Notes under the pieces: generated by a model
The model's database searches: none
Told to the model about the DNA's origin: nothing
What the model saw: the letters and a program-made list of their open reading frames with translations, nothing else
Source: Vibrio sp. SCSIO 43137
Lineage (GTDB): Bacteria; Pseudomonadota; Gammaproteobacteria; Enterobacterales; Vibrionaceae
DNA length: 64,000 nt
Reading direction: 5' to 3'
NCBI RefSeq assembly: GCF_028201475.1
Contig: NZ_CP116383.1
Span: 806,001-870,000, forward strand
Program-made: the position numbers and the translations under genes
Part shown: piece by piece, positions 1-64,000 of the stretch
Position numbering within the stretch: position 1 is the stretch's first letter
How the letters are laid out: each line of letters begins with the position of its first letter

Positions 1-462
1 ATTAAAGGCAGTGAATTGGTTGCCCATAATGCGCCGTTTGACGTCGGCTTTATGGATAATGAGTTTAATATGCTGGATCCGGCAATTGGTAAAACAGAGC
101 ACTACTGCAAGATTACCGATACCCTTGCCATGGCGAAAAAGATTTTTCCCGGCAAAAGGAATAATCTGGATACCTTGTGTGACCGTTACGGAATAGACAA
201 CTCCCACCGTACTCTTCACGGGGCTTTGCTCGATGCAGAGATACTCGCTGATGTTTATTTGATGATGACGGGCGGGCAAACGGCGTTGGAGTTTAATGCC
301 GGTAGTCAGGCAAACAGTGATTCGGGTTCAGAAACTGTTAAGCGAGTAGCAGCCGGAAGAAAATCACTTAAGGTTTTGTACGCGACGGCCGATGAACTAA
401 ATGCACACAAGGATCGACTGGATATCGTTGAAAAAGCCGGCCAATGTCTCTGGCGCCAATAA
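1..462 (+). CDS. dnaQ: DNA polymerase III epsilon subunit (proofreading exonuclease), 3' part
   Basis: This is the C-terminal part of the 3'-5' proofreading exonuclease of the replicative polymerase; the 5' end lies before the window. The reading frame is open from base 1. Visible are the ExoII-like stretch around HNAPFDVGFM, the K(I)TDTLAMAKK region, FPGKRNNLDTLC, and the ExoIII stretch RTLHGALLDAEILADVY that holds the catalytic His and Asp. The tail ends in CLWRQ, as the polymerase-alpha-binding tail of E. coli DnaQ ends in CLWRA. The next gene starts 9 bases after the stop, so they are probably cotranscribed. Confidence 0.95.
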   Translation: MKGSELVAHNAPFDVGFMDNEFNMLDPAIGKTEHYCKITDTLAMAKKIFPGKRNNLDTLCDRYGIDNSHRTLHGALLDAEILADVYLMMTGGQTALEFNAGSQANSDSGSETVKRVAAGRKSLKVLYATADELNAHKDRLDIVEKAGQCLWRQ

Positions 463-471
463 GAGGAAACT

Positions 472-1722
472 ATGTTAAGGATTCTGTTTTTACTTCTATG
501 CATTGTAACCAGTTCTGTCAGCTGGTCTCAGACAGAGTCCTCTCAGTCCCTGCTGGATAATCGCTTTAGGGTTGATCCTACTATCGATCAAATCTCTTTT
601 CTGGTTTACCGCAAAAATCGTTCAAAATCCGTTGTTCTGGTGCGCCCTGACGGCAAGAAATATTATGCGTGGAACCATCCCGATAATGTTTCATGGTATG
701 AAGAGAGTGCACTGGACATTATTTCTATCGAAAATCCTATGCCGGGGCCGTGGCAGGCGGTCGGTAAGGTTACGCCGCGAAACAATATCCTGCTGCTTTC
801 CAACCTGAAATTGAGTGTAGAGAAATTTCCTTCCCGCCTCTATCAAACCGAACGGCTTAAATTTACCGCAAGGCTGACCCAAAACGGTGATCCGCTGGTG
901 GTTCAGGACTTTCTTAACCGTGTCCGCCTGAAAGTGACTTTTGTTCACCATGTTGAAGACCCCGATAACCCTGAACTAACGGAAGTTCCTGAAACCATTG
1001 AACTGGGTTCGTTTATGGATAACGGGGAAGGTCTGGATGAAGTTGCCGGTGACGGAGTATTTACCGTTGAACTGCCTATTGAGGTTAACCCGGGCAAATA
1101 CAGAGCTATTATTACCTCGGGAAATGGGGTATTTCTCCGCTCCGTAGAGCAGTCTGTACTGGTTTACCCTTCACCTGTGCAAGTCACTTTTATCCAGTCT
1201 CACGAAGAGAATGTTGACCATAGTATGACGGTCAGTGGCGAGATGGGGTTGGTACTGCCGGGATCGATTGCCGCCCATTTTGAAATGGTGAATCCGGCAG
1301 GAGCGAAGATTATTGAAGAGAGCTCTGTTGAGAAAGAGGCGTTGTCGACAACCTTCGCCATAAAGAATGATATGACTCCTGGTCGCCATGCATGGACGGG
1401 TAATGTTTATGCGACAGAAGGTGCGGCACAGAGAGAGCTGGTTTTTGTGGTAGAAGAGCACGCATTTAGTGTGATGCAGAAACTGGATGTCGAAGAGTCT
1501 ACCAAGGAGTATCAGCGTATTCAGGAAGAGAAAAGGCGTCAGCTTGAGCAGGAGAGAATTCAGCGGGATAGAGAAGAAGCCCGTATGAAAGGTATGCTGA
1601 CCATACTGGTGGGTAACCTTGTCGTGATAGTTATAGGATTAATAGCCTGGTTTATTATCCGTAAGCTGAGAACCAGAAAAGTATCACTTCCGGAGATGCA
1701 ATTATCACCACCACCTAAATAG
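472..1722 (+). CDS. TIGR03503-like membrane-anchored protein
   Basis: A 416-residue protein of unknown function that I match to the TIGR03503 family of Vibrio and relatives. It has an N-terminal signal peptide (LRILFLLLCIVTSSVSWS), a long periplasmic region of beta-rich repeats (about residues 25-340), a charged coiled-coil (about 345-375, rich in E, R and Q), one transmembrane helix near residues 375-395, and a short cytoplasmic tail. The layout suggests a periplasmic domain held on a stalk by a C-terminal anchor. It directly follows dnaQ with a good Shine-Dalgarno (AAGAGGAAAC) and is closed by a terminator. The family name comes from memory; no function is claimed. Confidence 0.7.
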   Translation: MLRILFLLLCIVTSSVSWSQTESSQSLLDNRFRVDPTIDQISFLVYRKNRSKSVVLVRPDGKKYYAWNHPDNVSWYEESALDIISIENPMPGPWQAVGKVTPRNNILLLSNLKLSVEKFPSRLYQTERLKFTARLTQNGDPLVVQDFLNRVRLKVTFVHHVEDPDNPELTEVPETIELGSFMDNGEGLDEVAGDGVFTVELPIEVNPGKYRAIITSGNGVFLRSVEQSVLVYPSPVQVTFIQSHEENVDHSMTVSGEMGLVLPGSIAAHFEMVNPAGAKIIEESSVEKEALSTTFAIKNDMTPGRHAWTGNVYATEGAAQRELVFVVEEHAFSVMQKLDVEESTKEYQRIQEEKRRQLEQERIQRDREEARMKGMLTILVGNLVVIVIGLIAWFIIRKLRTRKVSLPEMQLSPPPK

Positions 1723-1732
1723 TTTAATAAAT

Positions 1733-1754
1733 AAGGGCATTATTGCCCTTTTTT
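1733..1754 (+). terminator. Rho-independent terminator after the dnaQ operon
   Basis: A 7-bp stem AAGGGCA/TGCCCTT with a 4-base loop is followed by a T run. It ends the dnaQ transcript. Confidence 0.85.
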
Positions 1755-1866
1755 ATTGTCTGATGTCAGATTCAATGCTATTTATGCATTAAATATATAG
1801 TTATGTTTGAACTATAAAAGGTTGCTTAAAAGTAAGCATTCTTACAGGATTATAAGAGAGATAAAA

Positions 1867-2445
1867 ATGTATCAGGATCTAATTCGCTCAGAGCTTAATG
1901 AAGCCGCAGAAGTTCTTAATAAATTTCTAAGTGATGATGCCAATATCGCCCAGATTGAGGCAGCAGCCAAACTTATTGCTGACTCCTTTAAACAAGGGGG
2001 TAAAGTTCTCTCTTGCGGCAACGGTGGCTCTCACTGTGATGCCATGCACTTTGCCGAGGAGCTGACAGGGCGCTACCGGGAAAACCGTCCGGGCTATCCG
2101 GGAATTGCCATTTCTGATCCTAGTCACCTCTCTTGTGTCAGTAATGATTTTGGCTATGACCATGTTTTTTCCCGTTACGTAGAAGCGGTTGGCGCCAAGG
2201 GTGATGTGCTGTGGGGGCTTTCTACCTCTGGTAACTCAGGTAACATCTTAAAAGCCATTGATGCAGCCAAAGCGAAAGGCATGAAAACCATCGCCCTGAC
2301 CGGCAAAGACGGGGGCAAGATGGCCGGGCTGGCCGATATTGAGATCCGTGTTCCTCATTTTGGTTATGCAGATCGTATTCAGGAAATCCATATTAAGATC
2401 ATCCATATCGTCATTCAGTTGATCGAAAAAGAGATGGCGGAATAA
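1867..2445 (+). CDS. gmhA: Sedoheptulose-7-phosphate isomerase
   Basis: This enzyme makes D-glycero-D-manno-heptose 7-phosphate, the first step of ADP-heptose synthesis for the lipopolysaccharide inner core. It is cytoplasmic, with a single SIS domain. The signature [20 protein letters not shown] and the later STSGNSGN phosphosugar-binding loop are clear. I chose the ATG at 1867 (192 residues, like E. coli GmhA) rather than an upstream in-frame start at 1807, because E. coli GmhA begins MYxDLIRxEL and the protein here begins [10 protein letters not shown]. The amidotransferase follows 17 bases downstream, probably in the same transcript. Confidence 0.95.
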
Positions 2446-2462
2446 GAGGTAAAGAGTCAGAC

Positions 2463-3308
2463 ATGTGTGAATTGCTCGGTATGAGTGCCAATGTTCCGAC
2501 CGATATCTGTTTTAGTTTTTCCGGGCTTATGCAGCGCGGAGGCAAAACAGGACCACATACGGATGGTTGGGGTATCACCTTTTATGAAGGCAAAGGCTTC
2601 CGGACATTTAAAGATCCAAATCCAAGTTGTAATTCAAAAATTGCAGAGCTGGTTCAGGGCTATCCGATCAAAAGTCGGGCAATAGTGAGCCATATTCGTC
2701 AGGCAAACCGTGGTGAGGTAAACCTTGAGAATACCCACCCTTTTACCCGTGAGTTATGGGGACGCTACTGGACTTTCGCTCACAACGGTCAGTTAAGTGA
2801 TTATGACAAGCTGGAGACCGGACGCCATCGACCAGTAGGAAAAACCGATAGCGAACTGGCTTTCTGCTGGTTGTTAAACAAAATGGAACAGCAGTATCCG
2901 GAACCACCTCAGGATTTGTGTGGTATGTTTCGCTACGTTGCTGAGTGCTGTGAAGAGTTGAAGCAGTTGGGGGTATTTAACATGTTGCTCAGTGATGGTG
3001 AGTATGTGATGACCTTCTGTACCAATCATCTTTACTGGATCACCCGCAAAGCACCGTTTGGCAAGGCGAGTCTGATTGACGAAGATATTACCGTTAACTT
3101 TCAGGAAGAGACGACACCAAATGATATCGTGTCAGTGGTAGCGACTCAGCCTCTGACTGAGAATGAGGAGTGGCACAGGATGAAGCCGGGGGAGTTTAAT
3201 CTGTTCCACTTTGGTGATGTGATCGACTGTAATAAAGAGAGTTTGGTGAATGTGCCTTATGCGGAAGCTAAACCGGGTAATCAGGCTCCTACTCAGCCTC
3301 TTGAGTAG
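2463..3308 (+). CDS. yafJ: Class II glutamine amidotransferase (YafJ-like)
   Basis: A 281-residue N-terminal-nucleophile amidotransferase. Cys2 directly follows the initiator Met (MCELLGMSAN), as needed once Met is removed. Further signatures are the RGGKTGPHTDGWGI stretch, HIRQANRG, ENTHPF and FAHNGQLSDY, which form the glutaminase pocket and the conserved Asn-Gly. There is no second synthase domain, so the acceptor substrate is unknown. It resembles E. coli YafJ, which also neighbours gmhA. It is translated 17 bases after gmhA and converges with purN across a shared hairpin. Confidence 0.85.
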   Translation: MCELLGMSANVPTDICFSFSGLMQRGGKTGPHTDGWGITFYEGKGFRTFKDPNPSCNSKIAELVQGYPIKSRAIVSHIRQANRGEVNLENTHPFTRELWGRYWTFAHNGQLSDYDKLETGRHRPVGKTDSELAFCWLLNKMEQQYPEPPQDLCGMFRYVAECCEELKQLGVFNMLLSDGEYVMTFCTNHLYWITRKAPFGKASLIDEDITVNFQEETTPNDIVSVVATQPLTENEEWHRMKPGEFNLFHFGDVIDCNKESLVNVPYAEAKPGNQAPTQPLE

Positions 3309-3324
3309 GTATTAAATGATTAAC

Positions 3325-3353
3325 AAAAAAAGGCTGAACAGTGTTCAGCCCTT
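3325..3353. terminator. Bidirectional terminator between yafJ and purN
   Basis: A 9-bp perfect stem GGCTGAACA/TGTTCAGCC has a run of seven A on its left side (the U tract for the minus-strand purN transcript) and a weaker T-rich stretch on the right for yafJ. Confidence 0.85.
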
Positions 3354-3359
3354 TGTGTT

Positions 3360-4001
3360 TCACTCGCTGGCATAGCCCTGTTCAGGGAGAACATCCCCGT
3401 CCAGAACGGCCCGGCCATTCTCCATCTTGAGTCTTCCATCCAGAAACCATTTGATAACCAGAGGATAGATCCTGTGTTCCTGAGACTGGATTCTCTGATT
3501 AAGGGAATCTGCCGTGTCATCAGCAAATACCGGAACTTTAGCCTGTAGGATCACCGGCCCGCCATCCAGCTCTTCGGTAACGAAGTGAACGCTGGTGCCG
3601 TGCTCTTGATCTCCGGCGTCAATGGCTCTCTGGTGAGTATGCAGCCCCGGATACTTGGGCAGCAGGGATGGATGTACGTTAAGCATGCGGCCCTGATAGT
3701 GGTTAACGAACTCACTGCTCAATATGCGCATATAACCGGCCAGTACCAGCAGATCCGGCTGATACTTATTGATGCTCTCCATCAAAGTGTTATCGAAGGA
3801 TTCTCTTGAATCAAAGGCCGCCGGATCGACAAAGTGAGCGTCAATTCCGGCATCTTTTGCTCTTTGCAAACCGTAAGCAGCCTGCTTATTAGAGAAGACG
3901 GCACTAAGGCGATACTCTGATTCAGCAGTACAGAAGTTATCTATGATTGCCTGCAGATTACTGCCGTTACCGGAGATAAGCACAACGATACTTTTAGCCA
4001 T
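3360..4001 (-). CDS. purN: Phosphoribosylglycinamide formyltransferase
   Basis: Transfers the formyl group of 10-formyl-tetrahydrofolate to GAR in purine synthesis. The 213-residue protein has the N-terminal substrate loop ISGNGSNLQAII and the catalytic NVHPSLLPKYPGLHTH (Asn and His of the active site), then GTSVHFVTEELDGGPVI containing the conserved Asp. The length is normal for the family. Its start codon abuts the purM stop, so purMN form one operon on the minus strand, as in E. coli, presumably driven from the promoter before purM. Confidence 0.97.
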   Translation of the reverse strand: MAKSIVVLISGNGSNLQAIIDNFCTAESEYRLSAVFSNKQAAYGLQRAKDAGIDAHFVDPAAFDSRESFDNTLMESINKYQPDLLVLAGYMRILSSEFVNHYQGRMLNVHPSLLPKYPGLHTHQRAIDAGDQEHGTSVHFVTEELDGGPVILQAKVPVFADDTADSLNQRIQSQEHRIYPLVIKWFLDGRLKMENGRAVLDGDVLPEQGYASE

Positions 4002-5042
4002 TTAGATGATCTCTACTTGTTGTTCACCTTCAGCAGCATTGGCTACTTCGCCGATTACCCAGGCGTATTCGCCTTCAGCCTTAAGTAGCTCTACTGCTTT
4101 ATCAGCCTGATCCTGCGGCAGGGCAATAACCAGACCGACACCACAGTTAAAAGTGCGGTACATTTCATAGCTCTCTACATTGCCCTTGCTTTGTAGCCAG
4201 TAGAAGATATCCGGCCACTGCCAGCTATTACCGTTAATCACTGCCTTTGTGCCCTCCGGCAACACTCGTGGAATATTTTCCCAGAAACCACCACCTGTGA
4301 TGTGGGAGATGGCGTGGACATCATGTTCCGCAATAAGCTTTAATGCTGAGTTTATATAGATGCGGGTTGGTTCAAGCAGATGTTCGCCGATAGTGCGGCC
4401 GTTCAGCTTTTCACTAAGATCAGCGTTTGATACTTCAAGAATTTTACGGATCAGTGAGTAGCCATTTGAGTGCGGGCCACTTGAAGCGACGGCAATAAGG
4501 GCATCACCAGAAGCGACTTTGCTTCCGTCAATAACGTCCTGCTTCTCAACAACACCGACACAGAAACCGGCAACGTCATAATCTTCACCTTCGTACATGC
4601 CCGGCATTTCTGCGGTTTCGCCGCCGATAAGGGCACATCCGGCTTGTACACAACCTTCACCAATACCAGAAACCACATCTGCTGCTGTGTCTACATCCAG
4701 CTTTCCTGTTGCGTAGTAATCTAGGAAGAACAGCGGCTCAGCACCCTGTACAATCAGGTCGTTTACACACATGGCAACCAGATCTATACCTATGGTGTCA
4801 TGTTTCTTCATATCCAGGGCAAGACGTAGTTTCGTTCCGACGCCATCAGTGCCGGAAACCAGCAGAGGTTCCTTATATTTTGTCGGTAACTCGCACAGAG
4901 CACCAAAGCCTCCGATTCCGCCCATCACTTCCGGGCGGCGAGTGCGCTTTACTACGCCTTTAATACGATCAACTAACGCATTCCCGGCATCAATGTCGAC
5001 ACCGGCATCTTTATAGCTTAAAGAAGAGTTATTGCCACTCAC
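4002..5042 (-). CDS. purM: Phosphoribosylformylglycinamidine cyclo-ligase (AIR synthetase)
   Basis: ATP-dependent ring closure of FGAM to aminoimidazole ribonucleotide. At 346 residues it matches the usual length. Recognisable are the N-terminal [29 protein letters not shown], the metal/ATP region [13 protein letters not shown] and [12 protein letters not shown], and the [11 protein letters not shown] motif. It is first in the purMN operon and divergent from upp. A PurR-like box lies 69 bases before its start. Confidence 0.97.
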
Positions 5043-5110
5043 AGGATATCCTTTTCATGTCATTAAGAGGTGAAAACTGGCGTTATTCTAACCGAGATAC
5101 CGCAATAAGT

Positions 5111-5126
5111 TAAACGTTTGCGCAAC
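5111..5126. promoter_or_regulatory. PurR-like operator
   Basis: TAAACGTTTGCGCAAC resembles the PurR box (consensus ACGCAAACGTTTGCGT) read from the purM side. It lies between purM and upp, 69 bases before purM, the usual setting for PurR repression of purMN. Assignment is by similarity only. Confidence 0.65.
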
Positions 5127-5211
5127 AAAAAATATCTGCAAGATTTTCTCGGCAAAAACGGCAAAAAACCGTATAATCACAAGGTTTGTTTAAATATTGC
5201 CGGAGATGAAA

Positions 5212-5838
5212 ATGAAAGTTGTTGAAGTAATGCACCCATTAGTTAAACACAAGGTTGGTTTAATGCGTGAGGGAGACATCAGCACTAAGCGTTTTCGTGA
5301 GTTAGCGACCGAGGTCGGTAGCCTGTTAACTTACGAAGCAACCTCAGACTTTGAAACTGAAAAGGTGACAATTGAAGGTTGGAATGGTCCAGTAGAAGTG
5401 GATCAGATTAAAGGCAAAAAAGTGACAGTAGTGCCTATTCTTCGTGCCGGTCTGGGCATGATGGATGGTGTTCTGGAGCATGTACCTAGTGCAAGAATCA
5501 GTGTGGTCGGTATCTACCGCGATGAAGAGACACTAGAACCTATCCCTTACTTTAATAAGCTGGCCTCTAACATTGATGAGCGTATCGCTCTGGTTGTTGA
5601 CCCAATGCTGGCGACGGGTGGTTCTATGATAGCCACTATTGATCTGCTTAAAGATAAAGGCTGTCAGGCAATAAAAGTGTTGGTATTGGTTGCAGCACCA
5701 GAAGGTATTGAAGCTCTGGAAAAAGCGCATCCGGATGTTGAGCTTTATACTGCCGCTATCGATGAGAAGCTGAATGATAAAGGTTATATCGTTCCGGGTC
5801 TGGGTGACGCAGGCGATAAGATCTTCGGAACTAAGTAA
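5212..5838 (+). CDS. upp: Uracil phosphoribosyltransferase
   Basis: Salvages uracil to UMP with PRPP. The 208-residue product closely follows E. coli Upp ([26 protein letters not shown]). The PRPP loop [15 protein letters not shown] and the C-terminal [14 protein letters not shown] are intact. I start it at the ATG at 5212 (MKVVEV, like MKIVEV in E. coli) because CGGAG lies at a proper distance; in-frame TTG and ATG codons upstream are unlikely starts. A TATAAT -10 box is at 5172-5177. It converges with the uracil permease gene, so import and salvage genes sit side by side. Confidence 0.96.
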
Positions 5839-5857
5839 TATTTCGTATAAAAAACAG

Positions 5858-5888
5858 AAGGCTGATGTAGTGATACATCAGCCTTTTT
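5858..5888 (+). terminator. Terminator of upp
   Basis: A 12-bp stem AAGGCTGATGTA/TACATCAGCCTT with a 4-base loop is followed by a run of T. Confidence 0.9.
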
Positions 5889-5947
5889 TAGTTCTATCTC
5901 AATATTGATAACCGCCACCTAAGGCAGCGGTATTGAATATAGTGAGC

Positions 5948-7201
5948 TTAAGAAGCTTGCTCTTCTTCCATCTGAGCGTTGTCGACAACCTGAGTCTCAC
6001 CAAGGTCATGTGGGAGGATAAGGTTAAGAACAATAGCGACAATACCGCACAGGCTGACACCTTGCAGGCTGAACTCACCTACACCAAAGGCCATTCCGCC
6101 GATACCAAATACCAGAGTTACCGCAACAATCGCCAGATTACGTGATTTATGCAGGTCAACGTTATTTTTGATCAGAGTATTCAGACCAACGGTGGCAATT
6201 GAACCGAACAGCAGAATCATAATGCCGCCCATTACCGGAACCGGAATGGTTTGCAGAATAGCACCAAGTTTACCTACCAGAGCAAGTACAATGGCAGAGA
6301 CCGCTGCCCATGTCATAATGGCAGGGTTATAGGCTTTGGTCAGCATAACAGCGCCGGTTACTTCACTGTAAGTAGTATTTGGCGGAGCACCAAGCATAGA
6401 AGCTGCCATAGTGGCTACCCCGTCACCTGTGATTGTGCGGTGTAGTCCCGGCTTCTTAATGTAGTCTTTACCGGTCACGCTGGAGATAGCAAGCATATCG
6501 CCGACGTGCTCAACAGCAGGAGCAATGGCTACGGGAATCATAAACAGGATAGCGTTGATGTTAAACTCAGGTGCAGTAAAGTTCGGCATCGCCAGCCATG
6601 CAGCATTGGCAACAGGTGAGAAGTCAACCACACCAAACAGCAGGCTGAGAATATAGCCGGTCATAATACCGCCGAAAATAGGCAGCAGTTTCAGGAAGCC
6701 TTTTGCGAATACACTGATCGCAATGGTTGCGATAAGTGACAGGCTGGATATCCACAGAGCGTAGTCGGCATCTACCAACTGAACAGCGCCGTCGCCCGTT
6801 TTACCCAAAGCCATATTTACAGCGACTGGTGCTAGTCCGAGACCGATAACCATAATGACAGGGCCAACCACAACAGGTGGCAGCAGCTTATGAATCACTT
6901 CAACACCTTTTGCCTTTATCAGACCGCCAAGTAGCACATAGACCAAACCTGCAGCCATTAGGCCACCCATAGTGGCAGGGATTCCCCATGTCTGAACACC
7001 GAAAAGGATAGGAGCAATAAAAGCAAAAGAGGAGGCGAGGAAAATGGGGACTGAACGGCGGGTGATAAGTTGAAAGAGGAGGGTTCCGAGACCGGCACCA
7101 AAGAGGGCCACATTGGGATCAAGTCCGGTTAACAAAGGAACCAGAACAAGAGCACCAAACGCGACAAACAGCATCTGGGTACCCTGAAGTATGTTGGTCA
7201 T
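5948..7201 (-). CDS. uraA: Uracil:proton symporter (NCS2 family)
   Basis: Inner-membrane uracil permease with about 14 hydrophobic segments. Family signs include LASSFAFIAP, the VAIAPAVEHVGDMLAIS stretch with the substrate-binding Glu/His region, and GAPPNTTYSEVTGAV. I use the ATG at 7201 (417 residues, preceded by CAGGAAG) rather than an in-frame ATG at 7270, since the upstream 23 residues do not resemble the family. It converges with upp and functions with it in uracil salvage. A CRP-like palindrome lies about 85 bases before the start. Confidence 0.92.
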   Translation of the reverse strand: MTNILQGTQMLFVAFGALVLVPLLTGLDPNVALFGAGLGTLLFQLITRRSVPIFLASSFAFIAPILFGVQTWGIPATMGGLMAAGLVYVLLGGLIKAKGVEVIHKLLPPVVVGPVIMVIGLGLAPVAVNMALGKTGDGAVQLVDADYALWISSLSLIATIAISVFAKGFLKLLPIFGGIMTGYILSLLFGVVDFSPVANAAWLAMPNFTAPEFNINAILFMIPVAIAPAVEHVGDMLAISSVTGKDYIKKPGLHRTITGDGVATMAASMLGAPPNTTYSEVTGAVMLTKAYNPAIMTWAAVSAIVLALVGKLGAILQTIPVPVMGGIMILLFGSIATVGLNTLIKNNVDLHKSRNLAIVAVTLVFGIGGMAFGVGEFSLQGVSLCGIVAIVLNLILPHDLGETQVVDNAQMEEEQAS

Positions 7202-7283
7202 TTTTTTCTTCCTGTACGCTAAACAAAATTCGCAGGATTCTATCATCTGTGTAATCGATTGCCTTAACATTTTGCTAAAAATG

Positions 7284-7302
7284 TAGTGATCAAGATCACG
7301 TA
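7284..7302. promoter_or_regulatory. CRP-like site before uraA
   Basis: TAGTGATCAAGATCACGTA matches the CRP consensus TGTGA-N6-TCACA well (GTGAT CAAG ATCAC core). It lies upstream of uraA, so uracil uptake may respond to cAMP-CRP. This is sequence match only. Confidence 0.55.
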
Positions 7303-7477
7303 TATTTCTGTAATTAATGACAGGTTTATTACTTTAGTATTATGGCCGGAAGAATGTTGTTGATGATAACAGACGTATGCCTGCTAATTTGTGGGCTAAG
7401 TGACTGAGTTCGCCTTGCTCCTGCTGCCAGAGTTGCTTATCATCGTTAGTTAATATCACTATTAAATCAGGGTTTGT

Positions 7478-8719
7478 ATGCGCCATCTCGCTATTCTCTT
7501 AATCGGTCTGCTCGCTTTTCCGTCTTATTCGGAAGTAAAAGTGGATCTTTTTGATGCTGAAATCGTTCTGGATGAAACGGATACTCAGGCGGAAAATACG
7601 GCTAAGTCTGCCGGTTTACAGCAGGTTGTTGTCAGAGCATCGGGTGATAAAAACGCAGCATCAAACCCAGTTGTGGTAAAAGCCCTGCGAAAAAGTGGTC
7701 AGTACCTTTCTCAGATCAGTTACGGCGATCAGTTCGGTTTGCGTAGCCTGAAGATGGTGTTCAACCCGCCTCAGATTCAGTCACTATTAATGCAGGCAAA
7801 TTTGCCTTACTGGTCAGAAAACCGCGCTAATCTCGTGGTGTGGATTGTGGAAGAGTCCCGCTACGGACGCGAGATCTTATGGGAGCAGTCCGGTAGCAGC
7901 TCAATGAATCAGCTTAAGTACTTTGCTGATTTGAGAGGATTACCTGTAACTATTCCCGTTGGTGATATTGATGATGTGACTGGTATTACCGCGCCTGAGC
8001 TTTGGGGGGGATTTGTTTCTCCAATAAGCTCTGCCAGCCTCAGATACCCGGGTGATGCCGTTCTGGTGATCCGTATTCAGAGAGCCGTAAACAGAAGTTC
8101 TATCCGCTGGACATTATATGATGAAAAACCGGAGCTTATGTTTGCCTCTAACCGTGACCCGCTCACTGGCAGCGCCAGTGGCGAGACCCATGTGGCGCTG
8201 GAAAGTGTTATTGATGAGATCAGCAATTACTACGCAACAAAAAGTGCGGTAAGAAACTCTGGTGAGCTGACGGGTACGCTTTCGGTGCAGTTTCTTAACA
8301 TCACCTCTGCCAATCGCTTTTTTGCTCTTGAGAAGATGTTGAAGGAGCAAAATTCAGTCGCCAGCCTGAATGTTCAGTATCTGGTGGGCAGTGATGTGAC
8401 GTTTAAAATTAACCTTCTTAGTTCACGGGAGGAGTTTGAAGCCGAGGTGATTCAAAACGACTCACTGAGAAAGTTTAGTCTCGGCTACGAAGAGGCCCCG
8501 TCAGTGATCTCTACTCCTGATGTAAATACCGATGTGGTTCAGTCCGGTGAGCTGGTGACGGAGCAGGGAAGTGTGATTCAGCCGTTAATCAATAGCAGCA
8601 ATGATATCAGCTCAGGCTACACGGCGGCTCCGGTAACCGGTGTTTCTACTGAAACAGCCCTCGAAAGTGAGGAGCTGTCAAATATAAGCAGACCTCTGGT
8701 ATTTGAGTGGGTAGACTGA
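7478..8719 (+). CDS. DUF2066 family protein
   Basis: A 413-residue exported protein with a signal peptide (RHLAILLIGLLAFPSYS) and no other clear membrane segment. The region after the signal (VKVDLFDAEIVLDE, QQVVVRASGDKNAASNPVV, QISYGDQFGLRSLKMVFNP) is the pattern I associate with DUF2066. The last 70 residues are low-complexity and rich in S, T and V. It stands alone between divergent and convergent neighbours, with a shared terminator downstream. Biochemical function unknown. Confidence 0.75.
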   Translation: MRHLAILLIGLLAFPSYSEVKVDLFDAEIVLDETDTQAENTAKSAGLQQVVVRASGDKNAASNPVVVKALRKSGQYLSQISYGDQFGLRSLKMVFNPPQIQSLLMQANLPYWSENRANLVVWIVEESRYGREILWEQSGSSSMNQLKYFADLRGLPVTIPVGDIDDVTGITAPELWGGFVSPISSASLRYPGDAVLVIRIQRAVNRSSIRWTLYDEKPELMFASNRDPLTGSASGETHVALESVIDEISNYYATKSAVRNSGELTGTLSVQFLNITSANRFFALEKMLKEQNSVASLNVQYLVGSDVTFKINLLSSREEFEAEVIQNDSLRKFSLGYEEAPSVISTPDVNTDVVQSGELVTEQGSVIQPLINSSNDISSGYTAAPVTGVSTETALESEELSNISRPLVFEWVD

Positions 8720-8747
8720 TATCTGAATTAAGATGATAGACGTATTG

Positions 8748-8778
8748 AAAAAAAGAGCCGCAATCGCGGCTCTTTTCT
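8748..8778. terminator. Bidirectional terminator
   Basis: GAGCCGC/GCGGCTC stem with a 4-base loop, A run on the left and T run on the right. It serves the DUF2066 gene and the DUF2069 gene that converge here. Confidence 0.88.
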
Positions 8779-8791
8779 ATTTCTGCTGAAT

Positions 8792-9223
8792 CTATTTTTG
8801 TTTGGAGTATTTGGCTTTTTCCTGCTTTTCTATTTCAGACAGTTTCGGAAGCTTTAACCCAAGCTCGCGGCCTTTATTGCGTGCGTATAAAACACTGGCA
8901 ACAAAGGTGGCCGAGGTAATCAGCAGTTCTATGGCTGCAAGCCAGCGCTCACCTTGATCGACATAAAGTATGGTCAATGAATGCAGAAAATAGAGCATCA
9001 GAACAAAGTTTGCCCAGGCATGGGTGTAAGCTTTCCCTGACAGAATGCCCCGTAAAGGGAAAAGTAACGGAATACACCAGGCAATTGCTGCTGTATAAGG
9101 ATTGATATGCGGATGTGGTGAAATAAACACCTGCCACATCAGCACCCAACTGATCAGGGAAAGGTAGCCAATCAGAGCAAGATAACGATACTGTTTGGTT
9201 TTAGCACTATTAATAGCGTCCAT
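8792..9223 (-). CDS. DUF2069 family membrane protein
   Basis: A 143-residue inner-membrane protein with four hydrophobic helices (around YLALIGYLSLISWVLMW, PYTAAIAWCIPLLFPLRG, WANFVLMLYFLHSLTILY and LAAIELLITSATFVASVLY) and a basic C-terminal tail. The pattern, with short loops and the PLRGILSGK motif, fits DUF2069. I use the ATG at 9223 because AAGGAAG precedes it; the longer frame to 9310 would run through arsC. It starts 11 bases after the arsC stop in a bepA-arsC-DUF2069 transcript. Function unknown. Confidence 0.75.
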   Translation of the reverse strand: MDAINSAKTKQYRYLALIGYLSLISWVLMWQVFISPHPHINPYTAAIAWCIPLLFPLRGILSGKAYTHAWANFVLMLYFLHSLTILYVDQGERWLAAIELLITSATFVASVLYARNKGRELGLKLPKLSEIEKQEKAKYSKQK

Positions 9224-9233
9224 ATGTCTTCCT

Positions 9234-9584
9234 TTACAGCAGCTGCAGAACCTGCTCAGGTGGCCGACCGTGTTTTGCTTTGCCATTGGCAACCACAATT
9301 GGTCTCTCAATCAGCTTTGGATTTTCAGCCATGGCCTTAAATAGCTCTTCGTCACTCAGGTCTTTGTCTGCAAGACCCAGTTCCTTATATATGGCTTCCT
9401 TGGTTCTCATCATATCGCGCACAGCTGATAACTCCAGTTGAGAGTAGAGGGTTTTTAGCTGTTCTACACTAGGTGTCTGTTCCAGATATTTGACGATTTC
9501 CGGTTCAATGCCTTTTTCCTCAAGCAACTGGAGGGTTTGTCGGCTTTTTGAGCATCTTGGGTTGTGATAAATCACGACTTCCAT
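9234..9584 (-). CDS. arsC: ArsC-family glutaredoxin-type arsenate reductase
   Basis: A 116-residue thioredoxin-fold protein with the ArsC signature HNPRCSKSRQTLQLL (catalytic Cys11), the TPSVEQLKTL middle region, and the C-terminal RPIVVANGKAKHGRPPEQVLQLL with the conserved Arg residues that bind the oxyanion. No other ars genes are nearby, so it is a chromosomal housekeeping member rather than part of a resistance operon; its physiological substrate may not be arsenate. It follows bepA by 34 bases. Confidence 0.88.
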   Translation of the reverse strand: MEVVIYHNPRCSKSRQTLQLLEEKGIEPEIVKYLEQTPSVEQLKTLYSQLELSAVRDMMRTKEAIYKELGLADKDLSDEELFKAMAENPKLIERPIVVANGKAKHGRPPEQVLQLL

Positions 9585-9618
9585 GGTTTTCTCCTTTATT
9601 TCAGTCTTTGCTGAATGT

Positions 9619-11070
9619 TTATTGTAGTGCTAAGAAACGATCACGCTGTACCATCAATTGATCAATACGGGCGTCGTATCTCGCTTGTTCCAGACTTCCC
9701 AGTCCGGCTAGCTGACTTGCCTGAGTAAAGTTTTGCAGAGCTTTATTCCAGTTTGCCCTGAGTGCAAAAATCTCCCCGTTAGCCGCTAAGTTTTCTGCAC
9801 TGTTACTCATTTTACCGTTCGCATCAGCCATAAGTTGCCAGCCAACCACATCGTCCGGATGCTGGTGGGTGTATCTCTGAAGTACAGAGAGAGCTTGCTT
9901 AAACTGATCGGCTTCGATTAACGCGTTGGCGTAGTTAACCGTAATAACTGGGTTATTAGGCTTTTTCTCCAGTGCGTTATTAAGCAGCTTTGCTGCCTGC
10001 TGCGGTTGCTCTTTATAGATATAGAGATCAGACAGTGCATCAAGATAGAAGGTGTTTAGTGGGTCTTGTTTCTGCAATTCGAGCAGTAGGCTTTCTGCTT
10101 TATCTAGCTCTCTGTTATCCAGATAAACCAGAGCTTTACCATACTGATAGGTTGGATTGAGTTGTTCAGACTTTTTCTTCAGCCTGCGATCAAACCAGTC
10201 CATAGCGGCTTCAGCGTCAATTCCCGCATATCTGGCCACTATTCTGGCTTTGGCCAGATGGTAGTTTATCGACGGTTTAAGTGTTTTTTCCGGATAGCTT
10301 TGTGCCCTGTTGCGGGAATCAGAGATTCGTTCCTGAGGTAACGGGTGAGTAAGAAGCATAGCCGGAGGCGTACTGGTATAGCGGTATTGCTCAGCAAGAC
10401 GACCGAAGAAGCGCGGCATAGCGTTTACTTCAAACCCTGACTTAGCCAGAGTAACAATACCGATACGATCCGCTTCTCTTTCGTTACTTCTGGTGTAGTT
10501 AATGCTGCTCTGCATTGCTCCTGCGGTTGTTGCTGTCACTGCGGCAATACCAGCCTGAGGTGCGGCGACGGCCAGTAACAAAGAGCCGGCAAGTGCAGCA
10601 ATAGTGGCAGGGGAACGTCTAGCCTCTTCTTCCATACCTCTGGCAAGGTGGCGCTGAGTGACGTGGGCGATTTCATGGGACATAACCGATGCCAGTTCAC
10701 TTTCACTGTTGGCATGCAGAAACAACCCCGAATGCAGGGCGATATAACCGCCAAAAAAAGCAAAGGCGTTAATTTCCCTGTCCTGAATCAGGAAGAAATT
10801 AAATGGCGTTTTAACGTCACTGGCATTGGCGACCAGACGGTGGCCTAAGCTGGTGACATACTCATTCAGAAGTGGATCACTGATAATCGGTTTGCCGGAT
10901 CTGAGCATGCGCATATAGGCGTCGCCGTAGATTTGCTCTTGCGCAATAGTCAAAGTACCTGCGGCGGCGGTGCCAATGTCCGGCAGCTCAAGGTTGTTAC
11001 TTGCTGCTGAGGGGACAGTCATTGCCGCACTGACCATTAGCGCAACAAGAGAGGCTGTTTTTTTAATCAT
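9619..11070 (-). CDS. bepA: Periplasmic metalloprotease-chaperone BepA (YfgC)
   Basis: A 483-residue M48 zinc metalloprotease with C-terminal TPR repeats. It promotes LptD folding and degrades stalled outer-membrane proteins in E. coli. Visible are a signal peptide (MIKKTASLVALMVSAAM...), the HExxH motif at about residues 132-136 (SHEIAHVTQRH), the downstream zinc ligand region SNEREADRIG, and TPR-like repeats from about residue 300. It is the first gene of the bepA-arsC-DUF2069 group. The length and domain order are normal for BepA. Confidence 0.92.
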   Translation of the reverse strand: MIKKTASLVALMVSAAMTVPSAASNNLELPDIGTAAAGTLTIAQEQIYGDAYMRMLRSGKPIISDPLLNEYVTSLGHRLVANASDVKTPFNFFLIQDREINAFAFFGGYIALHSGLFLHANSESELASVMSHEIAHVTQRHLARGMEEEARRSPATIAALAGSLLLAVAAPQAGIAAVTATTAGAMQSSINYTRSNEREADRIGIVTLAKSGFEVNAMPRFFGRLAEQYRYTSTPPAMLLTHPLPQERISDSRNRAQSYPEKTLKPSINYHLAKARIVARYAGIDAEAAMDWFDRRLKKKSEQLNPTYQYGKALVYLDNRELDKAESLLLELQKQDPLNTFYLDALSDLYIYKEQPQQAAKLLNNALEKKPNNPVITVNYANALIEADQFKQALSVLQRYTHQHPDDVVGWQLMADANGKMSNSAENLAANGEIFALRANWNKALQNFTQASQLAGLGSLEQARYDARIDQLMVQRDRFLALQ

Positions 11071-11354
11071 TATCTGTTGTTTACTCCTGATGTGGTACAG
11101 CTATGACCGCCAAAATCGGTTAAGGTTTCTGACTTATCGGCATTGTAGCCATTCAATTTATCAATCATATTTTCTATATTGCCATAAAGTTCGCAATTGA
11201 ATGTTATGAAATTGGTAAAACTGAGTCAGTTTATGTTACAACTCCTTATACTCAGGTTGAAATCGATATCATGGATTCAGCCTTTGAAGTTGTATAGGAG
11301 TCAGAAGCGTTTGAGTATACAATACCTCTCCATTCACAATCTGAGAAGTGTAAA

Positions 11355-11600
11355 GTGAGCTCTTATATACTTGATTTACGTAAAGAAGGTTGTCCAATGG
11401 CACTGCTGCTGGCAAAGCGTGCAAGTCAGCAGATGAAACAGAGCTCCCTTGAGATTTATATCGCAGATAAAAGCTCAATGCAGGATATGCTTCGTTATTT
11501 CGATAAGCAGGGCTTCAATGTGCAAAGTCAGAATAACCAGCAATATTATACAGTCACCATAACGAAAGAGAGTACCTGTCCCGATGTTAGAAATGGTTAG
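11355..11600 (+). CDS. TusA-like sulfurtransferase-fold protein
   Basis: An 81-residue protein with a GTG start, resembling the TusA/SirA fold: a beta strand, then LDLRKEGCPMALLLAKRA with the Cys-Pro motif that carries persulfide in TusA, then a helix and the remaining strands. Whether this paralogue transfers sulfur is unknown. Its 3' end overlaps the start of perM by 17 bases, so the two are coupled, as is common near the perM-bcp locus in Vibrio. Confidence 0.7.
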   Translation: MSSYILDLRKEGCPMALLLAKRASQQMKQSSLEIYIADKSSMQDMLRYFDKQGFNVQSQNNQQYYTVTITKESTCPDVRNG

Positions 11601-12645
11601 CCGCTGGTATAAACGACGTTTTTCAGATCCCAATGCGGTGAGTCTGGTCGCCATACTGCTGTTTGGCTTTGTCATTATTTACTTTTTTGGCGGTCTGCTG
11701 GCGCCTCTGCTGGTCGCTATTGTACTTGCCTATCTGCTTGAGTGGCCGGTTGCTCAACTGGTAAAGTTTGGTTTACCCAGAGCACTTTCTGTTGCTTGTG
11801 TGTTGATTCTGTTTGTCGGTTTAATGATTCTGGCGTTTTTCGGTCTGGTGCCGACCATCTGGGATCAGGTAGGGAATCTTATCAATGATATTCCGGTGAT
11901 GTACTCGGGTTTGCAGGAGTTCCTTAATACCATTCCTGACAAGTATCCGGAGCTGGCCAACTTGCAGATCGTTGAATCTGTTGTCAGTAATACCAAGACG
12001 AAAGTCATTGGTCTGGGTGAAACCATGGTAAAAGGTTCGCTGGCGTCTCTGGTGAGTATTGCTACATTGGCGGTATATCTGATTTTGGTTCCTCTGTTGG
12101 TGTTTTTCTTGCTGAAAGATAAGCAGGAGATGCTGGACACATTAACCTCTATGTTACCGAGCAACCGTAAGCTGGCGACAAGAGTGTGGAAAGAGATGAA
12201 CCAGCAGATCTCCAATTATATCCGCGGCAAGGTGATGGAGATTCTTATTGTCGGCGGGGTAAGTTATATCACCTTTGTGATACTCGATTTGCGATATTCG
12301 GTATTGCTGGGTGTGGCGGTAGGTCTTTCTGTACTAATCCCATATATCGGTGCGGCTGCGGTAACGGTTCCTGTTGCTATTGTTGGTCTGTTCCAGTGGG
12401 GATTAGAGCCTCAGTTTTATTGGCTTCTTGCGGCTTATGGTGTGATTCAGGCATTAGACGGAAATGTGTTGGTCCCTATCTTGTTCTCTGAAGCAGTAAA
12501 CCTTCACCCTGTGGCTATTATCAGTGCGGTACTGGTATTTGGCGGACTGTGGGGGTTCTGGGGCGTATTCTTCGCTATCCCGTTGGCAACACTGGTGAAA
12601 GCCGTATGGAACGCTATTCGCTATCAGGAAGTTGCTGAAGCCTGA
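11584..12645 (+). CDS. perM: AI-2E family permease (PerM)
   Basis: A 353-residue inner-membrane protein with about eight membrane segments. It carries the family features: an N-terminal hydrophobic pair, a long amphipathic periplasmic region (about residues 95-150), then the conserved PLLVFFLLKDKQEM loop and the C-terminal LIPYIGAAAVTVPVA, GNVLVPILFSEAVNLHP and FGGLWGFWGVFFAIPLATL. The substrate of PerM is not established. The first ATG is used; another Met lies three codons later. It is the last intact gene before the interrupted bcp. Confidence 0.88.
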   Translation: MLEMVSRWYKRRFSDPNAVSLVAILLFGFVIIYFFGGLLAPLLVAIVLAYLLEWPVAQLVKFGLPRALSVACVLILFVGLMILAFFGLVPTIWDQVGNLINDIPVMYSGLQEFLNTIPDKYPELANLQIVESVVSNTKTKVIGLGETMVKGSLASLVSIATLAVYLILVPLLVFFLLKDKQEMLDTLTSMLPSNRKLATRVWKEMNQQISNYIRGKVMEILIVGGVSYITFVILDLRYSVLLGVAVGLSVLIPYIGAAAVTVPVAIVGLFQWGLEPQFYWLLAAYGVIQALDGNVLVPILFSEAVNLHPVAIISAVLVFGGLWGFWGVFFAIPLATLVKAVWNAIRYQEVAEA

Positions 12646-12670
12646 TAGAACCAAGTTACAAATGAACAGT

Positions 12671-12709
12671 AAAAAGCCCTCAAACGGTGTTCCGCTTGAG
12701 GGCTTTTTC
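12671..12709. terminator. Bidirectional terminator between perM and bcp
   Basis: AAAAAGCCCTCAA pairs with TTGAGGGCTTTTT around a 12-base loop. It would end both perM and the ancestral, intact bcp. Confidence 0.9.
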
Positions 12710-12730
12710 TATTTACTGTCCGGCTTTAAG

Positions 12731-12869
12731 CTATTTGGCTTGTTGCAGGTAGTCCAGAACCACTTCATGGTGAGTTTTGGTTTTAAACTTATTGAAAACA
12801 TGCTCGATAACGCCGTTTTCGTCGATCAAAAACGAAATTCTATGCAGTCCGTCGTAGATTTTACCCATA
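12731..12869 (-). pseudogene. bcp: bcp, 3' fragment (last 45 codons)
   Basis: This holds the C-terminal 45 codons of the native peroxiredoxin gene, from MGKIYDGLHRISFLIDENG to the TAG at 12731-12733. Just upstream an in-frame TAA (in the element end) blocks any fusion. E. coli Bcp has the same stretch after its GEKSF residues. The matching 5' fragment lies 36 kb away at 48,912-49,246; joined, they give 156 codons with no gap. The fragment has no promoter or start signal of its own and is presumably not expressed. Confidence 0.93.
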
Positions 12870-12878
12870 CCTTCTTAA

Positions 12879-12897
12879 CCTTGGTAAGTTTTTATGA
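12879..12897 (+). repeat. Left terminal inverted repeat
   Basis: CCTTGGTAAGTTTTTATGA. It matches the reverse complement of the right end (CCTTGGCTAATTTTTATGA) at 16 of 19 positions. Confidence 0.8.
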
Positions 12898-13585
12898 TTA
12901 ATATTTGATTATTACGTACAGTGCTTTGTTTTATAAATGAATTTCGTTATTTTTATGCTGAAATTGATTTTTTTGTAATTCAATCATATTTTTTTAGCAA
13001 TTAGTGTTAATTAAACAAGGAGTCATAACTTTATAAGAAACCAAACTTATGAGTGAGAGTATCAAGTCCTTAGAGTAAGAGCCATTCTATTTACAATTGC
13101 AATTACTGTGAGATTCATAAAGTGGTTTAGGTTTTTTAACAGAAGAGCGAACTTGTAACTTTACATTTGAAAAGTCTCTTTTTAGAGTAGGTAGTGCTGC
13201 GTTATTGCTTCAGGAAAAGGAGTTTGGTCAGATAACTTTGTAACTCTGCTTATTGGTGTTAGCTACTTTCAGGTGTAGTTTTGATTATCTTCATTTAGAA
13301 GATAATCCAGCTTATTTACTCCACACTAGCATCTATAGTCGTATAAGACTTGATTTTATCTGTTTTCTAGGTGTATCCAACTTGGCTATCAAAATGAGAC
13401 GAGCAAAGCTTGTGCGGGCACAACTTACTTCCATAAATCATAAGTTGCTTCTGGGCTTTCTATACAGGGAGTTAGGACCCTAAATACGTTGGATAAGAAA
13501 TGGAGCCTACATCAAGCTTTTACTGATTTTTTGCCCATAGACATCCAGTATAATTTAAAGGATGCCTATGAATCATACAGCTTAA
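12898..13585. other. Left end of the island, no gene recognised
   Basis: AT-rich sequence with frequent stops. The only longer frame (76 codons at 13,253-13,483) has no ribosome binding site and no recognisable family pattern. Sequence near 13,490-13,580 looks like decayed coding DNA but I cannot name it. Confidence 0.5.
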
Positions 13586-15490
13586 CTAAAGCTTAAATCG
13601 TGACACTATATTGACTAGCTGATTATTAACAGTAGAAACATCCTCTGCATTAACTAAAGCTTGGCGGCCATTATTCTCTAGCTCTCCCACTATTTCATTA
13701 ATGGCCGTCATATTTCGACTTAACTCTTGAGTTACGCTACTTTGCTCTTCTGCTGCTGTGGCTATCTGTGAGCTCAAATCATTTATATCATCAACATAGT
13801 TTGTCATTGTGTCCAAGCTAATTGCAACTTCACTCGCACCTTCAGCAGTTTCTTGACATCGAGATTTTGTATTTTCCATTGAACTTACAACAGCTTGAGA
13901 GCCATCAAGCAAGTTGTTCAAAGCATTTTCTACCTCTTCAGTGCTATCTTTTGTTCTGCTAGCTAGGTTGCGCACTTCATCTGCTACTACGGCAAAACCT
14001 CTGCCTTGATCACCCGCTCGAGCGGCTTCGATCGCTGCATTCAAAGCAAGTAAGTTAGTTTGTTCAGCAATTTCACTAATTACACCTAATATGGTGTTAA
14101 TGCTTTGTGTCTCATTATTCATTTTTTGAACATTAACTGACGATAATTCCACATCTGAAATCAATGCTGATACTGTTTGTTGTGATTGCTCCACTATTTT
14201 ACGCGATTCTTTACTAGTTTCATTCGCTTGATTAGTTAGACTAGCTGTATTCGCTGCATCTGTCGCCATAGAGCTAGCTGTCGCATTCATTTCTTCGATT
14301 GCTGTTACAATCTGCTCTGTCTCCGAAACATGTCCTTGCAAAATGGAACTATTTTGTATCGATTGTTCGCGCATCATTCCTATATTCGTCTGTAAAGTGG
14401 TTGTCGCAGCTTGAATTTCTAACATCATACTTTGTAAGTTCTCTATGAACTGATTTACTCCTTTAGATATCTGCCCAAGTTCGTCGGTGGTAGTTACTTT
14501 TAGGCGTTGTGTTAAATCACCATCTCCTTGCGACAAACCTGTGATAGTATCTTTGAGAGCCAGAACTGGTTTATACAAAATATTTATTACCAAAAACGCT
14601 ATAAAGGCACTAATGATTGTTGATAAAACAACAACGGTAATGGCACTATTTCTTGACTCTTCAAGCTTTGCAAACGCAACAGATTTGTCTATCCCAATAG
14701 CGAAATACCAGTTTTTATCTCCAGCTCCTATTCGATGGGAAAAAAGTATTTTCTCTTGGCCATTGAAAGAGTAATTGATTATAGAGCTCTCTTTATTTAT
14801 GGCTTCTAGTGCTGCATCTTTAAACCATGGGACTGATGTCCCTTTTTCTCCAACATTTATAGCACTATATGAAGATGCTAAAAATGTAGTATCTTGGTTC
14901 AATATAATAGCTATTGCTCCTGGAATGTCATTGGAACCGTTTACTAATTCATTAAGAAACTCAAGTTTCATATCTACAGATATTGTTCCACCTTTTATCT
15001 TTTCAATGATAGTTAACCAGTAAGTCCCCCCTGAGCCAAAGTAGGGTTCTGTTACGGTAACATCGTTAGCGTTCCTACCGTCTCGATACCAGCCTCTTGT
15101 TGTAACGTCACCTTTGAACTTATGTGCGGGCCAGTCGTCTGCACTTTGATTCCAGTATGCATCCCCAGACTCAAATGCTAATACTGCACTGTTGAGATTC
15201 ATAGCATTCGCCAAGAACTTCGTTTGCTCTATGATTTGATTTTCGCTACCTAAAACTTGTTTATTGCGAAACTGACTGGCTAGTTTATTAATCCCTAGCA
15301 CTTTTTCATTAATCATGGTTTCAACTATCGCCGCCTTAGCTGCAACATAACCTTGGCTTTCATCGGTAATAGACTCTGTAAGCGCTTGCTTTTCTTTTAG
15401 ATAGAGAATCAAACTTGAAGTGCTTACCGATAGACTCACCAGTAACATTACTGATAAAACAAGTAGCTTCTTAAATCCAATTTGTTTCAT
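13586..15490 (-). CDS. Methyl-accepting chemotaxis protein with dCache-like sensor
   Basis: A 634-residue chemoreceptor. TM1 is near residues 9-30; a large periplasmic region (about 31-280) with the [20 protein letters not shown] and [15 protein letters not shown] pattern fits a dCache sensor; TM2 is near 283-303; HAMP follows ([19 protein letters not shown]). The cytoplasmic signalling hairpin has the near-invariant stretch [20 protein letters not shown]. It lies back to back with a periplasmic binding-protein gene, 237 bases apart, which may deliver the ligand. No C-terminal CheR-binding pentapeptide is present. Confidence 0.93.
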
Positions 15491-15727
15491 TTTTACTTGT
15501 CCTTTATAAAACCAGAAACGGAATTAACCGCATAAGTAATTAATTATAATTTATTATTAGTAATACTCGTACTGTTTAGCTAATATATAATTTAGCAACT
15601 TTTCAAAATGTTAAGGAGTTCTAATTTATAAAAGTAACAATATTCCTTGGAAAGAAATTTTCTAAGAAGAATTTACATTAAAGTTCTATACTTCAACTAG
15701 CGAATTTTTAATTTTCAGAGCGACTAT

Positions 15728-16498
15728 ATGCAACTTCGTAGATCCACCTTAATAATAACTATGTTGTTTTTGGTAACACGGTGTGCTTGGTGTGCGCAGC
15801 CTTTGACACTCGCTACTGTAGAATGGCCTCCATTTTATGGTCAAAATTTACCTCAAAAGGGCTATATATACGCAACAACAAAAGAGGCTTTTAAACGAGC
15901 TGGCTATGATGTAACGGTTGTTTTTTTACCATGGAAAAGAGCGTTGGAGCTCACGCGATTAGGGAAGTATGATGGACTGCTGGGGGTTTACCATACTGAC
16001 GCTAGAGAATTAGACTTTGTATTCTCAGATACTATTCTCCATACAAAAGAAGTTTTTGTTTTTCCATCAAGACAACGTAGTAGCTATCAGTCTTTACAAG
16101 ACTTACACGGTAAGACAGTTGGGGGACTAAGAGGAACTGCCCCACTGGAAGACTTAAAGCGTTACATGCCAAGTATAGATGTAGATGATGTTGCAGATGA
16201 AGAGAGGGGATTATTACAGCTCTACACAAATAGAATTGATTTGATGCTAATTAATATTGAACGTTTTAATTACTTGATGAAAGTAACCCCTTCGATAGTA
16301 GGAAGTAATGATGAATTACTTCTTTCAAAGTTAGTTTTTTCTGATTATTCATTACACTGTGCTATACGGAGATCAAAAAAGGATAGCAAGCTTATCATTG
16401 ATAATTTTAATAAAGAACTAAAGGTGATCATTTCATCTGGAAAGTATGATCATTTAATTCCCAATCATACAGATGCCAGAGAGGTAGGTTTTAAATGA
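15728..16498 (+). CDS. Periplasmic solute-binding protein, SBP_bac_3-like
   Basis: A 256-residue exported protein. The signal peptide probably ends after CAWCA. The mature start (PLTLATVEWPPFYG) and the later WKRALELTRLGKYDGLLGVYHTD and GKTVGGLRGTA regions follow the amino-acid-type binding-protein fold (family 3). There are no cognate ABC membrane genes nearby, so it may act as a sensor component for the divergent chemoreceptor rather than in transport. The ligand is unknown. Confidence 0.8.
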   Translation: MQLRRSTLIITMLFLVTRCAWCAQPLTLATVEWPPFYGQNLPQKGYIYATTKEAFKRAGYDVTVVFLPWKRALELTRLGKYDGLLGVYHTDARELDFVFSDTILHTKEVFVFPSRQRSSYQSLQDLHGKTVGGLRGTAPLEDLKRYMPSIDVDDVADEERGLLQLYTNRIDLMLINIERFNYLMKVTPSIVGSNDELLLSKLVFSDYSLHCAIRRSKKDSKLIIDNFNKELKVIISSGKYDHLIPNHTDAREVGFK

Positions 16499-16700
16499 TA
16501 TTTATTGAGTAGTCTTACACATAGGATCTACGTAATTAAAATTATATCTAAGTATCACATAGATATAATTTACTTCATAGATTTACCTGAAATTATGATA
16601 GTAAAATATAGGTATTTGTTAATAACCATTTTAAGGTGAGCTACTCACTCTGCCTGAGCTTGTACAAGTAAGTAGAACCAATTCCAGCCAAGTTCATAAG

Positions 16701-16723
16701 AGCCAGGTCTAATCGACCTGGCT
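16701..16723. terminator. Hairpin between the binding protein and tctC copy 1
   Basis: A 9-bp perfect stem AGCCAGGTC/GACCTGGCT with a 5-base loop and no clear T tract. It lies in a 316-base gap (16,499-16,814) in which I see no gene. Possible transcript end. Confidence 0.4.
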
Positions 16724-16814
16724 ACTCCAGACTGTTAAGCTTCTATAGCTGAAGGAGAAAATGGTGACTATAATCAATTTGAGGTTACTATTATTTATAA
16801 GCCTCTTTAAACAT

Positions 16815-17771
16815 TTACTTCTTGGCTATCTCCCAAAAGCGATCCACTTTTTCAATCGTTGTTTCGACGTGTTCTCTCAAAGCGTCTCCATCTACCGGAT
16901 CTATGTTCACTCCAAGATTGTCAGCTACTTTTTTAAATTCTGGATTTTCTAGAATGTTTAAAAAATGTGACCTGATCGCTTCAACCAACTTAGGGTCTGT
17001 CCCATTACGGGTCAGCATCATCATTCTATTTACAATCCAAGTATCGTACCCAAATTGTGTAACAGGAGGTAGATCGTAAACATCAGTTTTAAGGGGCTTT
17101 TCATCAAAGACTAAAATTGCCTGCAGTTCCTTCGCCTTTACATACTCCTTTGCAAGTGAACCGTGGGTTACAGACAATATCACATCTCCTGAAATGGTCG
17201 CATTCATTGCTTCATTGGCACCATTGAACCCTACGGCTTCATAGTTAATTCCCATCTCAGATAGTAACGCAGAAATAATCAGGAACTCGGTACCGTTAAG
17301 GCCATTAACACCAAAAAGAATTTTGTTGTTTGCACCATAACGCTTTAAATCTTCAAAGTTAGTGATCCCAGATTCTGGATTTGCGACAAGTACGAAAGAG
17401 GAAGTATAGATATTCATAATAGGTGTAAAATCTTCCCACTTATACGCGACCTTATTGGTTTTGGGGCTAATAGAAAAGTTTCCTTCACTCCCATAGATGA
17501 TTTTAGTTGTGTTTGGTTTCTCTCGAAGATATTCAGTTAAGGCAACAACGCCACCGGCACCTAATCTGTTTGTAGGTATAATAGGTTGTCCAAATTCATC
17601 GGTACCAAACTGAGCCATTGCTCTATTAACCTGATCTGCCAAACCACCTACCGCCCACGGAACTACCGTCGTAATCGGTTTTTTTGGCCATTGTTCTGTA
17701 CTTGCCATTGTTGAAAATGCGAGTAAAGACAGCGAGATGATAGCTATCACTCTTTCGATTAATTTTTTCAT
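16815..17771 (-). CDS. tctC: Tripartite tricarboxylate transporter binding protein, copy 1
   Basis: A 318-residue periplasmic binding protein of the Bug/TctC family. It has a signal peptide, then WPKKPITTVVPWAVGGLADQ, the family substrate loop, and later ANNKILFGVNGLNGTEF. The start at 17,771 has GGAAGAG upstream; an in-frame ATG at 17,801 is less likely. No tctB/tctA follows this copy; those lie 12 kb away beside the near-identical copy 2. From residue 17 or so to the end both proteins read the same. It may be a spare binding protein for the distant permease. Confidence 0.9.
   Translation of the reverse strand: MKKLIERVIAIISLSLLAFSTMASTEQWPKKPITTVVPWAVGGLADQVNRAMAQFGTDEFGQPIIPTNRLGAGGVVALTEYLREKPNTTKIIYGSEGNFSISPKTNKVAYKWEDFTPIMNIYTSSFVLVANPESGITNFEDLKRYGANNKILFGVNGLNGTEFLIISALLSEMGINYEAVGFNGANEAMNATISGDVILSVTHGSLAKEYVKAKELQAILVFDEKPLKTDVYDLPPVTQFGYDTWIVNRMMMLTRNGTDPKLVEAIRSHFLNILENPEFKKVADNLGVNIDPVDGDALREHVETTIEKVDRFWEIAKK
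16822..17745 (-). repeat. 924-bp repeat, copy 1 (inverted relative to 28,726-29,649)
   Basis: This block and 28,726-29,649 read the same on opposite strands. In the stretches I compared base by base I found a single difference, near the 3' end. The similarity begins after the first dozen codons of tctC and stops at the stop codon. Confidence 0.92.
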
Positions 17772-17949
17772 TTCACTCTTCCTTATAGTTGTATTGTCCA
17801 TGATATTAAATGTTGTTAGAACTGTATCAAATTATAACCCAGTACTCACGAGATCTGGACGTGAACATAGTATTAAAGCTAGAAAGTAATACTGCGATAA
17901 ACATCAAAAATATCAAAAACTATTAAAGCACAGCATCGCAAGTGTGATC

Positions 17950-17972
17950 TTTGCAGTATTATAGTCCATATG
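17950..17972 (+). promoter_or_regulatory. Shared motif A, site 1
   Basis: TTTGCAGTATTATAGTCCAT followed by ATG. It matches the site before mglB (33,138-33,160) at all but a few positions and shares a TAGTCCNTATG core with a site before tctC copy 2. Candidate target of the island AraC-like regulator. Confidence 0.5.
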
Positions 17973-18246
17973 AAATTAGGCTTTTTTTACTAAAAAGCTA
18001 TCGTAGGCACTTAGTGCTAGCTGAAAAGCAGCAAGCTTACGAGAGTAGTTCTACGAGCCATGAGAGGTAATAGCTCCTTAGTTCAAGCTAAAAGAATCAA
18101 TGTCGACTTTATCGAATGGAAGGTGGTTACTTGCTAAGCTAGTGGTTCGAAAAGTAGCGCAAACCGTATTTCTGAAGATATTTGTCTAACCTTTGTTCAG
18201 ACTTTGACACTCAAACTTATTCTAGTGTTATAACAACTTATATTAC

Positions 18247-18260
18247 TGTAAACGTTTACA
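18247..18260. promoter_or_regulatory. LacI/GalR-type operator, site 1
   Basis: TGTAAACGTTTACA is a perfect 14-bp palindrome with the central CG typical of LacI-family operators. It lies 346 bases before the symporter start. Confidence 0.6.
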
Positions 18261-18451
18261 CTTTCTGTTTGGTGATAAATAAAATATCACTAAGAAAAGT
18301 TTGGTTTAAGCAAAATAAGCTCATGAGAATGTACTTTGAAGGGGCTGGTATGTGTCATTGCTCACATAAAAAGCTTGCCCATGGTGATTTGGATCACTAA
18401 TTTTGGCGATTTACTGGAAAGCATGGAATACTGAAGGCATATTCGCTCGCC

Positions 18452-18467
18452 GTGGTAACGTTTACAC
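18452..18467. promoter_or_regulatory. LacI/GalR-type operator, site 2
   Basis: GTGGTAACGTTTACAC matches the GalR-type pattern closely (GTGNAANCGNTTNCAC). It lies about 140 bases before the symporter start, near its probable promoter. Confidence 0.6.
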
Positions 18468-18606
18468 TATATGCTGTAAATAACTGATTATTTCAACGTG
18501 CAGTTTATATATTTGCAGTAAAGTATTTTGCTACCCCTTCTGAGTGTTGATAAGTAAGCACTCCATTGAACTAATTTTTAAACCCTAACACGAGGTGAAG
18601 TAAATC

Positions 18607-20421
18607 ATGGGAGCAATTGATATTGCTGTGGCGATTATTTTCATGCTGAGCGTAATTGGCGTCGGCATGATAAAAAGTAAAGATGAGCAAACACATAGTG
18701 ATCATGGCGCTGCTGATTATTTTCTCGCTGGACGAGGACTTAGTTGGTGGCTAATTGGTTTTTCACTGATTGCTGCGAACATTTCAGCAGAACAGTTTGT
18801 GGGTATGTCCGGTCAAGGAGCTGGCCTTGAAGGGCTTTCTGTAGCTAGCTGGGAATGGATAGCAGCAATAACATTAGTAGTTGTGGCATTCGTACTTCTA
18901 CCTTATTTCTTACGCACTGGGATAACGACTATCCCTGAGTTCTTAGAAATTCGTTACAATCACTGGGCTCGACTTGCGATGACTCTCTCAATGACACTTA
19001 TTCTAGTAGGTGTTAGTTTGGTTGGCGTCATTTATGCCGGCGCAATAACCATGACTAAGTTATTTGCTGAATTTGGGTATGTTGTGTCTTTACCAGTTGC
19101 CTGTTGGATTCTAGGAGGTATGGCTGCCCTTTATGTTGCGTTTGGAGGTCTGAAAGCTTGTGCTTGGGCGGATCTTCTTCAAGGGTCAGCATTGATCATT
19201 GGCGGTGGTGTTATCACTTACTTTGCTTTTGACGCTTTGGGGGCAACAGAAATGACGTCGTTGGTTAGCTCTAATGGAGCTTCTGTCTCTTTGGTTTCAG
19301 ATTACAGTTCAATTGAAAAGTTTTCAGTTCTGAATGAAAGCTCGATGCATATGGATACACCCGCTATGCCTTGGCCTGTACTGTTGTTAGGTATCTGGAT
19401 TCCAAATTTTTACTACTGGGGATTAAATCAATATATAACGCAACGTATACTTGGTTCCGCTTCTTTGGGAGATGGCCAAAAAGGGCTCGTTTTAGCAGCT
19501 GGTCTTAAGCTTATAATACCATTTATCATTGTAATTCCGGGAATTATTGCATTTAATTTGTTTTCTGCTGAAATGGAAGAAAGTGCCAACATTGATGCCG
19601 GTGGAAGTGTATTCGCAAACTATGAGAGAGCATCACAAACACAAGATACTAATGTAATTTTCACACTTGACCCTAAATATGCCTTAGCACACCCAGAAAA
19701 AGCTCAAGAAATCGAACATTACAATAGCTCAGTCTTATCTCGAGTTGGTCTAGGTGCAACTGTAAATGAAGCAATAAATCCATATAAGTACGACTCTGCA
19801 ATGGGTCTATTAATTACAAAACTTATACCTAAAGACAAAGGTATACTTGGTTTTGTAATTGCAGCACTCATGGGGGCAATCATCTCCTCACTTGCAGCAG
19901 TGTTAAACGCTGCGTCTACACTGTTTACAATGGATGTATATCAACGATACATTCGTTCAAATGCAACACAGTTTGAGTATGTGACCTTTGGTCGAGTATG
20001 TATCGGTGTGTTTGTTGTAATTGGTTGTGTTGTAGCACCAATGCTAGCCGAGTTTAAGAGCATATTCGGATTTATTCAGTCTTTCCAAGGGTATGTTTCA
20101 ACGGGTATTCTTGCAGTATTTATATATGGTTTAGTTAATCGTACTTCAGGGAAATGGGCTGGTGTTATTGGTATAGTTGCCAACGCAATTATATACGCAT
20201 ACCTGCAATCAGCTCATGCAGAATTACACTTCCTTTATAGCATGTCCTACTGTCTTATCGCTGTATTAGTGATCTTAAGTTTATATGGAATGGTGTTTAA
20301 AGCAGAGCGGGTCGAATTCGAGTCAAATACGACCTTAGATATGACACCTTCTGTTGGTGCGCGTAATTGGGGTATTGTAGTTTGTATTCTCACGGTAGCA
20401 CTCTACATTATATTTTGGTAA
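18607..20421 (+). CDS. Sodium/solute symporter of the SSS family, SGLT-like
   Basis: A 604-residue inner-membrane transporter with about 14 membrane segments. The pattern YFLAGRGLSWWLIGFSLIAANISAEQ and SGQGAGLEG, with WNQY-like sites such as YYWGLNQYITQRILG, is typical of the SGLT branch that includes the Vibrio Na+/galactose transporter vSGLT. It is longer than vSGLT because of an inserted hydrophilic loop between about residues 320 and 395. A good RBS (GAGGTGA) precedes the start. The upstream operators resemble those before mglB, so the two sugar uptake systems are probably co-regulated. The substrate is inferred to be galactose-like. Confidence 0.88.
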   Translation: MGAIDIAVAIIFMLSVIGVGMIKSKDEQTHSDHGAADYFLAGRGLSWWLIGFSLIAANISAEQFVGMSGQGAGLEGLSVASWEWIAAITLVVVAFVLLPYFLRTGITTIPEFLEIRYNHWARLAMTLSMTLILVGVSLVGVIYAGAITMTKLFAEFGYVVSLPVACWILGGMAALYVAFGGLKACAWADLLQGSALIIGGGVITYFAFDALGATEMTSLVSSNGASVSLVSDYSSIEKFSVLNESSMHMDTPAMPWPVLLLGIWIPNFYYWGLNQYITQRILGSASLGDGQKGLVLAAGLKLIIPFIIVIPGIIAFNLFSAEMEESANIDAGGSVFANYERASQTQDTNVIFTLDPKYALAHPEKAQEIEHYNSSVLSRVGLGATVNEAINPYKYDSAMGLLITKLIPKDKGILGFVIAALMGAIISSLAAVLNAASTLFTMDVYQRYIRSNATQFEYVTFGRVCIGVFVVIGCVVAPMLAEFKSIFGFIQSFQGYVSTGILAVFIYGLVNRTSGKWAGVIGIVANAIIYAYLQSAHAELHFLYSMSYCLIAVLVILSLYGMVFKAERVEFESNTTLDMTPSVGARNWGIVVCILTVALYIIFW

Positions 20422-20459
20422 TGGTGCTTAAAAATATATAGAACATCGATATTATTTAT

Positions 20460-20489
20460 GAGCGCCAGTGCAGTACTGGTGCTCTTTAT
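20460..20489 (+). terminator. Terminator of the symporter gene
   Basis: GAGCGCCAGT/ACTGGTGCTC stem (one G-T pair) with a 5-base loop, followed by a T-rich stretch. Confidence 0.75.
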
Positions 20490-20629
20490 TAGTTTTTATT
20501 GATTTATACAAGGTGTTATTACTAATTTAGATAAAACAACCTAGAAATTTTTATTTAACATCTGGATTTAAATGAAGTAAGGGTAGGGTTTATATTTAAA
20601 TGCTTTCACAATAAGGATTATTACTACAA

Positions 20630-21478
20630 ATGAGATTTCTTAACACGCTCTTATGTTTGTCATTACTATCATTCTGCTTAAGCACTAGTGCTGAAACAAT
20701 AAATATCAAACGTGTTCACGGAGAAAAAGAAGAACTAATATTTTCAATTCTAAAGCTCGCTTTGAGTAAAACGGATTCTAGCATTAAATTTCAACAAAGC
20801 AGTGAGTTCTATAATGATGCTCGCTTAGTTAGCGAAGTAGAAGCCAACAATGTTGATGTCATGTGGGCAGGTGCATCACCAGATATTGAAAAAGCGTTAT
20901 CAACGATCAGAATTCCGGTATTAAAGGGACTTTTGGGTCACAGGGTGTTCATCATTCGGAATGTTGATAAGCAAGTGTTCTCTAAAATAAGCAACTTAGA
21001 TGAGCTTCGAAGGTTTACGGCTGGTCAAGGTGAGTTCTGGGGAGACACTAAGGTGCTTTTAAACGCAAAAATTCCCACTATAACTACTACTAAATATGAA
21101 AATTTGTTTTTAATGCTCGAAGGTGAACGTTTTGATTACTTTCCCAGAGCATTACATGAGCCATGGACTGAAGTAAAAAGGCATTCAAATCTAAATTTGA
21201 CTGTAGATCAAAATATATTAATAATCTATCCTTTTGCAATGTATTTTTATGTGAATAATAGTAACTCAGAACTATACAATAAAATATATAATGGCTTTGA
21301 AATGGCAATTAATGATGGAAGTTTTGATGAGCTTTACTTTAATCACCCAATGATTAAAGATGCACTAATTAGGTCAAATGTCAAAAATAGAAAAATTATA
21401 AGGTTAGAAAATAAATTAATGTCACCTAAGACACCTTACAATAAAAAGCAGTATTGGCTCGATGTAAGTAAACTATAA
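20630..21478 (+). CDS. Periplasmic solute-binding-like protein
   Basis: A 282-residue exported protein with a signal peptide ending near LSTSA. It has the outline of a family 3 binding protein (WAGASPDIEKALSTIRIP, LRRFTAGQGEFWGDTKVL, GERFDYFPRALHEPW, and a typical C-terminal YNGFEMAINDGSFDELYF). Sequence identity to named families is weak by eye. It is followed after 73 bases by a chemoreceptor gene in the same direction, so the two may form a sensing pair. No ABC partner is nearby. Confidence 0.7.
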   Translation: MRFLNTLLCLSLLSFCLSTSAETINIKRVHGEKEELIFSILKLALSKTDSSIKFQQSSEFYNDARLVSEVEANNVDVMWAGASPDIEKALSTIRIPVLKGLLGHRVFIIRNVDKQVFSKISNLDELRRFTAGQGEFWGDTKVLLNAKIPTITTTKYENLFLMLEGERFDYFPRALHEPWTEVKRHSNLNLTVDQNILIIYPFAMYFYVNNSNSELYNKIYNGFEMAINDGSFDELYFNHPMIKDALIRSNVKNRKIIRLENKLMSPKTPYNKKQYWLDVSKL

Positions 21479-21551
21479 CATAGATTATCTACAATATCAG
21501 TTTTAACATAAACATCATCAGGCACACCATTTAAAGACCTGGAGGTTTAAC

Positions 21552-23045
21552 ATGGTTTCTATCAAAAAAAAATCAACTTTTTTATTATCTGCAGTGTCAG
21601 TGCTAGTATTATCGGTGGTTCTTTCAGTTAGTTATTTTTTTGCTAACAAGTACCTTGATGACTCACTTGCAAAGCAAATAAGGGATTCAAACCACACTTT
21701 ATCAGTTGTTCTCAGTGAACCAGTTTTTTCATATGACTCCTCACTTACAAATAATATCATTACCTCATTCATTGAGTTTCCATACATATATTCATTAAAA
21801 GCATTTGATCATAGAGGAAAGTTAATCGGAGAAAGCCCAGAAAATCTAGGGAAAATTGATTTAAAATACTTAGTGAAACATAAATTAGATATATCTTGGG
21901 AAGATGGCAGAAAGGTGGGTTATTTAGAAGTAAACTATAGACTAGATGCAAATGACAGTTTACTTTCTATGTTAAAGTATATGTTGGTTTTAGTTGGACT
22001 TACTTTGCTTGTATCCTTACAGATAGTTAACTCAGCTATTCTAAAAAAATTAGTTATTACTCCAATCCAAATTGTAGCTGATGCTATGTCAGAAATAGCT
22101 CAGGGAGGAGGAAACTTGACCAGTCGGTTAGCCATAGATAGCAATGATGAAGTGGGAAGGTTAGCTCGTGGCTTCAACAATTTTGCATCAAACTTGCAAC
22201 ACCTAGTAAGCGAAATAAATGAATCTACTGAAGAGCTCATTGGTTACGCTGAGCAAACGAAGTTAAGAGCCGATGGCAATACGATCTCAACACATAAACA
22301 ACTAAATGATATAGATGAAGTTACCTCAGCGTTGAACGAGATGACATCTAATACCTACGAAATATCGAACCACGCAACACGAACAGTAGACAAAACTAAA
22401 AATTGTAGTGATTTAGCAAATAATGGCAACATTAATATTAGAAATGCAATAAGTAACATCAATGATCTAGAAAAAGTTATATATATCACTTCTGAAACTA
22501 TTTCAGAGCTTAAAAGCAAAAGCAGTTACATCAATAATATAATGGAAGTTATCGTAGAAATAGCAGATCAAACAAATTTGCTCGCATTAAACGCTGCCAT
22601 AGAGGCTGCAAGAGCAGGAGAGCATGGTCGAGGGTTTGCAGTTGTTGCAGATGAAGTTAGGGCATTAGCGATAAGGACTCAAGATTCAACTAAAGAGATT
22701 GAGCAGATAGTTAAAGAACTACAGTTGAAATCTGAAGAAGCTAGTATACAAATGGACGAAACACATATCGCATTGGAAAATACCGTGAAAGAGTCAAGAA
22801 ATGCAACATTGTCATTAGACGGTATAATGAATGATATTACAAAAATTCACAAAATGAATGAACGAGTGGCCATTGCTATGGAGGAGCAAAACTCTGTAGT
22901 CACTGCGTTAAGTAATAGAATGGAAATCATTAATAGTATTGCAACCTCAGTTAATAAAGATACGTCATTTGTTGGTGAGCTTAGCTTGCAAGTTGACAAT
23001 GCCAGCTCGCGTATTAAGTTTGGTTTGTCAAAGTTTAACTTTTAA
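21552..23045 (+). CDS. Methyl-accepting chemotaxis protein with small periplasmic domain
   Basis: A 497-residue chemoreceptor with a good RBS (TGGAGGTTTAAC). TM1 lies near residues 9-29, a short periplasmic domain spans about 30-135, TM2 lies near 138-158, and a HAMP domain precedes the signalling helices. The hairpin tip [20 protein letters not shown] and the flanking [19 protein letters not shown] are conserved. The small periplasmic domain suits recognition of a loaded binding protein, such as the product of the gene just upstream. Confidence 0.92.
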
Positions 23046-23058
23046 GTGTACTAATTCA

Positions 23059-23186
23059 GAGAGAGTGCTCTAAATTCTGTTTAATTGTCTAGACTTAAGC
23101 CTTAAAGGCTAGGGATAGGTAATATGGATATGAAAGCTCTAGAAGCATTTGCTCGTAAAGCCGCTAAGTCAATTAAGACACTGTAA
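23059..23186 (+). pseudogene. 5' remnant of an IS256-family element
   Basis: An IS256-like end (GAGAGTGCTCTAAATTCTGT) is followed at 23,124 by the N-terminus of an IS256-family transposase, MDMKALEAFARKAAKSIKT, which is cut after 19 codons by the adjacent IS3-family element. I could not find the rest of the transposase on the other side of that element. Confidence 0.7.
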
Positions 23187-23197
23187 CCTTCCCTGTT

Positions 23198-24061
23198 TTA
23201 GTGGCACGGCACGTTAGAGTTTTTCCTGCTTTCGTGTCTTGCTAAATACTCCCATGGCGTCAGATCATTCAGTGAGTCATGGGGGCGTTCTTCGTTGTAT
23301 TCTCTCATCCAGTTTTCTGTCAGCTCCCGAACTTCACTGAGTGTTTTGAACAGATACATATCCAGTATTTCTGTTCGATAAGTTCGGTTAAAACGCTCAA
23401 CATAGGAGTATTCAGTGGGCTTTCCTGGTCGTATAAACTCAAGCTCTACATTGTGTTCAGCTGCCCAATCAACAAACGTATGGCTAATCAGTTCCGGTCC
23501 ATTATCACAACGAATCGCAATAGGTTTACCACGTTGTTCGATCAACTGCTCAAGTATTCGAGTAACACGCTCAGCTGGCAATGAAAAAGCAGGCTCAACT
23601 GTAAGCCCCTCTCGCTTATAATCGTCAATGACGTTAAATAAGCGGTATTTTCGACCGTTTGATAGCTGATCGTGCATGAAATCAACAGACCATACTTGGT
23701 TAGGTTTGAGTGGTTCTTTCAGTGGCTCTGGGGTATTCCGGTTTAACCGACGCTTAGGTTTAATGCGTAAGTTCAGCGCAAGCTCACAATAAATGCGATA
23801 AACACGTTTATGATTCCATCGATAACCTTTCACATTGCGTAAGTGATAAAAGCACAAGCCAAACCCCCAGTCGGCACAGTCTTCGCTATTGCACAACTCG
23901 ATCAATAGCTCTGCAATTTTGGCGTTCTCTGGTTGCAACTTTGACTGATAGCGATAACACGTCTCGCTGACCTGAAACCAACTGCAAGCTTGTCGAATGC
24001 TGATATGTTGATTCGCCACCGAATGCTGAGCCATCAAACGACGCTCACAGGGCTTTACCAC
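23198..24061 (-). CDS. IS3-family transposase OrfB (DDE integrase core)
   Basis: A 287-codon frame with a GTG start. The DDE residues are recognisable: VWSVDFMHD, RCDNGPELIS and the Glu in PTEYSYVERFNR. Its normal expression would be as an OrfAB fusion by -1 slippage on the A6G run at 24,061-24,067. Because orfA has a premature stop upstream of that run, the fusion cannot form here. The last 50 or so residues are identical to those of the other two island copies, while the rest differs, so the gene is a mosaic. Confidence 0.85.
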   Translation of the reverse strand: MVKPCERRLMAQHSVANQHISIRQACSWFQVSETCYRYQSKLQPENAKIAELLIELCNSEDCADWGFGLCFYHLRNVKGYRWNHKRVYRIYCELALNLRIKPKRRLNRNTPEPLKEPLKPNQVWSVDFMHDQLSNGRKYRLFNVIDDYKREGLTVEPAFSLPAERVTRILEQLIEQRGKPIAIRCDNGPELISHTFVDWAAEHNVELEFIRPGKPTEYSYVERFNRTYRTEILDMYLFKTLSEVRELTENWMREYNEERPHDSLNDLTPWEYLARHESRKNSNVPCH

Positions 24062-24102
24062 TTTTTTGCCATGGCTTCAGAAATGACTTCTGCTTTTAGG
24101 CG

Positions 24103-24321
24103 TTATTCAGCATACATTTTCTTCAGCCGTCGATTCTCATCTTCTAGCTCTTTCATGCGAGCCATGAGTGAGGCATCCATACCACCGTATTTAGAACGCC
24201 ACTTATAGAAAGTGGCATTGTTCATGCCATGCTCCCGACAGAGCTCTTGAACGGGTGTCCCAGCTTCAGCTTGTTTCAATATCGATAAGATCTGACTGTC
24301 CGTGTAACGTGATTTTTTCAT
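24103..24321 (-). pseudogene. IS3-family transposase OrfA with premature stop
   Basis: 72 codons with the IS3 helix-turn-helix (RYTDSQILSILKQAEAG, MNNATFYKWRSKYGGMDASL) and the start of the leucine zipper. After KMYAE a TAA interrupts the frame; the following codons, read in the same frame, continue as RLKAEVISEAMAKKW, the usual OrfA end. A single base change in a Glu codon would explain the stop. Confidence 0.75.
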
Positions 24322-24552
24322 GTTGAATCTCCTGTATTAACTATACGAGAAAATTCTACTTCTGCATGCTGTTAGTTTTCGGGGGGATTACCGAAAGAAC
24401 GTCTATGTATCAAATATCATAGTAGACAATTACACAGAAATTATGACAGTCTTCAATATGAAGCTAGAAGTATGTTTTTAACCTATTTGAAAGCTGAATA
24501 ATTGAGTACTCTTATCTAATAGATATGAAACTAATTGTGTTCAGTTGGAATT

Positions 24553-25779
24553 TTAATCAATTACAACACAATTTCTACCTTTATTTTTAGCAGCATATAA
24601 AGCTGTATCTGCTCTTTTTAATAGTTGATTATTTGTCTCTCCAACCTGACTTGTCGCAACACCAATACTTGCTGTTAATGAATAACTTTCACTAACATCC
24701 AAATTTTCGATAATAGCCCTAAATTTTTCAGCTAGGTAACCTGCGCCCGGCGAGTCGGTGTTAGGACAAATAATAAGAAACTCTTCGCCCCCCCAGCGTC
24801 CAACTACATCTACTTCTCTCACCATTTTTTGTAATGCTTTAGCAACTGTGATTAGTGTATGGTCGCCGGCTAAGTGACCCCATGTGTCATTAATATATTT
24901 GAAATGGTCTAGATCGATTAGAATTACTGAAAAATCATGAGCGTACCTATTAAATCGGTTTCTTTCATCTACTAACACTTTATCTAACTTGTGCCGATTA
25001 AATACGTTAGTTAGAGAGTCGGTTATTGATGTGCGTCTCAGTTCCTTTTCTAACTGTACTCTTTTAGTTATGTCTTCTCTAACTGCTTGAATAGCAGCTT
25101 TAGAATCCCAGTCTATTCTATTGTAGTAGACATTGAAATAACGTTCTTTGCCATCAAAGCATATGTTTTTTACCACCCTACTTGCTTTCAAAACGTTACC
25201 TTTTATTATGTCTACGTATAATTTTTGCATATCTTCATGCTCATTTTCGTGAATAAAATCCATCATGTTTACATTGTTAAGTACGTAATCTATAGATGGC
25301 GCATGCATTAAATCTACCCATGATTGGTTAACCATTACAGGTTTAAAATTTCTATAAATAGCGATACCTTGCCCTGAAGTTGTAAACAGGCTTTCATATT
25401 TTCGATTGTTTTCTTCTAATTGTTCATGCGCTTTTTCAACGATAGATAAATCCAAAACAGTTACTTGAATCGCTGGCTCACCTTCCCACTCTATCAAATG
25501 ATCTATTGCAAAAACTGTAAAGGGAAGGCCATTTCGATCAATATTCTTATATGTTCTGCCACGAGGAGGCTGTATGCCGTTTGTTAACAAGTAAAAATTA
25601 TCTTTAGCAGACTGATGGTACTGAGGAGCTATGAGATCCAAAATAGAGTCAATGTTTAACATTAAATCTGTAGCTGAATTATAACCAAATAGTTTTGCAT
25701 AATTATCATCGACATAAACTGGCTCGAGTCCTTTAAGTACAATTACTCCATAGGTAGAGTCAATATTAAATGTAGGCAT
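24553..25779 (-). CDS. Diguanylate cyclase with two PAS domains
   Basis: A 408-residue c-di-GMP synthase. Two PAS-like domains (about residues 1-115 and 125-240; e.g. GVIVLKGLEPVYVDDNYAKL and GQGIAIYRNFKPVMVN) precede a GGDEF domain that begins near TDSLTNVFNRHKLD. The active-site motif is RWGGEEFLI (GGEEF). No clear RxxD inhibitory site was seen upstream of the motif. I chose the start at 25,779 (MPTFNIDSTYG); the frame runs on upstream to 25,896 but that part is hydrophobic and unlike the family. No EAL domain. Confidence 0.88.
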   Translation of the reverse strand: MPTFNIDSTYGVIVLKGLEPVYVDDNYAKLFGYNSATDLMLNIDSILDLIAPQYHQSAKDNFYLLTNGIQPPRGRTYKNIDRNGLPFTVFAIDHLIEWEGEPAIQVTVLDLSIVEKAHEQLEENNRKYESLFTTSGQGIAIYRNFKPVMVNQSWVDLMHAPSIDYVLNNVNMMDFIHENEHEDMQKLYVDIIKGNVLKASRVVKNICFDGKERYFNVYYNRIDWDSKAAIQAVREDITKRVQLEKELRRTSITDSLTNVFNRHKLDKVLVDERNRFNRYAHDFSVILIDLDHFKYINDTWGHLAGDHTLITVAKALQKMVREVDVVGRWGGEEFLIICPNTDSPGAGYLAEKFRAIIENLDVSESYSLTASIGVATSQVGETNNQLLKRADTALYAAKNKGRNCVVID

Positions 25780-25978
25780 ATAGATTTCTCGTGAAAAATA
25801 ATGTTGTGAGATGGTTAGGTAGTAAAAATAATTTAGTGTGAAGAAGTGACTAATTAAGCATGGTAATGATCTAATGCTGAACTTGAATTTCTTCATGTTG
25901 CTTTTGTTTATTGCTTTTTCTTTTTTGTAATATGCATAAAGGTTTCTTTAATGTAGGTGTAATATTATCGGATGAGGT

Positions 25979-26579
25979 TCAATAAATAAGGTTTAGCTGC
26001 ACGGAACAATGCCGATTTTTATAGCTTCTACTATCTTCTCTAGCTCCTGAATACCAAATATAGCAATTATCCGATTTTAACTTGTTCTTGCTGGGGTTTG
26101 AATCTGTTATTACATTTTCCTTTAGCGAAAGTGTTCCTACAATATCAGTCCCCAGTGACGCCCTCGTCCTCCCAGTTATTTTGATGATAGCCAGAGAACA
26201 CAACATCTTCACCTGTACCAATACCATCCATTATTGAAGATATTGTTGTTGCAGATGCTGAAGGAGTACCAAAGATAAAGTAACAATCTTTTCCACATAT
26301 ACTTTTAAAAGGGTTATAATCAGGTTCGTCACCGTAATAACCACCTCCAGTAGCTGGATCGGTTCTATCTTGATTTCTCCCTTCTAGCCCAACAACTACT
26401 AGCTTTGCATAAGTAAGAGCTATTTGAGATTCGATTTGGCTTTTAACAGTGAGCAGTAATTTGTTTTTAGCGTTTTCTTGTAAGCTAATAAATCGAGGTG
26501 CAATGAGAATGGATACAGTTCCTAAAATAACAATGACAATTACCAGTTCAATAAGCGTAAACCCCCAATTCTTTTTCAT
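25979..26579 (-). pseudogene. Type IV pilin-like protein, frameshifted
   Basis: The N-terminus MKKNWGFTLIELVIVIVILG is a class III prepilin signal, with the GF cleavage site, Glu5 and the hydrophobic helix. A 144-codon frame ends at 26,145 after DEGVTGD. Removing one base from the GGGG run near 26,150 joins it to a second frame (TDIVGTLSLKENVITDSNPS...) that ends with a Cys-containing C-terminal part at 25,979, giving about 199 residues. Two Cys near the C-terminus (NCYIW and HCSVQ) would form the usual disulfide loop. It is a lone pilin gene with no assembly genes nearby. Either a real frameshift, a phase-variable tract, or a sequencing error. Confidence 0.75.
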
Positions 26580-27109
26580 AAATCTACCATCCGAATTTGT
26601 TTATTAGGTTCTACAAAATTGTGCCACCACAATATTATTTGTGGTCATATAGTTTCATATGTTCAAGGTTGTATCTTTAAAGCCCTTATCGTTAATTGTC
26701 ACCTTGCTAGAGCAAGTAATATAGCCAAGGTTACCGATTTAAAGTAGCGAGTTAGCCAATGTTTTGGACAGAGGTTTCGCTTAATGCCTATTAGCATATA
26801 TAGGTTTACAACAATACTCCTATGGCTTTCCTATAGACACCTGATAGTACAGGCACAGGCTGACAGCTCTCAAGTTATTCCGTTGATCATAACGCTAATA
26901 AAACAATCTTGAGGAGTTTCCTATGGAAACCATACTTCCCGTTAAAAAATAGCTCAATGCTGACTGTGAACTTCGAACTTTTAGGGTAAGCATAACGAAT
27001 AAAGTTCTTAGTTCATCAGCAATATCGTTACTTGAACGAGAGTGAGAGAGGTTCCGGTTTTCCAGAAAAACGTGCTCACTCTGTTCATATCGCACAACCT
27101 ACCTGTTTT
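26580..27109. other. 530-bp gap without a recognisable gene
   Basis: No convincing gene. A 66-codon frame at 26,895-27,095 (minus) has no RBS. The + strand near 26,910 (TTGAGGAGTTTCCTATGGAAACC) looks like a ribosome binding site and start, but the frame closes after nine codons. Possibly a decayed insertion sequence. Confidence 0.4.
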
Positions 27110-28432
27110 CTAGAGCCAAGCTTCCTTCTCTGTAATGGTATGCTGTTTCGAGTCTACTTTTTCGGCATCAATAACTGAAGGTTCCATTTGACCAATATCT
27201 ACCATCTGCTTGACCAACTTCTGCCTTAATACTTGTGTGACGTATTGGTGGCTTTGAAACCCTATTAAATTGTTTAGCTCCCATGGATCTGCTTTTAAAT
27301 CATAAAGGAAGTCATCTACAAATTGATTGTTGTCCACTTGTCTCATACTATATTTCCACCGAGAGGTTCTAATACAGCGCCCTACATGCGATTCACTAAT
27401 TTCAGCGTATGCATACTCTCTAAACTCACGTGATGTCCTGTTTACTAGAGGCAAAATAGATTGGCCACTCATATATTCTGGCACAGGGATATCACATGCG
27501 TCTAACAACGTTGGAGCTATGTCGACTAGGCTTATATTATTTGGTAAGCGGCCGCCTCCATTGAATTGAGCGCCTGACCAAACCATAGGTATTTTTAGTG
27601 ATGCGTCATGACATGATCTTTTATATTCTCCGTTGCGAGTTTTAAAATGACACCCATGATCACTTGTGAACAAGACAATAGTATCCTCTAGGATATTGAG
27701 ACTTCTCAATACATCTTTAATACGCCCATAAGCTTCGTCTATTCTTTTTACCATGCCGTAGTACCCTGGCAAATGTTGAGCTGATGTTCCTCCTAGCGCC
27801 CTCAGATCTGGCGGAGTCCATGCATCAATATATCTTGACTCATAGTCTACTGGGGCAGGGTAATCATCTCTTGTGTTTTGCATATGTGGCTCCAACAAAG
27901 ATACCATCATGAAAAATGGAGAATCTTTGTTTTCGTCAATATATTTAATAGCACGATCGACTGTTGCATCAACTCTATAGCCAGGTAAGCGTACCTCGTT
28001 TCCTTTTTCATCGAATAGTACAGTTTGGTATGCATCTGAGATGAACTCTAGTATGTTTGCTGCGCACCATGTTTGATACCCACCTTGAGGCTCAGAAAAC
28101 GGCTCTACATTACATGCATTTAAATGCCACTTTCCAAAGTATGCTGTGTTATACCCAGCATCATTGAAATAGTGCGCTAACGTCATTTCTTCGTGAGGCA
28201 GTACGTCATCGTTTGTATTGCAATTAATTTCTGAAGAATACTTTCCGGTTTGTAAGCATGCCCTCGCAGGAAGGCAAACCGGCTGAGGAGTAAATGCATT
28301 CTCGCAATGAGTTCCATTCATAGCGTCGTAATCAATGTTAGGGGTAAGGTCTAACGGGTTGCCATGCACACCTAGGGTGTCAGCTCTTTGTTGGTCAGTA
28401 AAAAAGATCAGCACATTTTTCTTCTTTTGCAT
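27110..28432 (-). CDS. Cys-type sulfatase, apparently cytoplasmic
   Basis: A 440-residue sulfatase of the alkaline-phosphatase superfamily. The FGly signature is PVCLPARACLQTG (C-x-P-x-R), so Cys is the residue turned into formylglycine. Metal ligands are visible in FFTDQQRAD near the N-terminus and FTSDHGCHF; GKWHL is also present. The chain begins directly with the catalytic core, with no signal peptide, so it should act inside the cell on imported small sulfate esters. The start at 28,432 has GGAGAG upstream. It is divergent from tctC copy 2, and the island also encodes a maturase. The substrate is unknown. Confidence 0.9.
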   Translation of the reverse strand: MQKKKNVLIFFTDQQRADTLGVHGNPLDLTPNIDYDAMNGTHCENAFTPQPVCLPARACLQTGKYSSEINCNTNDDVLPHEEMTLAHYFNDAGYNTAYFGKWHLNACNVEPFSEPQGGYQTWCAANILEFISDAYQTVLFDEKGNEVRLPGYRVDATVDRAIKYIDENKDSPFFMMVSLLEPHMQNTRDDYPAPVDYESRYIDAWTPPDLRALGGTSAQHLPGYYGMVKRIDEAYGRIKDVLRSLNILEDTIVLFTSDHGCHFKTRNGEYKRSCHDASLKIPMVWSGAQFNGGGRLPNNISLVDIAPTLLDACDIPVPEYMSGQSILPLVNRTSREFREYAYAEISESHVGRCIRTSRWKYSMRQVDNNQFVDDFLYDLKADPWELNNLIGFQSHQYVTQVLRQKLVKQMVDIGQMEPSVIDAEKVDSKQHTITEKEAWL

Positions 28433-28570
28433 TTTTCTCTCCAGTTTAATTTGCTTAGTAGGCAATTATCACATAACAAAACACATGGACAAAGCTATCA
28501 TATTTCTATTGTTGATTTTAGTCACTTGTATGACTACTTATGACTAAAAAGCAAACTAATTAGACGTAGA

Positions 28571-28591
28571 TCTCAATTGTAGTCCTTATGG
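28571..28591 (+). promoter_or_regulatory. Shared motif A, site 2
   Basis: TCTCAATTGTAGTCCTTATG followed by G. The core ATTGTAGTCCTTATG matches ATTATAGTCCATATG (17,958-17,972) at 13 of 15 positions. It lies between the divergent sulfatase and tctC copy 2. Confidence 0.4.
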
Positions 28592-28699
28592 CTACCAAAA
28601 ATGAGTCTTTGGTCATCACTTGGATTTAAGTTGGCTGATACTATTTATATGGAGGTAGATATTAAGTATGGATAATACAACTGCTAAAGAGAGGTAAAA

Positions 28700-29653
28700 A
28701 TGAAAGAGCTAATTACAAGAATGACAGCTATCATCTCGCTGTCTTTACTCGCATTTTCAACAATGGCAAGTACAGAACAATGGCCAAAAAAACCGATTAC
28801 GACGGTAGTTCCGTGGGCGGTAGGTGGTTTGGCAGATCAGGTTAATAGAGCAATGGCTCAGTTTGGTACCGATGAATTTGGACAACCTATTATACCTACA
28901 AACAGATTAGGTGCCGGTGGCGTTGTTGCCTTAACTGAATATCTTCGAGAGAAACCAAACACAACTAAAATCATCTATGGGAGTGAAGGAAACTTTTCTA
29001 TTAGCCCCAAAACCAATAAGGTCGCGTATAAGTGGGAAGATTTTACACCTATTATGAATATCTATACTTCCTCTTTCGTACTTGTCGCAAATCCAGAATC
29101 TGGGATCACTAACTTTGAAGATTTAAAGCGTTATGGTGCAAACAACAAAATTCTTTTTGGTGTTAATGGCCTTAACGGTACCGAGTTCCTGATTATTTCT
29201 GCGTTACTATCTGAGATGGGAATTAACTATGAAGCCGTAGGGTTCAATGGTGCCAATGAAGCAATGAATGCGACCATTTCAGGAGATGTGATATTGTCTG
29301 TAACCCACGGTTCACTTGCAAAGGAGTATGTAAAGGCGAAGGAACTGCAGGCAATTTTAGTCTTTGATGAAAAGCCCCTTAAAACTGATGTTTACGATCT
29401 ACCTCCTGTTACACAATTTGGGTACGATACTTGGATTGTAAATAGAATGATGATGCTGACCCGTAATGGGACAGACCCTAAGTTGGTTGAAGCGATCAGG
29501 TCACATTTTTTAAACATTCTAGAAAATCCAGAATTTAAAAAAGTAGCTGACAATCTTGGAGTGAACATAGATCCGGTAGATGGAGACGCTTTGAGAGAAC
29601 ACGTCGAAACAACGATTGAAAAAGTAGATCGCTTTTGGGAGATAGCCAAATAA
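28700..29653 (+). CDS. tctC: Tripartite tricarboxylate transporter binding protein, copy 2
   Basis: A 317-residue periplasmic binding protein with a signal peptide, RBS GAGAGG, and the Bug-family pattern seen in copy 1, to which it is nearly identical. Here it heads a complete set with tctB and tctA. The family binds carboxylates such as citrate or tartrate, but substrates vary widely, so I do not name one. It is divergent from the sulfatase gene across a 267-base gap. Confidence 0.92.
   Translation: MKELITRMTAIISLSLLAFSTMASTEQWPKKPITTVVPWAVGGLADQVNRAMAQFGTDEFGQPIIPTNRLGAGGVVALTEYLREKPNTTKIIYGSEGNFSISPKTNKVAYKWEDFTPIMNIYTSSFVLVANPESGITNFEDLKRYGANNKILFGVNGLNGTEFLIISALLSEMGINYEAVGFNGANEAMNATISGDVILSVTHGSLAKEYVKAKELQAILVFDEKPLKTDVYDLPPVTQFGYDTWIVNRMMMLTRNGTDPKLVEAIRSHFLNILENPEFKKVADNLGVNIDPVDGDALREHVETTIEKVDRFWEIAK
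28726..29649 (+). repeat. 924-bp repeat, copy 2
   Basis: Inverted partner of 16,822-17,745, with one difference noted at position 29,626. The pair bounds a segment of about 11 kb. Confidence 0.92.
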
Positions 29654-29674
29654 CACATGCATGAGGTGAGTGCA

Positions 29675-30124
29675 ATGAAAATTACGAACAACATCATAGG
29701 TAGTATGATTTTTATCGGCCTATCTATATTTATATTATACGTAATACCAGACCAAATCCTAGCTACAAATAATGAAGGTATTAATGCACAGTCATTTCCA
29801 CGTTGGGTAACATTTTTGATGCTAGCTAGCAGTTTGCTGCTGCTAGCGACAGAACTAGTAAGGCAAATAAGAAATAAGGATTCACATCAAAAAGTAAACT
29901 TAAACTATAAAAAAGAAGCAAAATCCATTTTGTACATTAGCTTTATAATTTTATTCGCACTAGCCATACCAATATTTGGTTTTTTGATTTCATCCGTACT
30001 GTTTAGTTGCTTTTCGCTTTTATTTTTTAAGGTCAAAAAAACTAGCTATTATGCTTTCTTGATTACTTGTTGCGTTGTAGTTAGTTATGTGTTTAAGACC
30101 TTACTATTGGTGCAGTTACCCTAG
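29675..30124 (+). CDS. tctB: Tripartite tricarboxylate transporter small membrane subunit
   Basis: A 149-residue protein with four hydrophobic helices (about residues 8-25, 40-60, 80-105 and 110-145), the layout of TctB. I start it at 29,675 (GAGGTGAGTGCAATG) rather than the in-frame ATG at 29,657. It follows tctC by 21 bases and ends ten bases before the tctA ATG. It forms the membrane complex with TctA. Confidence 0.88.
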   Translation: MKITNNIIGSMIFIGLSIFILYVIPDQILATNNEGINAQSFPRWVTFLMLASSLLLLATELVRQIRNKDSHQKVNLNYKKEAKSILYISFIILFALAIPIFGFLISSVLFSCFSLLFFKVKKTSYYAFLITCCVVVSYVFKTLLLVQLP

Positions 30125-30133
30125 GTGCTTCTC

Positions 30134-31651
30134 ATGGATAATTTATTTTTTGATGGCTTTATAGCCTTTTTTACACTATCTAGCTTTGTATATTTAAATA
30201 TTGGATTATTACTCGGTTTGGTTTTTGGCTCAATACCGGGTTTAACCGTGATGTTGTGTTTGGTTCTCTTCATGCCATTTACATATACTTTAGATGCTAT
30301 CTCTTCATTCATGTTTCTTTTAGGAATTTACTGTTCAGGTAGTTATGGCGGTTCTATTTCAGCCATCCTTATCAGAACTCCAGGAACGCCTCATGCGGCC
30401 GCAACCATGCTAGATGGATATCCTTTAGCAGTATCAGGAAAACCAAATAAAGCGTTACTAACAGCCCTATACTCTTCAGGCTTCGGAGGTATTTTTAGTG
30501 CACTAGTCTTGTTATTTGCAGCGCCACTAGTAGCAAAGATAGCCTTGAATTTTGGCCCTCCTGAGTATTTTATTTTATGTATGTTTGGACTTCTCATAAT
30601 CTCTGGTGTAAGTAGTGGTAATTTAATCAAAGGGGTTATGGCTGGCTGTCTGGGCTTACTATTATCTACAGTGGGAATGGACAGCATAAGTGGAGTATTT
30701 AGATTCACTTTTGATGACTTTAACCTTTATGGGGGGCTGAACTTAGTTATTGTTCTTATCGGACTGTTCGCTATATCAGAAACAATTTTAAATGCAAGTA
30801 AGCCTACCAAAAAAGGTTCAATTAAGTCAGTAAGCCTAGGTAAACATGACGGGGATACCTTGTCATTTAAAGAGTTTATCTCATCATACGTAACACTACT
30901 TAGAAGTTCTGTCATTGGCACTATTATAGGTTGTATACCCGGAACCGGGGCATCCATGGCTTCATTTCTTAGCTATGATACGGCGAGAAGAAACTCGAAC
31001 AACAAAGAAGATTTTGGTCAAGGTTCCACGGAAGGTATAGCAGCTGCGGAGTCTTCAAATAATGCAGTTACAGGGGCAACCTTGATACCATTACTAACCT
31101 TAGGTATTCCAGGCGATGCTGCAGTTGCGATATTGCTAGGTACACTAATGATTAATGGACTAACTCCAGGCCCCAACCTATTTCAAGAGCATGGTGTAGA
31201 AGTATATGCTGTAATGATTGGTTTAGTTGTTATCAACATATTCATGATTCTTCAAGGTAGGATTTTGCTACCGTTTTTTGCAAAAATAACAAAAGTGGAC
31301 TTTTCACTGTTGACCCCTCTAATCGTTATCTTTTGCTTTGCTGGGACTTTTTCCATAAATAATACAATGTATGATATTTATATATCAATCTTCTTTGGTG
31401 TTGTTGCATATATCCTAGCGAAGTTTAACTTTTCTCCGATACCTATTTTATTGGGGTTGGTTTTGGGCAACCTTACAGAGATGAATTTACGACGAACAGT
31501 TACTATGGCTCAAGGAGACTGGCTTATTTTCTTTAGTAGACCAGCCTCTCTTTCACTAATTCTTATTTTTGCTTCACTATTAGTTTGGTTTGCATACTCT
31601 CGCTTAAGGCAGAATAGAGTAGAGAAAATGTCTAAATCTCGTATGACGTAA
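30134..31651 (+). CDS. tctA: Tripartite tricarboxylate transporter large permease subunit
   Basis: A 505-residue permease with about 12 membrane segments. Family signatures: NIGLLLGLVFGSIPGLTV near the N-terminus, GTPHAAATMLDGYPLA, and the repeat-like CIPGTGASMASFLSYD and LTLGIPGDAAVAILLG, which are the conserved PG motifs of TctA. The ATG at 30,134 has AGGTG upstream; an in-frame GTG at 30,125 is an alternative. It completes the tctCBA set. A weak hairpin (AGGCTC/GAGCCT near 31,670-31,702) may end transcription. Confidence 0.92.
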   Translation: MDNLFFDGFIAFFTLSSFVYLNIGLLLGLVFGSIPGLTVMLCLVLFMPFTYTLDAISSFMFLLGIYCSGSYGGSISAILIRTPGTPHAAATMLDGYPLAVSGKPNKALLTALYSSGFGGIFSALVLLFAAPLVAKIALNFGPPEYFILCMFGLLIISGVSSGNLIKGVMAGCLGLLLSTVGMDSISGVFRFTFDDFNLYGGLNLVIVLIGLFAISETILNASKPTKKGSIKSVSLGKHDGDTLSFKEFISSYVTLLRSSVIGTIIGCIPGTGASMASFLSYDTARRNSNNKEDFGQGSTEGIAAAESSNNAVTGATLIPLLTLGIPGDAAVAILLGTLMINGLTPGPNLFQEHGVEVYAVMIGLVVINIFMILQGRILLPFFAKITKVDFSLLTPLIVIFCFAGTFSINNTMYDIYISIFFGVVAYILAKFNFSPIPILLGLVLGNLTEMNLRRTVTMAQGDWLIFFSRPASLSLILIFASLLVWFAYSRLRQNRVEKMSKSRMT

Positions 31652-31788
31652 TATCTAAATAGAAATTGAAGGCTCTGACTCCTAGTGAAGGGTAACGAGC
31701 CTCTTTCATATAGTGGTAGTAGGTATTATTTCGAACTTGATTTAACTGACACTAACATTGTTATTTTTTTCAAGGAAAAAGTAACAAT

Positions 31789-32712
31789 TTAGCCAAATTT
31801 TTTCTTAAATTGGTTGGGACTTAAACCAGCATTTTTCTTAAAAATCCTAGAAAAATATAGTGGATCACTGTATCCAACGAGTTTCGATATGTTTGAAATC
31901 GAATCTCCTGTATTTACTAGCATGTTTTTTGCACAAGATATACGTTGCATGTCCCTCCACTTTAATATACTCATGCCTACTTGTTGCTTAAACAGGCTCA
32001 TTAGTCTTGACTCGGATAGACCCACTTTATTAGAGAGGGTTTCTATCGAATAATCTTCGTTAAGATCTCGTGAAAGTATATCAATTACTAGCAGTACTCT
32101 TTCATCATATCTTTTACCATAGATGCTAGGTTGTAATGTATTGCACTGAAGTATTAAGCTTTCTAAGATCGTATATGCTATTTCTGTACTAAAAGGTAGA
32201 TCGCTTTTTATATTTTTTTCTATCTTGCGAAATTTATTATTAATGGTACTTATATACTGTTGGTTTGATATTCGCGTTTTGTATACTTGTCCGATCATAC
32301 TGTCCCAAGAATGAAGCCACTCTTCCCAGTGGGAACGTGGTCTGAAGTACACCCAACGCCTCTCCCACGTTTGTGCCAATGGGTTTCGATAGTAGTAGTG
32401 TGGAACATTTGGTGGTATCAATAAAATATCATTTTCTTCGACCGTAAAAGTCTGTTCATTGCTAACAAGCAGTCCACTACCTTTTGTAGTTATGTTTAGC
32501 GTGAAACCTTTCATACCATTAGGCCTGTCTACCACAAAGTCTGTCTCGTTATTTATCTCGCTGTATGTACGTCCAGACATCAGGTCATTACCAAATATGT
32601 AACCAGGTTTTGTTGGGTCAGTTTCCACTTTAACTCCTTCTTTTAGGCAGTTTACAGAGTATACACTTATAGCAGTACTTTCTACATTGTCTAAGAAACT
32701 GTAGTGGTTCAA
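31789..32712 (-). CDS. AraC-family regulator, close to AraC itself
   Basis: A 307-residue transcription factor. The N-terminal cupin half strongly follows E. coli AraC: KPGYIFGNDLMSGRTY, DFVVDRPNGMKGFTLNIT, ILLIPPNVPHYYYRNP and WVYFRPRSHWEEWLHSW. The C-terminal half has two helix-turn-helix motifs (SIETLSNKVGLSESRLMSLF and NISKLVGYSDPLYFSRIFKK). The start used is a TTG; there is no good upstream ATG. AraC binds L-arabinose, which is galactose without C6, and this gene is divergent from galactose-type mglBAC, so its ligand may be a galactose-like sugar. No araBAD genes are in the window. Confidence 0.88.
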   Translation of the reverse strand: MNHYSFLDNVESTAISVYSVNCLKEGVKVETDPTKPGYIFGNDLMSGRTYSEINNETDFVVDRPNGMKGFTLNITTKGSGLLVSNEQTFTVEENDILLIPPNVPHYYYRNPLAQTWERRWVYFRPRSHWEEWLHSWDSMIGQVYKTRISNQQYISTINNKFRKIEKNIKSDLPFSTEIAYTILESLILQCNTLQPSIYGKRYDERVLLVIDILSRDLNEDYSIETLSNKVGLSESRLMSLFKQQVGMSILKWRDMQRISCAKNMLVNTGDSISNISKLVGYSDPLYFSRIFKKNAGLSPNQFKKKFG

Positions 32713-32958
32713 CGAAGGGGATCTCTATCAATCGTGTACTTAGTCTATCAATATGTCACTAAGTAAAGAACCAACGATAACCTTTGAACCATTAAATCTT
32801 GCAAAAGAGTATAAGCAAGATTCCCCTCAATACTCAAATTACACAAGCTTTTTTTGGGTGGTTTGTGATGGTAAGTAATTGATATATATTACAAGCCATT
32901 CTTGGTTGGTTTGGTAACTATATGTTCTCTCCCATAATAAAATCGAGCACACTGCAGT

Positions 32959-32974
32959 GTATACGTTTACATGC
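32959..32974. promoter_or_regulatory. LacI/GalR-type operator, site 3
   Basis: TGTATACGTTTACATG, a near-palindrome with central CG, about 300 bases before mglB. Confidence 0.5.
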
Positions 32975-33137
32975 CGACCTACCATTTAGTGCCTCTAAGA
33001 CTTAATGTTAACATAATTAGTTTTAATGATGATCTTACTTGCAGTTTATTTGTTATGTTTTTATTGGCTTCTCTAGGCCGCATTAAACTATAAATAACAG
33101 CCATTTATAGTGTTATTGGTGTCATTATTGGATGTAT

Positions 33138-33160
33138 TTTGCAGTATTATTGTCCATGTA
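33138..33160 (+). promoter_or_regulatory. Shared motif A, site 3
   Basis: TTTGCAGTATTATTGTCCAT followed by GTA. It differs from site 1 at very few positions and lies 116 bases before mglB. Confidence 0.5.
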
Positions 33161-33220
33161 ATGTTCGGTATTATAATCTTGGTCACATTATTTGTGATGA
33201 GTTGAGTGATATATTTCTAT

Positions 33221-33235
33221 GGTAAACGTTTACAC
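33221..33235. promoter_or_regulatory. LacI/GalR-type operator, site 4
   Basis: GGTAAACGTTTACAC contains the perfect palindrome GTAAACGTTTAC, 42 bases before the mglB start, a position suited to direct repression. Confidence 0.65.
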
Positions 33236-33275
33236 AAACTTCAAGCGAACTTAACGTAAAACTAGGAACCTCTGG

Positions 33276-34250
33276 ATGAAAAAGATAAAACTATTATCAA
33301 CCCTTATCGCCGGAATTTGCTTTGGCGGTCACGTTGCGGCAGCGACAACTGTAGGTGTAACAGTCTATAAGTATGACGATAACTTTATGTCTGTGGTTAG
33401 ACAGGCTATAGAAAATGTGGCTGAAGCTGATCCTGAGACAAGAGTGCTAATGAATGACTCTCAGAACAACCAGTCTATTCAGAATGATCAAGTCGACGTA
33501 ATGCTCGCAAGGGGTGTAAAAGCCTTAGCGATAAACCTAGTCGATCCAGCATCAGCACCAACCATTATTAAGAAAGCAAAGATGGATGATGTTCCAGTAG
33601 TGTTCTATAACAAAGAACCTAGCAAAGAGGCTCTAGCAAGTTACGAAAAAGCTTATTTCGTTGGAACTGTTTCTAGGGAGTCTGGAATTATTCAGGGAGA
33701 GTTGATTTCCGAGCAATGGAAAGCCAATCCTGCATGGGACTTAAACGGTGATGGGAAACTTCAGTATGTAATGCTTAAAGGAGAACCCGGACACCCAGAT
33801 GCTGAAGCTCGAACTACATATTCTGTAAAAACTATTAATGAGCAAGGTATTGAAACTGAAGAACTTCACATGGATACAGGCATGTGGGATACGGCTATGG
33901 CAAAGGATAAAGTTGACGCTTGGTTATCAGGACCAAATGGTAGCAAAATTGAAGTTGTGATAGCTAACAATGATGGCATGGCCATGGGAGCTGTAGAAGC
34001 TCTAAAAGGTGCAGGTGTCAAACTTCCTGTCTACGGCGTTGATGCTTTGGATGAGGCGCTAGCTTTAGTAAAGTCTGGGCAAATGGCTGGTACAGTTCTT
34101 AATGATGCACAATCACAAGCTAAAGCAACATTTGAATTAACGCGTAACCTTGCCAATGGTAAGGGGGCTACAGAGGGAACTTCTTGGGAACTTGATAATA
34201 AAGTAGTACGTGTTCCTTATGTAGGTGTAGATAAATCGACACTCGAGTAA
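33276..34250 (+). CDS. mglB: Galactose/methyl-galactoside ABC transporter binding protein
   Basis: A 324-residue periplasmic binding protein, very like E. coli MglB: signal peptide, then [70 protein letters not shown] and [13 protein letters not shown]. The sugar-contact residues around NDSQN, the Asp in GVDALDEAL and the calcium loop (DLNGDGKLQ) are present. It heads mglBAC and could also feed galactose to the Trg-type chemotaxis route. Expression probably depends on the operators and motif upstream. Confidence 0.95.
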
Positions 34251-34271
34251 AGCTGCAATAATAACAAACTA

Positions 34272-34309
34272 TAGTGAGAGGCTCATCTTGCTTTAGAGAC
34301 CTCTCACTA
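34272..34309 (+). promoter_or_regulatory. Intercistronic hairpin between mglB and mglA
   Basis: A perfect 10-bp stem TAGTGAGAGG/CCTCTCACTA with an 18-base loop and no T tract. Such hairpins after binding-protein genes usually protect the 3' end and give the binding protein excess over the permease. Confidence 0.7.
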
Positions 34310-34356
34310 AAAGAGATTATTTCGCATCATATGTAACCTTAAAACGAAGTGATTTT

Positions 34357-35865
34357 ATGGCTGAGCAAGCACATGAGTTTCTGTTAGAAATGACAGAGAT
34401 AAGTAAAGAGTTCCCAGGCGTTAAAGCACTAGATAAAGTTAACTTAAGAGTAAGGCCACACTCCATTCATGCATTAATGGGAGAGAATGGGGCTGGCAAG
34501 TCGACTTTGTTAAAGTGTCTGTTTGGAATTTATGAAAAGAATGAAGGTGATATCGTATTCCTAGGCAAGGATGTAAGCTTTGGGTCATCTAAAGAAGCGT
34601 TAGAGTCTGGTGTTTCGATGGTTCATCAGGAACTTAACCAAGTTCTTCAATGTACCGTGATGGACAATATTTGGCTAGGCCGATATCCCAAAAAAGGGAT
34701 GTTTGTCGATCATGATAAAATGTTCGTAGATACAAAAGCAATTTTCGAAGAACTAGACATTGATATTGACCCTAGGGTCAAAGTGTCAACCCTCTCAGTA
34801 TCTCAAATGCAAATGGTTGAAATCGCAAAAGCTTTTTCTTACGAAGCCAAAATAGTAATTATGGATGAACCAACTTCTTCTTTAACTGAAAAAGAAGTTA
34901 ATCACTTATTTACTATCATCAACAAACTGAAAGATCGAGGTTGTGGTGTAGTATACATATCTCACAAAATGGAAGAAATTTTTGCGATTTGCGATGAGAT
35001 TACCATTCTACGTGATGGTGTATGGGTAGATACTAGGCCATTAGAGGGCCTAGAGATGGATGATATAATTGCCATGATGGTTGGTCGGGAGCTAACACAA
35101 CGCTTTCCGGAAAAAACTAATGCTCCAAAAGAGAAAATTCTAGAAGTTAAAAACTTAACCGCTCTAAACCAACCTTCTATTCAAGATATATCTTTCGAAC
35201 TCAGGGAAGGGGAAATCCTTGGTATAGCAGGATTAGTAGGCTCACGGCGCACAGATATTGTGGAAACGATTTTCGGTATACGTGAAAAAAGCGAAGGGGA
35301 ACTCTTACTTCATGGGAGAACCATGAAAAATAGAGACGCTCATGAAGCTATAGGCAATGGTTTTGCACTGGTTACTGAAGAAAGGCGAGCTACCGGCATA
35401 TATAGTGATTTAGATATTACGTTTAACTCACTAGTAGCCAATGTTGAGGAGTATAAAACTAAATCAGGCTTACTCAGTAGTAAGAAAATGAAAGGGGATA
35501 CTCAGTGGGTTATTGATTCCATGCGAGTCAAAACACCTTCTCACGAAACTTCAATTGGTTCGCTATCAGGTGGAAATCAGCAAAAAGTTATTATTGGTAG
35601 ATGGCTGTTAACACAGCCAGAAATACTAATGTTAGATGAGCCAACTCGAGGAATAGATGTTGGTGCTAAATTTGAAATTTATCAACTGATCTTAGATCTG
35701 GCAAACAAGAATAAAGGTATAATTATTATCTCTTCTGAGATGCCTGAACTTCTTGGTATTACAGATCGTATTCTAGTAATGAGTAATGGTCGCGCAGCGG
35801 GCATTGTTGAAACCAAAAATACTTCTCAGAATGAAATATTAGAGTTGGCCTCTCGCTACCTCTAA
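34357..35865 (+). CDS. mglA: Galactose/methyl-galactoside ABC transporter ATPase
   Basis: A 502-residue duplicated sugar ATPase. The N-terminal half has Walker [13 protein letters not shown], the signature [14 protein letters not shown] and Walker [11 protein letters not shown]. The C-terminal half has the degenerate Walker [10 protein letters not shown], the signature [15 protein letters not shown] and [11 protein letters not shown]. The length matches E. coli MglA (506). It is cytoplasmic and drives MglC; the mglC start follows 10 bases after its stop. Confidence 0.95.
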
Positions 35866-35875
35866 GGAATTAATT

Positions 35876-36883
35876 ATGGATACGTTAAAGAACTTTGCAA
35901 TGAAGTACCTGAAAGAAGGTGCAATTTACGCAGTATTGTTGATTCTGCTAGCAGTTATTATTATTCAAGAGCCTTCTTTTTTAAGCTTAAGAAATTTTAG
36001 TAATATTCTCACACAATCATCTGTGCGTGTAATTATTGCTCTTGGAGTGGCTGGACTAATAGTTACCCAAGGTACAGACTTATCTGCAGGTAGACAGGTA
36101 GGATTAGCGGCAGTTATATCTGCTACTTTATTGCAAGCTATGGATAATGTTAATAAGGTCTTTCCAGACCTTATAGAAATGCCAATAATTGGTGTTGTAA
36201 TTATCGTTTGTGTAGTTGGTGCGCTCATCGGCTTGATGAATGGTATCATTGTAGCTTACTTAAAGGTAACACCATTTATAGCTACTTTGGGCTCAATGAT
36301 AATCGTATATGGCATAAATTCTCTTTATTATGACAGTGTAGGTGCTTCACCAATCGCAGGTTTTGATGAGGGTTTTTCAGAGTTTACGCAAGGGTTCATT
36401 CGACTAGGCGATTTTAGGTTCTCATATATTACTTTTTACGCGATAGTGGCCATTGGCTTTATGTGGGTTCTCTGGAATAAAACAGTGTTTGGTAAAAACA
36501 TTTTTGCTGTAGGTGGCAACCCAGAGGCAGCAAAGGTATCAGGCGTTAACGTCCCTCTTACTCTATTGAAAGTATATGCATTGTCAGGTGTTTTCTACGC
36601 TTTTGGTGGTATGTTAGAAGCAGGCCGTATAGGTAGTGCGACCAACAACCTAGGTTTCCTATATGAACTGGATGCAATCGCCGCTTGTGTAGTTGGTGGT
36701 GTTTCTTTTGCTGGCGGTGTAGGAAGTATTGCTGGTGTTGTGACTGGTGTTTTAATATTTACAGTTATAAACTATGGAATGACATATATAGGCGTAAGCC
36801 CTTACTGGCAATATATTATTAAGGGTTCAATAATTGTATTTGCAGTTGCGATCGACTCTATGAAGCATGCCAACAAAAAATAA
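35876..36883 (+). CDS. mglC: Galactose/methyl-galactoside ABC transporter permease
   Basis: A 335-residue integral membrane protein with about ten helices, matching E. coli MglC in length (336). Family marks include LGVAGLIVTQGTDLSAGRQVGLAAV, LKVTPFIATLGSMIIVYG, GGNPEAAKVSGVNVP and the conserved DAIAACVVGGVSFAGGVG. Last gene of mglBAC. Together with the ATPase and binding protein this is a complete high-affinity galactoside uptake system. Confidence 0.95.
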   Translation: MDTLKNFAMKYLKEGAIYAVLLILLAVIIIQEPSFLSLRNFSNILTQSSVRVIIALGVAGLIVTQGTDLSAGRQVGLAAVISATLLQAMDNVNKVFPDLIEMPIIGVVIIVCVVGALIGLMNGIIVAYLKVTPFIATLGSMIIVYGINSLYYDSVGASPIAGFDEGFSEFTQGFIRLGDFRFSYITFYAIVAIGFMWVLWNKTVFGKNIFAVGGNPEAAKVSGVNVPLTLLKVYALSGVFYAFGGMLEAGRIGSATNNLGFLYELDAIAACVVGGVSFAGGVGSIAGVVTGVLIFTVINYGMTYIGVSPYWQYIIKGSIIVFAVAIDSMKHANKK

Positions 36884-37104
36884 ATAGGGAGATGGGGAGA
36901 TATTATAGTAGGTAAGTTTTATAATGGCCTATTATTTGGCACCACGTTTGCAAGTTGCGGGGGCAGCTTGCTTTTTTTCATATTTAGTTATCCTCGAGTT
37001 GGTGAGTAGTGTTGTATTAAAGTTGCTTAAATAGGACTTTATACAATCAACAGCCTATAATGTTACTAATATGAGCAGGGAATCTACTTACTAAGATTTA
37101 ATGT

Positions 37105-38430
37105 ATGAATACTTCGTCTAACACCACATCCACTAATTGCCATGTAATGGCGAAACCTTCTGGCTCGATTTGTAATTTAGATTGTGAGTATTGTTTTTAC
37201 CTTGAAAAAGAGAAGTTATATCCGGAACGTAATGAAAACTGGAGGATGAGTGATGAAACTATGGAAATGTTCATCCGTCAGCAGATAGAGGCACAAAGTG
37301 GGCATGATGTAGATATTGCATGGCAGGGAGGTGAACCAACTCTTATGGGGGTAGAGTTTTTCGAAAAAGCCGCTGTACTTGCTAAAAAGTACAGTAATGG
37401 TAAGCGGATTCACCATGCATTTCAAACTAACGGCATACTTATTAACGATGAATGGTGTGAATTGTTTAAGCGCCATGATTTTCTCATAGGTATTTCTATT
37501 GACGGGCCCGAGGAATTACATGACAAATATCGCGTTACACGCTCCGGTAAAGTAAGTCACCATAAAGTTATGCGTGGGATAGGGTACCTTAAAAAACATG
37601 GTGTTCCCTTCAATACACTTACGGTGGTCAACAACTTTAATGCCTTTAAGCCGATAGAGGTTTACCGTTTTCTTAAATCTATAGGCTCTTCTTACATGCA
37701 GTTTATTCCTTTAGTGGAGCAGCAAGCAGTAGATATCAATGATGGAGAGCTTACCCTTGTTCCTCCAGAATTTGACAAAGACTCAAAAGTAACTAAGTGG
37801 TCTGTGCCCTCTTGGCAGTATGGTGAATTTCTGAACCAGATTTTCGATGAATGGGTAAGGAAGGATGTAGGTAAGGTTTTTGTTCAAACATTCGATAGCA
37901 CGTTGTCAAGTTGGTGTAATCAACCGGCTGGTATTTGTATTTTTTCTCCAACGTGTGGAAATGCTTTCGCGTTAGAGGCGAACGGTGACCTTTATTGCTG
38001 CGATCATTTTGTTTATCCCGAATTCAAATTAGGGAATATTCACCAACAGAGTGTGAATGAAATGAACAACAGTGACAAGGCTGTGAAATTTGGGAAGGAC
38101 AAGAAGGAACGTTTGACTGCCGACTGCCAGAAATGTAAGTTTCGATTTGCGTGCCATGGAGGGTGTCCGAAACATAGATTCATTGTTTCCGATAAAGGTT
38201 TCCCATTCCAAAATTATCTTTGTAAAGGCTATCTGCATTATTTCGAGCATACTGCCCCCTATATGGCTGCGATGAGAGACTTAGTTAAGTCTGGTCATCA
38301 TGTATCAGAAGTAATACGGATGGTTAAAGCAAGTGACAACAAACAGATTATTGCTAAGGTGGGAAGGAACGTTTTTTGCCCATGTGGGAGTGGAAAGAAA
38401 TATAAACAGTGTTGTGGAAAGAACAAGTGA
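37105..38430 (+). CDS. Anaerobic sulfatase maturase (radical SAM/SPASM) with SEC-C tail
   Basis: A 441-residue enzyme that oxidises the sulfatase Cys or Ser to formylglycine. The radical SAM motif is CNLDCEYCFYLEK (CxxxCxxC), followed by WQGGEPTLMG. Two auxiliary cluster regions in the SPASM part are seen: C-GNAFALEANGDLYCCDHF and C-QKC-KFRFACHGGCPKHRF. The last 20 or so residues (FCPCGSGKKYKQCCG) are a SEC-C zinc motif, which I have seen on some family members. It is the natural activator of the island's Cys-type sulfatase, 9 kb away. Confidence 0.92.
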   Translation: MNTSSNTTSTNCHVMAKPSGSICNLDCEYCFYLEKEKLYPERNENWRMSDETMEMFIRQQIEAQSGHDVDIAWQGGEPTLMGVEFFEKAAVLAKKYSNGKRIHHAFQTNGILINDEWCELFKRHDFLIGISIDGPEELHDKYRVTRSGKVSHHKVMRGIGYLKKHGVPFNTLTVVNNFNAFKPIEVYRFLKSIGSSYMQFIPLVEQQAVDINDGELTLVPPEFDKDSKVTKWSVPSWQYGEFLNQIFDEWVRKDVGKVFVQTFDSTLSSWCNQPAGICIFSPTCGNAFALEANGDLYCCDHFVYPEFKLGNIHQQSVNEMNNSDKAVKFGKDKKERLTADCQKCKFRFACHGGCPKHRFIVSDKGFPFQNYLCKGYLHYFEHTAPYMAAMRDLVKSGHHVSEVIRMVKASDNKQIIAKVGRNVFCPCGSGKKYKQCCGKNK

Positions 38431-38437
38431 AATCTAT

Positions 38438-39067
38438 TCAATTTTTAACAAGATCAGCACGATAATTTTTCAATAACCGAAGATCAACTGGCTTTACTCC
38501 TCTGATATTTGGGTTAAGTAAATTTTTGTATTTCAACTGTTTACAGAGTCTGATTACTGTTTGGGTTTCTGTTCCTGAATACTCTGCTATCTCTCGACTT
38601 GTCCAAGGATAATCTTCAAACCTACCAAACAGTTCAACTATCGAATCAAGTACCCGGATTTTAGCATCAAATGCTGCAATATTAGATAAGCGATTCTCTG
38701 CTTCTCCTAACTCACGGCAAACTGAAGTAACAAGTAGTTGTACTAAATCTGGTGCATGTTGATAGATGGCATTTAGCCCTGAAGCATGGATATGTTGAAA
38801 AGTACTTGGTTGAAGGCTTCTAGTCGTTAAGTGGTAATGCTCATTGCTGAACAAAGAGCGATATCCAAAATATTCCCCAGCACCATAGACACGGATAAGG
38901 TGCTCTTTACCTTTTTCCGTGACCTTATACAAACCAACCATCCCAAGCTCAAGAAAATAGAAACCAGACGCTCGATCATTTGCTTGATAGATAACCTGAT
39001 TTTTTTCTACTGTTTCTTTGCGAATATAAATGTTGTCACCTAATAACTTTGAAAATTCAGAGTTCAT
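38438..39067 (-). CDS. Crp/Fnr-family transcription regulator
   Basis: A 209-residue regulator. It has an N-terminal cyclic-nucleotide-type beta barrel (about residues 15-115, GFYFLELGMVGLYKVTEKGKEHLIRVYGAGEYFGYRSLFSNE), a dimerisation helix and a C-terminal winged helix (TSREIAEYSGTETQTVIRLCKQLK). No N-terminal Cys cluster for an iron-sulfur centre, so it is not FNR-like; the effector is unknown. It converges with the maturase gene (stops 7 bases apart) and is divergent from the TauE-like permease. Confidence 0.88.
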   Translation of the reverse strand: MNSEFSKLLGDNIYIRKETVEKNQVIYQANDRASGFYFLELGMVGLYKVTEKGKEHLIRVYGAGEYFGYRSLFSNEHYHLTTRSLQPSTFQHIHASGLNAIYQHAPDLVQLLVTSVCRELGEAENRLSNIAAFDAKIRVLDSIVELFGRFEDYPWTSREIAEYSGTETQTVIRLCKQLKYKNLLNPNIRGVKPVDLRLLKNYRADLVKN

Positions 39068-39101
39068 ATATCTTTACCGAAAAATTAATAAATATGATTA
39101 C

Positions 39102-39119
39102 TTATGTCGACAGACATAA
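39102..39119. promoter_or_regulatory. Palindrome between the Crp-family and TauE-like genes
   Basis: TTATGTCGACAGACATAA: 7-bp perfect arms with a 4-base centre, 35 bases before the regulator start and 133 before the permease. A likely operator for the adjacent regulator. Confidence 0.5.
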
Positions 39120-39252
39120 ATCTATTTCTAATTATTGAATAGACTATCTATAAAACGCAACAACCTATACTTGTTATTTTTTATGGCTAATATTATAAAG
39201 TTTTTTAATGATAAATTAAAGGTTACTTACTGGAGATGGTGGTTAGTATCTT

Positions 39253-40047
39253 ATGGATATATTATTGACATTATTTAGTTTTGATTGTCTTATTAAAGTT
39301 ATACTGGGCTTTTTTATAGGTTTATGCCTTGGCTTGACTGGTGTGGGCGGTGGAGTGCTAATCATCCCAATACTTCAAGTTGTTTTTGGTATGCCGGTAG
39401 TGATGGCAGTTGGAACGGCTAGCATCATTTCTTCTATAGTCAAAGCAAATGCAGGGTTGTCTCATATAATTGCTGGGAATGTAGAGTGGAGAGCACTTAG
39501 ATGGATGTTATTAGGTGCTGTACCTGCGACATTCATTACTACTGAAGTGATTATAGAGCTGTATAAAAACCCGGTAACTGAACAATTTGTTAGCCAGACA
39601 ATCGAATTAGCAATTATAACTATCATGCTGCTTTCTTTATACTCTATCTATAGAAAATACAAAGTTGCGATTGGAATCTCTTCTGTCCGACCACATTCGA
39701 ATAAGATGGCTTTATCTGCAGGTATTACCTGCGGTACTGTTTTAGGATCAACAGGAATTGGAGGAGGTGTGATGTTACTGCCTGCTTTTAACACACTTCT
39801 TGGAGTAAGCATTAAGAAGTCGGTAGGTTCTTCTTTAGTTATGGCATTAGTTCTTTCCAGCCTAACCGCTTTAATTTATAGCAGAAGTGGGCAAAGTGAT
39901 ATAACTACAGCTTTCTTGATGTCATTAGGCGCATTTATAGGCGTTCCTGTAGCAATGCGAGTAATAAAGAAACTAGATGATAAAAATATATATGCGATTA
40001 CGGTGTTCATAATATCTATCTCTCTTCTTATGATAGTAACAAAATAA
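39253..40047 (+). CDS. TauE/SafE-family permease (sulfite exporter-like)
   Basis: A 264-residue inner-membrane protein with about eight helices in two repeats. Each repeat begins with the family pattern: FFIGLCLGLTGVGGGVLIIP and ITCGTVLGSTGIGGGVMLLP. TauE/SafE members export sulfite, sulfoacetate and other organosulfur anions, though many are uncharacterised. Next to a sulfatase maturase, and in an island with a sulfatase, export of a sulfur oxyanion is plausible but not shown. Confidence 0.85.
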   Translation: MDILLTLFSFDCLIKVILGFFIGLCLGLTGVGGGVLIIPILQVVFGMPVVMAVGTASIISSIVKANAGLSHIIAGNVEWRALRWMLLGAVPATFITTEVIIELYKNPVTEQFVSQTIELAIITIMLLSLYSIYRKYKVAIGISSVRPHSNKMALSAGITCGTVLGSTGIGGGVMLLPAFNTLLGVSIKKSVGSSLVMALVLSSLTALIYSRSGQSDITTAFLMSLGAFIGVPVAMRVIKKLDDKNIYAITVFIISISLLMIVTK

Positions 40048-40518
40048 CTTTTTGATGTGCTCAACGTGGATGTATTTAGCTCTATGAGAATGCAACTATT
40101 CTACTTTTAGGTAGTGGCAGCCTATGGATGTATTGCGCTGACTAATGAAAAATAGGAACCACACAACTAGCTATTTATATAAACACTAATTTTATTGAGA
40201 TTAAGAATTGTACCTCCTTATCAAAAGATTAGCTTAGTTATGCACTAGTACTTTACAGAGCTTTTTTACTTCTTTATGAGCACAAAGAATAAAGTGTTTT
40301 TTCTAATTAACTTATGTTTAATTCATGGAGGTTCCGGAAGAAATCGAAATAAGGGTAATCCCCCCTAAGAAAATAAGTAGATAGTACTCAAAAAGATTAC
40401 ATTAAACTATAGTCTTTAGTTTTACAGTCTACGTGCTTTCACTTAAATACGAATGTGCATGGTTTTATATGAATTTATGGAGCTAATGGCTGAGCTAGTA
40501 TAGCTCCATATACTACTG
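40048..40518. other. 471-bp gap with a possible IS end
   Basis: No gene seen. GGTAATCCCCCC at about 40,354-40,365 equals the left end of the third IS3-family element (24,380-24,391, reverse strand), so this may be a solo IS end left by an old insertion or deletion. Confidence 0.35.
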
Positions 40519-40842
40519 CTAGAGACTAAACTTTGTTAGGGAGTATATTTCATATCCTATTGAGGTAGCCATGATTATGATAGATAATACTTTTTTGATT
40601 AGAATGTCTTTATTGTTCACAATACTCTTATTTAAGAAAAACTGATTGAATCTTTTCTGGGTATAATAAGACAGAAATAGTGCATAGCTGACTAAAGTCA
40701 TACCAATAAGCCCAACAAATACGCTTTGACTTTGCTTATATAGCTTTAAAGCTAATATTCCACTACCAAGTAGTACGAGGTATGTCCTTAACCACGATAG
40801 TGATGTTCTTTCTACTTGTAACCCAGGCTCTTTATTAATCAT
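40519..40842 (-). CDS. DUF202 family membrane protein (short)
   Basis: A 107-residue protein with three membrane helices. The start GLQVERTSLSWLRTYLVLLGSGILALKL is the DUF202 pattern (ERTxLxWxRT). Its start overlaps the end of the next upstream DUF202 gene by 4 bases, so the two are translationally coupled, as is common for YidG/YidH-like pairs. Function unknown. Confidence 0.82.
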   Translation of the reverse strand: MINKEPGLQVERTSLSWLRTYLVLLGSGILALKLYKQSQSVFVGLIGMTLVSYALFLSYYTQKRFNQFFLNKSIVNNKDILIKKVLSIIIMATSIGYEIYSLTKFSL

Positions 40843-41198
40843 AGAAAGATAGTCAGAATTATGGTAACAGTAAGAACAATCACTATGGCACTTATTATTT
40901 TAAGAAAGTCTGTATAAGGTAATTCATTATTGTGCCTCATTGCTTGTTCATTTGTAGCCCAACGCCTATAGGCAAACAAAGCGAGTATTCCAGAGAATGA
41001 GCAGAGAGAAGTTGACAATACTTTTCGTATCAACGGATCAGCGAGATCAGGAGTTAGTTGATCTATAGCAATTGCTCCTGCCAATAGAGCTATTGCTGTT
41101 CTAATCCAAGCTAGATAAGTTCGCTCGTTTGCAAGAGAAAACCGGTAGTCTGGAGCTACGCCATGGCTTCGCCAGTTTTTTCTTAAACCACTGTTCAT
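40839..41198 (-). CDS. DUF202 family membrane protein (YidH-like)
   Basis: A 119-residue protein with three helices. The N-terminal part DYRFSLANERTYLAWIRTAIALLAGAIAID is typical of YidH/DUF202, with the ANERTxLAWxRT core. First gene of a two-gene unit with the shorter DUF202 gene. Function unknown. Confidence 0.85.
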   Translation of the reverse strand: MNSGLRKNWRSHGVAPDYRFSLANERTYLAWIRTAIALLAGAIAIDQLTPDLADPLIRKVLSTSLCSFSGILALFAYRRWATNEQAMRHNNELPYTDFLKIISAIVIVLTVTIILTIFL

Positions 41199-41464
41199 AT
41201 TTTAATCCACTAATATCTGAGTGACGTTATTTGATAGAGAATAATATAATATATGTATTCCTTGGTAGAATAAAGCGGTATGAAAAAGTAGCACATAAAG
41301 TGACTTGGATAGGTTATTTTTTACTGTCTCTAATAAAGCCTAAGTGTTACTTAAGTTGCTTTGAAAAATGATAACTTTTCAGTGAGTTGGTGTGGTTGCT
41401 TTCTGGTATTGTACTTAGTAATTAACTTATTCCTTGTTTACCTATTTTGAGTAAAAAAACGTGT

Positions 41465-41552
41465 TATAATTGCCTCTAAGTTGAAAGATTAGTGTTGTTT
41501 CTACTTAAGGTATTAATTTTTATTGAAAAGCTTGCCTTGATGTTGAGCTTTT
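41465..41552 (+). other. Promoter-like and terminator-like pair; possible short transcript
   Basis: In the gene-free gap 41,199-41,565 a TATAAT box at 41,465-41,470 is followed 60 bases later by an AAGCT/AGCTT stem and a T run. This could express a small RNA of about 75 nt, or be the end of an older gene. No good -35 box was found. Confidence 0.25.
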
Positions 41553-41638
41553 TTATCTATGGTAGTGTAACCCTCCCCAAAATACTGGCCGCTAGCAATT
41601 AGAGCTTTTCCGTTTACACTGAAAGAAACGGAGAACGC

Positions 41639-41908
41639 ATGATGAAAAGATCGCGCTACACTGAGACACAAATCGTCAAGATATTGAAGGAAGTGGAAGC
41701 TGGCCGAAAGGTCAACGAAGTTTGTCGTGAATACGGTATTTCTGATGCCACTTACTATAACTGGAAATCCAAGTACGGCGGTATGGAAGCCTCTGATATC
41801 AAACGCCTGAAAGAGCTTGAAGATGAAAACAGAAGGCTTAAACAGATGTTTGCCGACCTTAGTCTGGAGCACCGTATCGTCAAAGATATTTTGGAAAAAA
41901 AGCTATAA
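41639..41908 (+). CDS. IS3-family OrfA, copy 1
   Basis: An 89-residue helix-turn-helix protein ([35 protein letters not shown]) with a leucine-zipper end ([18 protein letters not shown]). Its 3' end has an A7G run at 41,895-41,902 where -1 slippage would join it to orfB to make the OrfAB transposase. Confidence 0.92.
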
Positions 41909-41970
41909 AGCCAGCGGTCAAACGCGAACTGGTCGAGTATGTTCGCAAGCAGTTTCAGGTCAGTTTAAAA

Positions 41971-42753
41971 ATGGCCTGCCGCGCAGTTGGCATCAGTGAT
42001 TCCGTGTATCGATACAAGCCTGACCCACACAGAGATGACGAAGTCATAGCGAAGCTTCAGGAAGCCGTAGAACGTTATCCTGCGTATGGCTTCGGCAAGT
42101 TGTTTAAAGTTCTCAGACGATGGGGGTATCCATGGAATCACAAGCGAGTTTACCGCATTTACTGCTCACTCAAGCTGAACATGAGACGTAAAGGAAAAAA
42201 GCGGCTACCTAAACGAGAACCGGCGCCATTGGTGTGTCCGGAGTGGATAAACAGTTGCTGGTCTATCGACTTCATGAGTGACGCTTTGGCCTGTGGCAGA
42301 CGATTTCGCACCTTTAATGTTGTGGATGACTTTAATCGTGAAGTACTCGCCATCGAAGTGGATTTAAACCTGCCAGCTCCTAGGGTTGTACGTGTGCTTG
42401 AGCGCATCATCGCTTGGCGGGGCGTGCCTGCAAAACTGAGAATGGACAATGGGCCAGAATTTATCTCAACCACGCTAGCTGGCTGGGCTGATGAACACGA
42501 TATCGAGCTTGAGTTTATACGGCCTGGAAAGCCCACTGAAAACTCCTATATCGAACGTTTTAACCGCACTTATCGAACAGAGATACTGAATATGTACCTG
42601 TTCAAAACGCTCAGCGAAGTTCGGGAGCTGACAGAAAACTGGATGAGAGAATACAACGAAGAACGCCCCCATGACTCACTAAATGATCTGACACCATGGG
42701 AGTATTTAGCAAGACACGAAAGCAGGAAAAACTCTAACGTGCCGTGCCATTAA
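41971..42753 (+). CDS. IS3-family OrfB transposase, copy 1
   Basis: A 260-codon frame from the first ATG; the true frame continues upstream to the slippage site at about 41,900 ([18 protein letters not shown]...). DDE residues: [19 protein letters not shown] and the Glu in [12 protein letters not shown]. Intact, so the element is probably active. Confidence 0.92.
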
Positions 42754-42769
42754 AACAGGGAAGGTTACA

Positions 42770-42965
42770 ATAGGAAATGCCTCGGTTGCAGATGCTTTAC
42801 TGGATAGGTTAATCCACAACAGCCACCGCATAGAACTAGGAGGGGAATCAATGAGAAAACTAGCGCAATCCGGACAGGTAGGGTAAAAATAGGGCTAGAG
42901 AAAAGCTAGGGATAAGTGGTGTCCGGTTAAAACGGAGCCGGTGTCCGGAATTGCCGGAATACGCA
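42770..42965 (+). pseudogene. 3' remnant of an IS21-family element (istB end)
   Basis: Directly after IS3 copy 1 the frame [20 protein letters not shown] followed by [10 protein letters not shown] is the C-terminus of an IstB-type ATPase, ending with TAA at 42,884-42,886. A terminal-repeat-like GTGTCCGGAATTGCCGGAAT follows at 42,941-42,960. The rest of the element is missing. Confidence 0.7.
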
Positions 42966-43034
42966 TTTTGTGCTCAAGAAACTACTAACCATACATTTAA
43001 ACTATCGGTTAGTAGTTTTAATTTGAGAAATAAT

Positions 43035-43505
43035 CTATGAGTTAATATTGTTTAGATAGTCTAGAACGACTTGGTGGTGGTCTTTAGTCTTAAACTTGTC
43101 AAATATATGTTGAAGGTGACCTGACTCATCAATTAGAAAAGTTGTTCTAACTACGCCCATATTTTCGCGACCCATGAACTTTTTCAGTTGCCATACGCCA
43201 TACTTTTCGCAAACTTCATGCTTTTCGTCAGCTAATAAAGTGAAGTTCAACGATTGCTTATTGGTGAAGTTTTCTAATTTTTTTGAAGTATCTGGGCTGA
43301 TACCTAAAGTCACGACATTATGAGCATCTAAGTCTAGCTTTATATCTCTTAAACCTTGTGCTTGCAATGTACAACCTGGTGTTGAAGCCCTTGGGTAGAA
43401 GTAGAGTAGAATTTTTTTTCCTTGTAACTTAGAGAGAGTAACTGGTGCACCATCTTGGTCGTTGAGGGTGAAATCCGGTACTATTTTTCCGATTTCGATT
43501 GACAT
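43035..43505 (-). CDS. bcp: Bcp-type peroxiredoxin carried by the island (replacement copy)
   Basis: A 156-residue thiol peroxidase, the same length as the reconstituted native Bcp. The peroxidatic Cys45 lies in RASTPGCTLQAQGLRD; no Cys is at position 50, where E. coli Bcp has its resolving Cys. It is related to but clearly different from the native gene: e.g. its end reads FLIDESGHLQHIFDKFK, versus FLIDENGVIEHVFNKFK. I chose the second ATG (43,505) because AAAGGAA is correctly spaced from it. It sits downstream of the recombination genes on the same strand. As the island broke the chromosomal bcp, this gene probably restores the activity. Confidence 0.93.
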   Translation of the reverse strand: MSIEIGKIVPDFTLNDQDGAPVTLSKLQGKKILLYFYPRASTPGCTLQAQGLRDIKLDLDAHNVVTLGISPDTSKKLENFTNKQSLNFTLLADEKHEVCEKYGVWQLKKFMGRENMGVVRTTFLIDESGHLQHIFDKFKTKDHHQVVLDYLNNINS

Positions 43506-43597
43506 CGGCATTTCCTTTTTTTCATTTTTGACTTAACTGAAGTGGTCAACATTGACTGTAGCTTCATTTTATGTGGCAAACTCCTTTTTAGGGAGCT

Positions 43598-44083
43598 TTA
43601 TTTAAATTTACCGCGAACCACATTGTCAGGTCTAGTAGTTATAATGGAGTCCATAGCTTTTTCTCGTTCAGACTCTGGAATCATTTCCATTAACTCTTGA
43701 ACTATTTTTATATGGTTAGCTGCTTGCACTGCAAGTGCCTCCTCATGTTTTTTTTAGCGATCTAAGTACTCTTTTTTCTTTCGAATGAGACTTGCTTTTT
43801 CATTTTTAAGGTAAGCGTTTTCTTCTTCAAGTAGGTGGACTGTTGAGGTAGCTGAGTCACTATTATTAACACGTAGCTCTAATGACTTTTTATTTATAAG
43901 CTCTACAATGTCTGGGTGGTTTCTTAGTACTCCGACAGACAGCCCTGCTTCTTTTTCAACATTCGATTTATTAATTTTTAGCTTTCCATTTTGTACTTTT
44001 ATTTTTAGATCACGATTATTAGGTTTACTAGCAACTAATCGTTTTAACGCGGCGAGCAATGCTTTTCGAGTTGTAGTTTTCAT
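43598..44083 (-). pseudogene. Small recombination accessory gene (TnpC/SRAP-like) with in-frame stop
   Basis: A 109-codon frame (43,754-44,083) ends at a TAA just before an A8 run. Reading through in the same frame continues with KKHEEALAVQAANHIKIVQE and ends at 43,598, giving about 160 residues. One base change in a Gln or Lys codon would explain the stop. The protein is basic at the start, has a HTH-like KSNVEKEAGLSVGVLRNHPD and then a coiled coil (LLEEENAYLKNEKASL), as in TnpC of Tn554 and the small accessory protein of strand-biased circularizing elements. ATG overlaps the TGA of the preceding recombinase gene (ATGA). Confidence 0.7.
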
Positions 44084-44868
44084 GTTGTTATTCCAATGTG
44101 TGGAATGAGTAAGCTTTGCACTTCTTTGGGGAACTTTACTGGTTCAAATTTGATGCCCAAGTCATTCATAATTCGTTCTGCTGCAGTTATTGTGATATAT
44201 GATTCCGATGCTGTTTGTGGAGTCAGTTCGTTATGTTCGATATCATAATACATATTAATTTCTGCCTCTTTTCGCTTGGCTTCAGCAAATACTGCATCGA
44301 CTATGTAATCATTCTTACAGTCGACACATTCAATTAGGTTCACCTGGGTACGTAAGCTGCATGCCGTTGAGGTACAATAACCCCCCGGAGCAACAGCATG
44401 TATATGTCTTTTACCAGCAGCAATTAGCTGCTTCCAGTAATCTAAAGTGAGCATGTCGTTATTCACTTTGTCTGAGAATAATATGTTGTCACTTAGTGTA
44501 AGTTGGCGCTTTGCAAACTCTTTCCCTTTCCCTCCTGCTACTCGCTCTTTATTTGCAAGTTTTTCATAAATCCTTAGAAAAATCTGTGCTTTTTGATTAG
44601 TTCTTTCTTTGTCTAATGAGTGACAAAGGTTTTGCCTTTTCTGCCTTAATTTCTGGAACTTACTGGCATTCTTTCCGTAATGTCGCGTCATGGCAATAGA
44701 TACATGACTGAACTGTTGTTTTAGCTGCGGGAATGAGAGTAGCTCGTAACCAATAAGATAATATGCAAATGAACGGCGAAGTTGATGCCCTGAGAAACTA
44801 AAGGTTTCTCCTACTTCAAATGATTCGGCGTTTTTCAAGATAGTTGTCACTATTTGCTTAGTTTTCAA
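44080..44868 (-). pseudogene. Second tyrosine recombinase (TnpB/IntB-like), 3' part only
   Basis: 262 codons remain. They contain the last catalytic boxes: SGHQLRRSFAYYLIG (HxxR) and FSHVSIAMTRHYGK (His and the nucleophile Tyr), so this is the C-terminal half of a tyrosine recombinase. The Cys-rich stretch GGYCTSTACSLRTQVNLIEC then VDC resembles TnpB-type recombinases. The N-terminal part with the first catalytic Arg is missing; IS-derived sequence abuts the 5' end near 44,865. The TTG start is only the first codon after that junction. Confidence 0.78.
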
Positions 44869-45029
44869 GCAACTTCTTTTTCTGGGTTCAGATGAACTTC
44901 TCCGATCGGTTCACAGTTCCTGATATTCCGTGACCAGCGTTCTGGCTTTTGCCTTCGGTGTTCCATCAACACTCTTTCACGATGCTTCAAGATTTCCATA
45001 TCTTTACCGTTGTGACGCTCCGATGGGGT
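44865..45029 (-). pseudogene. OrfB transposase of the split IS, 3' end
   Basis: Continues the broken orfB: PSERHNGKDMEILKHRERVL, then ERWSRNIRN, ending NPEKEVA and a TGA at 44,865-44,867. This is the usual C-terminus of such transposases. Confidence 0.8.
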
Positions 45030-45045
45030 TGTAACCTTCCCTGTT

Positions 45046-45828
45046 TTAATGGCACGGCACGTTAGAGTTTTTCCTGCTTTCGTGTCTTGCTAAATACTCC
45101 CATGGTGTCAGATCATTTAGTGAGTCATGGGGGCGTTCTTCGTTGTATTCTCTCATCCAGTTTTCTGTCAGCTCCCGAACTTCGCTGAGCGTTTTGAACA
45201 GGTACATATTCAGTATCTCTGTTCGATAAGTGCGGTTAAAACGTTCGATATAGGAGTTTTCAGTGGGCTTTCCAGGCCGTATAAACTCAAGCTCGATATC
45301 GTGTTCATCAGCCCAGCCAGCTAGCGTGGTTGAGATAAATTCTGGCCCATTGTCCATTCTCAGTTTTGCAGGCACGCCCCGCCAAGCGATGATGCGCTCA
45401 AGCACACGTACAACCCTAGGAGCTGGCAGGTTTAAATCCACTTCGATGGCGAGTACTTCACGATTAAAGTCATCCACAACATTAAAGGTGCGAAATCGTC
45501 TGCCACAGGCCAAAGCGTCACTCATGAAGTCGATAGACCAGCAACTGTTTATCCACTCCGGACACACCAATGGCGCCGGTTCTCGTTTAGGTAGCCGCTT
45601 TTTTCCTTTACGTCTCATGTTCAGCTTGAGTGAGCAGTAAATGCGGTAAACTCGCTTGTGATTCCATGGATACCCCCATCGTCTGAGAACTTTAAACAAC
45701 TTGCCGAAGCCATACGCAGGATAACGTTCTACGGCTTCCTGAAGCTTCGCTATGACTTCGTCATCTCTGTGTGGGTCAGGCTTGTATCGATACACGGAAT
45801 CACTGATGCCAACTGCGCGGCAGGCCAT
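45046..45828 (-). CDS. IS3-family OrfB transposase, copy 2
   Basis: Identical in translation to the OrfB of copy 1, with the same intact DDE residues. Confidence 0.92.
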
Positions 45829-45890
45829 TTTTAAACTGACCTGAAACTGCTTGCGAACATACTCGACCAGTTCGCGTTTGACCGCTGGCT

Positions 45891-46160
45891 TTATAGCTTT
45901 TTTTCCAAAATATCTTTGACGATACGGTGCTCCAGACTAAGGTCGGCAAACATCTGTTTAAGCCTTCTGTTTTCATCTTCAAGCTCTTTCAGGCGTTTGA
46001 TATCAGAGGCTTCCATACCGCCGTACTTGGATTTCCAGTTATAGTAAGTGGCATCAGAAATACCGTATTCACGACAAACTTCGTTGACCTTTCGGCCAGC
46101 TTCCACTTCCTTCAATATCTTGACGATTTGTGTCTCTGTGTAGCGCGATCTTTTCATCAT
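45891..46160 (-). CDS. IS3-family OrfA, copy 2
   Basis: Identical in translation to copy 1; one silent base differs (ACT/ACA, Thr in RYTET). Confidence 0.92.
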
Positions 46161-46233
46161 GCGTTCTCCGTTTCTTTCAGTGTAAACGGAAAAGCTCTAA
46201 TTGCTAGCGGCCAGTATTTTGGGGAGGGTTACA

Positions 46234-47105
46234 CTATCACATAGTTTAATCGGCTGTGCTTATGTTCCGTGTTGTACCAGTTAGCGAAGGTCTCTACCCA
46301 CACACGGCTTGCTTCAAGACTATTAAAACCGCCAGACGGCCAGCTTGGCACATACTTAAGCGTACGGAACAGCGATTCCACATAAGGATTATCATCACTG
46401 ACTCTTGGACGGCTATAAGAAGGTGTGATCCCCAGCTCTTCCATTTTCGCTTTTAACGTAAACGACTTCATCGGTCCACCGTTATCTGAGTGCAGAACCA
46501 GAGGCTGGTTGAAGCACTGTTCACGCATCAGCGTACGTTGTAATAACTGCGAAGCCAGCTCTCCGCATTCACGTTCATGCACCTCGTAACCTACGATTTT
46601 TCTGCTGTAGATGTCTTCTATCACATACAGATAATAATATTGCCCGCGGACACCTGACGGGAGATAGGTAATATCCCAAGTAAAAACCTGATTAGGAGCT
46701 GTTGCGGTGTAGCTCGTTGGCCTAGATACCTTTTGTCGACTACGCTGGCGTCCTCTGCGGTTAAGTTGTCCTGCTGCTTTCAGTACGCGATAGAAGCTCG
46801 ACTCTGAAGCTATATAGTCACCTTTGTCCAGTAACGTTGGTACAATCTGAGTCGGTGGCAGACTTGCGTACTCTGCGTTGTTGCTCACATCGATGATGGT
46901 TTGTCGCTCTAGCTCTGTGAGCTTGTTAACTGGCACTGGTCGCGGAGCTATCGGCCGTTGATCTTCCTGAACCTCTCCATCTTGATACCAGCGGCGGTAA
47001 GTTCGGAGATCTATCTCAACTTCGTGACATGCGTTTTCCAACCTACAGCCGCTTTGGCGAGCCTCGTGTATAAGTGTGATCAGGCTTTGCCTTTCATAGG
47101 TCGAG
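46234..47105 (-). pseudogene. OrfB transposase of the split IS, 5' part
   Basis: DDE integrase core: FTWDITYLPSG, LVLHSDNGGPM and SDDNPYVESLFR. The frame enters from orfA by -1 slippage (LTSTYERQSLITLIHEARQ before the first ATG). It breaks off after HSRLNYV at IS3 copy 2. Confidence 0.85.
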
Positions 47106-47106
47106 G

Positions 47107-47607
47107 TTAATCGTCCTCTGGTTCTTCCCCGTAAAAGGCTCTCAGCTTTTTTCTCAGCACCAGCAAGGCGGCAGTTTCAGCTAAGGCTTTTTCTTTATGG
47201 CGGAGTTCTTTCTTTAACTCTTTGATTTCTCTTTTATCTTCTTTGGCTTGTTTCTTCGCTTGGGCTTCTCGTTCCTTACTGGACATGAAGCCTTGCATAC
47301 ACTCACCGCGCCACTCTTTAATCTGCTCGGGATAAAGTCCTTTCTCACGACAGTACTGGCTTAGTTCGTTCTCTGTCATGGAATAAGTTTCTGCCACAAC
47401 GGCCAATTTAGTTTGAGCTGACCACTGCTCGGAAGAAGTATTACTGTTTGGCACAACGGTTCCTGATTCTCTGAGTTGTTTTCGCCAATTGTACAGGGTT
47501 GCTTCATGAATTCCTTCTTCGAGCGCCACTTCTGCCACTGACCGGGAGTACGGAGGTAACAACTTCTTCAGTACTGCTTCTCTTCTTTCTTGGGAATAAC
47601 GAGCCAT
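47107..47607 (-). CDS. OrfA of the split IS
   Basis: A 166-residue protein with two helix-turn-helix parts (VAEVALEEGIHEATLYNWRK; MTENELSQYCREKGLYPEQI) and a long C-terminal coiled coil rich in K and E. Intact, but its partner orfB is broken. Confidence 0.85.
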   Translation of the reverse strand: MARYSQERREAVLKKLLPPYSRSVAEVALEEGIHEATLYNWRKQLRESGTVVPNSNTSSEQWSAQTKLAVVAETYSMTENELSQYCREKGLYPEQIKEWRGECMQGFMSSKEREAQAKKQAKEDKREIKELKKELRHKEKALAETAALLVLRKKLRAFYGEEPEDD

Positions 47608-47610
47608 TCT

Positions 47611-48717
47611 TTACTCTGTCCAAAGCCAATTTGTTGCATATGTTGAGCGACAATCATGAATACGGTAGTACCATGAAGGAGTAACCTTTTGTATAGCTTT
47701 TCGGATTGCAGCAAAATGCTTCTCCAAGGTGTTTTCACTGTATGGCTTACCTCTGTTTGATAGAAATAAATATTCATGGCTTGCTTTGCAAGAGTTATTA
47801 GTTTCCCTTTTTTCTGCGTTAGCTTTTCTAACTTTACTGTACTTATATTGTTCAAGCTCTTCATATAAATACAAAGGAACCTCAATTGTGCGAGGTTTAG
47901 ATCCTTTCGTATGAACCAGGTAAATGGGAACAACGTCTAGCTCACTTAAATCTACCTCTCCAACTTGTTTAACAGGAAAGTGCGTAACCTCTTGGATTCT
48001 AATACCTGTCTCTATAGAAAGTTTGAACATTAAGGAAAGTGGTCGTGGAAGTTGCTCAATGTGCTGTAGATATATCGAGAGGTCTTCCGTAGTCATAGGC
48101 TTCAGCTTTTTATAGGTGGGAGTTGAGTCAGACCGTGGAAACATTCCCATTACATTCGATGTTGTGTAGTGTCGTTTTTGTTTTGATATTAGATGCGTAA
48201 GCATGTCATGCTTATCTGCATCTTGATAAGGGTCTAATACTTTGGCATCGGTGTAGTGGGTAACGACATTGTTTCTATCGTTTTTCAGGTAGCAATTCTC
48301 TTGCATCCACTTATAAAAACCTAGAACTGCACCTATATATGTTTTCACCGTGCTTGACGACCATGCTTCCTCTCCGTTGCTCTGGCTGTGTCGGCAGTTC
48401 TGCTTCAAAAACTCAGCAAAACGCCACACTGCGCTTTCTTCTTCATATTTCGATAGGGTTTTATAAGTAAGGAACTCGGCAGGAATCTCATTTCCGTCTT
48501 TGTCTTGTTGGTGAGTGTGAGTAGAGCTTAAGAAGCGGGCGAAGAGCAATAAAGCTTTAGCTATACTGCTTGTATCCTTCACTTTTCCTTCTCCTCGTAA
48601 TTTAGATACAAGATATAGAGAGTGCGGATAAACAATAGAGCCATTGGGGTCTACTATTATCTTTGTTCTTTTTAAGCTGCTTGAAGTGTTTGAAGACTCA
48701 AGGCGTGGGACCAGCAT
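47611..48717 (-). pseudogene. First tyrosine recombinase (TnpA/IntA-like), 3' truncated
   Basis: 368 codons of a phage-type integrase. The N-terminal SAM-like domain (about residues 60-150) and catalytic boxes are visible: the first Arg in ETGIRIQEVTHF, a Lys in HTKGSKPRTIEVP, and HDCRS (HxxR) near the end. The frame stops at NWLWTE where IS sequence begins, so the final His/Trp and the nucleophile Tyr are lost. The frame is open for about 45 codons upstream of the ATG at 48,717, but lacks another start. It points inward from the right end of the island. Confidence 0.83.
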
Positions 48718-48892
48718 TGTTTCACCGGAGTCTTTGTCAAGTTGTGTTGAGAACTTTAGTTTAGCTAGAGTGTCTACTTCAATTTCAAGCAGACGAAAGT
48801 CATCATAAATTAGAGCTGATAAAGCGCATTTCCTTGATACTGATAGTTTAGTTAAAAACTAGTCCATCATAGAAATTAATCAAGGTTTTTTG

Positions 48893-48911
48893 TCATAAAA
48901 ATTAGCCAAGG
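48893..48911 (-). repeat. Right terminal inverted repeat
   Basis: Reads CCTTGGCTAATTTTTATGA on the minus strand. It joins bcp at 48,912 without extra bases, unlike the left end. The 175-base gap between it and the recombinase has no gene. Confidence 0.8.
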
Positions 48912-49246
48912 ATAAATTTCTTTTCACCCCAGACACCAAATTGATCCGCCGCACTGTGGTCTTCGTCAGATAAAAGGGTAAAGTTGAGTTCATCTCTTTC
49001 AATAAACTTACCCAGACGCTTAACCGGATCGATACTGGCGCCCAGAACCACAACATTGTGTGCATCAAGTTCAGCTTTAATGTCTCTTAGTCCCTGAGCC
49101 TGAACGGTGCAGCCGGGAGTCATGGCTTTGGGATAGAAATAGAAAAGGACTTTTTTGCCTTTAAAGTCTGAAATCTTTACCGGATTACCGTCCTGATCCA
49201 AAAGTGAAACGTCAGGTGCCGGAGTTCCGGCCGTTAGTGTATTCAT
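48912..49246 (-). pseudogene. bcp: bcp, 5' fragment (first 111 codons)
   Basis: The native thioredoxin-dependent thiol peroxidase gene up to GVWGEKKF. It keeps the peroxidatic Cys46 (AMTPGCTVQAQGLRD) but lacks the last strand and helix of the fold. In the present sequence the frame runs into the element and ends at 48,902 with three foreign residues, giving 114 residues. Its promoter and RBS (AAGGAAAAAC) are intact, so a truncated, probably unstable product may be made. It follows gcvR by 13 bases. Confidence 0.93.
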
Positions 49247-49259
49247 TATTGTTTTTCCT

Positions 49260-49802
49260 TTAGTGGCTGTCTTTTATAAAGTTTAATGAACCCTGAACAG
49301 TGAGCTTGCTGCAGAGGGCGTTGAACTCTTCCTGAAGTTGCATCAGATTGTACTCTTCATCAACACTTGCCCGCATTGACAGATGGAACTGATCGCAATC
49401 GCGCTGGATTTTATCTTTATCTATGGTTTGAGCGCTAAGAGAAGATAGGCCGATATTTCTGTCGGCAAAAAACTGAGTAAACTGCTCTGTCAGACCCTGC
49501 TTATCATCGGATTCAATAAAGACTTCAACCCTATAGCTGTGATCCGGCTCAGTATGAGGCTGAGTCCTTTTCATCATGGTTATCAGTCCATGCTCCTGAG
49601 CGAGAAGGGGCAAAGTGGTTTCAACTCTGGTAATTCCGTTCTGACTGCCTGATATCAGCATTATCAGGGTAAACTCGTTGCCAAACAGGGCAATACGGCT
49701 ATCCACAATATTGCAGTCTGCTGAGGTGACCAGATGAATGACCTGATTGCTGATTCCCGGGCGGTCTGATCCGACTGCGGTGATCACTAGATGTTGAGAC
49801 AT
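49260..49802 (-). CDS. gcvR: Glycine cleavage system transcriptional repressor
   Basis: A 180-residue protein with two ACT domains (LVITAVGSDRPGISNQVIHL; YRVEVFIESDDKQGLTEQF). GcvR binds GcvA and represses the gcv operon in response to glycine. It lies upstream of bcp in the same direction and divergent from dapA, the arrangement also known from E. coli. Confidence 0.92.
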   Translation of the reverse strand: MSQHLVITAVGSDRPGISNQVIHLVTSADCNIVDSRIALFGNEFTLIMLISGSQNGITRVETTLPLLAQEHGLITMMKRTQPHTEPDHSYRVEVFIESDDKQGLTEQFTQFFADRNIGLSSLSAQTIDKDKIQRDCDQFHLSMRASVDEEYNLMQLQEEFNALCSKLTVQGSLNFIKDSH

Positions 49803-50009
49803 GGCGACTTACTCATTTTATGTTTATTTTCAGATATTAGCACAGTTGAGCTGACAAGATCGCCACAGAGCCTGAGAGACGGTTAATGTAACCAAACTGG
49901 TTAGATATCAATTAATCTCGATTTAGTATCAAGATCACTGGTTTAATCCCTTGTCTTTTCTCAGTTTCATGCATTACTATGCAAAAAGCATTTATCGAGG
50001 GAGAAAGAC

Positions 50010-50888
50010 ATGTTTTCGGGAAGTATTGTAGCGTTGTTAACACCATTTACCAGTGATGGCGAAGTAGATTTTGACAGCTTAAAAAAACTGGTGGAGTTTC
50101 ATGTAGAGTCTGGCACTGATGGTATTGTTGCCGTTGGTACAACCGGTGAGTCAGCAACGCTAACCGTTGAAGAGCATGTTAAGGTAGTAAACAAAGTGGT
50201 TGAGTATGCCGCGGGTCGTCTTTGGGTGATTGCCGGTACGGGCGCAAATGCAACTCATGAAGCTGTTACTTTCAGCCGTCTTCTGAATGATTCAGGTATC
50301 GATGGTGTACTCAGCGTTACTCCATATTACAACAAGCCGACTCAGGAAGGTTTGTATCAGCATTACAAAGCCATTGCCGAAGTAAGTGAAGTCCCGGTTA
50401 TTCTCTATAACGTGCCGGGCAGAACAGCAGTGGATCTGCTGCCGGAAACCGTAGCTCGTCTTTCTAAGCTGGAAAAAATCGTTGCTCTGAAAGATGCTAC
50501 CGGCGATTTAGAAAGAGTTGCAATTCATCGTGAACTTTGTGGCGAAGATTTCGTCTTACTAAGTGGTGATGATGCAACAGGCCTTGAATTTGTCCGTTTA
50601 GGCGGAGCAGGTGTCATTTCAGTGAGTAATAATGTCGCTGCCAAAGAGATGGCTGATCTTTTCAGACTGGCTAAACAAGGTAAGTTTGAAGAGGCTGCTG
50701 AAATTGATAACCGCTTAACACTATTACATAAAAACCTGTTTGTTGAATCCAGTCCTATTCCAGTAAAATGGGCCGCTCATAAAATGGGTTTGATTGCAGA
50801 AGGTGATCTGCGCCTGCCTCTGGTTGAGCTCTCTGAAGATGCTAAACCGTTAGTTACGGAAGCATTAACTCAGGCTGGCCTTATATAA
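50010..50888 (+). CDS. dapA: 4-hydroxy-tetrahydrodipicolinate synthase
   Basis: Condenses aspartate semialdehyde with pyruvate, the first committed step to diaminopimelate and lysine. 292 residues. Schiff-base Lys161 lies in [11 protein letters not shown], Tyr133 in ILYNVPGRT, and the Thr pair in [19 protein letters not shown] is strong. bamC follows, as in E. coli (dapA-bamC). Confidence 0.97.
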
Positions 50889-50898
50889 AGTATTTAGT

Positions 50899-50925
50899 GG
50901 TGCGGGTGAAATAACCCGCACCTTA
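50899..50925 (+). promoter_or_regulatory. Hairpin between dapA and bamC
   Basis: A 9-bp stem GGTGCGGGT/ACCCGCACC with a 6-base loop and only a short T stretch. Probably an attenuating or stabilising hairpin in the dapA-bamC transcript, 15 bases before bamC. Confidence 0.6.
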
Positions 50926-50937
50926 TTAGGAGTACCG

Positions 50938-51963
50938 ATGAAGTTTTCTTCTCAGCTAGTGATCAGCTCACTGGCTGTTGTTGTTTTAAGTGCATGCTCA
51001 AGTAGCCCGGCGGAAAGACGTCAGGCGAGAGATGATTTTGACTATCTGGACACCCCTTCCTTTGAAAGCTGGCAGATGCTGCCGGATGCCAAAGAGGTGA
51101 CTTACCCTAACTATAGTATCCCTGCCGGATCTTATAACGGCCCGATCGGAAACGCTGTTGATATTCGTCCCCCTCAGCAGATCCTGGAGCTGATCCCGGG
51201 GGCCCGTGTTGAAGAGAAAGATAGCGAAGTCACTATGTGGCTGCTTCGCAAAGAGGAGCAGGATAAGGTGTGGGCTACGGTTCAGCAGATGATTCAGGAT
51301 AGAGGCATCAAGCTGGTAGAGAACGGTTCTGACTATATTGGTACTGACTGGATCAAGTGGGTATCTGATGACGAAGAGAACGTAATCGAAAGCCGCTATG
51401 CCATTGAGAAGTTTGAAGCCAATAACCGCTATGGCTTTAAAGTCTCCCTGATTGACTGGCGTGAGAACGGACGTGCTCTTCCTGTCAGCCGTACCAACAG
51501 AGAGCGCTACAATATCTTTATGACCAACTTGATTACCTCAAGTTATGATCAAAAACTGAGAGAAGAGGCTCAGCTCAAAGCTGAGAAGCTGGTTAAACAA
51601 ATTCCAGTCTCTATGGGTAAAGACAGAAGCGGCCTGCCGATCATTGTAGCCCGAGCCCCTTACCGGGTGTTCTGGCAGAGAATGACCAGAATTCTGCCGC
51701 AGATGGGCTTTAACATCGAAGAGCGTAGCCAGTCTCAGGGTCTGATAAAAACCAAGTACGGTGCGCCTGATGATGAGTTCTGGCAATCTATTGGCATTGA
51801 GCCCGTTGAGATTGAAGGTCTGGACTATGACATCTTGTTAGGTGATTTAGGTAACCGTACTTCTATCAACATTACAGCTTATTCTGGTAAGCCTGTTTCT
51901 GAAGAGTTACTGCAAAAGCTGGTGCCGGTGATTGAAGCTATTATCAAGAAAGATAGCGAATAG
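50938..51963 (+). CDS. bamC: Outer membrane assembly lipoprotein BamC
   Basis: A 341-residue lipoprotein of the BAM complex. The lipobox is VLSACSSS with lipidated Cys20. After an unstructured N-terminal segment with the DDFDYLDTP stretch that contacts BamD, two helix-grip domains follow (about residues 100-210 and 225-340). Normal length for BamC. Confidence 0.92.
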   Translation: MKFSSQLVISSLAVVVLSACSSSPAERRQARDDFDYLDTPSFESWQMLPDAKEVTYPNYSIPAGSYNGPIGNAVDIRPPQQILELIPGARVEEKDSEVTMWLLRKEEQDKVWATVQQMIQDRGIKLVENGSDYIGTDWIKWVSDDEENVIESRYAIEKFEANNRYGFKVSLIDWRENGRALPVSRTNRERYNIFMTNLITSSYDQKLREEAQLKAEKLVKQIPVSMGKDRSGLPIIVARAPYRVFWQRMTRILPQMGFNIEERSQSQGLIKTKYGAPDDEFWQSIGIEPVEIEGLDYDILLGDLGNRTSINITAYSGKPVSEELLQKLVPVIEAIIKKDSE

Positions 51964-51983
51964 TCAGTTGTTGCCATCAGGTA

Positions 51984-52017
51984 GAAAAAAAGGATGCTAA
52001 TCAGCATCCTTTTTTTC
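51984..52017. terminator. Bidirectional terminator
   Basis: AGGATGCT/AGCATCCT stem with a 4-base loop, seven A on the left and seven T on the right. It serves bamC and the convergent DUF2897 gene. Confidence 0.92.
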
Positions 52018-52179
52018 TGGGTGGCTCTCTTTATCCAGTTGATTAAGTTTGTCGAGATCTTGTGCCGGTTTATTCTGACCAAACTTCATATTGGCAGTAT
52101 ATTTAAGCGCTGCAATATTGCCGATCACCACACTGACAACAATAATGCAGATCACCCATGGGTTAGTTAAAAACTCCAT
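51997..52179 (-). CDS. DUF2897-like small membrane protein
   Basis: A 60-residue protein with one N-terminal membrane helix (PWVICIIVVSVVIGNIAAL) and a charged tail (LDKLNQLDKESHPEKKDAD). The start overlaps the end of the M15 peptidase gene by 13 bases, so it is the last gene of the dapE-peptidase unit. The last codons lie in the terminator. Function unknown. Confidence 0.7.
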   Translation of the reverse strand: MEFLTNPWVICIIVVSVVIGNIAALKYTANMKFGQNKPAQDLDKLNQLDKESHPEKKDAD

Positions 52180-52859
52180 AATTCCTCCACATTAATATTG
52201 GTTATATATTGAGTATAGATAGTCTCAAGATTTGCAGATACCAGATCGATCCCTGATATAGGATCTGTCTCTATCGCTTTTTGTATAGCCGCTTTGTTTA
52301 ACTGATCCATACATTTTTTGCTGACGTTAATATGACTGATATGCCACGGCTCAACGGATACTCCACCCAGATCCTGACCATAAGGGAAAAAGAAACCAAA
52401 CTGCTTTGCATTCTGACAGAGCCATTTACTGAAAGGAGCCTGATGACCAGTTTGATACTCCCATGGTTCCAGTTGCAGAGACTGGTCTTCAGCTAGCAGG
52501 TTACTGGCATACAGATCGAAGTCTGTTCCCCAATGGTGCCTGCTTGCTCCCGGAAGTGCAGACCAGCGTAGAATAGCAAACAGCTTCTCTTTATCAGTCA
52601 GCTGTTTTATATCTAGTGGGTTAGACTCACTATCGAGTAATTTAGCCTGACCATTAAACTTATTATCCCAGATCCGTTTCTGACGAAAATAGTCTCTGTA
52701 ACCACTGGCCACTTCCAGTGTAAAACCAGCAGTCTGAGCAGCCTGGATCAGCTTTAGCAGGTCTTGTTTTACCTTATGATGCACCTGTAATAACTGGAAA
52801 GGGGTTTCCAGTTCAGTAAGGTGTGTATCTGCTTTTCCGGTTAGCTGCTCAGGCGTCAT
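52167..52859 (-). CDS. M15-family D-alanyl-D-alanine carboxypeptidase-like protein
   Basis: A 230-residue VanY-type metallopeptidase. Zinc ligands are in SRHHWGTDFDLY (His and Asp) and in VEPWHISHI (catalytic Glu and the last His). No signal peptide is evident, unusual for a murein enzyme. It follows dapE by two bases, so is coupled to a cell-wall precursor gene. Confidence 0.85.
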   Translation of the reverse strand: MTPEQLTGKADTHLTELETPFQLLQVHHKVKQDLLKLIQAAQTAGFTLEVASGYRDYFRQKRIWDNKFNGQAKLLDSESNPLDIKQLTDKEKLFAILRWSALPGASRHHWGTDFDLYASNLLAEDQSLQLEPWEYQTGHQAPFSKWLCQNAKQFGFFFPYGQDLGGVSVEPWHISHINVSKKCMDQLNKAAIQKAIETDPISGIDLVSANLETIYTQYITNINVEELWSF

Positions 52860-52861
52860 CT

Positions 52862-53998
52862 CTATTTACTCAGCAATTTTTCCAGCGTTTTCTGGTACAT
52901 GTCAGTCAGTTTTTCCAAATCAGGAATACTGACACACTCATTAACCTTGTGAATAGTGGCATTGACCGGCCCCAGCTCGATAACCTGTCCGTTCATACGG
53001 GCAATAAACCGGCCGTCGGAGGTGCCGCCAGTGGTCAGAAGCTCAGGCTTCTTATGATTAATCTCTTCCACAGAAGCGACTACAGCGTCTAATAGATCAC
53101 CATGATCCGTCAGGAACGGGTCGCCATTAAAGGTCCACTTCAGTTCATAATCCAGCCCGTAAGAGTCAAGAGTTGAGTGAACACGGCGGACAATTTCATC
53201 GTTACACAGTTCGGTACTGAATCTCATATTAAACTGAACATTAAACTCACCCGGGATTACGTTTGATGCACCGGTACCTGCATGCAAGTTAGGGATCTGG
53301 AAGCTGGTTGGCGGGAAAAAGGCATTGCCGTCATCCCACTTAGTCGTCGCTAACTCCGCAAGAGCCGGCAGGGCAAGATGGATTGGGTTACTCGCGAGAT
53401 GAGGGTAGGCCACATGGCCCTGCGTTCCTTTAAAGGTAATGTCTCCGGTAATAGAGCCTCTGCGGCCATTTTTAATGACATCACCAGTGAAATGAGTACT
53501 GGAAGGCTCGCCGACAATACACATATCGATATTTTCATCGCGGGCCATCAGAGTCTCTACAACTCTTACAGTACCGTTAATAAAAGGGCCTTCCTCATCG
53601 GAAGTGATAAGGAAACCGATGGAACCCTTATGATCCGGGTTTTGCGCAATAAAGCGTTCCACTGCCACCACCATACAGGCCAGTGAACCTTTCATATCGG
53701 CAGCGCCGCGTCCATGTAAATGGTCATCAATGATTGTCGGCTCAAACGGCGGGGTATGCCACTGCTCCAGAGGGCCTGCCGGAACAACATCCGTATGACC
53801 GGCAAAGGCAAACAGAGGCGCTTCGGTTCCCCGTCTTGCCCAGAAGTTCGTGGTGTCTTCGAAAACCATAACTTCGATTTCAAATCCCAGTGCTTTCAGG
53901 CGTTCAATCATTACTTCCTGACACCCTGCATCTTCAGGGGTTACCGATTGGCGGCTAATAAGATCTTTTGCTAAAGCCAATACCGGACTATCGCTCAT
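52862..53998 (-). CDS. dapE: Succinyl-diaminopimelate desuccinylase
   Basis: M20-family zinc enzyme of the lysine/DAP pathway, 378 residues. Metal-site motifs: [24 protein letters not shown] (Asp), [13 protein letters not shown] (catalytic Glu) and the C-terminal His in NATIHKVNE. Upstream lies the ArsC-like gene, 14 bases away, so they form one transcript. Confidence 0.96.
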
Positions 53999-54012
53999 CC
54001 TTGATGTTCCTT

Positions 54013-54360
54013 TTAATTAAAAATGTTCTGATACTGTTCGGCTTTAAAGCCAATATGAAGTTGCTCATCAACCAGAAGAATAGGCCGCTTTATCATTGCC
54101 GGGAACTCTTCCAGTAGTGCAATTGCACTCTCTTTGTCTAGATTATCTTTCTGTTGCTGAGTCAACTGGCGGTATGTGGTACCACGTTTGTTCAGCACCT
54201 GCTCCCAGCCTAGTTGCTCGCAGAAGGTTGAGATAAGCTCTGAGTCGATACCCTGTTTACGATAGTCATGGAAAACGAACGGTTGATTGTTCTCTTCCAG
54301 CCACTTTTTTGCCTTTTTGATGGTATCGCAGTTGGGAATACCGTACATGGTAATGCTCAT
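54013..54360 (-). CDS. ArsC/Spx-family protein (YffB-like)
   Basis: A 115-residue thioredoxin-fold protein with [19 protein letters not shown] (single Cys near residue 11), and RGTTYRQL and the C-terminal [16 protein letters not shown] typical of the family. In E. coli the homologue YffB also lies upstream of dapE. Probably not an arsenate reductase; substrate unknown. RBS AGGA precedes the first ATG. Confidence 0.85.
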
Positions 54361-54553
54361 TGTCAGTCCTTTTAATGGAGAGGGTTACTTGGGGATTAAT
54401 CGTACCAGCATGCAAGCTTTCAGACAAAAGCTGTTGTTGTAGCACAAAATTTATACCTGAACGGAAAAATTATCATGTTATTGATCAATCTCAAAATTAA
54501 TCAGGGCAAAAAGGAAATAATGTGTTTCGACACAAAGTTGTATGGGAGGTGTC

Positions 54554-54841
54554 ATGGAGTTAAGCCCTGTATTTGCCAGGCGTCTGTATCTGGCACTCTT
54601 GGTCGAACATCTTGAAAGACCCAATGTTCCTAAGCTTATAGAAGAAACCGGTTGGCCGCGCAGAACCATTCAGGATGTGCTAAAAGCACTTCCGGGAATC
54701 GGTATCGAGTTAATGTTTGTGCAGGATGGCCGGCGTCATAACGACGGTTATTATCATCTTTCCGACTGGGGACCATTTGACAGCCAGTGGGTTATAGAGC
54801 GAAAGCAGGAAATTGCTTCCACTCTTGGCTTTCAAGGCTAG
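54554..54841 (+). CDS. Small winged-helix DNA-binding-like protein
   Basis: A 95-residue protein with a predicted winged helix: RLYLALLVEHLERPNVPKLI then ETGWPRRTIQDVLKAL as the recognition helix, and a wing with the HNDGYYHL strand. The start at 54,554 is preceded by GGAGG; an in-frame ATG at 54,542 lacks an RBS. I recognise it as a conserved Vibrio type of protein but cannot name the family. Confidence 0.6.
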   Translation: MELSPVFARRLYLALLVEHLERPNVPKLIEETGWPRRTIQDVLKALPGIGIELMFVQDGRRHNDGYYHLSDWGPFDSQWVIERKQEIASTLGFQG

Positions 54842-54854
54842 TTGAGCAGTAAGT

Positions 54855-55214
54855 TTATAGCGTCTTAATATAGGCGATAAAACCAATCCAGCTAACAATC
54901 AGCAACATCCACGGTAGTGCGCTGTTGCTGTTTTTGTTTGTTGCCGTGGAATTTTCTTCTGTCGCCGGCTGGGCTGTATCGTTTTCTGCTGACTGGCGTA
55001 ACTTCTCTTTTTGCGCTCTCTTTTTTGCTTTATCTGCCTGACGGCTCTTCTCTTTCTGCTGCTTCTTATATTGAGCAATACCTTTCTCAATGCCCTGAGC
55101 GATTAACTTGGTTTGTTCTTTTGTCTGGCCCGGCTTCTGGGTTGCCTTGGCGATTTTCATTGCTTCAGTCTGTGTTTCTTGTGACACTTGGCTTTTATTT
55201 GCTTTCATTTTCAT
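54855..55214 (-). CDS. DUF2956-like membrane-anchored protein
   Basis: A 119-residue protein: basic, Lys/Gln-rich N-terminal two thirds (ATQKPGQTKEQTKLIAQGIE followed by a KKQQKEKSRQADKAKKRAQK coiled stretch), an Asn/Thr linker, and one C-terminal helix (LPWMLLIVSWIGFIAYI). The pattern fits DUF2956. Function unknown. Confidence 0.7.
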   Translation of the reverse strand: MKMKANKSQVSQETQTEAMKIAKATQKPGQTKEQTKLIAQGIEKGIAQYKKQQKEKSRQADKAKKRAQKEKLRQSAENDTAQPATEENSTATNKNSNSALPWMLLIVSWIGFIAYIKTL

Positions 55215-55274
55215 AGCTTTCTGGTGATGAAGTGGCAGTAGCTTAACATAGCTTGTTGTGGGTAGGTTTTTTTA

Positions 55275-55733
55275 GTGCGCTATTCGATATATGAATACGA
55301 TAAACATGGTTTTTTGAGTGCACCCAGATGGCTGTGGCTGGGGTGGTTGTTTCTGGCAAGGGCATGGATTGTCTTTATTGTTGCCGGTGCCAGCCGTAAT
55401 GACGGAAGCCGGCTGTTAGAGATTATCTATCCAGTTCATTCTCTGTTTTATACTGGTTTGGTTGTGGGGCTACCAGCCATTGTTCTTATCTGGCTGATGG
55501 GGCTGAGAAACGCGGAACGAAAACGTATCTGTCAGATAATGCGTCACGGCAGGCGGGTAACCCTGAGCCTGATTTCTCTTCAGCTTGGACTTGAGGTTTA
55601 CCAGATAGTACTTGAAGGCGGTAAGTTTAGCCTTGCTCATGCCGTTACTCTTGTATTACTTGGCTGGATGTTTGTCTATTTTTATCGCAGCCGCAGGGTA
55701 GCAGATTGCTTTCGCTCTCCGCTGCTGAACTGA
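55275..55733 (+). CDS. DUF2919-like membrane protein (YfeZ-like)
   Basis: A 152-residue protein with four membrane helices (WLWLGWLFLARAWIVFIVAG; FYTGLVVGLPAIVLIWLMG; a middle helix; AVTLVLLGWMFVYFY). GTG is the only reasonable start, as the nearby ATG is out of frame. It resembles DUF2919/YfeZ, which in E. coli is near the yfeX locus, in keeping with the Dyp peroxidase gene downstream. Confidence 0.72.
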   Translation: MRYSIYEYDKHGFLSAPRWLWLGWLFLARAWIVFIVAGASRNDGSRLLEIIYPVHSLFYTGLVVGLPAIVLIWLMGLRNAERKRICQIMRHGRRVTLSLISLQLGLEVYQIVLEGGKFSLAHAVTLVLLGWMFVYFYRSRRVADCFRSPLLN

Positions 55734-55825
55734 TTTTACCCCGGACAGTTATCACTTTAATGATGCTTATCAAGCATCTGTATAAGCAAATGGCTACACT
55801 TGAGCAATAAAAAGGAGAATGAGTT

Positions 55826-56725
55826 ATGTCTAATGTTCAATCCGCAATTGTTCCGGAAGCGGGACCATTTGCTCTTTATGTACAGTTAAAAATAAATTCT
55901 GCTCATGCAGCGGTGTTGAAGCAACTAAAAGCGCTTCCTGAACTGGTTCAGGAACTTAACCAGCAGCAATCAGGTGCAGAACTTGGCTTATCTGTCGCTT
56001 TTAGCCATGGCTTCTGGAGTCAGACCAATCAGCCAATGCCGGCAGAACTGATTCCGTTTCAGCCATTAGGTAAAGGTGATGCGTACGCTCCTGCGACAGA
56101 TGTCGATGCTTTAGTTCATTGCCACTCTAACCGGCATGATCTGCACTTCTATCTGCTACGTAAACTCATGTCAGAGATTTCAGAGTTTGTAGAAGTCGTG
56201 GATGAAACCTACGGATACCGTTATCTGGACTCCCGTGATATGACCGACTTTATCGACGGCACAGAGAACCCGGAGGGAGAGCAGCGCAAAGAGGTTGCTG
56301 TGATTAGTGAAGGTGAGTTCGCTGGTGGCAGTTATGTATTAGCGCAACGCTTTATCCATAACCTTCCTGCCTGGAATGAGCTGGCCATTGAGCAGCAGGA
56401 ACAAGTAATTGGACGTACCAAGCCCGATTCAATTGAACTTGATGATGTGCCTCAGCAGTCTCATGTCGGTCGTGTAGATATTAAAGAAGAAGGCAAAGGG
56501 CTGAAAATTGTCCGCCATAGTCTGCCATACGGCTCGGTAAGTGGTGAACATGGCTTACTGTTTCTGGCTTACTGCAATACCCTGCACAATATCGATACCA
56601 TGCTTAAAAGTATGTATGGTGAGATTGATGGTCAGACAGATCATTTGCTTCGCTTTACTAAAGCCGTTACAGGGGCTTATTTCTTCGCTCCCTCATCTGA
56701 AATGCTTGAGGCAATGACCCTTTAA
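55826..56725 (+). CDS. Dyp-type haem peroxidase (YfeX-like)
   Basis: A 299-residue dye-decolorising peroxidase. The FIDGTENPEG motif contains the distal Asp (GxxDG), and the proximal haem His is expected in SHVGRVDIKEEGKG. The C-terminal FLAYCNTLHNIDTMLKSM region is typical. No signal peptide, so cytoplasmic like E. coli YfeX. A strong AAAAGGAGAATG site is at the start. Confidence 0.9.
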   Translation: MSNVQSAIVPEAGPFALYVQLKINSAHAAVLKQLKALPELVQELNQQQSGAELGLSVAFSHGFWSQTNQPMPAELIPFQPLGKGDAYAPATDVDALVHCHSNRHDLHFYLLRKLMSEISEFVEVVDETYGYRYLDSRDMTDFIDGTENPEGEQRKEVAVISEGEFAGGSYVLAQRFIHNLPAWNELAIEQQEQVIGRTKPDSIELDDVPQQSHVGRVDIKEEGKGLKIVRHSLPYGSVSGEHGLLFLAYCNTLHNIDTMLKSMYGEIDGQTDHLLRFTKAVTGAYFFAPSSEMLEAMTL

Positions 56726-56744
56726 TTTGGGCATAAAATATTGC

Positions 56745-56771
56745 TAAAGCTTTAGCGGTGGCAGTCGATAT
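56745..56771 (+). promoter_or_regulatory. Sigma-28 promoter of the first flagellin
   Basis: TAAAGCTT, 11 bases, then GTCGATAT: close to the FliA consensus TAAAGTTT-N11-GCCGATAA with exact spacing. Confidence 0.75.
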
Positions 56772-56808
56772 CAGCTTGTAGAGTATTATTTATTCAATAA
56801 GCAGGTTT

Positions 56809-57945
56809 ATGGCTGTCACTGTAAATACCAATGTTTCCGCATTGATCGCACAACGTAACTTAGGGCTGGCAACGCATCAGTTGAACCAGTCCCTTGAGCG
56901 TTTGTCTTCAGGAAACCGTATTAACAGTGCCAAAGATGATGCTGCTGGTTTGCAGATCTCTAATCGTCTTGAGTCTCAGATGCGTGGCCTTGATGTTGCT
57001 GTACGAAATGCTAACGACGGTATTTCGATTATGCAGACAGCTGAAGGCGCCATGAAAGAGACCACCAATATCCTTCAGCGCATGCGTGACCTTTCCCTTC
57101 AGTCTGCAAACGGATCCAATAGTAAAGCGGAACGTGTTGCGATTCAGGAAGAGGTTAGCGCTTTAGATGATGAGCTGAACCGCATAGCAGAAACCACCTC
57201 TTTTGGCGGCAAAAAACTGCTTAACGGAAACTTTGCTAAAGCAACTTTTCAGATTGGTGCCTCAGCAGGAGAAGCGGTTCAGGTATCACTGAAAAATATG
57301 CGCTCCGATACTCTTGATATGGGCGGTTTCAGCTATACCGCCAATGGTAAAGCCGACAGTACCTGGCAGGTTAAGCAAGGTCAGGATATGTTGATGATGG
57401 ACTTTACCAATGATAAAGGTCAGCAGGAGAGCATCCGTATTAAGGCCAAAGCCGGTGATGATATAGAGGAGCTGGCCACTTATATTAACGGCCAGACCGA
57501 TCAAGTTTCAGCATCAGTAAACGAAGATGGTCAGTTACAGATCTTTATGGCGGGTGATAAGGCCGGAGGCCTGATTGAGTTTAAAGGCAATCTGGCGAGT
57601 GAGCTGCAGATGGGGGGGCCTGTGTTTGAGACGGTTCATAATCTTGACCTGACGACTGCGGGTGGTTCCCAGAGAGCAGTTGCTGTCATCGATAGCGCCT
57701 TGCAGTTTGTAGACAGCCATAGATCAGAGCTGGGTGCTTACCAGAACCGATTCGGACATGCGGTGAATAACCTTGAAAATATTCATGAGAATCTGGCCGG
57801 TTCTAACAGCCGCATCAAGGATACAGACTTTGCCAAAGAAACCACCAAACTGATTCGTCAGCAGATTTTACAACAGGTGAGTACTTCGGTGCTGGCTCAG
57901 GCAAAACAGGCGCCGAACCTTGCCCTGACTCTGCTGGCAAATTAA
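56809..57945 (+). CDS. Polar flagellin (first of two)
   Basis: A 378-residue filament subunit. The conserved ends are typical of Vibrio flagellins: [19 protein letters not shown], then [20 protein letters not shown] at the N-terminus, and [20 protein letters not shown], then [15 protein letters not shown] at the C-terminus. The centre (about 150-290) differs from the second flagellin. It is exported by the flagellar type III system. Exact Vibrio subtype (flaC/D/E etc.) not assigned. Own sigma-28 promoter. Confidence 0.93.
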
Positions 57946-58083
57946 CAGAGCGCAGATAAGATAGCACTATCGGCCATCGCTTCTATAACTTGAGTGTTTT
58001 TTTTGAGAAAGTTTCTATTTTCTACCGTTATTCACACTTTACCTTCCAAAGTCGTTTTTTTATCAAGTTACCCTATTTTTTTC

Positions 58084-58110
58084 TAAAGAATTTCTCTGTT
58101 TAGCCGTTAA
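58084..58110 (+). promoter_or_regulatory. Sigma-28 promoter of the second flagellin
   Basis: TAAAGAAT, 11 bases, then GCCGTTAA: near-consensus FliA promoter 80 bases before the start. The sequence between the two flagellins has no other feature. Confidence 0.8.
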
Positions 58111-58190
58111 TAAAAGTAACTTAGCAAAACTACTTGGTTTTCCGAGACGTCGGAAACCGCACAACCGGAAAATCAATTGGAGAAATCACC

Positions 58191-59321
58191 ATGGCAGTTA
58201 ATGTAAATACTAACGTAGCGGCAATGACGGCTCAGCGCCATCTGAATAGCGCAGCAAGCGACCTGAACGGTTCAATGGAACGTCTGTCATCAGGTTTCAA
58301 AATTAACAGTGCAAAAGACGACGCAGCGGGTCTGCAAATCTCGAACCGTTTGAATGTACAAAGTCGTGGTCTTGATGTAGCAGTACGAAATGCTAACGAT
58401 GGTATCTCAATCGCTCAAACCGCAGAAGGTGCGATGAAAGAGACCACTAACATCCTGCAACGTATGCGTGACTTGTCACTACAGTCAGCAAACGGCTCAA
58501 ACTCAAAAGAAGAGCGTGTAGCGATTCAGGAAGAGATTGGTTCATTGAACGATGAGCTGAACCGTATCGCAGAAACCACTTCTTTTGGTGGTAACAAGCT
58601 ACTGAACGGTACCCACGGAACAAAATCTTTCCAGATTGGTGCGGACAACGGTGAAGCGGTAATGCTTGAGCTAAAAGACATGCGTTCAGACAATGCTCTG
58701 ATGGGCGGCTCTAGCTACAAAGCAGAAAACGGTAAAGGTAAAGACTGGGAAGTGGCACAAGATTCTCAGCTGACTATCGGCCTGACAGACCAGTTTGGTG
58801 AAGCACAAGAGTTCACTATCAACGCGAAAGCCGGAGATGACATCGAAGAGCTGGCAACTTACATTAACGGTCAGCAAGACGTAGTAAGTGCTTCAGTAGA
58901 CCAGGATGGCAAGCTACAAGTATTTGCCGGAAACAACAGCGTACAGGGCGATGTAACCTTTGGTGGCAGCCTGGCTGGTGAACTGGGCATGGGTGCGGCG
59001 AAAGAAGTTTCTGTAGATACTATCGATGTTCGTTCAGTAGGCGGCGCACAGGAATCTGTAGCGATTGTTGATGCGGCACTGAAATATGTAGATAGCCACC
59101 GCGCGGAGCTAGGTGCATTCCAGAACCGCTTCGATAGCGCAATCAACAACTTAGACAACATCAACGAAAACGTGAATGCGTCTAAGAGCCGAATCAAAGA
59201 TACAGACTTCGCTAAAGAAACCACGGCAATGACTAAGTCGCAAATCCTGCAACAGGCATCGACTTCAGTACTTGCACAGGCGAAGCAGGCACCAAACACA
59301 GCACTAAGCTTACTGGGTTAA
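58191..59321 (+). CDS. Polar flagellin (second of two)
   Basis: A 376-residue flagellin, close to the first at both ends ([39 protein letters not shown]). I use the ATG at 58,191 (GGAGAAATCACC before it), not the upstream in-frame ATG at 58,134. Codon use appears more biased than in the first copy, suggesting higher expression. Flagellin multiplicity is normal in Vibrio. Confidence 0.94.
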
Positions 59322-59347
59322 TTCCCTTTAACTTAAAGCGAAACAGT

Positions 59348-59377
59348 AAAAGCCCTGACTTGATGTCAGGGTTTTTT
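59348..59377 (+). terminator. Terminator of the second flagellin
   Basis: CCCTGAC/GTCAGGG stem with a 5-base loop and a T6 run. Confidence 0.9.
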
Positions 59378-59504
59378 GCTTTCTGCTGACTTTTTAATAA
59401 TGGGCTATAGCAACCTGAGATAAAGCAAGGGAAAGGAAACAGCAAACTTGTAAAGGGAAAGTTGTGGAGGGAAAGCCGGGTAAGATTTTAAAACAGACAG
59501 ATAC

Positions 59505-59537
59505 AAAAAAGCCCGCTAAGTAATTTAGCGGGCTTTC
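59505..59537 (-). terminator. Terminator of the pts operon
   Basis: GCCCGCTAA/TTAGCGGGC stem; on the minus strand it is followed by six T. Ends ptsHI-crr. Confidence 0.9.
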
Positions 59538-59554
59538 AGACTAAATAAGACTAA

Positions 59555-60064
59555 TTACTTAGTAACACGAAGTACTGTGGTTTCACCAACAGACACAGAA
59601 CCAGAAAGCTTGTTCAGCTCTTTGATTTCATCCATGTTAGAGATAACAACAGGAGTTAGTGTAGATTTTGCTTTTTCTTCAAGGAAAGCAAGATCAAATT
59701 CAATCACAGTGTCACCAACTTTAACTGCCTGACCTTCTTCAGCAATACGAGTGAAACCTTCACCTTTAAGTTCAACAGTATCAATACCGAAGTGAACAAA
59801 AAGCTCAACACCATCATCAGACTCAATTGAGAATGCGTGGTTAGTTTCGAAGATCTTACCGATTGTACCATTTACCGGAGCAACCATTTTGTTACCAGCA
59901 GGCTTGATCGCAATACCGTCACCAACGATTTTCTCTGCGAAAACCACATCTGGCACATCTTCGATATTTACGATTTCACCAGAAAGTGGTGCAATAATTT
60001 CAATAGCCCCTGCGTCAGCACCTTCATCTGATACTAGTTTCTTAAGTTTGTCAAACAGACCCAT
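59555..60064 (-). CDS. crr: PTS glucose-specific EIIA
   Basis: A 169-residue phosphocarrier (EIIA-Glc). The phosphorylated His91 lies in [14 protein letters not shown] and the partner His76 in FETNHAFS. It passes phosphate from HPr to sugar-specific EIIB domains and regulates adenylate cyclase and non-PTS permeases such as MglA-type systems by inducer exclusion. Last gene of ptsH-ptsI-crr. Confidence 0.97.
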
Positions 60065-60102
60065 GTCATGCTCCTAAACATTTAATTATTCTGTTAATTA
60101 TA

Positions 60103-61830
60103 TTAGCAGTTTGATTTTTCTGCGATAAATTTTTCCACATGAGCTTCAATTTCTGCAGCAGTAGCCATAGCAAGAGCTTCGTCTGCCATTAACTTAACTT
60201 CTGCAAAGTTAGCATTCCGGATAACCTTCTTAATTCTCGGTATTGAAATGCCACTCATACTAAATTCGTCCAGACCCATGCCAAGAAGAAGTAGCGTTGC
60301 ACGCTCATCACCGGCAAGTTCACCGCACATGCCAGTCCATTTACCTTCTTTATGAGACGCATCGATCACTTGCTTGATAACCGTTAGTACAGCAGGTGAT
60401 AGAGGATTGTACAAGTGAGAAATCAACTCGTTTCCTCGGTCTACCGCTAGAGTATACTGAGTTAAATCGTTAGTACCAATACTAAAGAAAGAAACTTCTT
60501 TCGCTAAATGGTGAGCAATGGCTGCTGCGGCCGGAGTTTCAACCATAACGCCGATTTCGATATTCTCATCAAATGCCAGACCTTCAGCACGAAGTTCGGC
60601 TTTGTACTCTTCAATGGCTTTTTTCAGTTCACGGATCTCTTCAACAGAGATAATCATAGGGAACATGATACGTAGCTTACCGTGAGCAGAGGCTCTAAGA
60701 ATGCCACGAAGCTGATCGCGAAGAATTTCACGACGGTCCAGGCTGATACGAACTGCGCGCCAACCAAGGAACGGGTTCATCTCTTTTGGCAGATCCATAT
60801 ACGGAAGATCTTTGTCGCCACCAATATCCATAGTACGGATAATGACAGATTCCCCTTCCATTGTTTCCGCAACTTCTTTATAGGCCTGATACTGCTCTTC
60901 TTCTGTCGGCAGGGCAGAGCGATCCATAAACAGGAACTCAGTTCTGTATAGGCCAACACCTTCACCACCGTTACGCAGGATACCGGCGCAATCTTTCACG
61001 GTACCAATGTTGCCACAAACTTCTACGCGGTGCTCATCAAGGGTAATGGCAGGAAGATCTTTAAGTTTGGCCAGCTCTTCTTTTTCAGCGATAAAGGCAT
61101 CACGGATCTGAGTTGCTTCAGTTAGCTCTGCGTCCGAAGGATTAACAATGATCTTGTTGTTCATAGCGTCAAGAATAATGGTGTCACCATTCTTAACTTG
61201 CTTAGTAATATCGTTAGTACCAACAATGGCTGGCAGTTCCAGCGAACGAGCCATAATAGAGGTGTGAGAAGTACGTCCGCCGATATCACAGGCAAAACCC
61301 AGTACATAATCCAGATTGATCTGTGCGGTTTCTGAAGGTGTCAGATCGTAAGCAACCAGAATCACTTCTTCATCAATATCACTCAGGGAAACAATATTGA
61401 TACCTAATGCATTTTTAACAAAACGGGTACCAATATCGCGAATATCTGTCGCGCGCTCTTTCAGGTACTCATCATCAAGAGATTCCAGAGCGGTAGCCTG
61501 CTCTTCGATAACCGTATGAATGGCGTTATCAACGTGCAGTTTGTCGTTTTTGACCAGTGCTAAAATTTCTTCTTCCAGCTCTTCATCTTCAAGTAGCATG
61601 ATGTGCCCTTCGAAAATGGCTTCTTTTTCTTCACCAAATGTTTCGAGAGCTTTTTGCTTAATCACTTCAAGCTGACGGGCAGATTTGTCACGTGCTTCAT
61701 GGAAGCGCTTAACTTCTGCTTCAACTTGATCGTCTGTAATCAGGTTTTTGTTTAGGACAATTTCATCTTCTTGAAGAAGGAGTGCTTTACCAAAAGCGAT
61801 GCCGGGAGATGCTAAAATGCCTGAAATCAT
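60103..61830 (-). CDS. ptsI: PTS enzyme I
   Basis: A 575-residue PEP-protein phosphotransferase. The phospho-His is in [21 protein letters not shown] (near residue 189), the PEP site includes [15 protein letters not shown], and the C-terminal [10 protein letters not shown] holds the catalytic Cys. Normal length. Between ptsH and crr in one operon; 38 bases separate it from crr. Confidence 0.97.
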
Positions 61831-61913
61831 AGCCTTACCTTAAATGGGTGTGTTTCTTATTTAAAAGAGAGTGTAGAGACTCACTTTCAGCTGAGGAATC
61901 GGTAGATTTAACA

Positions 61914-61941
61914 AAGCCATTTTGCGCTAACAAAATGGCTT
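61914..61941 (-). promoter_or_regulatory. Hairpin between ptsH and ptsI
   Basis: An 11-bp perfect stem AAGCCATTTTG/CAAAATGGCTT with a 6-base loop and no strong T tract on the minus strand. It may reduce read-through into ptsI or protect the ptsH mRNA, fitting the need for much more HPr than enzyme I. Confidence 0.65.
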
Positions 61942-61960
61942 CATAAAAAATACTGATTGA

Positions 61961-62218
61961 TTAGTCTAATGTGTCCATTAGAGCAACCAGGTGGTCAACA
62001 GCTTGTTGAGCCTGAGCACCTTCTGCTGAGATAGTAACTACAGTACCTTTTACAAGGCCCAGAGTCTGAAGTTTAAACAGGCTTTTCGCACTTGCGCTTT
62101 TGCCGTTAGAAGTCACAGTGATATCTGCTTCAAAAGATTTCGCTTCTTTAACAAACTGTGCTGCCGGACGAGTGTGAAGGCCGTTTTCTGCAGTGATTTC
62201 AACTTGCTTCTGATACAT
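61961..62218 (-). CDS. ptsH: PTS phosphocarrier protein HPr
   Basis: An 85-residue protein with His15 ([13 protein letters not shown]) and the Ser46 region ([17 protein letters not shown]). First gene of the operon. Its 302-base upstream gap contains the cysK terminator and the promoter area, with no other gene. Confidence 0.97.
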
Positions 62219-62453
62219 GTGATATACCCCAATTAATTTAATATTTTGTATGTATATGAACCAGTTTAGCTCAGCTGTTCTTTTCTGATTCCTGAAACAG
62301 AAAAAGAAAAGTAACGATTGCGCAACTGGTTTAAATTTAGTCAGCTGTCCGATAAAAGTGACAACTGACAGAATTCTAAACTAGCGAACATGTTTTATTT
62401 TGATGCTAGAAATAAAACCAAGGTGATATTACCAAAGGCTCGGCAGGGATCAA

Positions 62454-62482
62454 TAAAAAAAGCCCCTGAAAGGGGCTTTTTT
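62454..62482 (-). terminator. Terminator of cysK
   Basis: AGCCCCT/AGGGGCT stem with a 3-base loop, A run on the left (minus-strand U tract), T run on the right. Confidence 0.9.
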
Positions 62483-62520
62483 AGTTTAAAAATTGATTTG
62501 AGCACATGTATGTTAAAGAA

Positions 62521-63489
62521 TTATTGCTGATTCTCTTTCTCAGTGAACAGGCCTGAGAACAGCGCGGTACTTAGGTATCGCTCACCTGAGCTTGGTAAGA
62601 TTGTAACAATTGTTTTACCTTCGAACTCTGGCAATTCTGCAATGCGATTTGCCGCTACAACAGCCGCACCGGATGAAATTCCCGCCAGAATACCTTCTTC
62701 TTCCATCAGGCGACGTGCCATTTCGATCGCCTCTTCTGATGTCACGGCTTCCACTCTATCCAGAAGTTCTAAATCTAAGTTCTCCGGAATGAAGCCGGCA
62801 CCGATACCCTGAATTTTGTGAGGGGCTGGCTGAATCTCTTCGCCGGCTAAAACCTGTGCAATGACCGGAGACTCTGCCGGTTCAACAGCAACAGAAGTAA
62901 TAGCTTTGCCTTTTTCACCTTTAATATAACGGCTGGCACCTGTGATTGTACCGCCGGTACCAACACCTGCGACAATAACGTCTACTTCACCGTCTGTGGC
63001 ATCCCAGATTTCAGGGCCAGTAGTCTTTTCATGAATAGCAGGGTTTGCAGGGTTATTGAACTGTTGTAGTAACAGGTATTTATCAGGGTCGCTGGCAACA
63101 ATCTCTTCTGCTTTAGCAATGGCACCTTTCATGCCTTTTGCTGCTTCTGTCAGCTCAAGATTTGCGCCTAGTGCTTTAAGCAGCTTACGACGCTCAAGGC
63201 TCATTGACTCAGGCATAGTCAGGGTCAGTTTATAGCCGCGAGCTGCAGCAACAAAAGCCAGAGCAATACCAGTGTTACCACTTGTTGGTTCCACAAGTTC
63301 AACGCCCGCTTTTAGTTTTCCTGACTTTTCAGCTTCCCAGATCATATTGGCGCCAATACGGTCTTTGACGCTGAAGCTTGGGTTACGTGCTTCTACTTTA
63401 GCCAGTACGTTTCCTTTGCTCACGCGGTTTAAACGAACAAGGGGAGTTTGACCAATGGTAAGGGTGTTATCTTCGTAAATTTTGCTCAT
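62521..63489 (-). CDS. cysK: Cysteine synthase A
   Basis: A 322-residue PLP enzyme that makes cysteine from O-acetylserine and sulfide. The PLP Lys42 is in [10 protein letters not shown], the substrate loop is [13 protein letters not shown], and the phosphate-binding loop is [18 protein letters not shown]. It lies downstream of cysZ, as in E. coli (cysZ-cysK-ptsHI-crr order). Confidence 0.96.
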
Positions 63490-63660
63490 GACTTATGTTC
63501 CTTCATTCATTATTCAGAATATGTTCAAAAGCATACTTCCGGATCGAAAAAATCAGAAAGATGAAAAAGTTATATGATATTAGTTCCTAAGTAACTTTTG
63601 CTAAACATGAGCCACCTTGGCAAACATCGAACACAAACACGCATAAACCCATCCGTGGGG

Positions 63661-63687
63661 CTCCGCCGCGCCATCCCTGGCGCGGAG
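63661..63687. repeat. GC-rich hairpin between cysZ and cysK
   Basis: A 7-bp stem CGCGCCA/TGGCGCG with a TCCC loop, extended by CTC/GAG, in otherwise AT-rich sequence. No T tract. It looks like a short dispersed repeat of the kind found in Vibrio intergenic regions. Confidence 0.45.
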
Positions 63688-63746
63688 GGTTTGCTTATCG
63701 ATATTTGCCCGATGACAAAAGCTATAGAGAAATTCTCAGCCGATAT

Positions 63747-64000
63747 TTAATGTTTATGTTTAAACTCATTTACCCACATCGCGGTAGCACCGCATACGGC
63801 AACCGGAACTATGATTAGGTTTAGTACAGGAATAGCAGTAAAGAAAGCGACTAACATACCAAAGCCATAGGCCTTGCCCTGATTCTGTTTTAGATCCTGA
63901 CGCATAGACTGGAAGGGCACTTTATGGTTATCAAACGGATAGTCGCAGTATTGAATGGCCATAACCCATGCAGAAAAAATAAACCACAGCAGGGGAGCAA
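63747..64000 (-). CDS. cysZ: Sulfate transporter CysZ, 3' part
   Basis: The C-terminal 84 residues; the 5' part lies beyond the window. [39 protein letters not shown] and the His-ending tail match E. coli CysZ, an inner-membrane sulfate channel. It supplies sulfate for the pathway that ends with CysK next door. Confidence 0.92.

Follow-up and report, generated by a model that had tools for sequence, protein, structure and literature searches.

A decayed SE-6283-type element splits bcp in a Vibrio genome and carries a diverged bcp that probably replaces it

Introduction

Why does an element that breaks the bcp gene of its host bring a second, diverged bcp gene along? The question is raised by a stretch of 64,000 nucleotides of Vibrio sp. 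SCSIO 43137 (contig NZ_CP116383.1, positions 806,001 to 870,000; the window in the following), in which an intact bcp lies inside an insertion that splits the resident one. The idea that an element in bcp brings a diverged bcp is already in print, and the window is a further case, which by itself extends the published pattern. In passages of PMC5991714 (2018) and PMC9345347 (2022), bcp is named as the target of SE-6283, which is said to bring a homologue of this gene and possibly to make up for the loss thereby. According to the 2018 text, Tn6283 inserts into E. coli bcp and its carried Bcp homologue shows 54.8% protein identity; a partial compensation by the cargo Bcp was suggested there, with recA-mobile elements drawn as comparison.

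Results

An intact bcp gene inside the insertion that splits the resident one

The locus is made up of the following features.
12740..12868, minus strand: 3' part of the resident bcp (own-genome search)
12869..48913, minus strand: insertion of 36,045 bp in bcp, a decayed SE-6283-like element with cargo, insertion sequences and a terminal footprint
43035..43505, minus strand: element-borne bcp, 156 aa (ORF list, Pfam, own-genome search, tree, pN versus pS)
48914..49246, minus strand: 5' part of the resident bcp, 111 codons, with an ORF that runs on into the element to 48902

The resident bcp was cut after codon 111, between the KKF and the MG codons. The native sequence ...AAATTT ended at 48914 and was picked up as ATGGG from 12868 (halves at G000:C1:854911-855234 and G000:C1:818740-818886 in genome coordinates). 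Directly ahead of it lies an ORF (49260-49802) which we take to be gcvR-like. Imperfect inverted repeats (CCTTGG.../...CCAAGG) were present at the element ends as in relatives, and attL and attR of the window resembled those of the other elements (16 attL and 6 attR compared, window included), which are the end repeats and the fixed target of an SE. Approximately 8 variable bases separated the right-end motif from the native ATGGG in the 6 attR. As the element sits in bcp and carries bcp, it was assigned to the SE-6283-like subgroup.

The longest minus-strand ORF for the element bcp (43035-43511) encodes 158 aa, while a second ATG at 43505, with a ribosome site (GGAA) that was judged better by eye, yields 156 aa. 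The first-pass annotation had described an intact 156-residue Bcp-type peroxiredoxin with its catalytic Cys, encoded on the strand of the broken gene and too diverged to be a recent copy of it. All of this held: the ORF, the Pfam domain AhpC-TSA (E 4.8e-37) and an undamaged TPGCT motif agreed, element bcp and both resident pieces were found on the minus strand, and the protein was 57% identical to the resident 5' piece. Domain and motif Cys, which presumably is the peroxidatic one, place the protein among the Bcp/PrxQ-type enzymes, and its relatives of solved structure bear the name bacterioferritin comigratory protein. A search of the whole genome with Bcp yielded 4 matches, namely the full gene (G000:C1:849038-849511), the two resident halves and one distant match of 30% identity; the element copy was the sole full-length Bcp match. 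A promoter scan behind srap found 3 promoter-like sites, none of them on the minus strand, with 3.4 expected by shuffling.

Decay and cargo of the window element

Remnants of the SE core genes were sought with the proteins of L011 (Vibrio renipiscarius), a closely related element that is intact.
41560..42770, plus strand: insertion-sequence copy, which together with its inverted partner encloses the intB remnant, srap and bcp, the two arms being 2258 nt apart
43601..44083, minus strand: srap with an in-frame stop, open frame ending at 43754
44092..44823, minus strand: intB remnant, residues 487-730 of 733 only
45029..46239, minus strand: insertion-sequence copy, the 100% complementary inverted partner of 41560-42770
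46229..47607, minus strand: insertion sequence with HTH_Tnp_1 and rve ORFs, abutting the cut end of intA
47614..48813, minus strand: intA remnant (Pfam Phage_integrase), aligning to residues 8-408 of 463, with the C-terminus lost at the insertion sequence

No match to tfp was found in the window with the L011 protein. The four-gene core intA-tfp-intB-srap, complete in close relatives, is thus not intact here, and judged by its genes the window element is a decayed derivative of an SE-6283-like element and not a working SE. With its recombination genes lost or damaged, it would therefore be unable to move on its own. The bcp gene had been placed just behind the recombination genes. It does lie behind the intB and srap remnants, but these genes are all damaged and tfp went unmatched. 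Together with the identical inverted insertion sequences on either side, the intB remnant, srap and bcp (41560-46239) have the form of a composite-transposon-like unit, which could in principle move bcp by itself.

The cargo between 13586 and 40047 resembles a catabolic island.
18607-20421: sodium:solute symporter
27110-28465: sulfatase
28700-31651: parts of a tripartite tricarboxylate transporter
31789-32712: AraC regulator
33276-34250: sugar-type periplasmic binding protein
34357-36883: two ABC-type ORFs (by eye) alongside the binding protein
37105-38430: radical-SAM/SPASM protein, presumably of the sulfatase-maturase kind

The ORF at 28700-29653 matched TctC in Pfam. It encodes by eye nearly the same protein as the ORF at 16815-17801 in the opposite orientation, a duplication within the island.

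SE-6283-type elements pair a broken bcp with a carried Bcp

Because a Bcp-keyed scan (80 loci) is biased, the survey was keyed on Tfp (alignment A1, 13 rows). Within the family to which the window belongs, 31 of 329 genomes gave matches, as did 8 of 394 in an order sample overlapping that family, 11 of 146 in the family of G615 and 8 of 345 in the family of the Alteromonas genome G803. The regions L115-L161 and L170-L175 were read; two matches of the Alteromonas family were left out, G1004, which lies at a contig start, and G858, which agrees in position and score with G572 (read as L161). Two copies of the SE core with equal match scores were seen on one contig of G182 (L145, L146).

Among the regions read, 29 SE-6283-type cores were found (19, 8 and 2 in three batches of loci), 27 of them with Bcp directly behind srap. 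The two cores lacking it were L133, where the contig stops within intB, and L130, which sits in a YgjP-like gene. The left flank was visible for 22 of the 27, and all 22 showed a resident bcp 5' piece just before intA; the loci L116, L125, L126, L129 and L171 begin in or near the element, with the left flank out of view. The match of the 5' piece to full-length Bcp stopped at residues 105-114 in 21 of 22 cases. For the exception, L127, the alignment runs to 140, yet the same contig (L066) has the break at the common site. At L129 (same contig as L084) the frame of the element Bcp is interrupted. The pairing was thus borne out in the Tfp-keyed survey: wherever an SE-6283-type element was seen to interrupt bcp and both of its sides were visible, Bcp was carried (22 of 22). 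Bcp-breaking relatives without Bcp, which the first-pass annotation had named as evidence against its proposal, were not found in the loci read. Neither a Bcp match nor a bcp piece was found in any of 24 distant SE loci.

Elements with another target, and a flank control

In the sister SE L130 (genome G063) the interrupted target is a YgjP-like gene; an intact YgjP-like copy lies within the element on the opposite strand, 59 bp past the matched end of srap. In a whole-genome search, C3:47708-48124 and 87569-87673 were recovered as the two native pieces and 54663-55199 as the intact copy, with a fourth, weak match elsewhere; Bcp was not seen in the region read around L130. The distant SE L160, whose host genome belongs to another family, lies behind a YgjP-like ORF cut in a conserved motif and carries a 72% identical YgjP-like copy 4.8 kb behind srap.

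For a flank test across loci, 48 of 61 fetched loci showed enough of both flanks (13 dropped), and an ORF beside the left end with a homologue within 6 kb behind the operon was scored as positive. The test was positive for 29 of 48 loci (23 bcp, 4 thyA, 2 YgjP-like), where the bcp loci are related and do not amount to 29 independent events. Cross-group control pairs, each made up of different loci, were positive in 4 of 1690 cases, with the two YgjP-like loci as one group and L165 counted among the bcp loci, bcp being the gene it breaks; before this regrouping the value was 29 of 1738. The notion that all elements carry a replacement was rejected, as 19 of the 48 loci show none. L165 has its Bcp at the far (right) end, and the other 18 are distant SEs with no match within 6 kb, some with fragmentary cores and uncertain right ends. 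The genes beside some distant SEs we take to be radA-like and trmA-like. At L173 (2799-3299) an AAA-type ATPase ORF, only 166 aa long, adjoins a distant SE, and no replacement copy was found within 6 kb; this locus is a possible exception to the target-plus-replacement rule.

Broken bcp and thyA genes and their carried counterparts in a second recombinase family

The loci L042 and L047-L049 have three integrase-type genes plus a small fourth gene, carry Bcp, and break bcp approximately 9 codons further on. L047 shows the ginABCD layout, with Phage_integrase matches in three genes and a fourth gene of 155 aa. A search with the large integrase (alignment A2, 4 rows) gave matches in 9 of 345 genomes of the Alteromonas family, and in all 9 the broken gene, bcp in 5 and thyA in 4, is accompanied by an intact one. 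A wider search with six large-integrase rows (A3) gave 0 of 369 class-wide genomes, a set that contains no positive control.

The gene bcp is broken in G803, G1116, G932, G1109 and G1028, all five with an intact Bcp. It lies directly behind ginD in G803 and G1116, 3.7 kb behind ginD in G932, and adjoins the native bcp 3' half in G1028 and G1109. For G1109 the native 3' half and Bcp are on another contig, and its Bcp is placed inside the element by deduction. A broken thyA and an intact ThyA of 274-277 aa were found in G828, G1122, G872 and G817. Native thyA halves were present on both sides in G1122, G872 and G817, while for G828 the 5' half only was seen. The start of the element thyA overlaps the last gin gene (ginD) by 1-4 bp.

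A cell without ThyA or ThyX needs external thymidine. The element ThyA was the sole full-length ThyA match in each of the 4 thyA genomes, and ThyX was found in none of the 4 by a search that was positive in 6 of 14 control genomes. On these grounds, the element ThyA is probably the working enzyme in these genomes. It is only 26-31% identical to the broken thyA product at 3 of the 4 loci. At L166 (2184-2834) and L168 (2105-2734, both turned coordinates) the resident ThyA, only 26-32% identical to that of the element, is of a deeply diverged type, and in some Alteromonas-family hosts such a resident ThyA is cut near a QRSCDVPL stretch. The bcp pairs at a second site and the thyA pairs, both in a second recombinase family, appear to go beyond the published pattern.

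What the element-borne bcp is

The anatomy of the element, the split genes, the pairing of target and carried gene, the purifying selection on the element bcp and the mosaic bcp genes are best explained, with a probability of roughly 0.83, by a decayed SE-6283-type element that split the resident bcp and whose diverged bcp now replaces that of the host. We infer that the element copy replaces the bcp function and is kept for that reason. Four other explanations were weighed.

In the first, elements would have taken up element-type Bcp from Alteromonadales and Vibrionales, where it was a resident gene, and the genes at the native locus would be donors. A tree of 89 Bcp rows united 23 copies from elements and 10 with no SE genes nearby in a single clade (support 100/99). 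Finding the gene in relatives outside such elements at this place had been named beforehand as a result against the replacement proposal, and taken literally this is what the 10 rows represent. Nine of them lie directly behind a gcvR-like ORF, and for L006 the upstream side is out of view. In five Vibrio residents the gene is of element type already from its start codon, and residents such as those of Colwellia fall in or close to the element clade, as expected of donors. Against this origin stand the broken native pieces, which fall outside the element clade, those of Vibrio in another well-supported group, and two clear mosaic genes with native ends, L017 (in the clade) and L061 (outside). 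L061 (Vibrio sp. CK2-1) resembles the V. litoralis native gene up to approximately codon 99 (87-97% per 30-nt window), is then 100% identical to the V. litoralis element copy up to approximately codon 139 (next window 93%) and returns to native flank, so that the insertion site lies within the element tract. In L017 (Photobacterium sp. Ph5) native first codons are joined to an element-type body, and L038 resembles it by eye. The two mosaics suggest that at least some of the element-free copies arose by recombination with element copies. We regard the donor explanation as unlikely; it bears on the origin of the gene and is compatible with a replacement in the window.

The same mosaics would be expected if the homologous gene served as a homology arm by which host recombination moves the element in and out, with the protein function secondary. 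However, computable dN/dS values of 0.017-0.114 for pairs of element-type Bcp indicate strong purifying selection on the protein, and three of the four element thyA genes are, at the low identity given above, poor substrates for homologous recombination, yet intact and overlapping the operon. This makes the homology arm an improbable explanation.

A third explanation, that Bcp is ordinary cargo, a useful extra peroxiredoxin associated with its target by common descent of one element lineage, has to its credit that the core genes unite the Bcp-carrying SE-6283-type elements in a single lineage and that, according to a legend in PMC9345347, SE-6283 is also found on plasmid pSEA1, outside bcp. 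It is quite improbable in view of the sister SE, which has switched to a YgjP-like gene together with its target, of the distant SE that pairs YgjP-like genes too, of the other recombinase family with its bcp and thyA pairs, and of the distant SE loci free of Bcp and bcp pieces. Tight co-descent of Bcp and integrase had been considered separately and was dropped, since across 15 elements Bcp distances correlated only weakly with those of IntB (r 0.32), and no better than with those of the native gene (r 0.36).

That the window bcp is a functionless relic like the rest of the element, which its branch, at 0.28 the longest among element copies, and the broken neighbouring genes might indicate, is highly improbable given the full ORF, the intact catalytic motif and a pN of 0.115-0.142 versus a pS of 0.72-0.90 against 17 relatives, values which are saturated in 16 of 17 comparisons and mostly measure the history before decay. 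From the long branch, a faster evolution of the window bcp after decay is possible.

The two bcp types differ in the flanks of the target site (GVWG.. versus GVWQL.. and KEYDG versus RENMG). A synonymously recoded target site, by which the element bcp would evade its own integrase, was rejected, as the core DNA around KKF-MG is much alike in both types. With a pattern open to both types, all 17 of 17 broken copies were G-type, the attL pattern itself being limited to G-type. An immunity of the element's own bcp type to insertion is only suggested by this, the sampling of resident Q-type genes being biased.

Discussion

In the replacement scenario, tyrosine recombinases would insert the element at a fixed bcp site and thereby destroy the resident gene, while the diverged bcp brought along just behind the recombination operon would now serve as the only Bcp of the host. 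The replacement would remove or lower the cost of insertion, and the host would be tied to the element, because loss of the element bcp would leave no bcp. Later insertion sequences and mutations would then have damaged intA, intB and srap and removed tfp, with bcp staying intact.

The selective need for a replacement may be mild for bcp and should be strong for thyA. On an insertion without cost, as claimed initially, the published E. coli data are mixed: in the reported test (PMC5991714), bcp::Tn6283 had a wild type-like growth rate and a lower maximum OD, and delta-bcp grew faster. With bcp dispensable in E. coli and this result for the deletion, the pressure for rescue may be weak.

From gene content, the same target-plus-replacement design appears to recur with the YgjP-like and thyA pairs and in the second recombinase family. 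Somewhat better than even, in our estimation, are the odds for a more general reading, in which target and replacement gene form one swappable module. A switch of target would then bring a switch of replacement (bcp, YgjP-like, thyA), even for essential genes; thyA would be a fifth cistron overlapping the recombination operon; and the replacement, being unlike the resident gene near the target site, may be spared from attack. Recombination may in turn free hosts of the element, a process that would leave a tract of the element copy across the insertion site, and the whole would be a natural counterpart of break-and-rescue gene drives.

If the wider result holds, it would explain how site-specific elements afford to land in conserved, even essential, genes. 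The target of unstudied elements would be predictable from an odd housekeeping gene behind the integrase operon. It is also a warning that core genes used as markers (bcp, thyA, recA) are exchangeable by mobile elements, and it offers a natural system for the study of replacement-based persistence.

Among known systems, the second family (L047, L162-L169) has the gene layout of the GInts described in PMC5385486, three genes of integrase type plus a small fourth one; neither bcp nor peroxiredoxin, thyA or thymidylate is mentioned in the main text of that paper. An inserted thymidylate synthase gene also stands in for a broken one in C. difficile RT027 (PMC6700662), where, however, the enzyme is a non-homologous one, ThyA for ThyX, and the passage on it does not speak of an integrase-operon element. 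No case of a thyA-breaking element that carries thyA was found in the open-access papers searched. The recA-mobile element of Vibrio cholerae (RME, PMC4405046) is described as entering a housekeeping gene with a complete diverged copy near one end as well, but it differs in the gene, in the integrase set and, going by a section title of that paper, in its excision as a closed circle. Closest to the window are SE-6283 and Tn6283 which, as far as the passages of PMC5991714, PMC9345347 and PMC10214605 go, are alike in the bcp target, the Bcp homologue, the relatives of intA-tfp-intB-srap and the imperfect terminal inverted repeats; the copy in the window differs from them in its 36 kb, its lost recombination genes and a bcp bracketed by insertion sequences.
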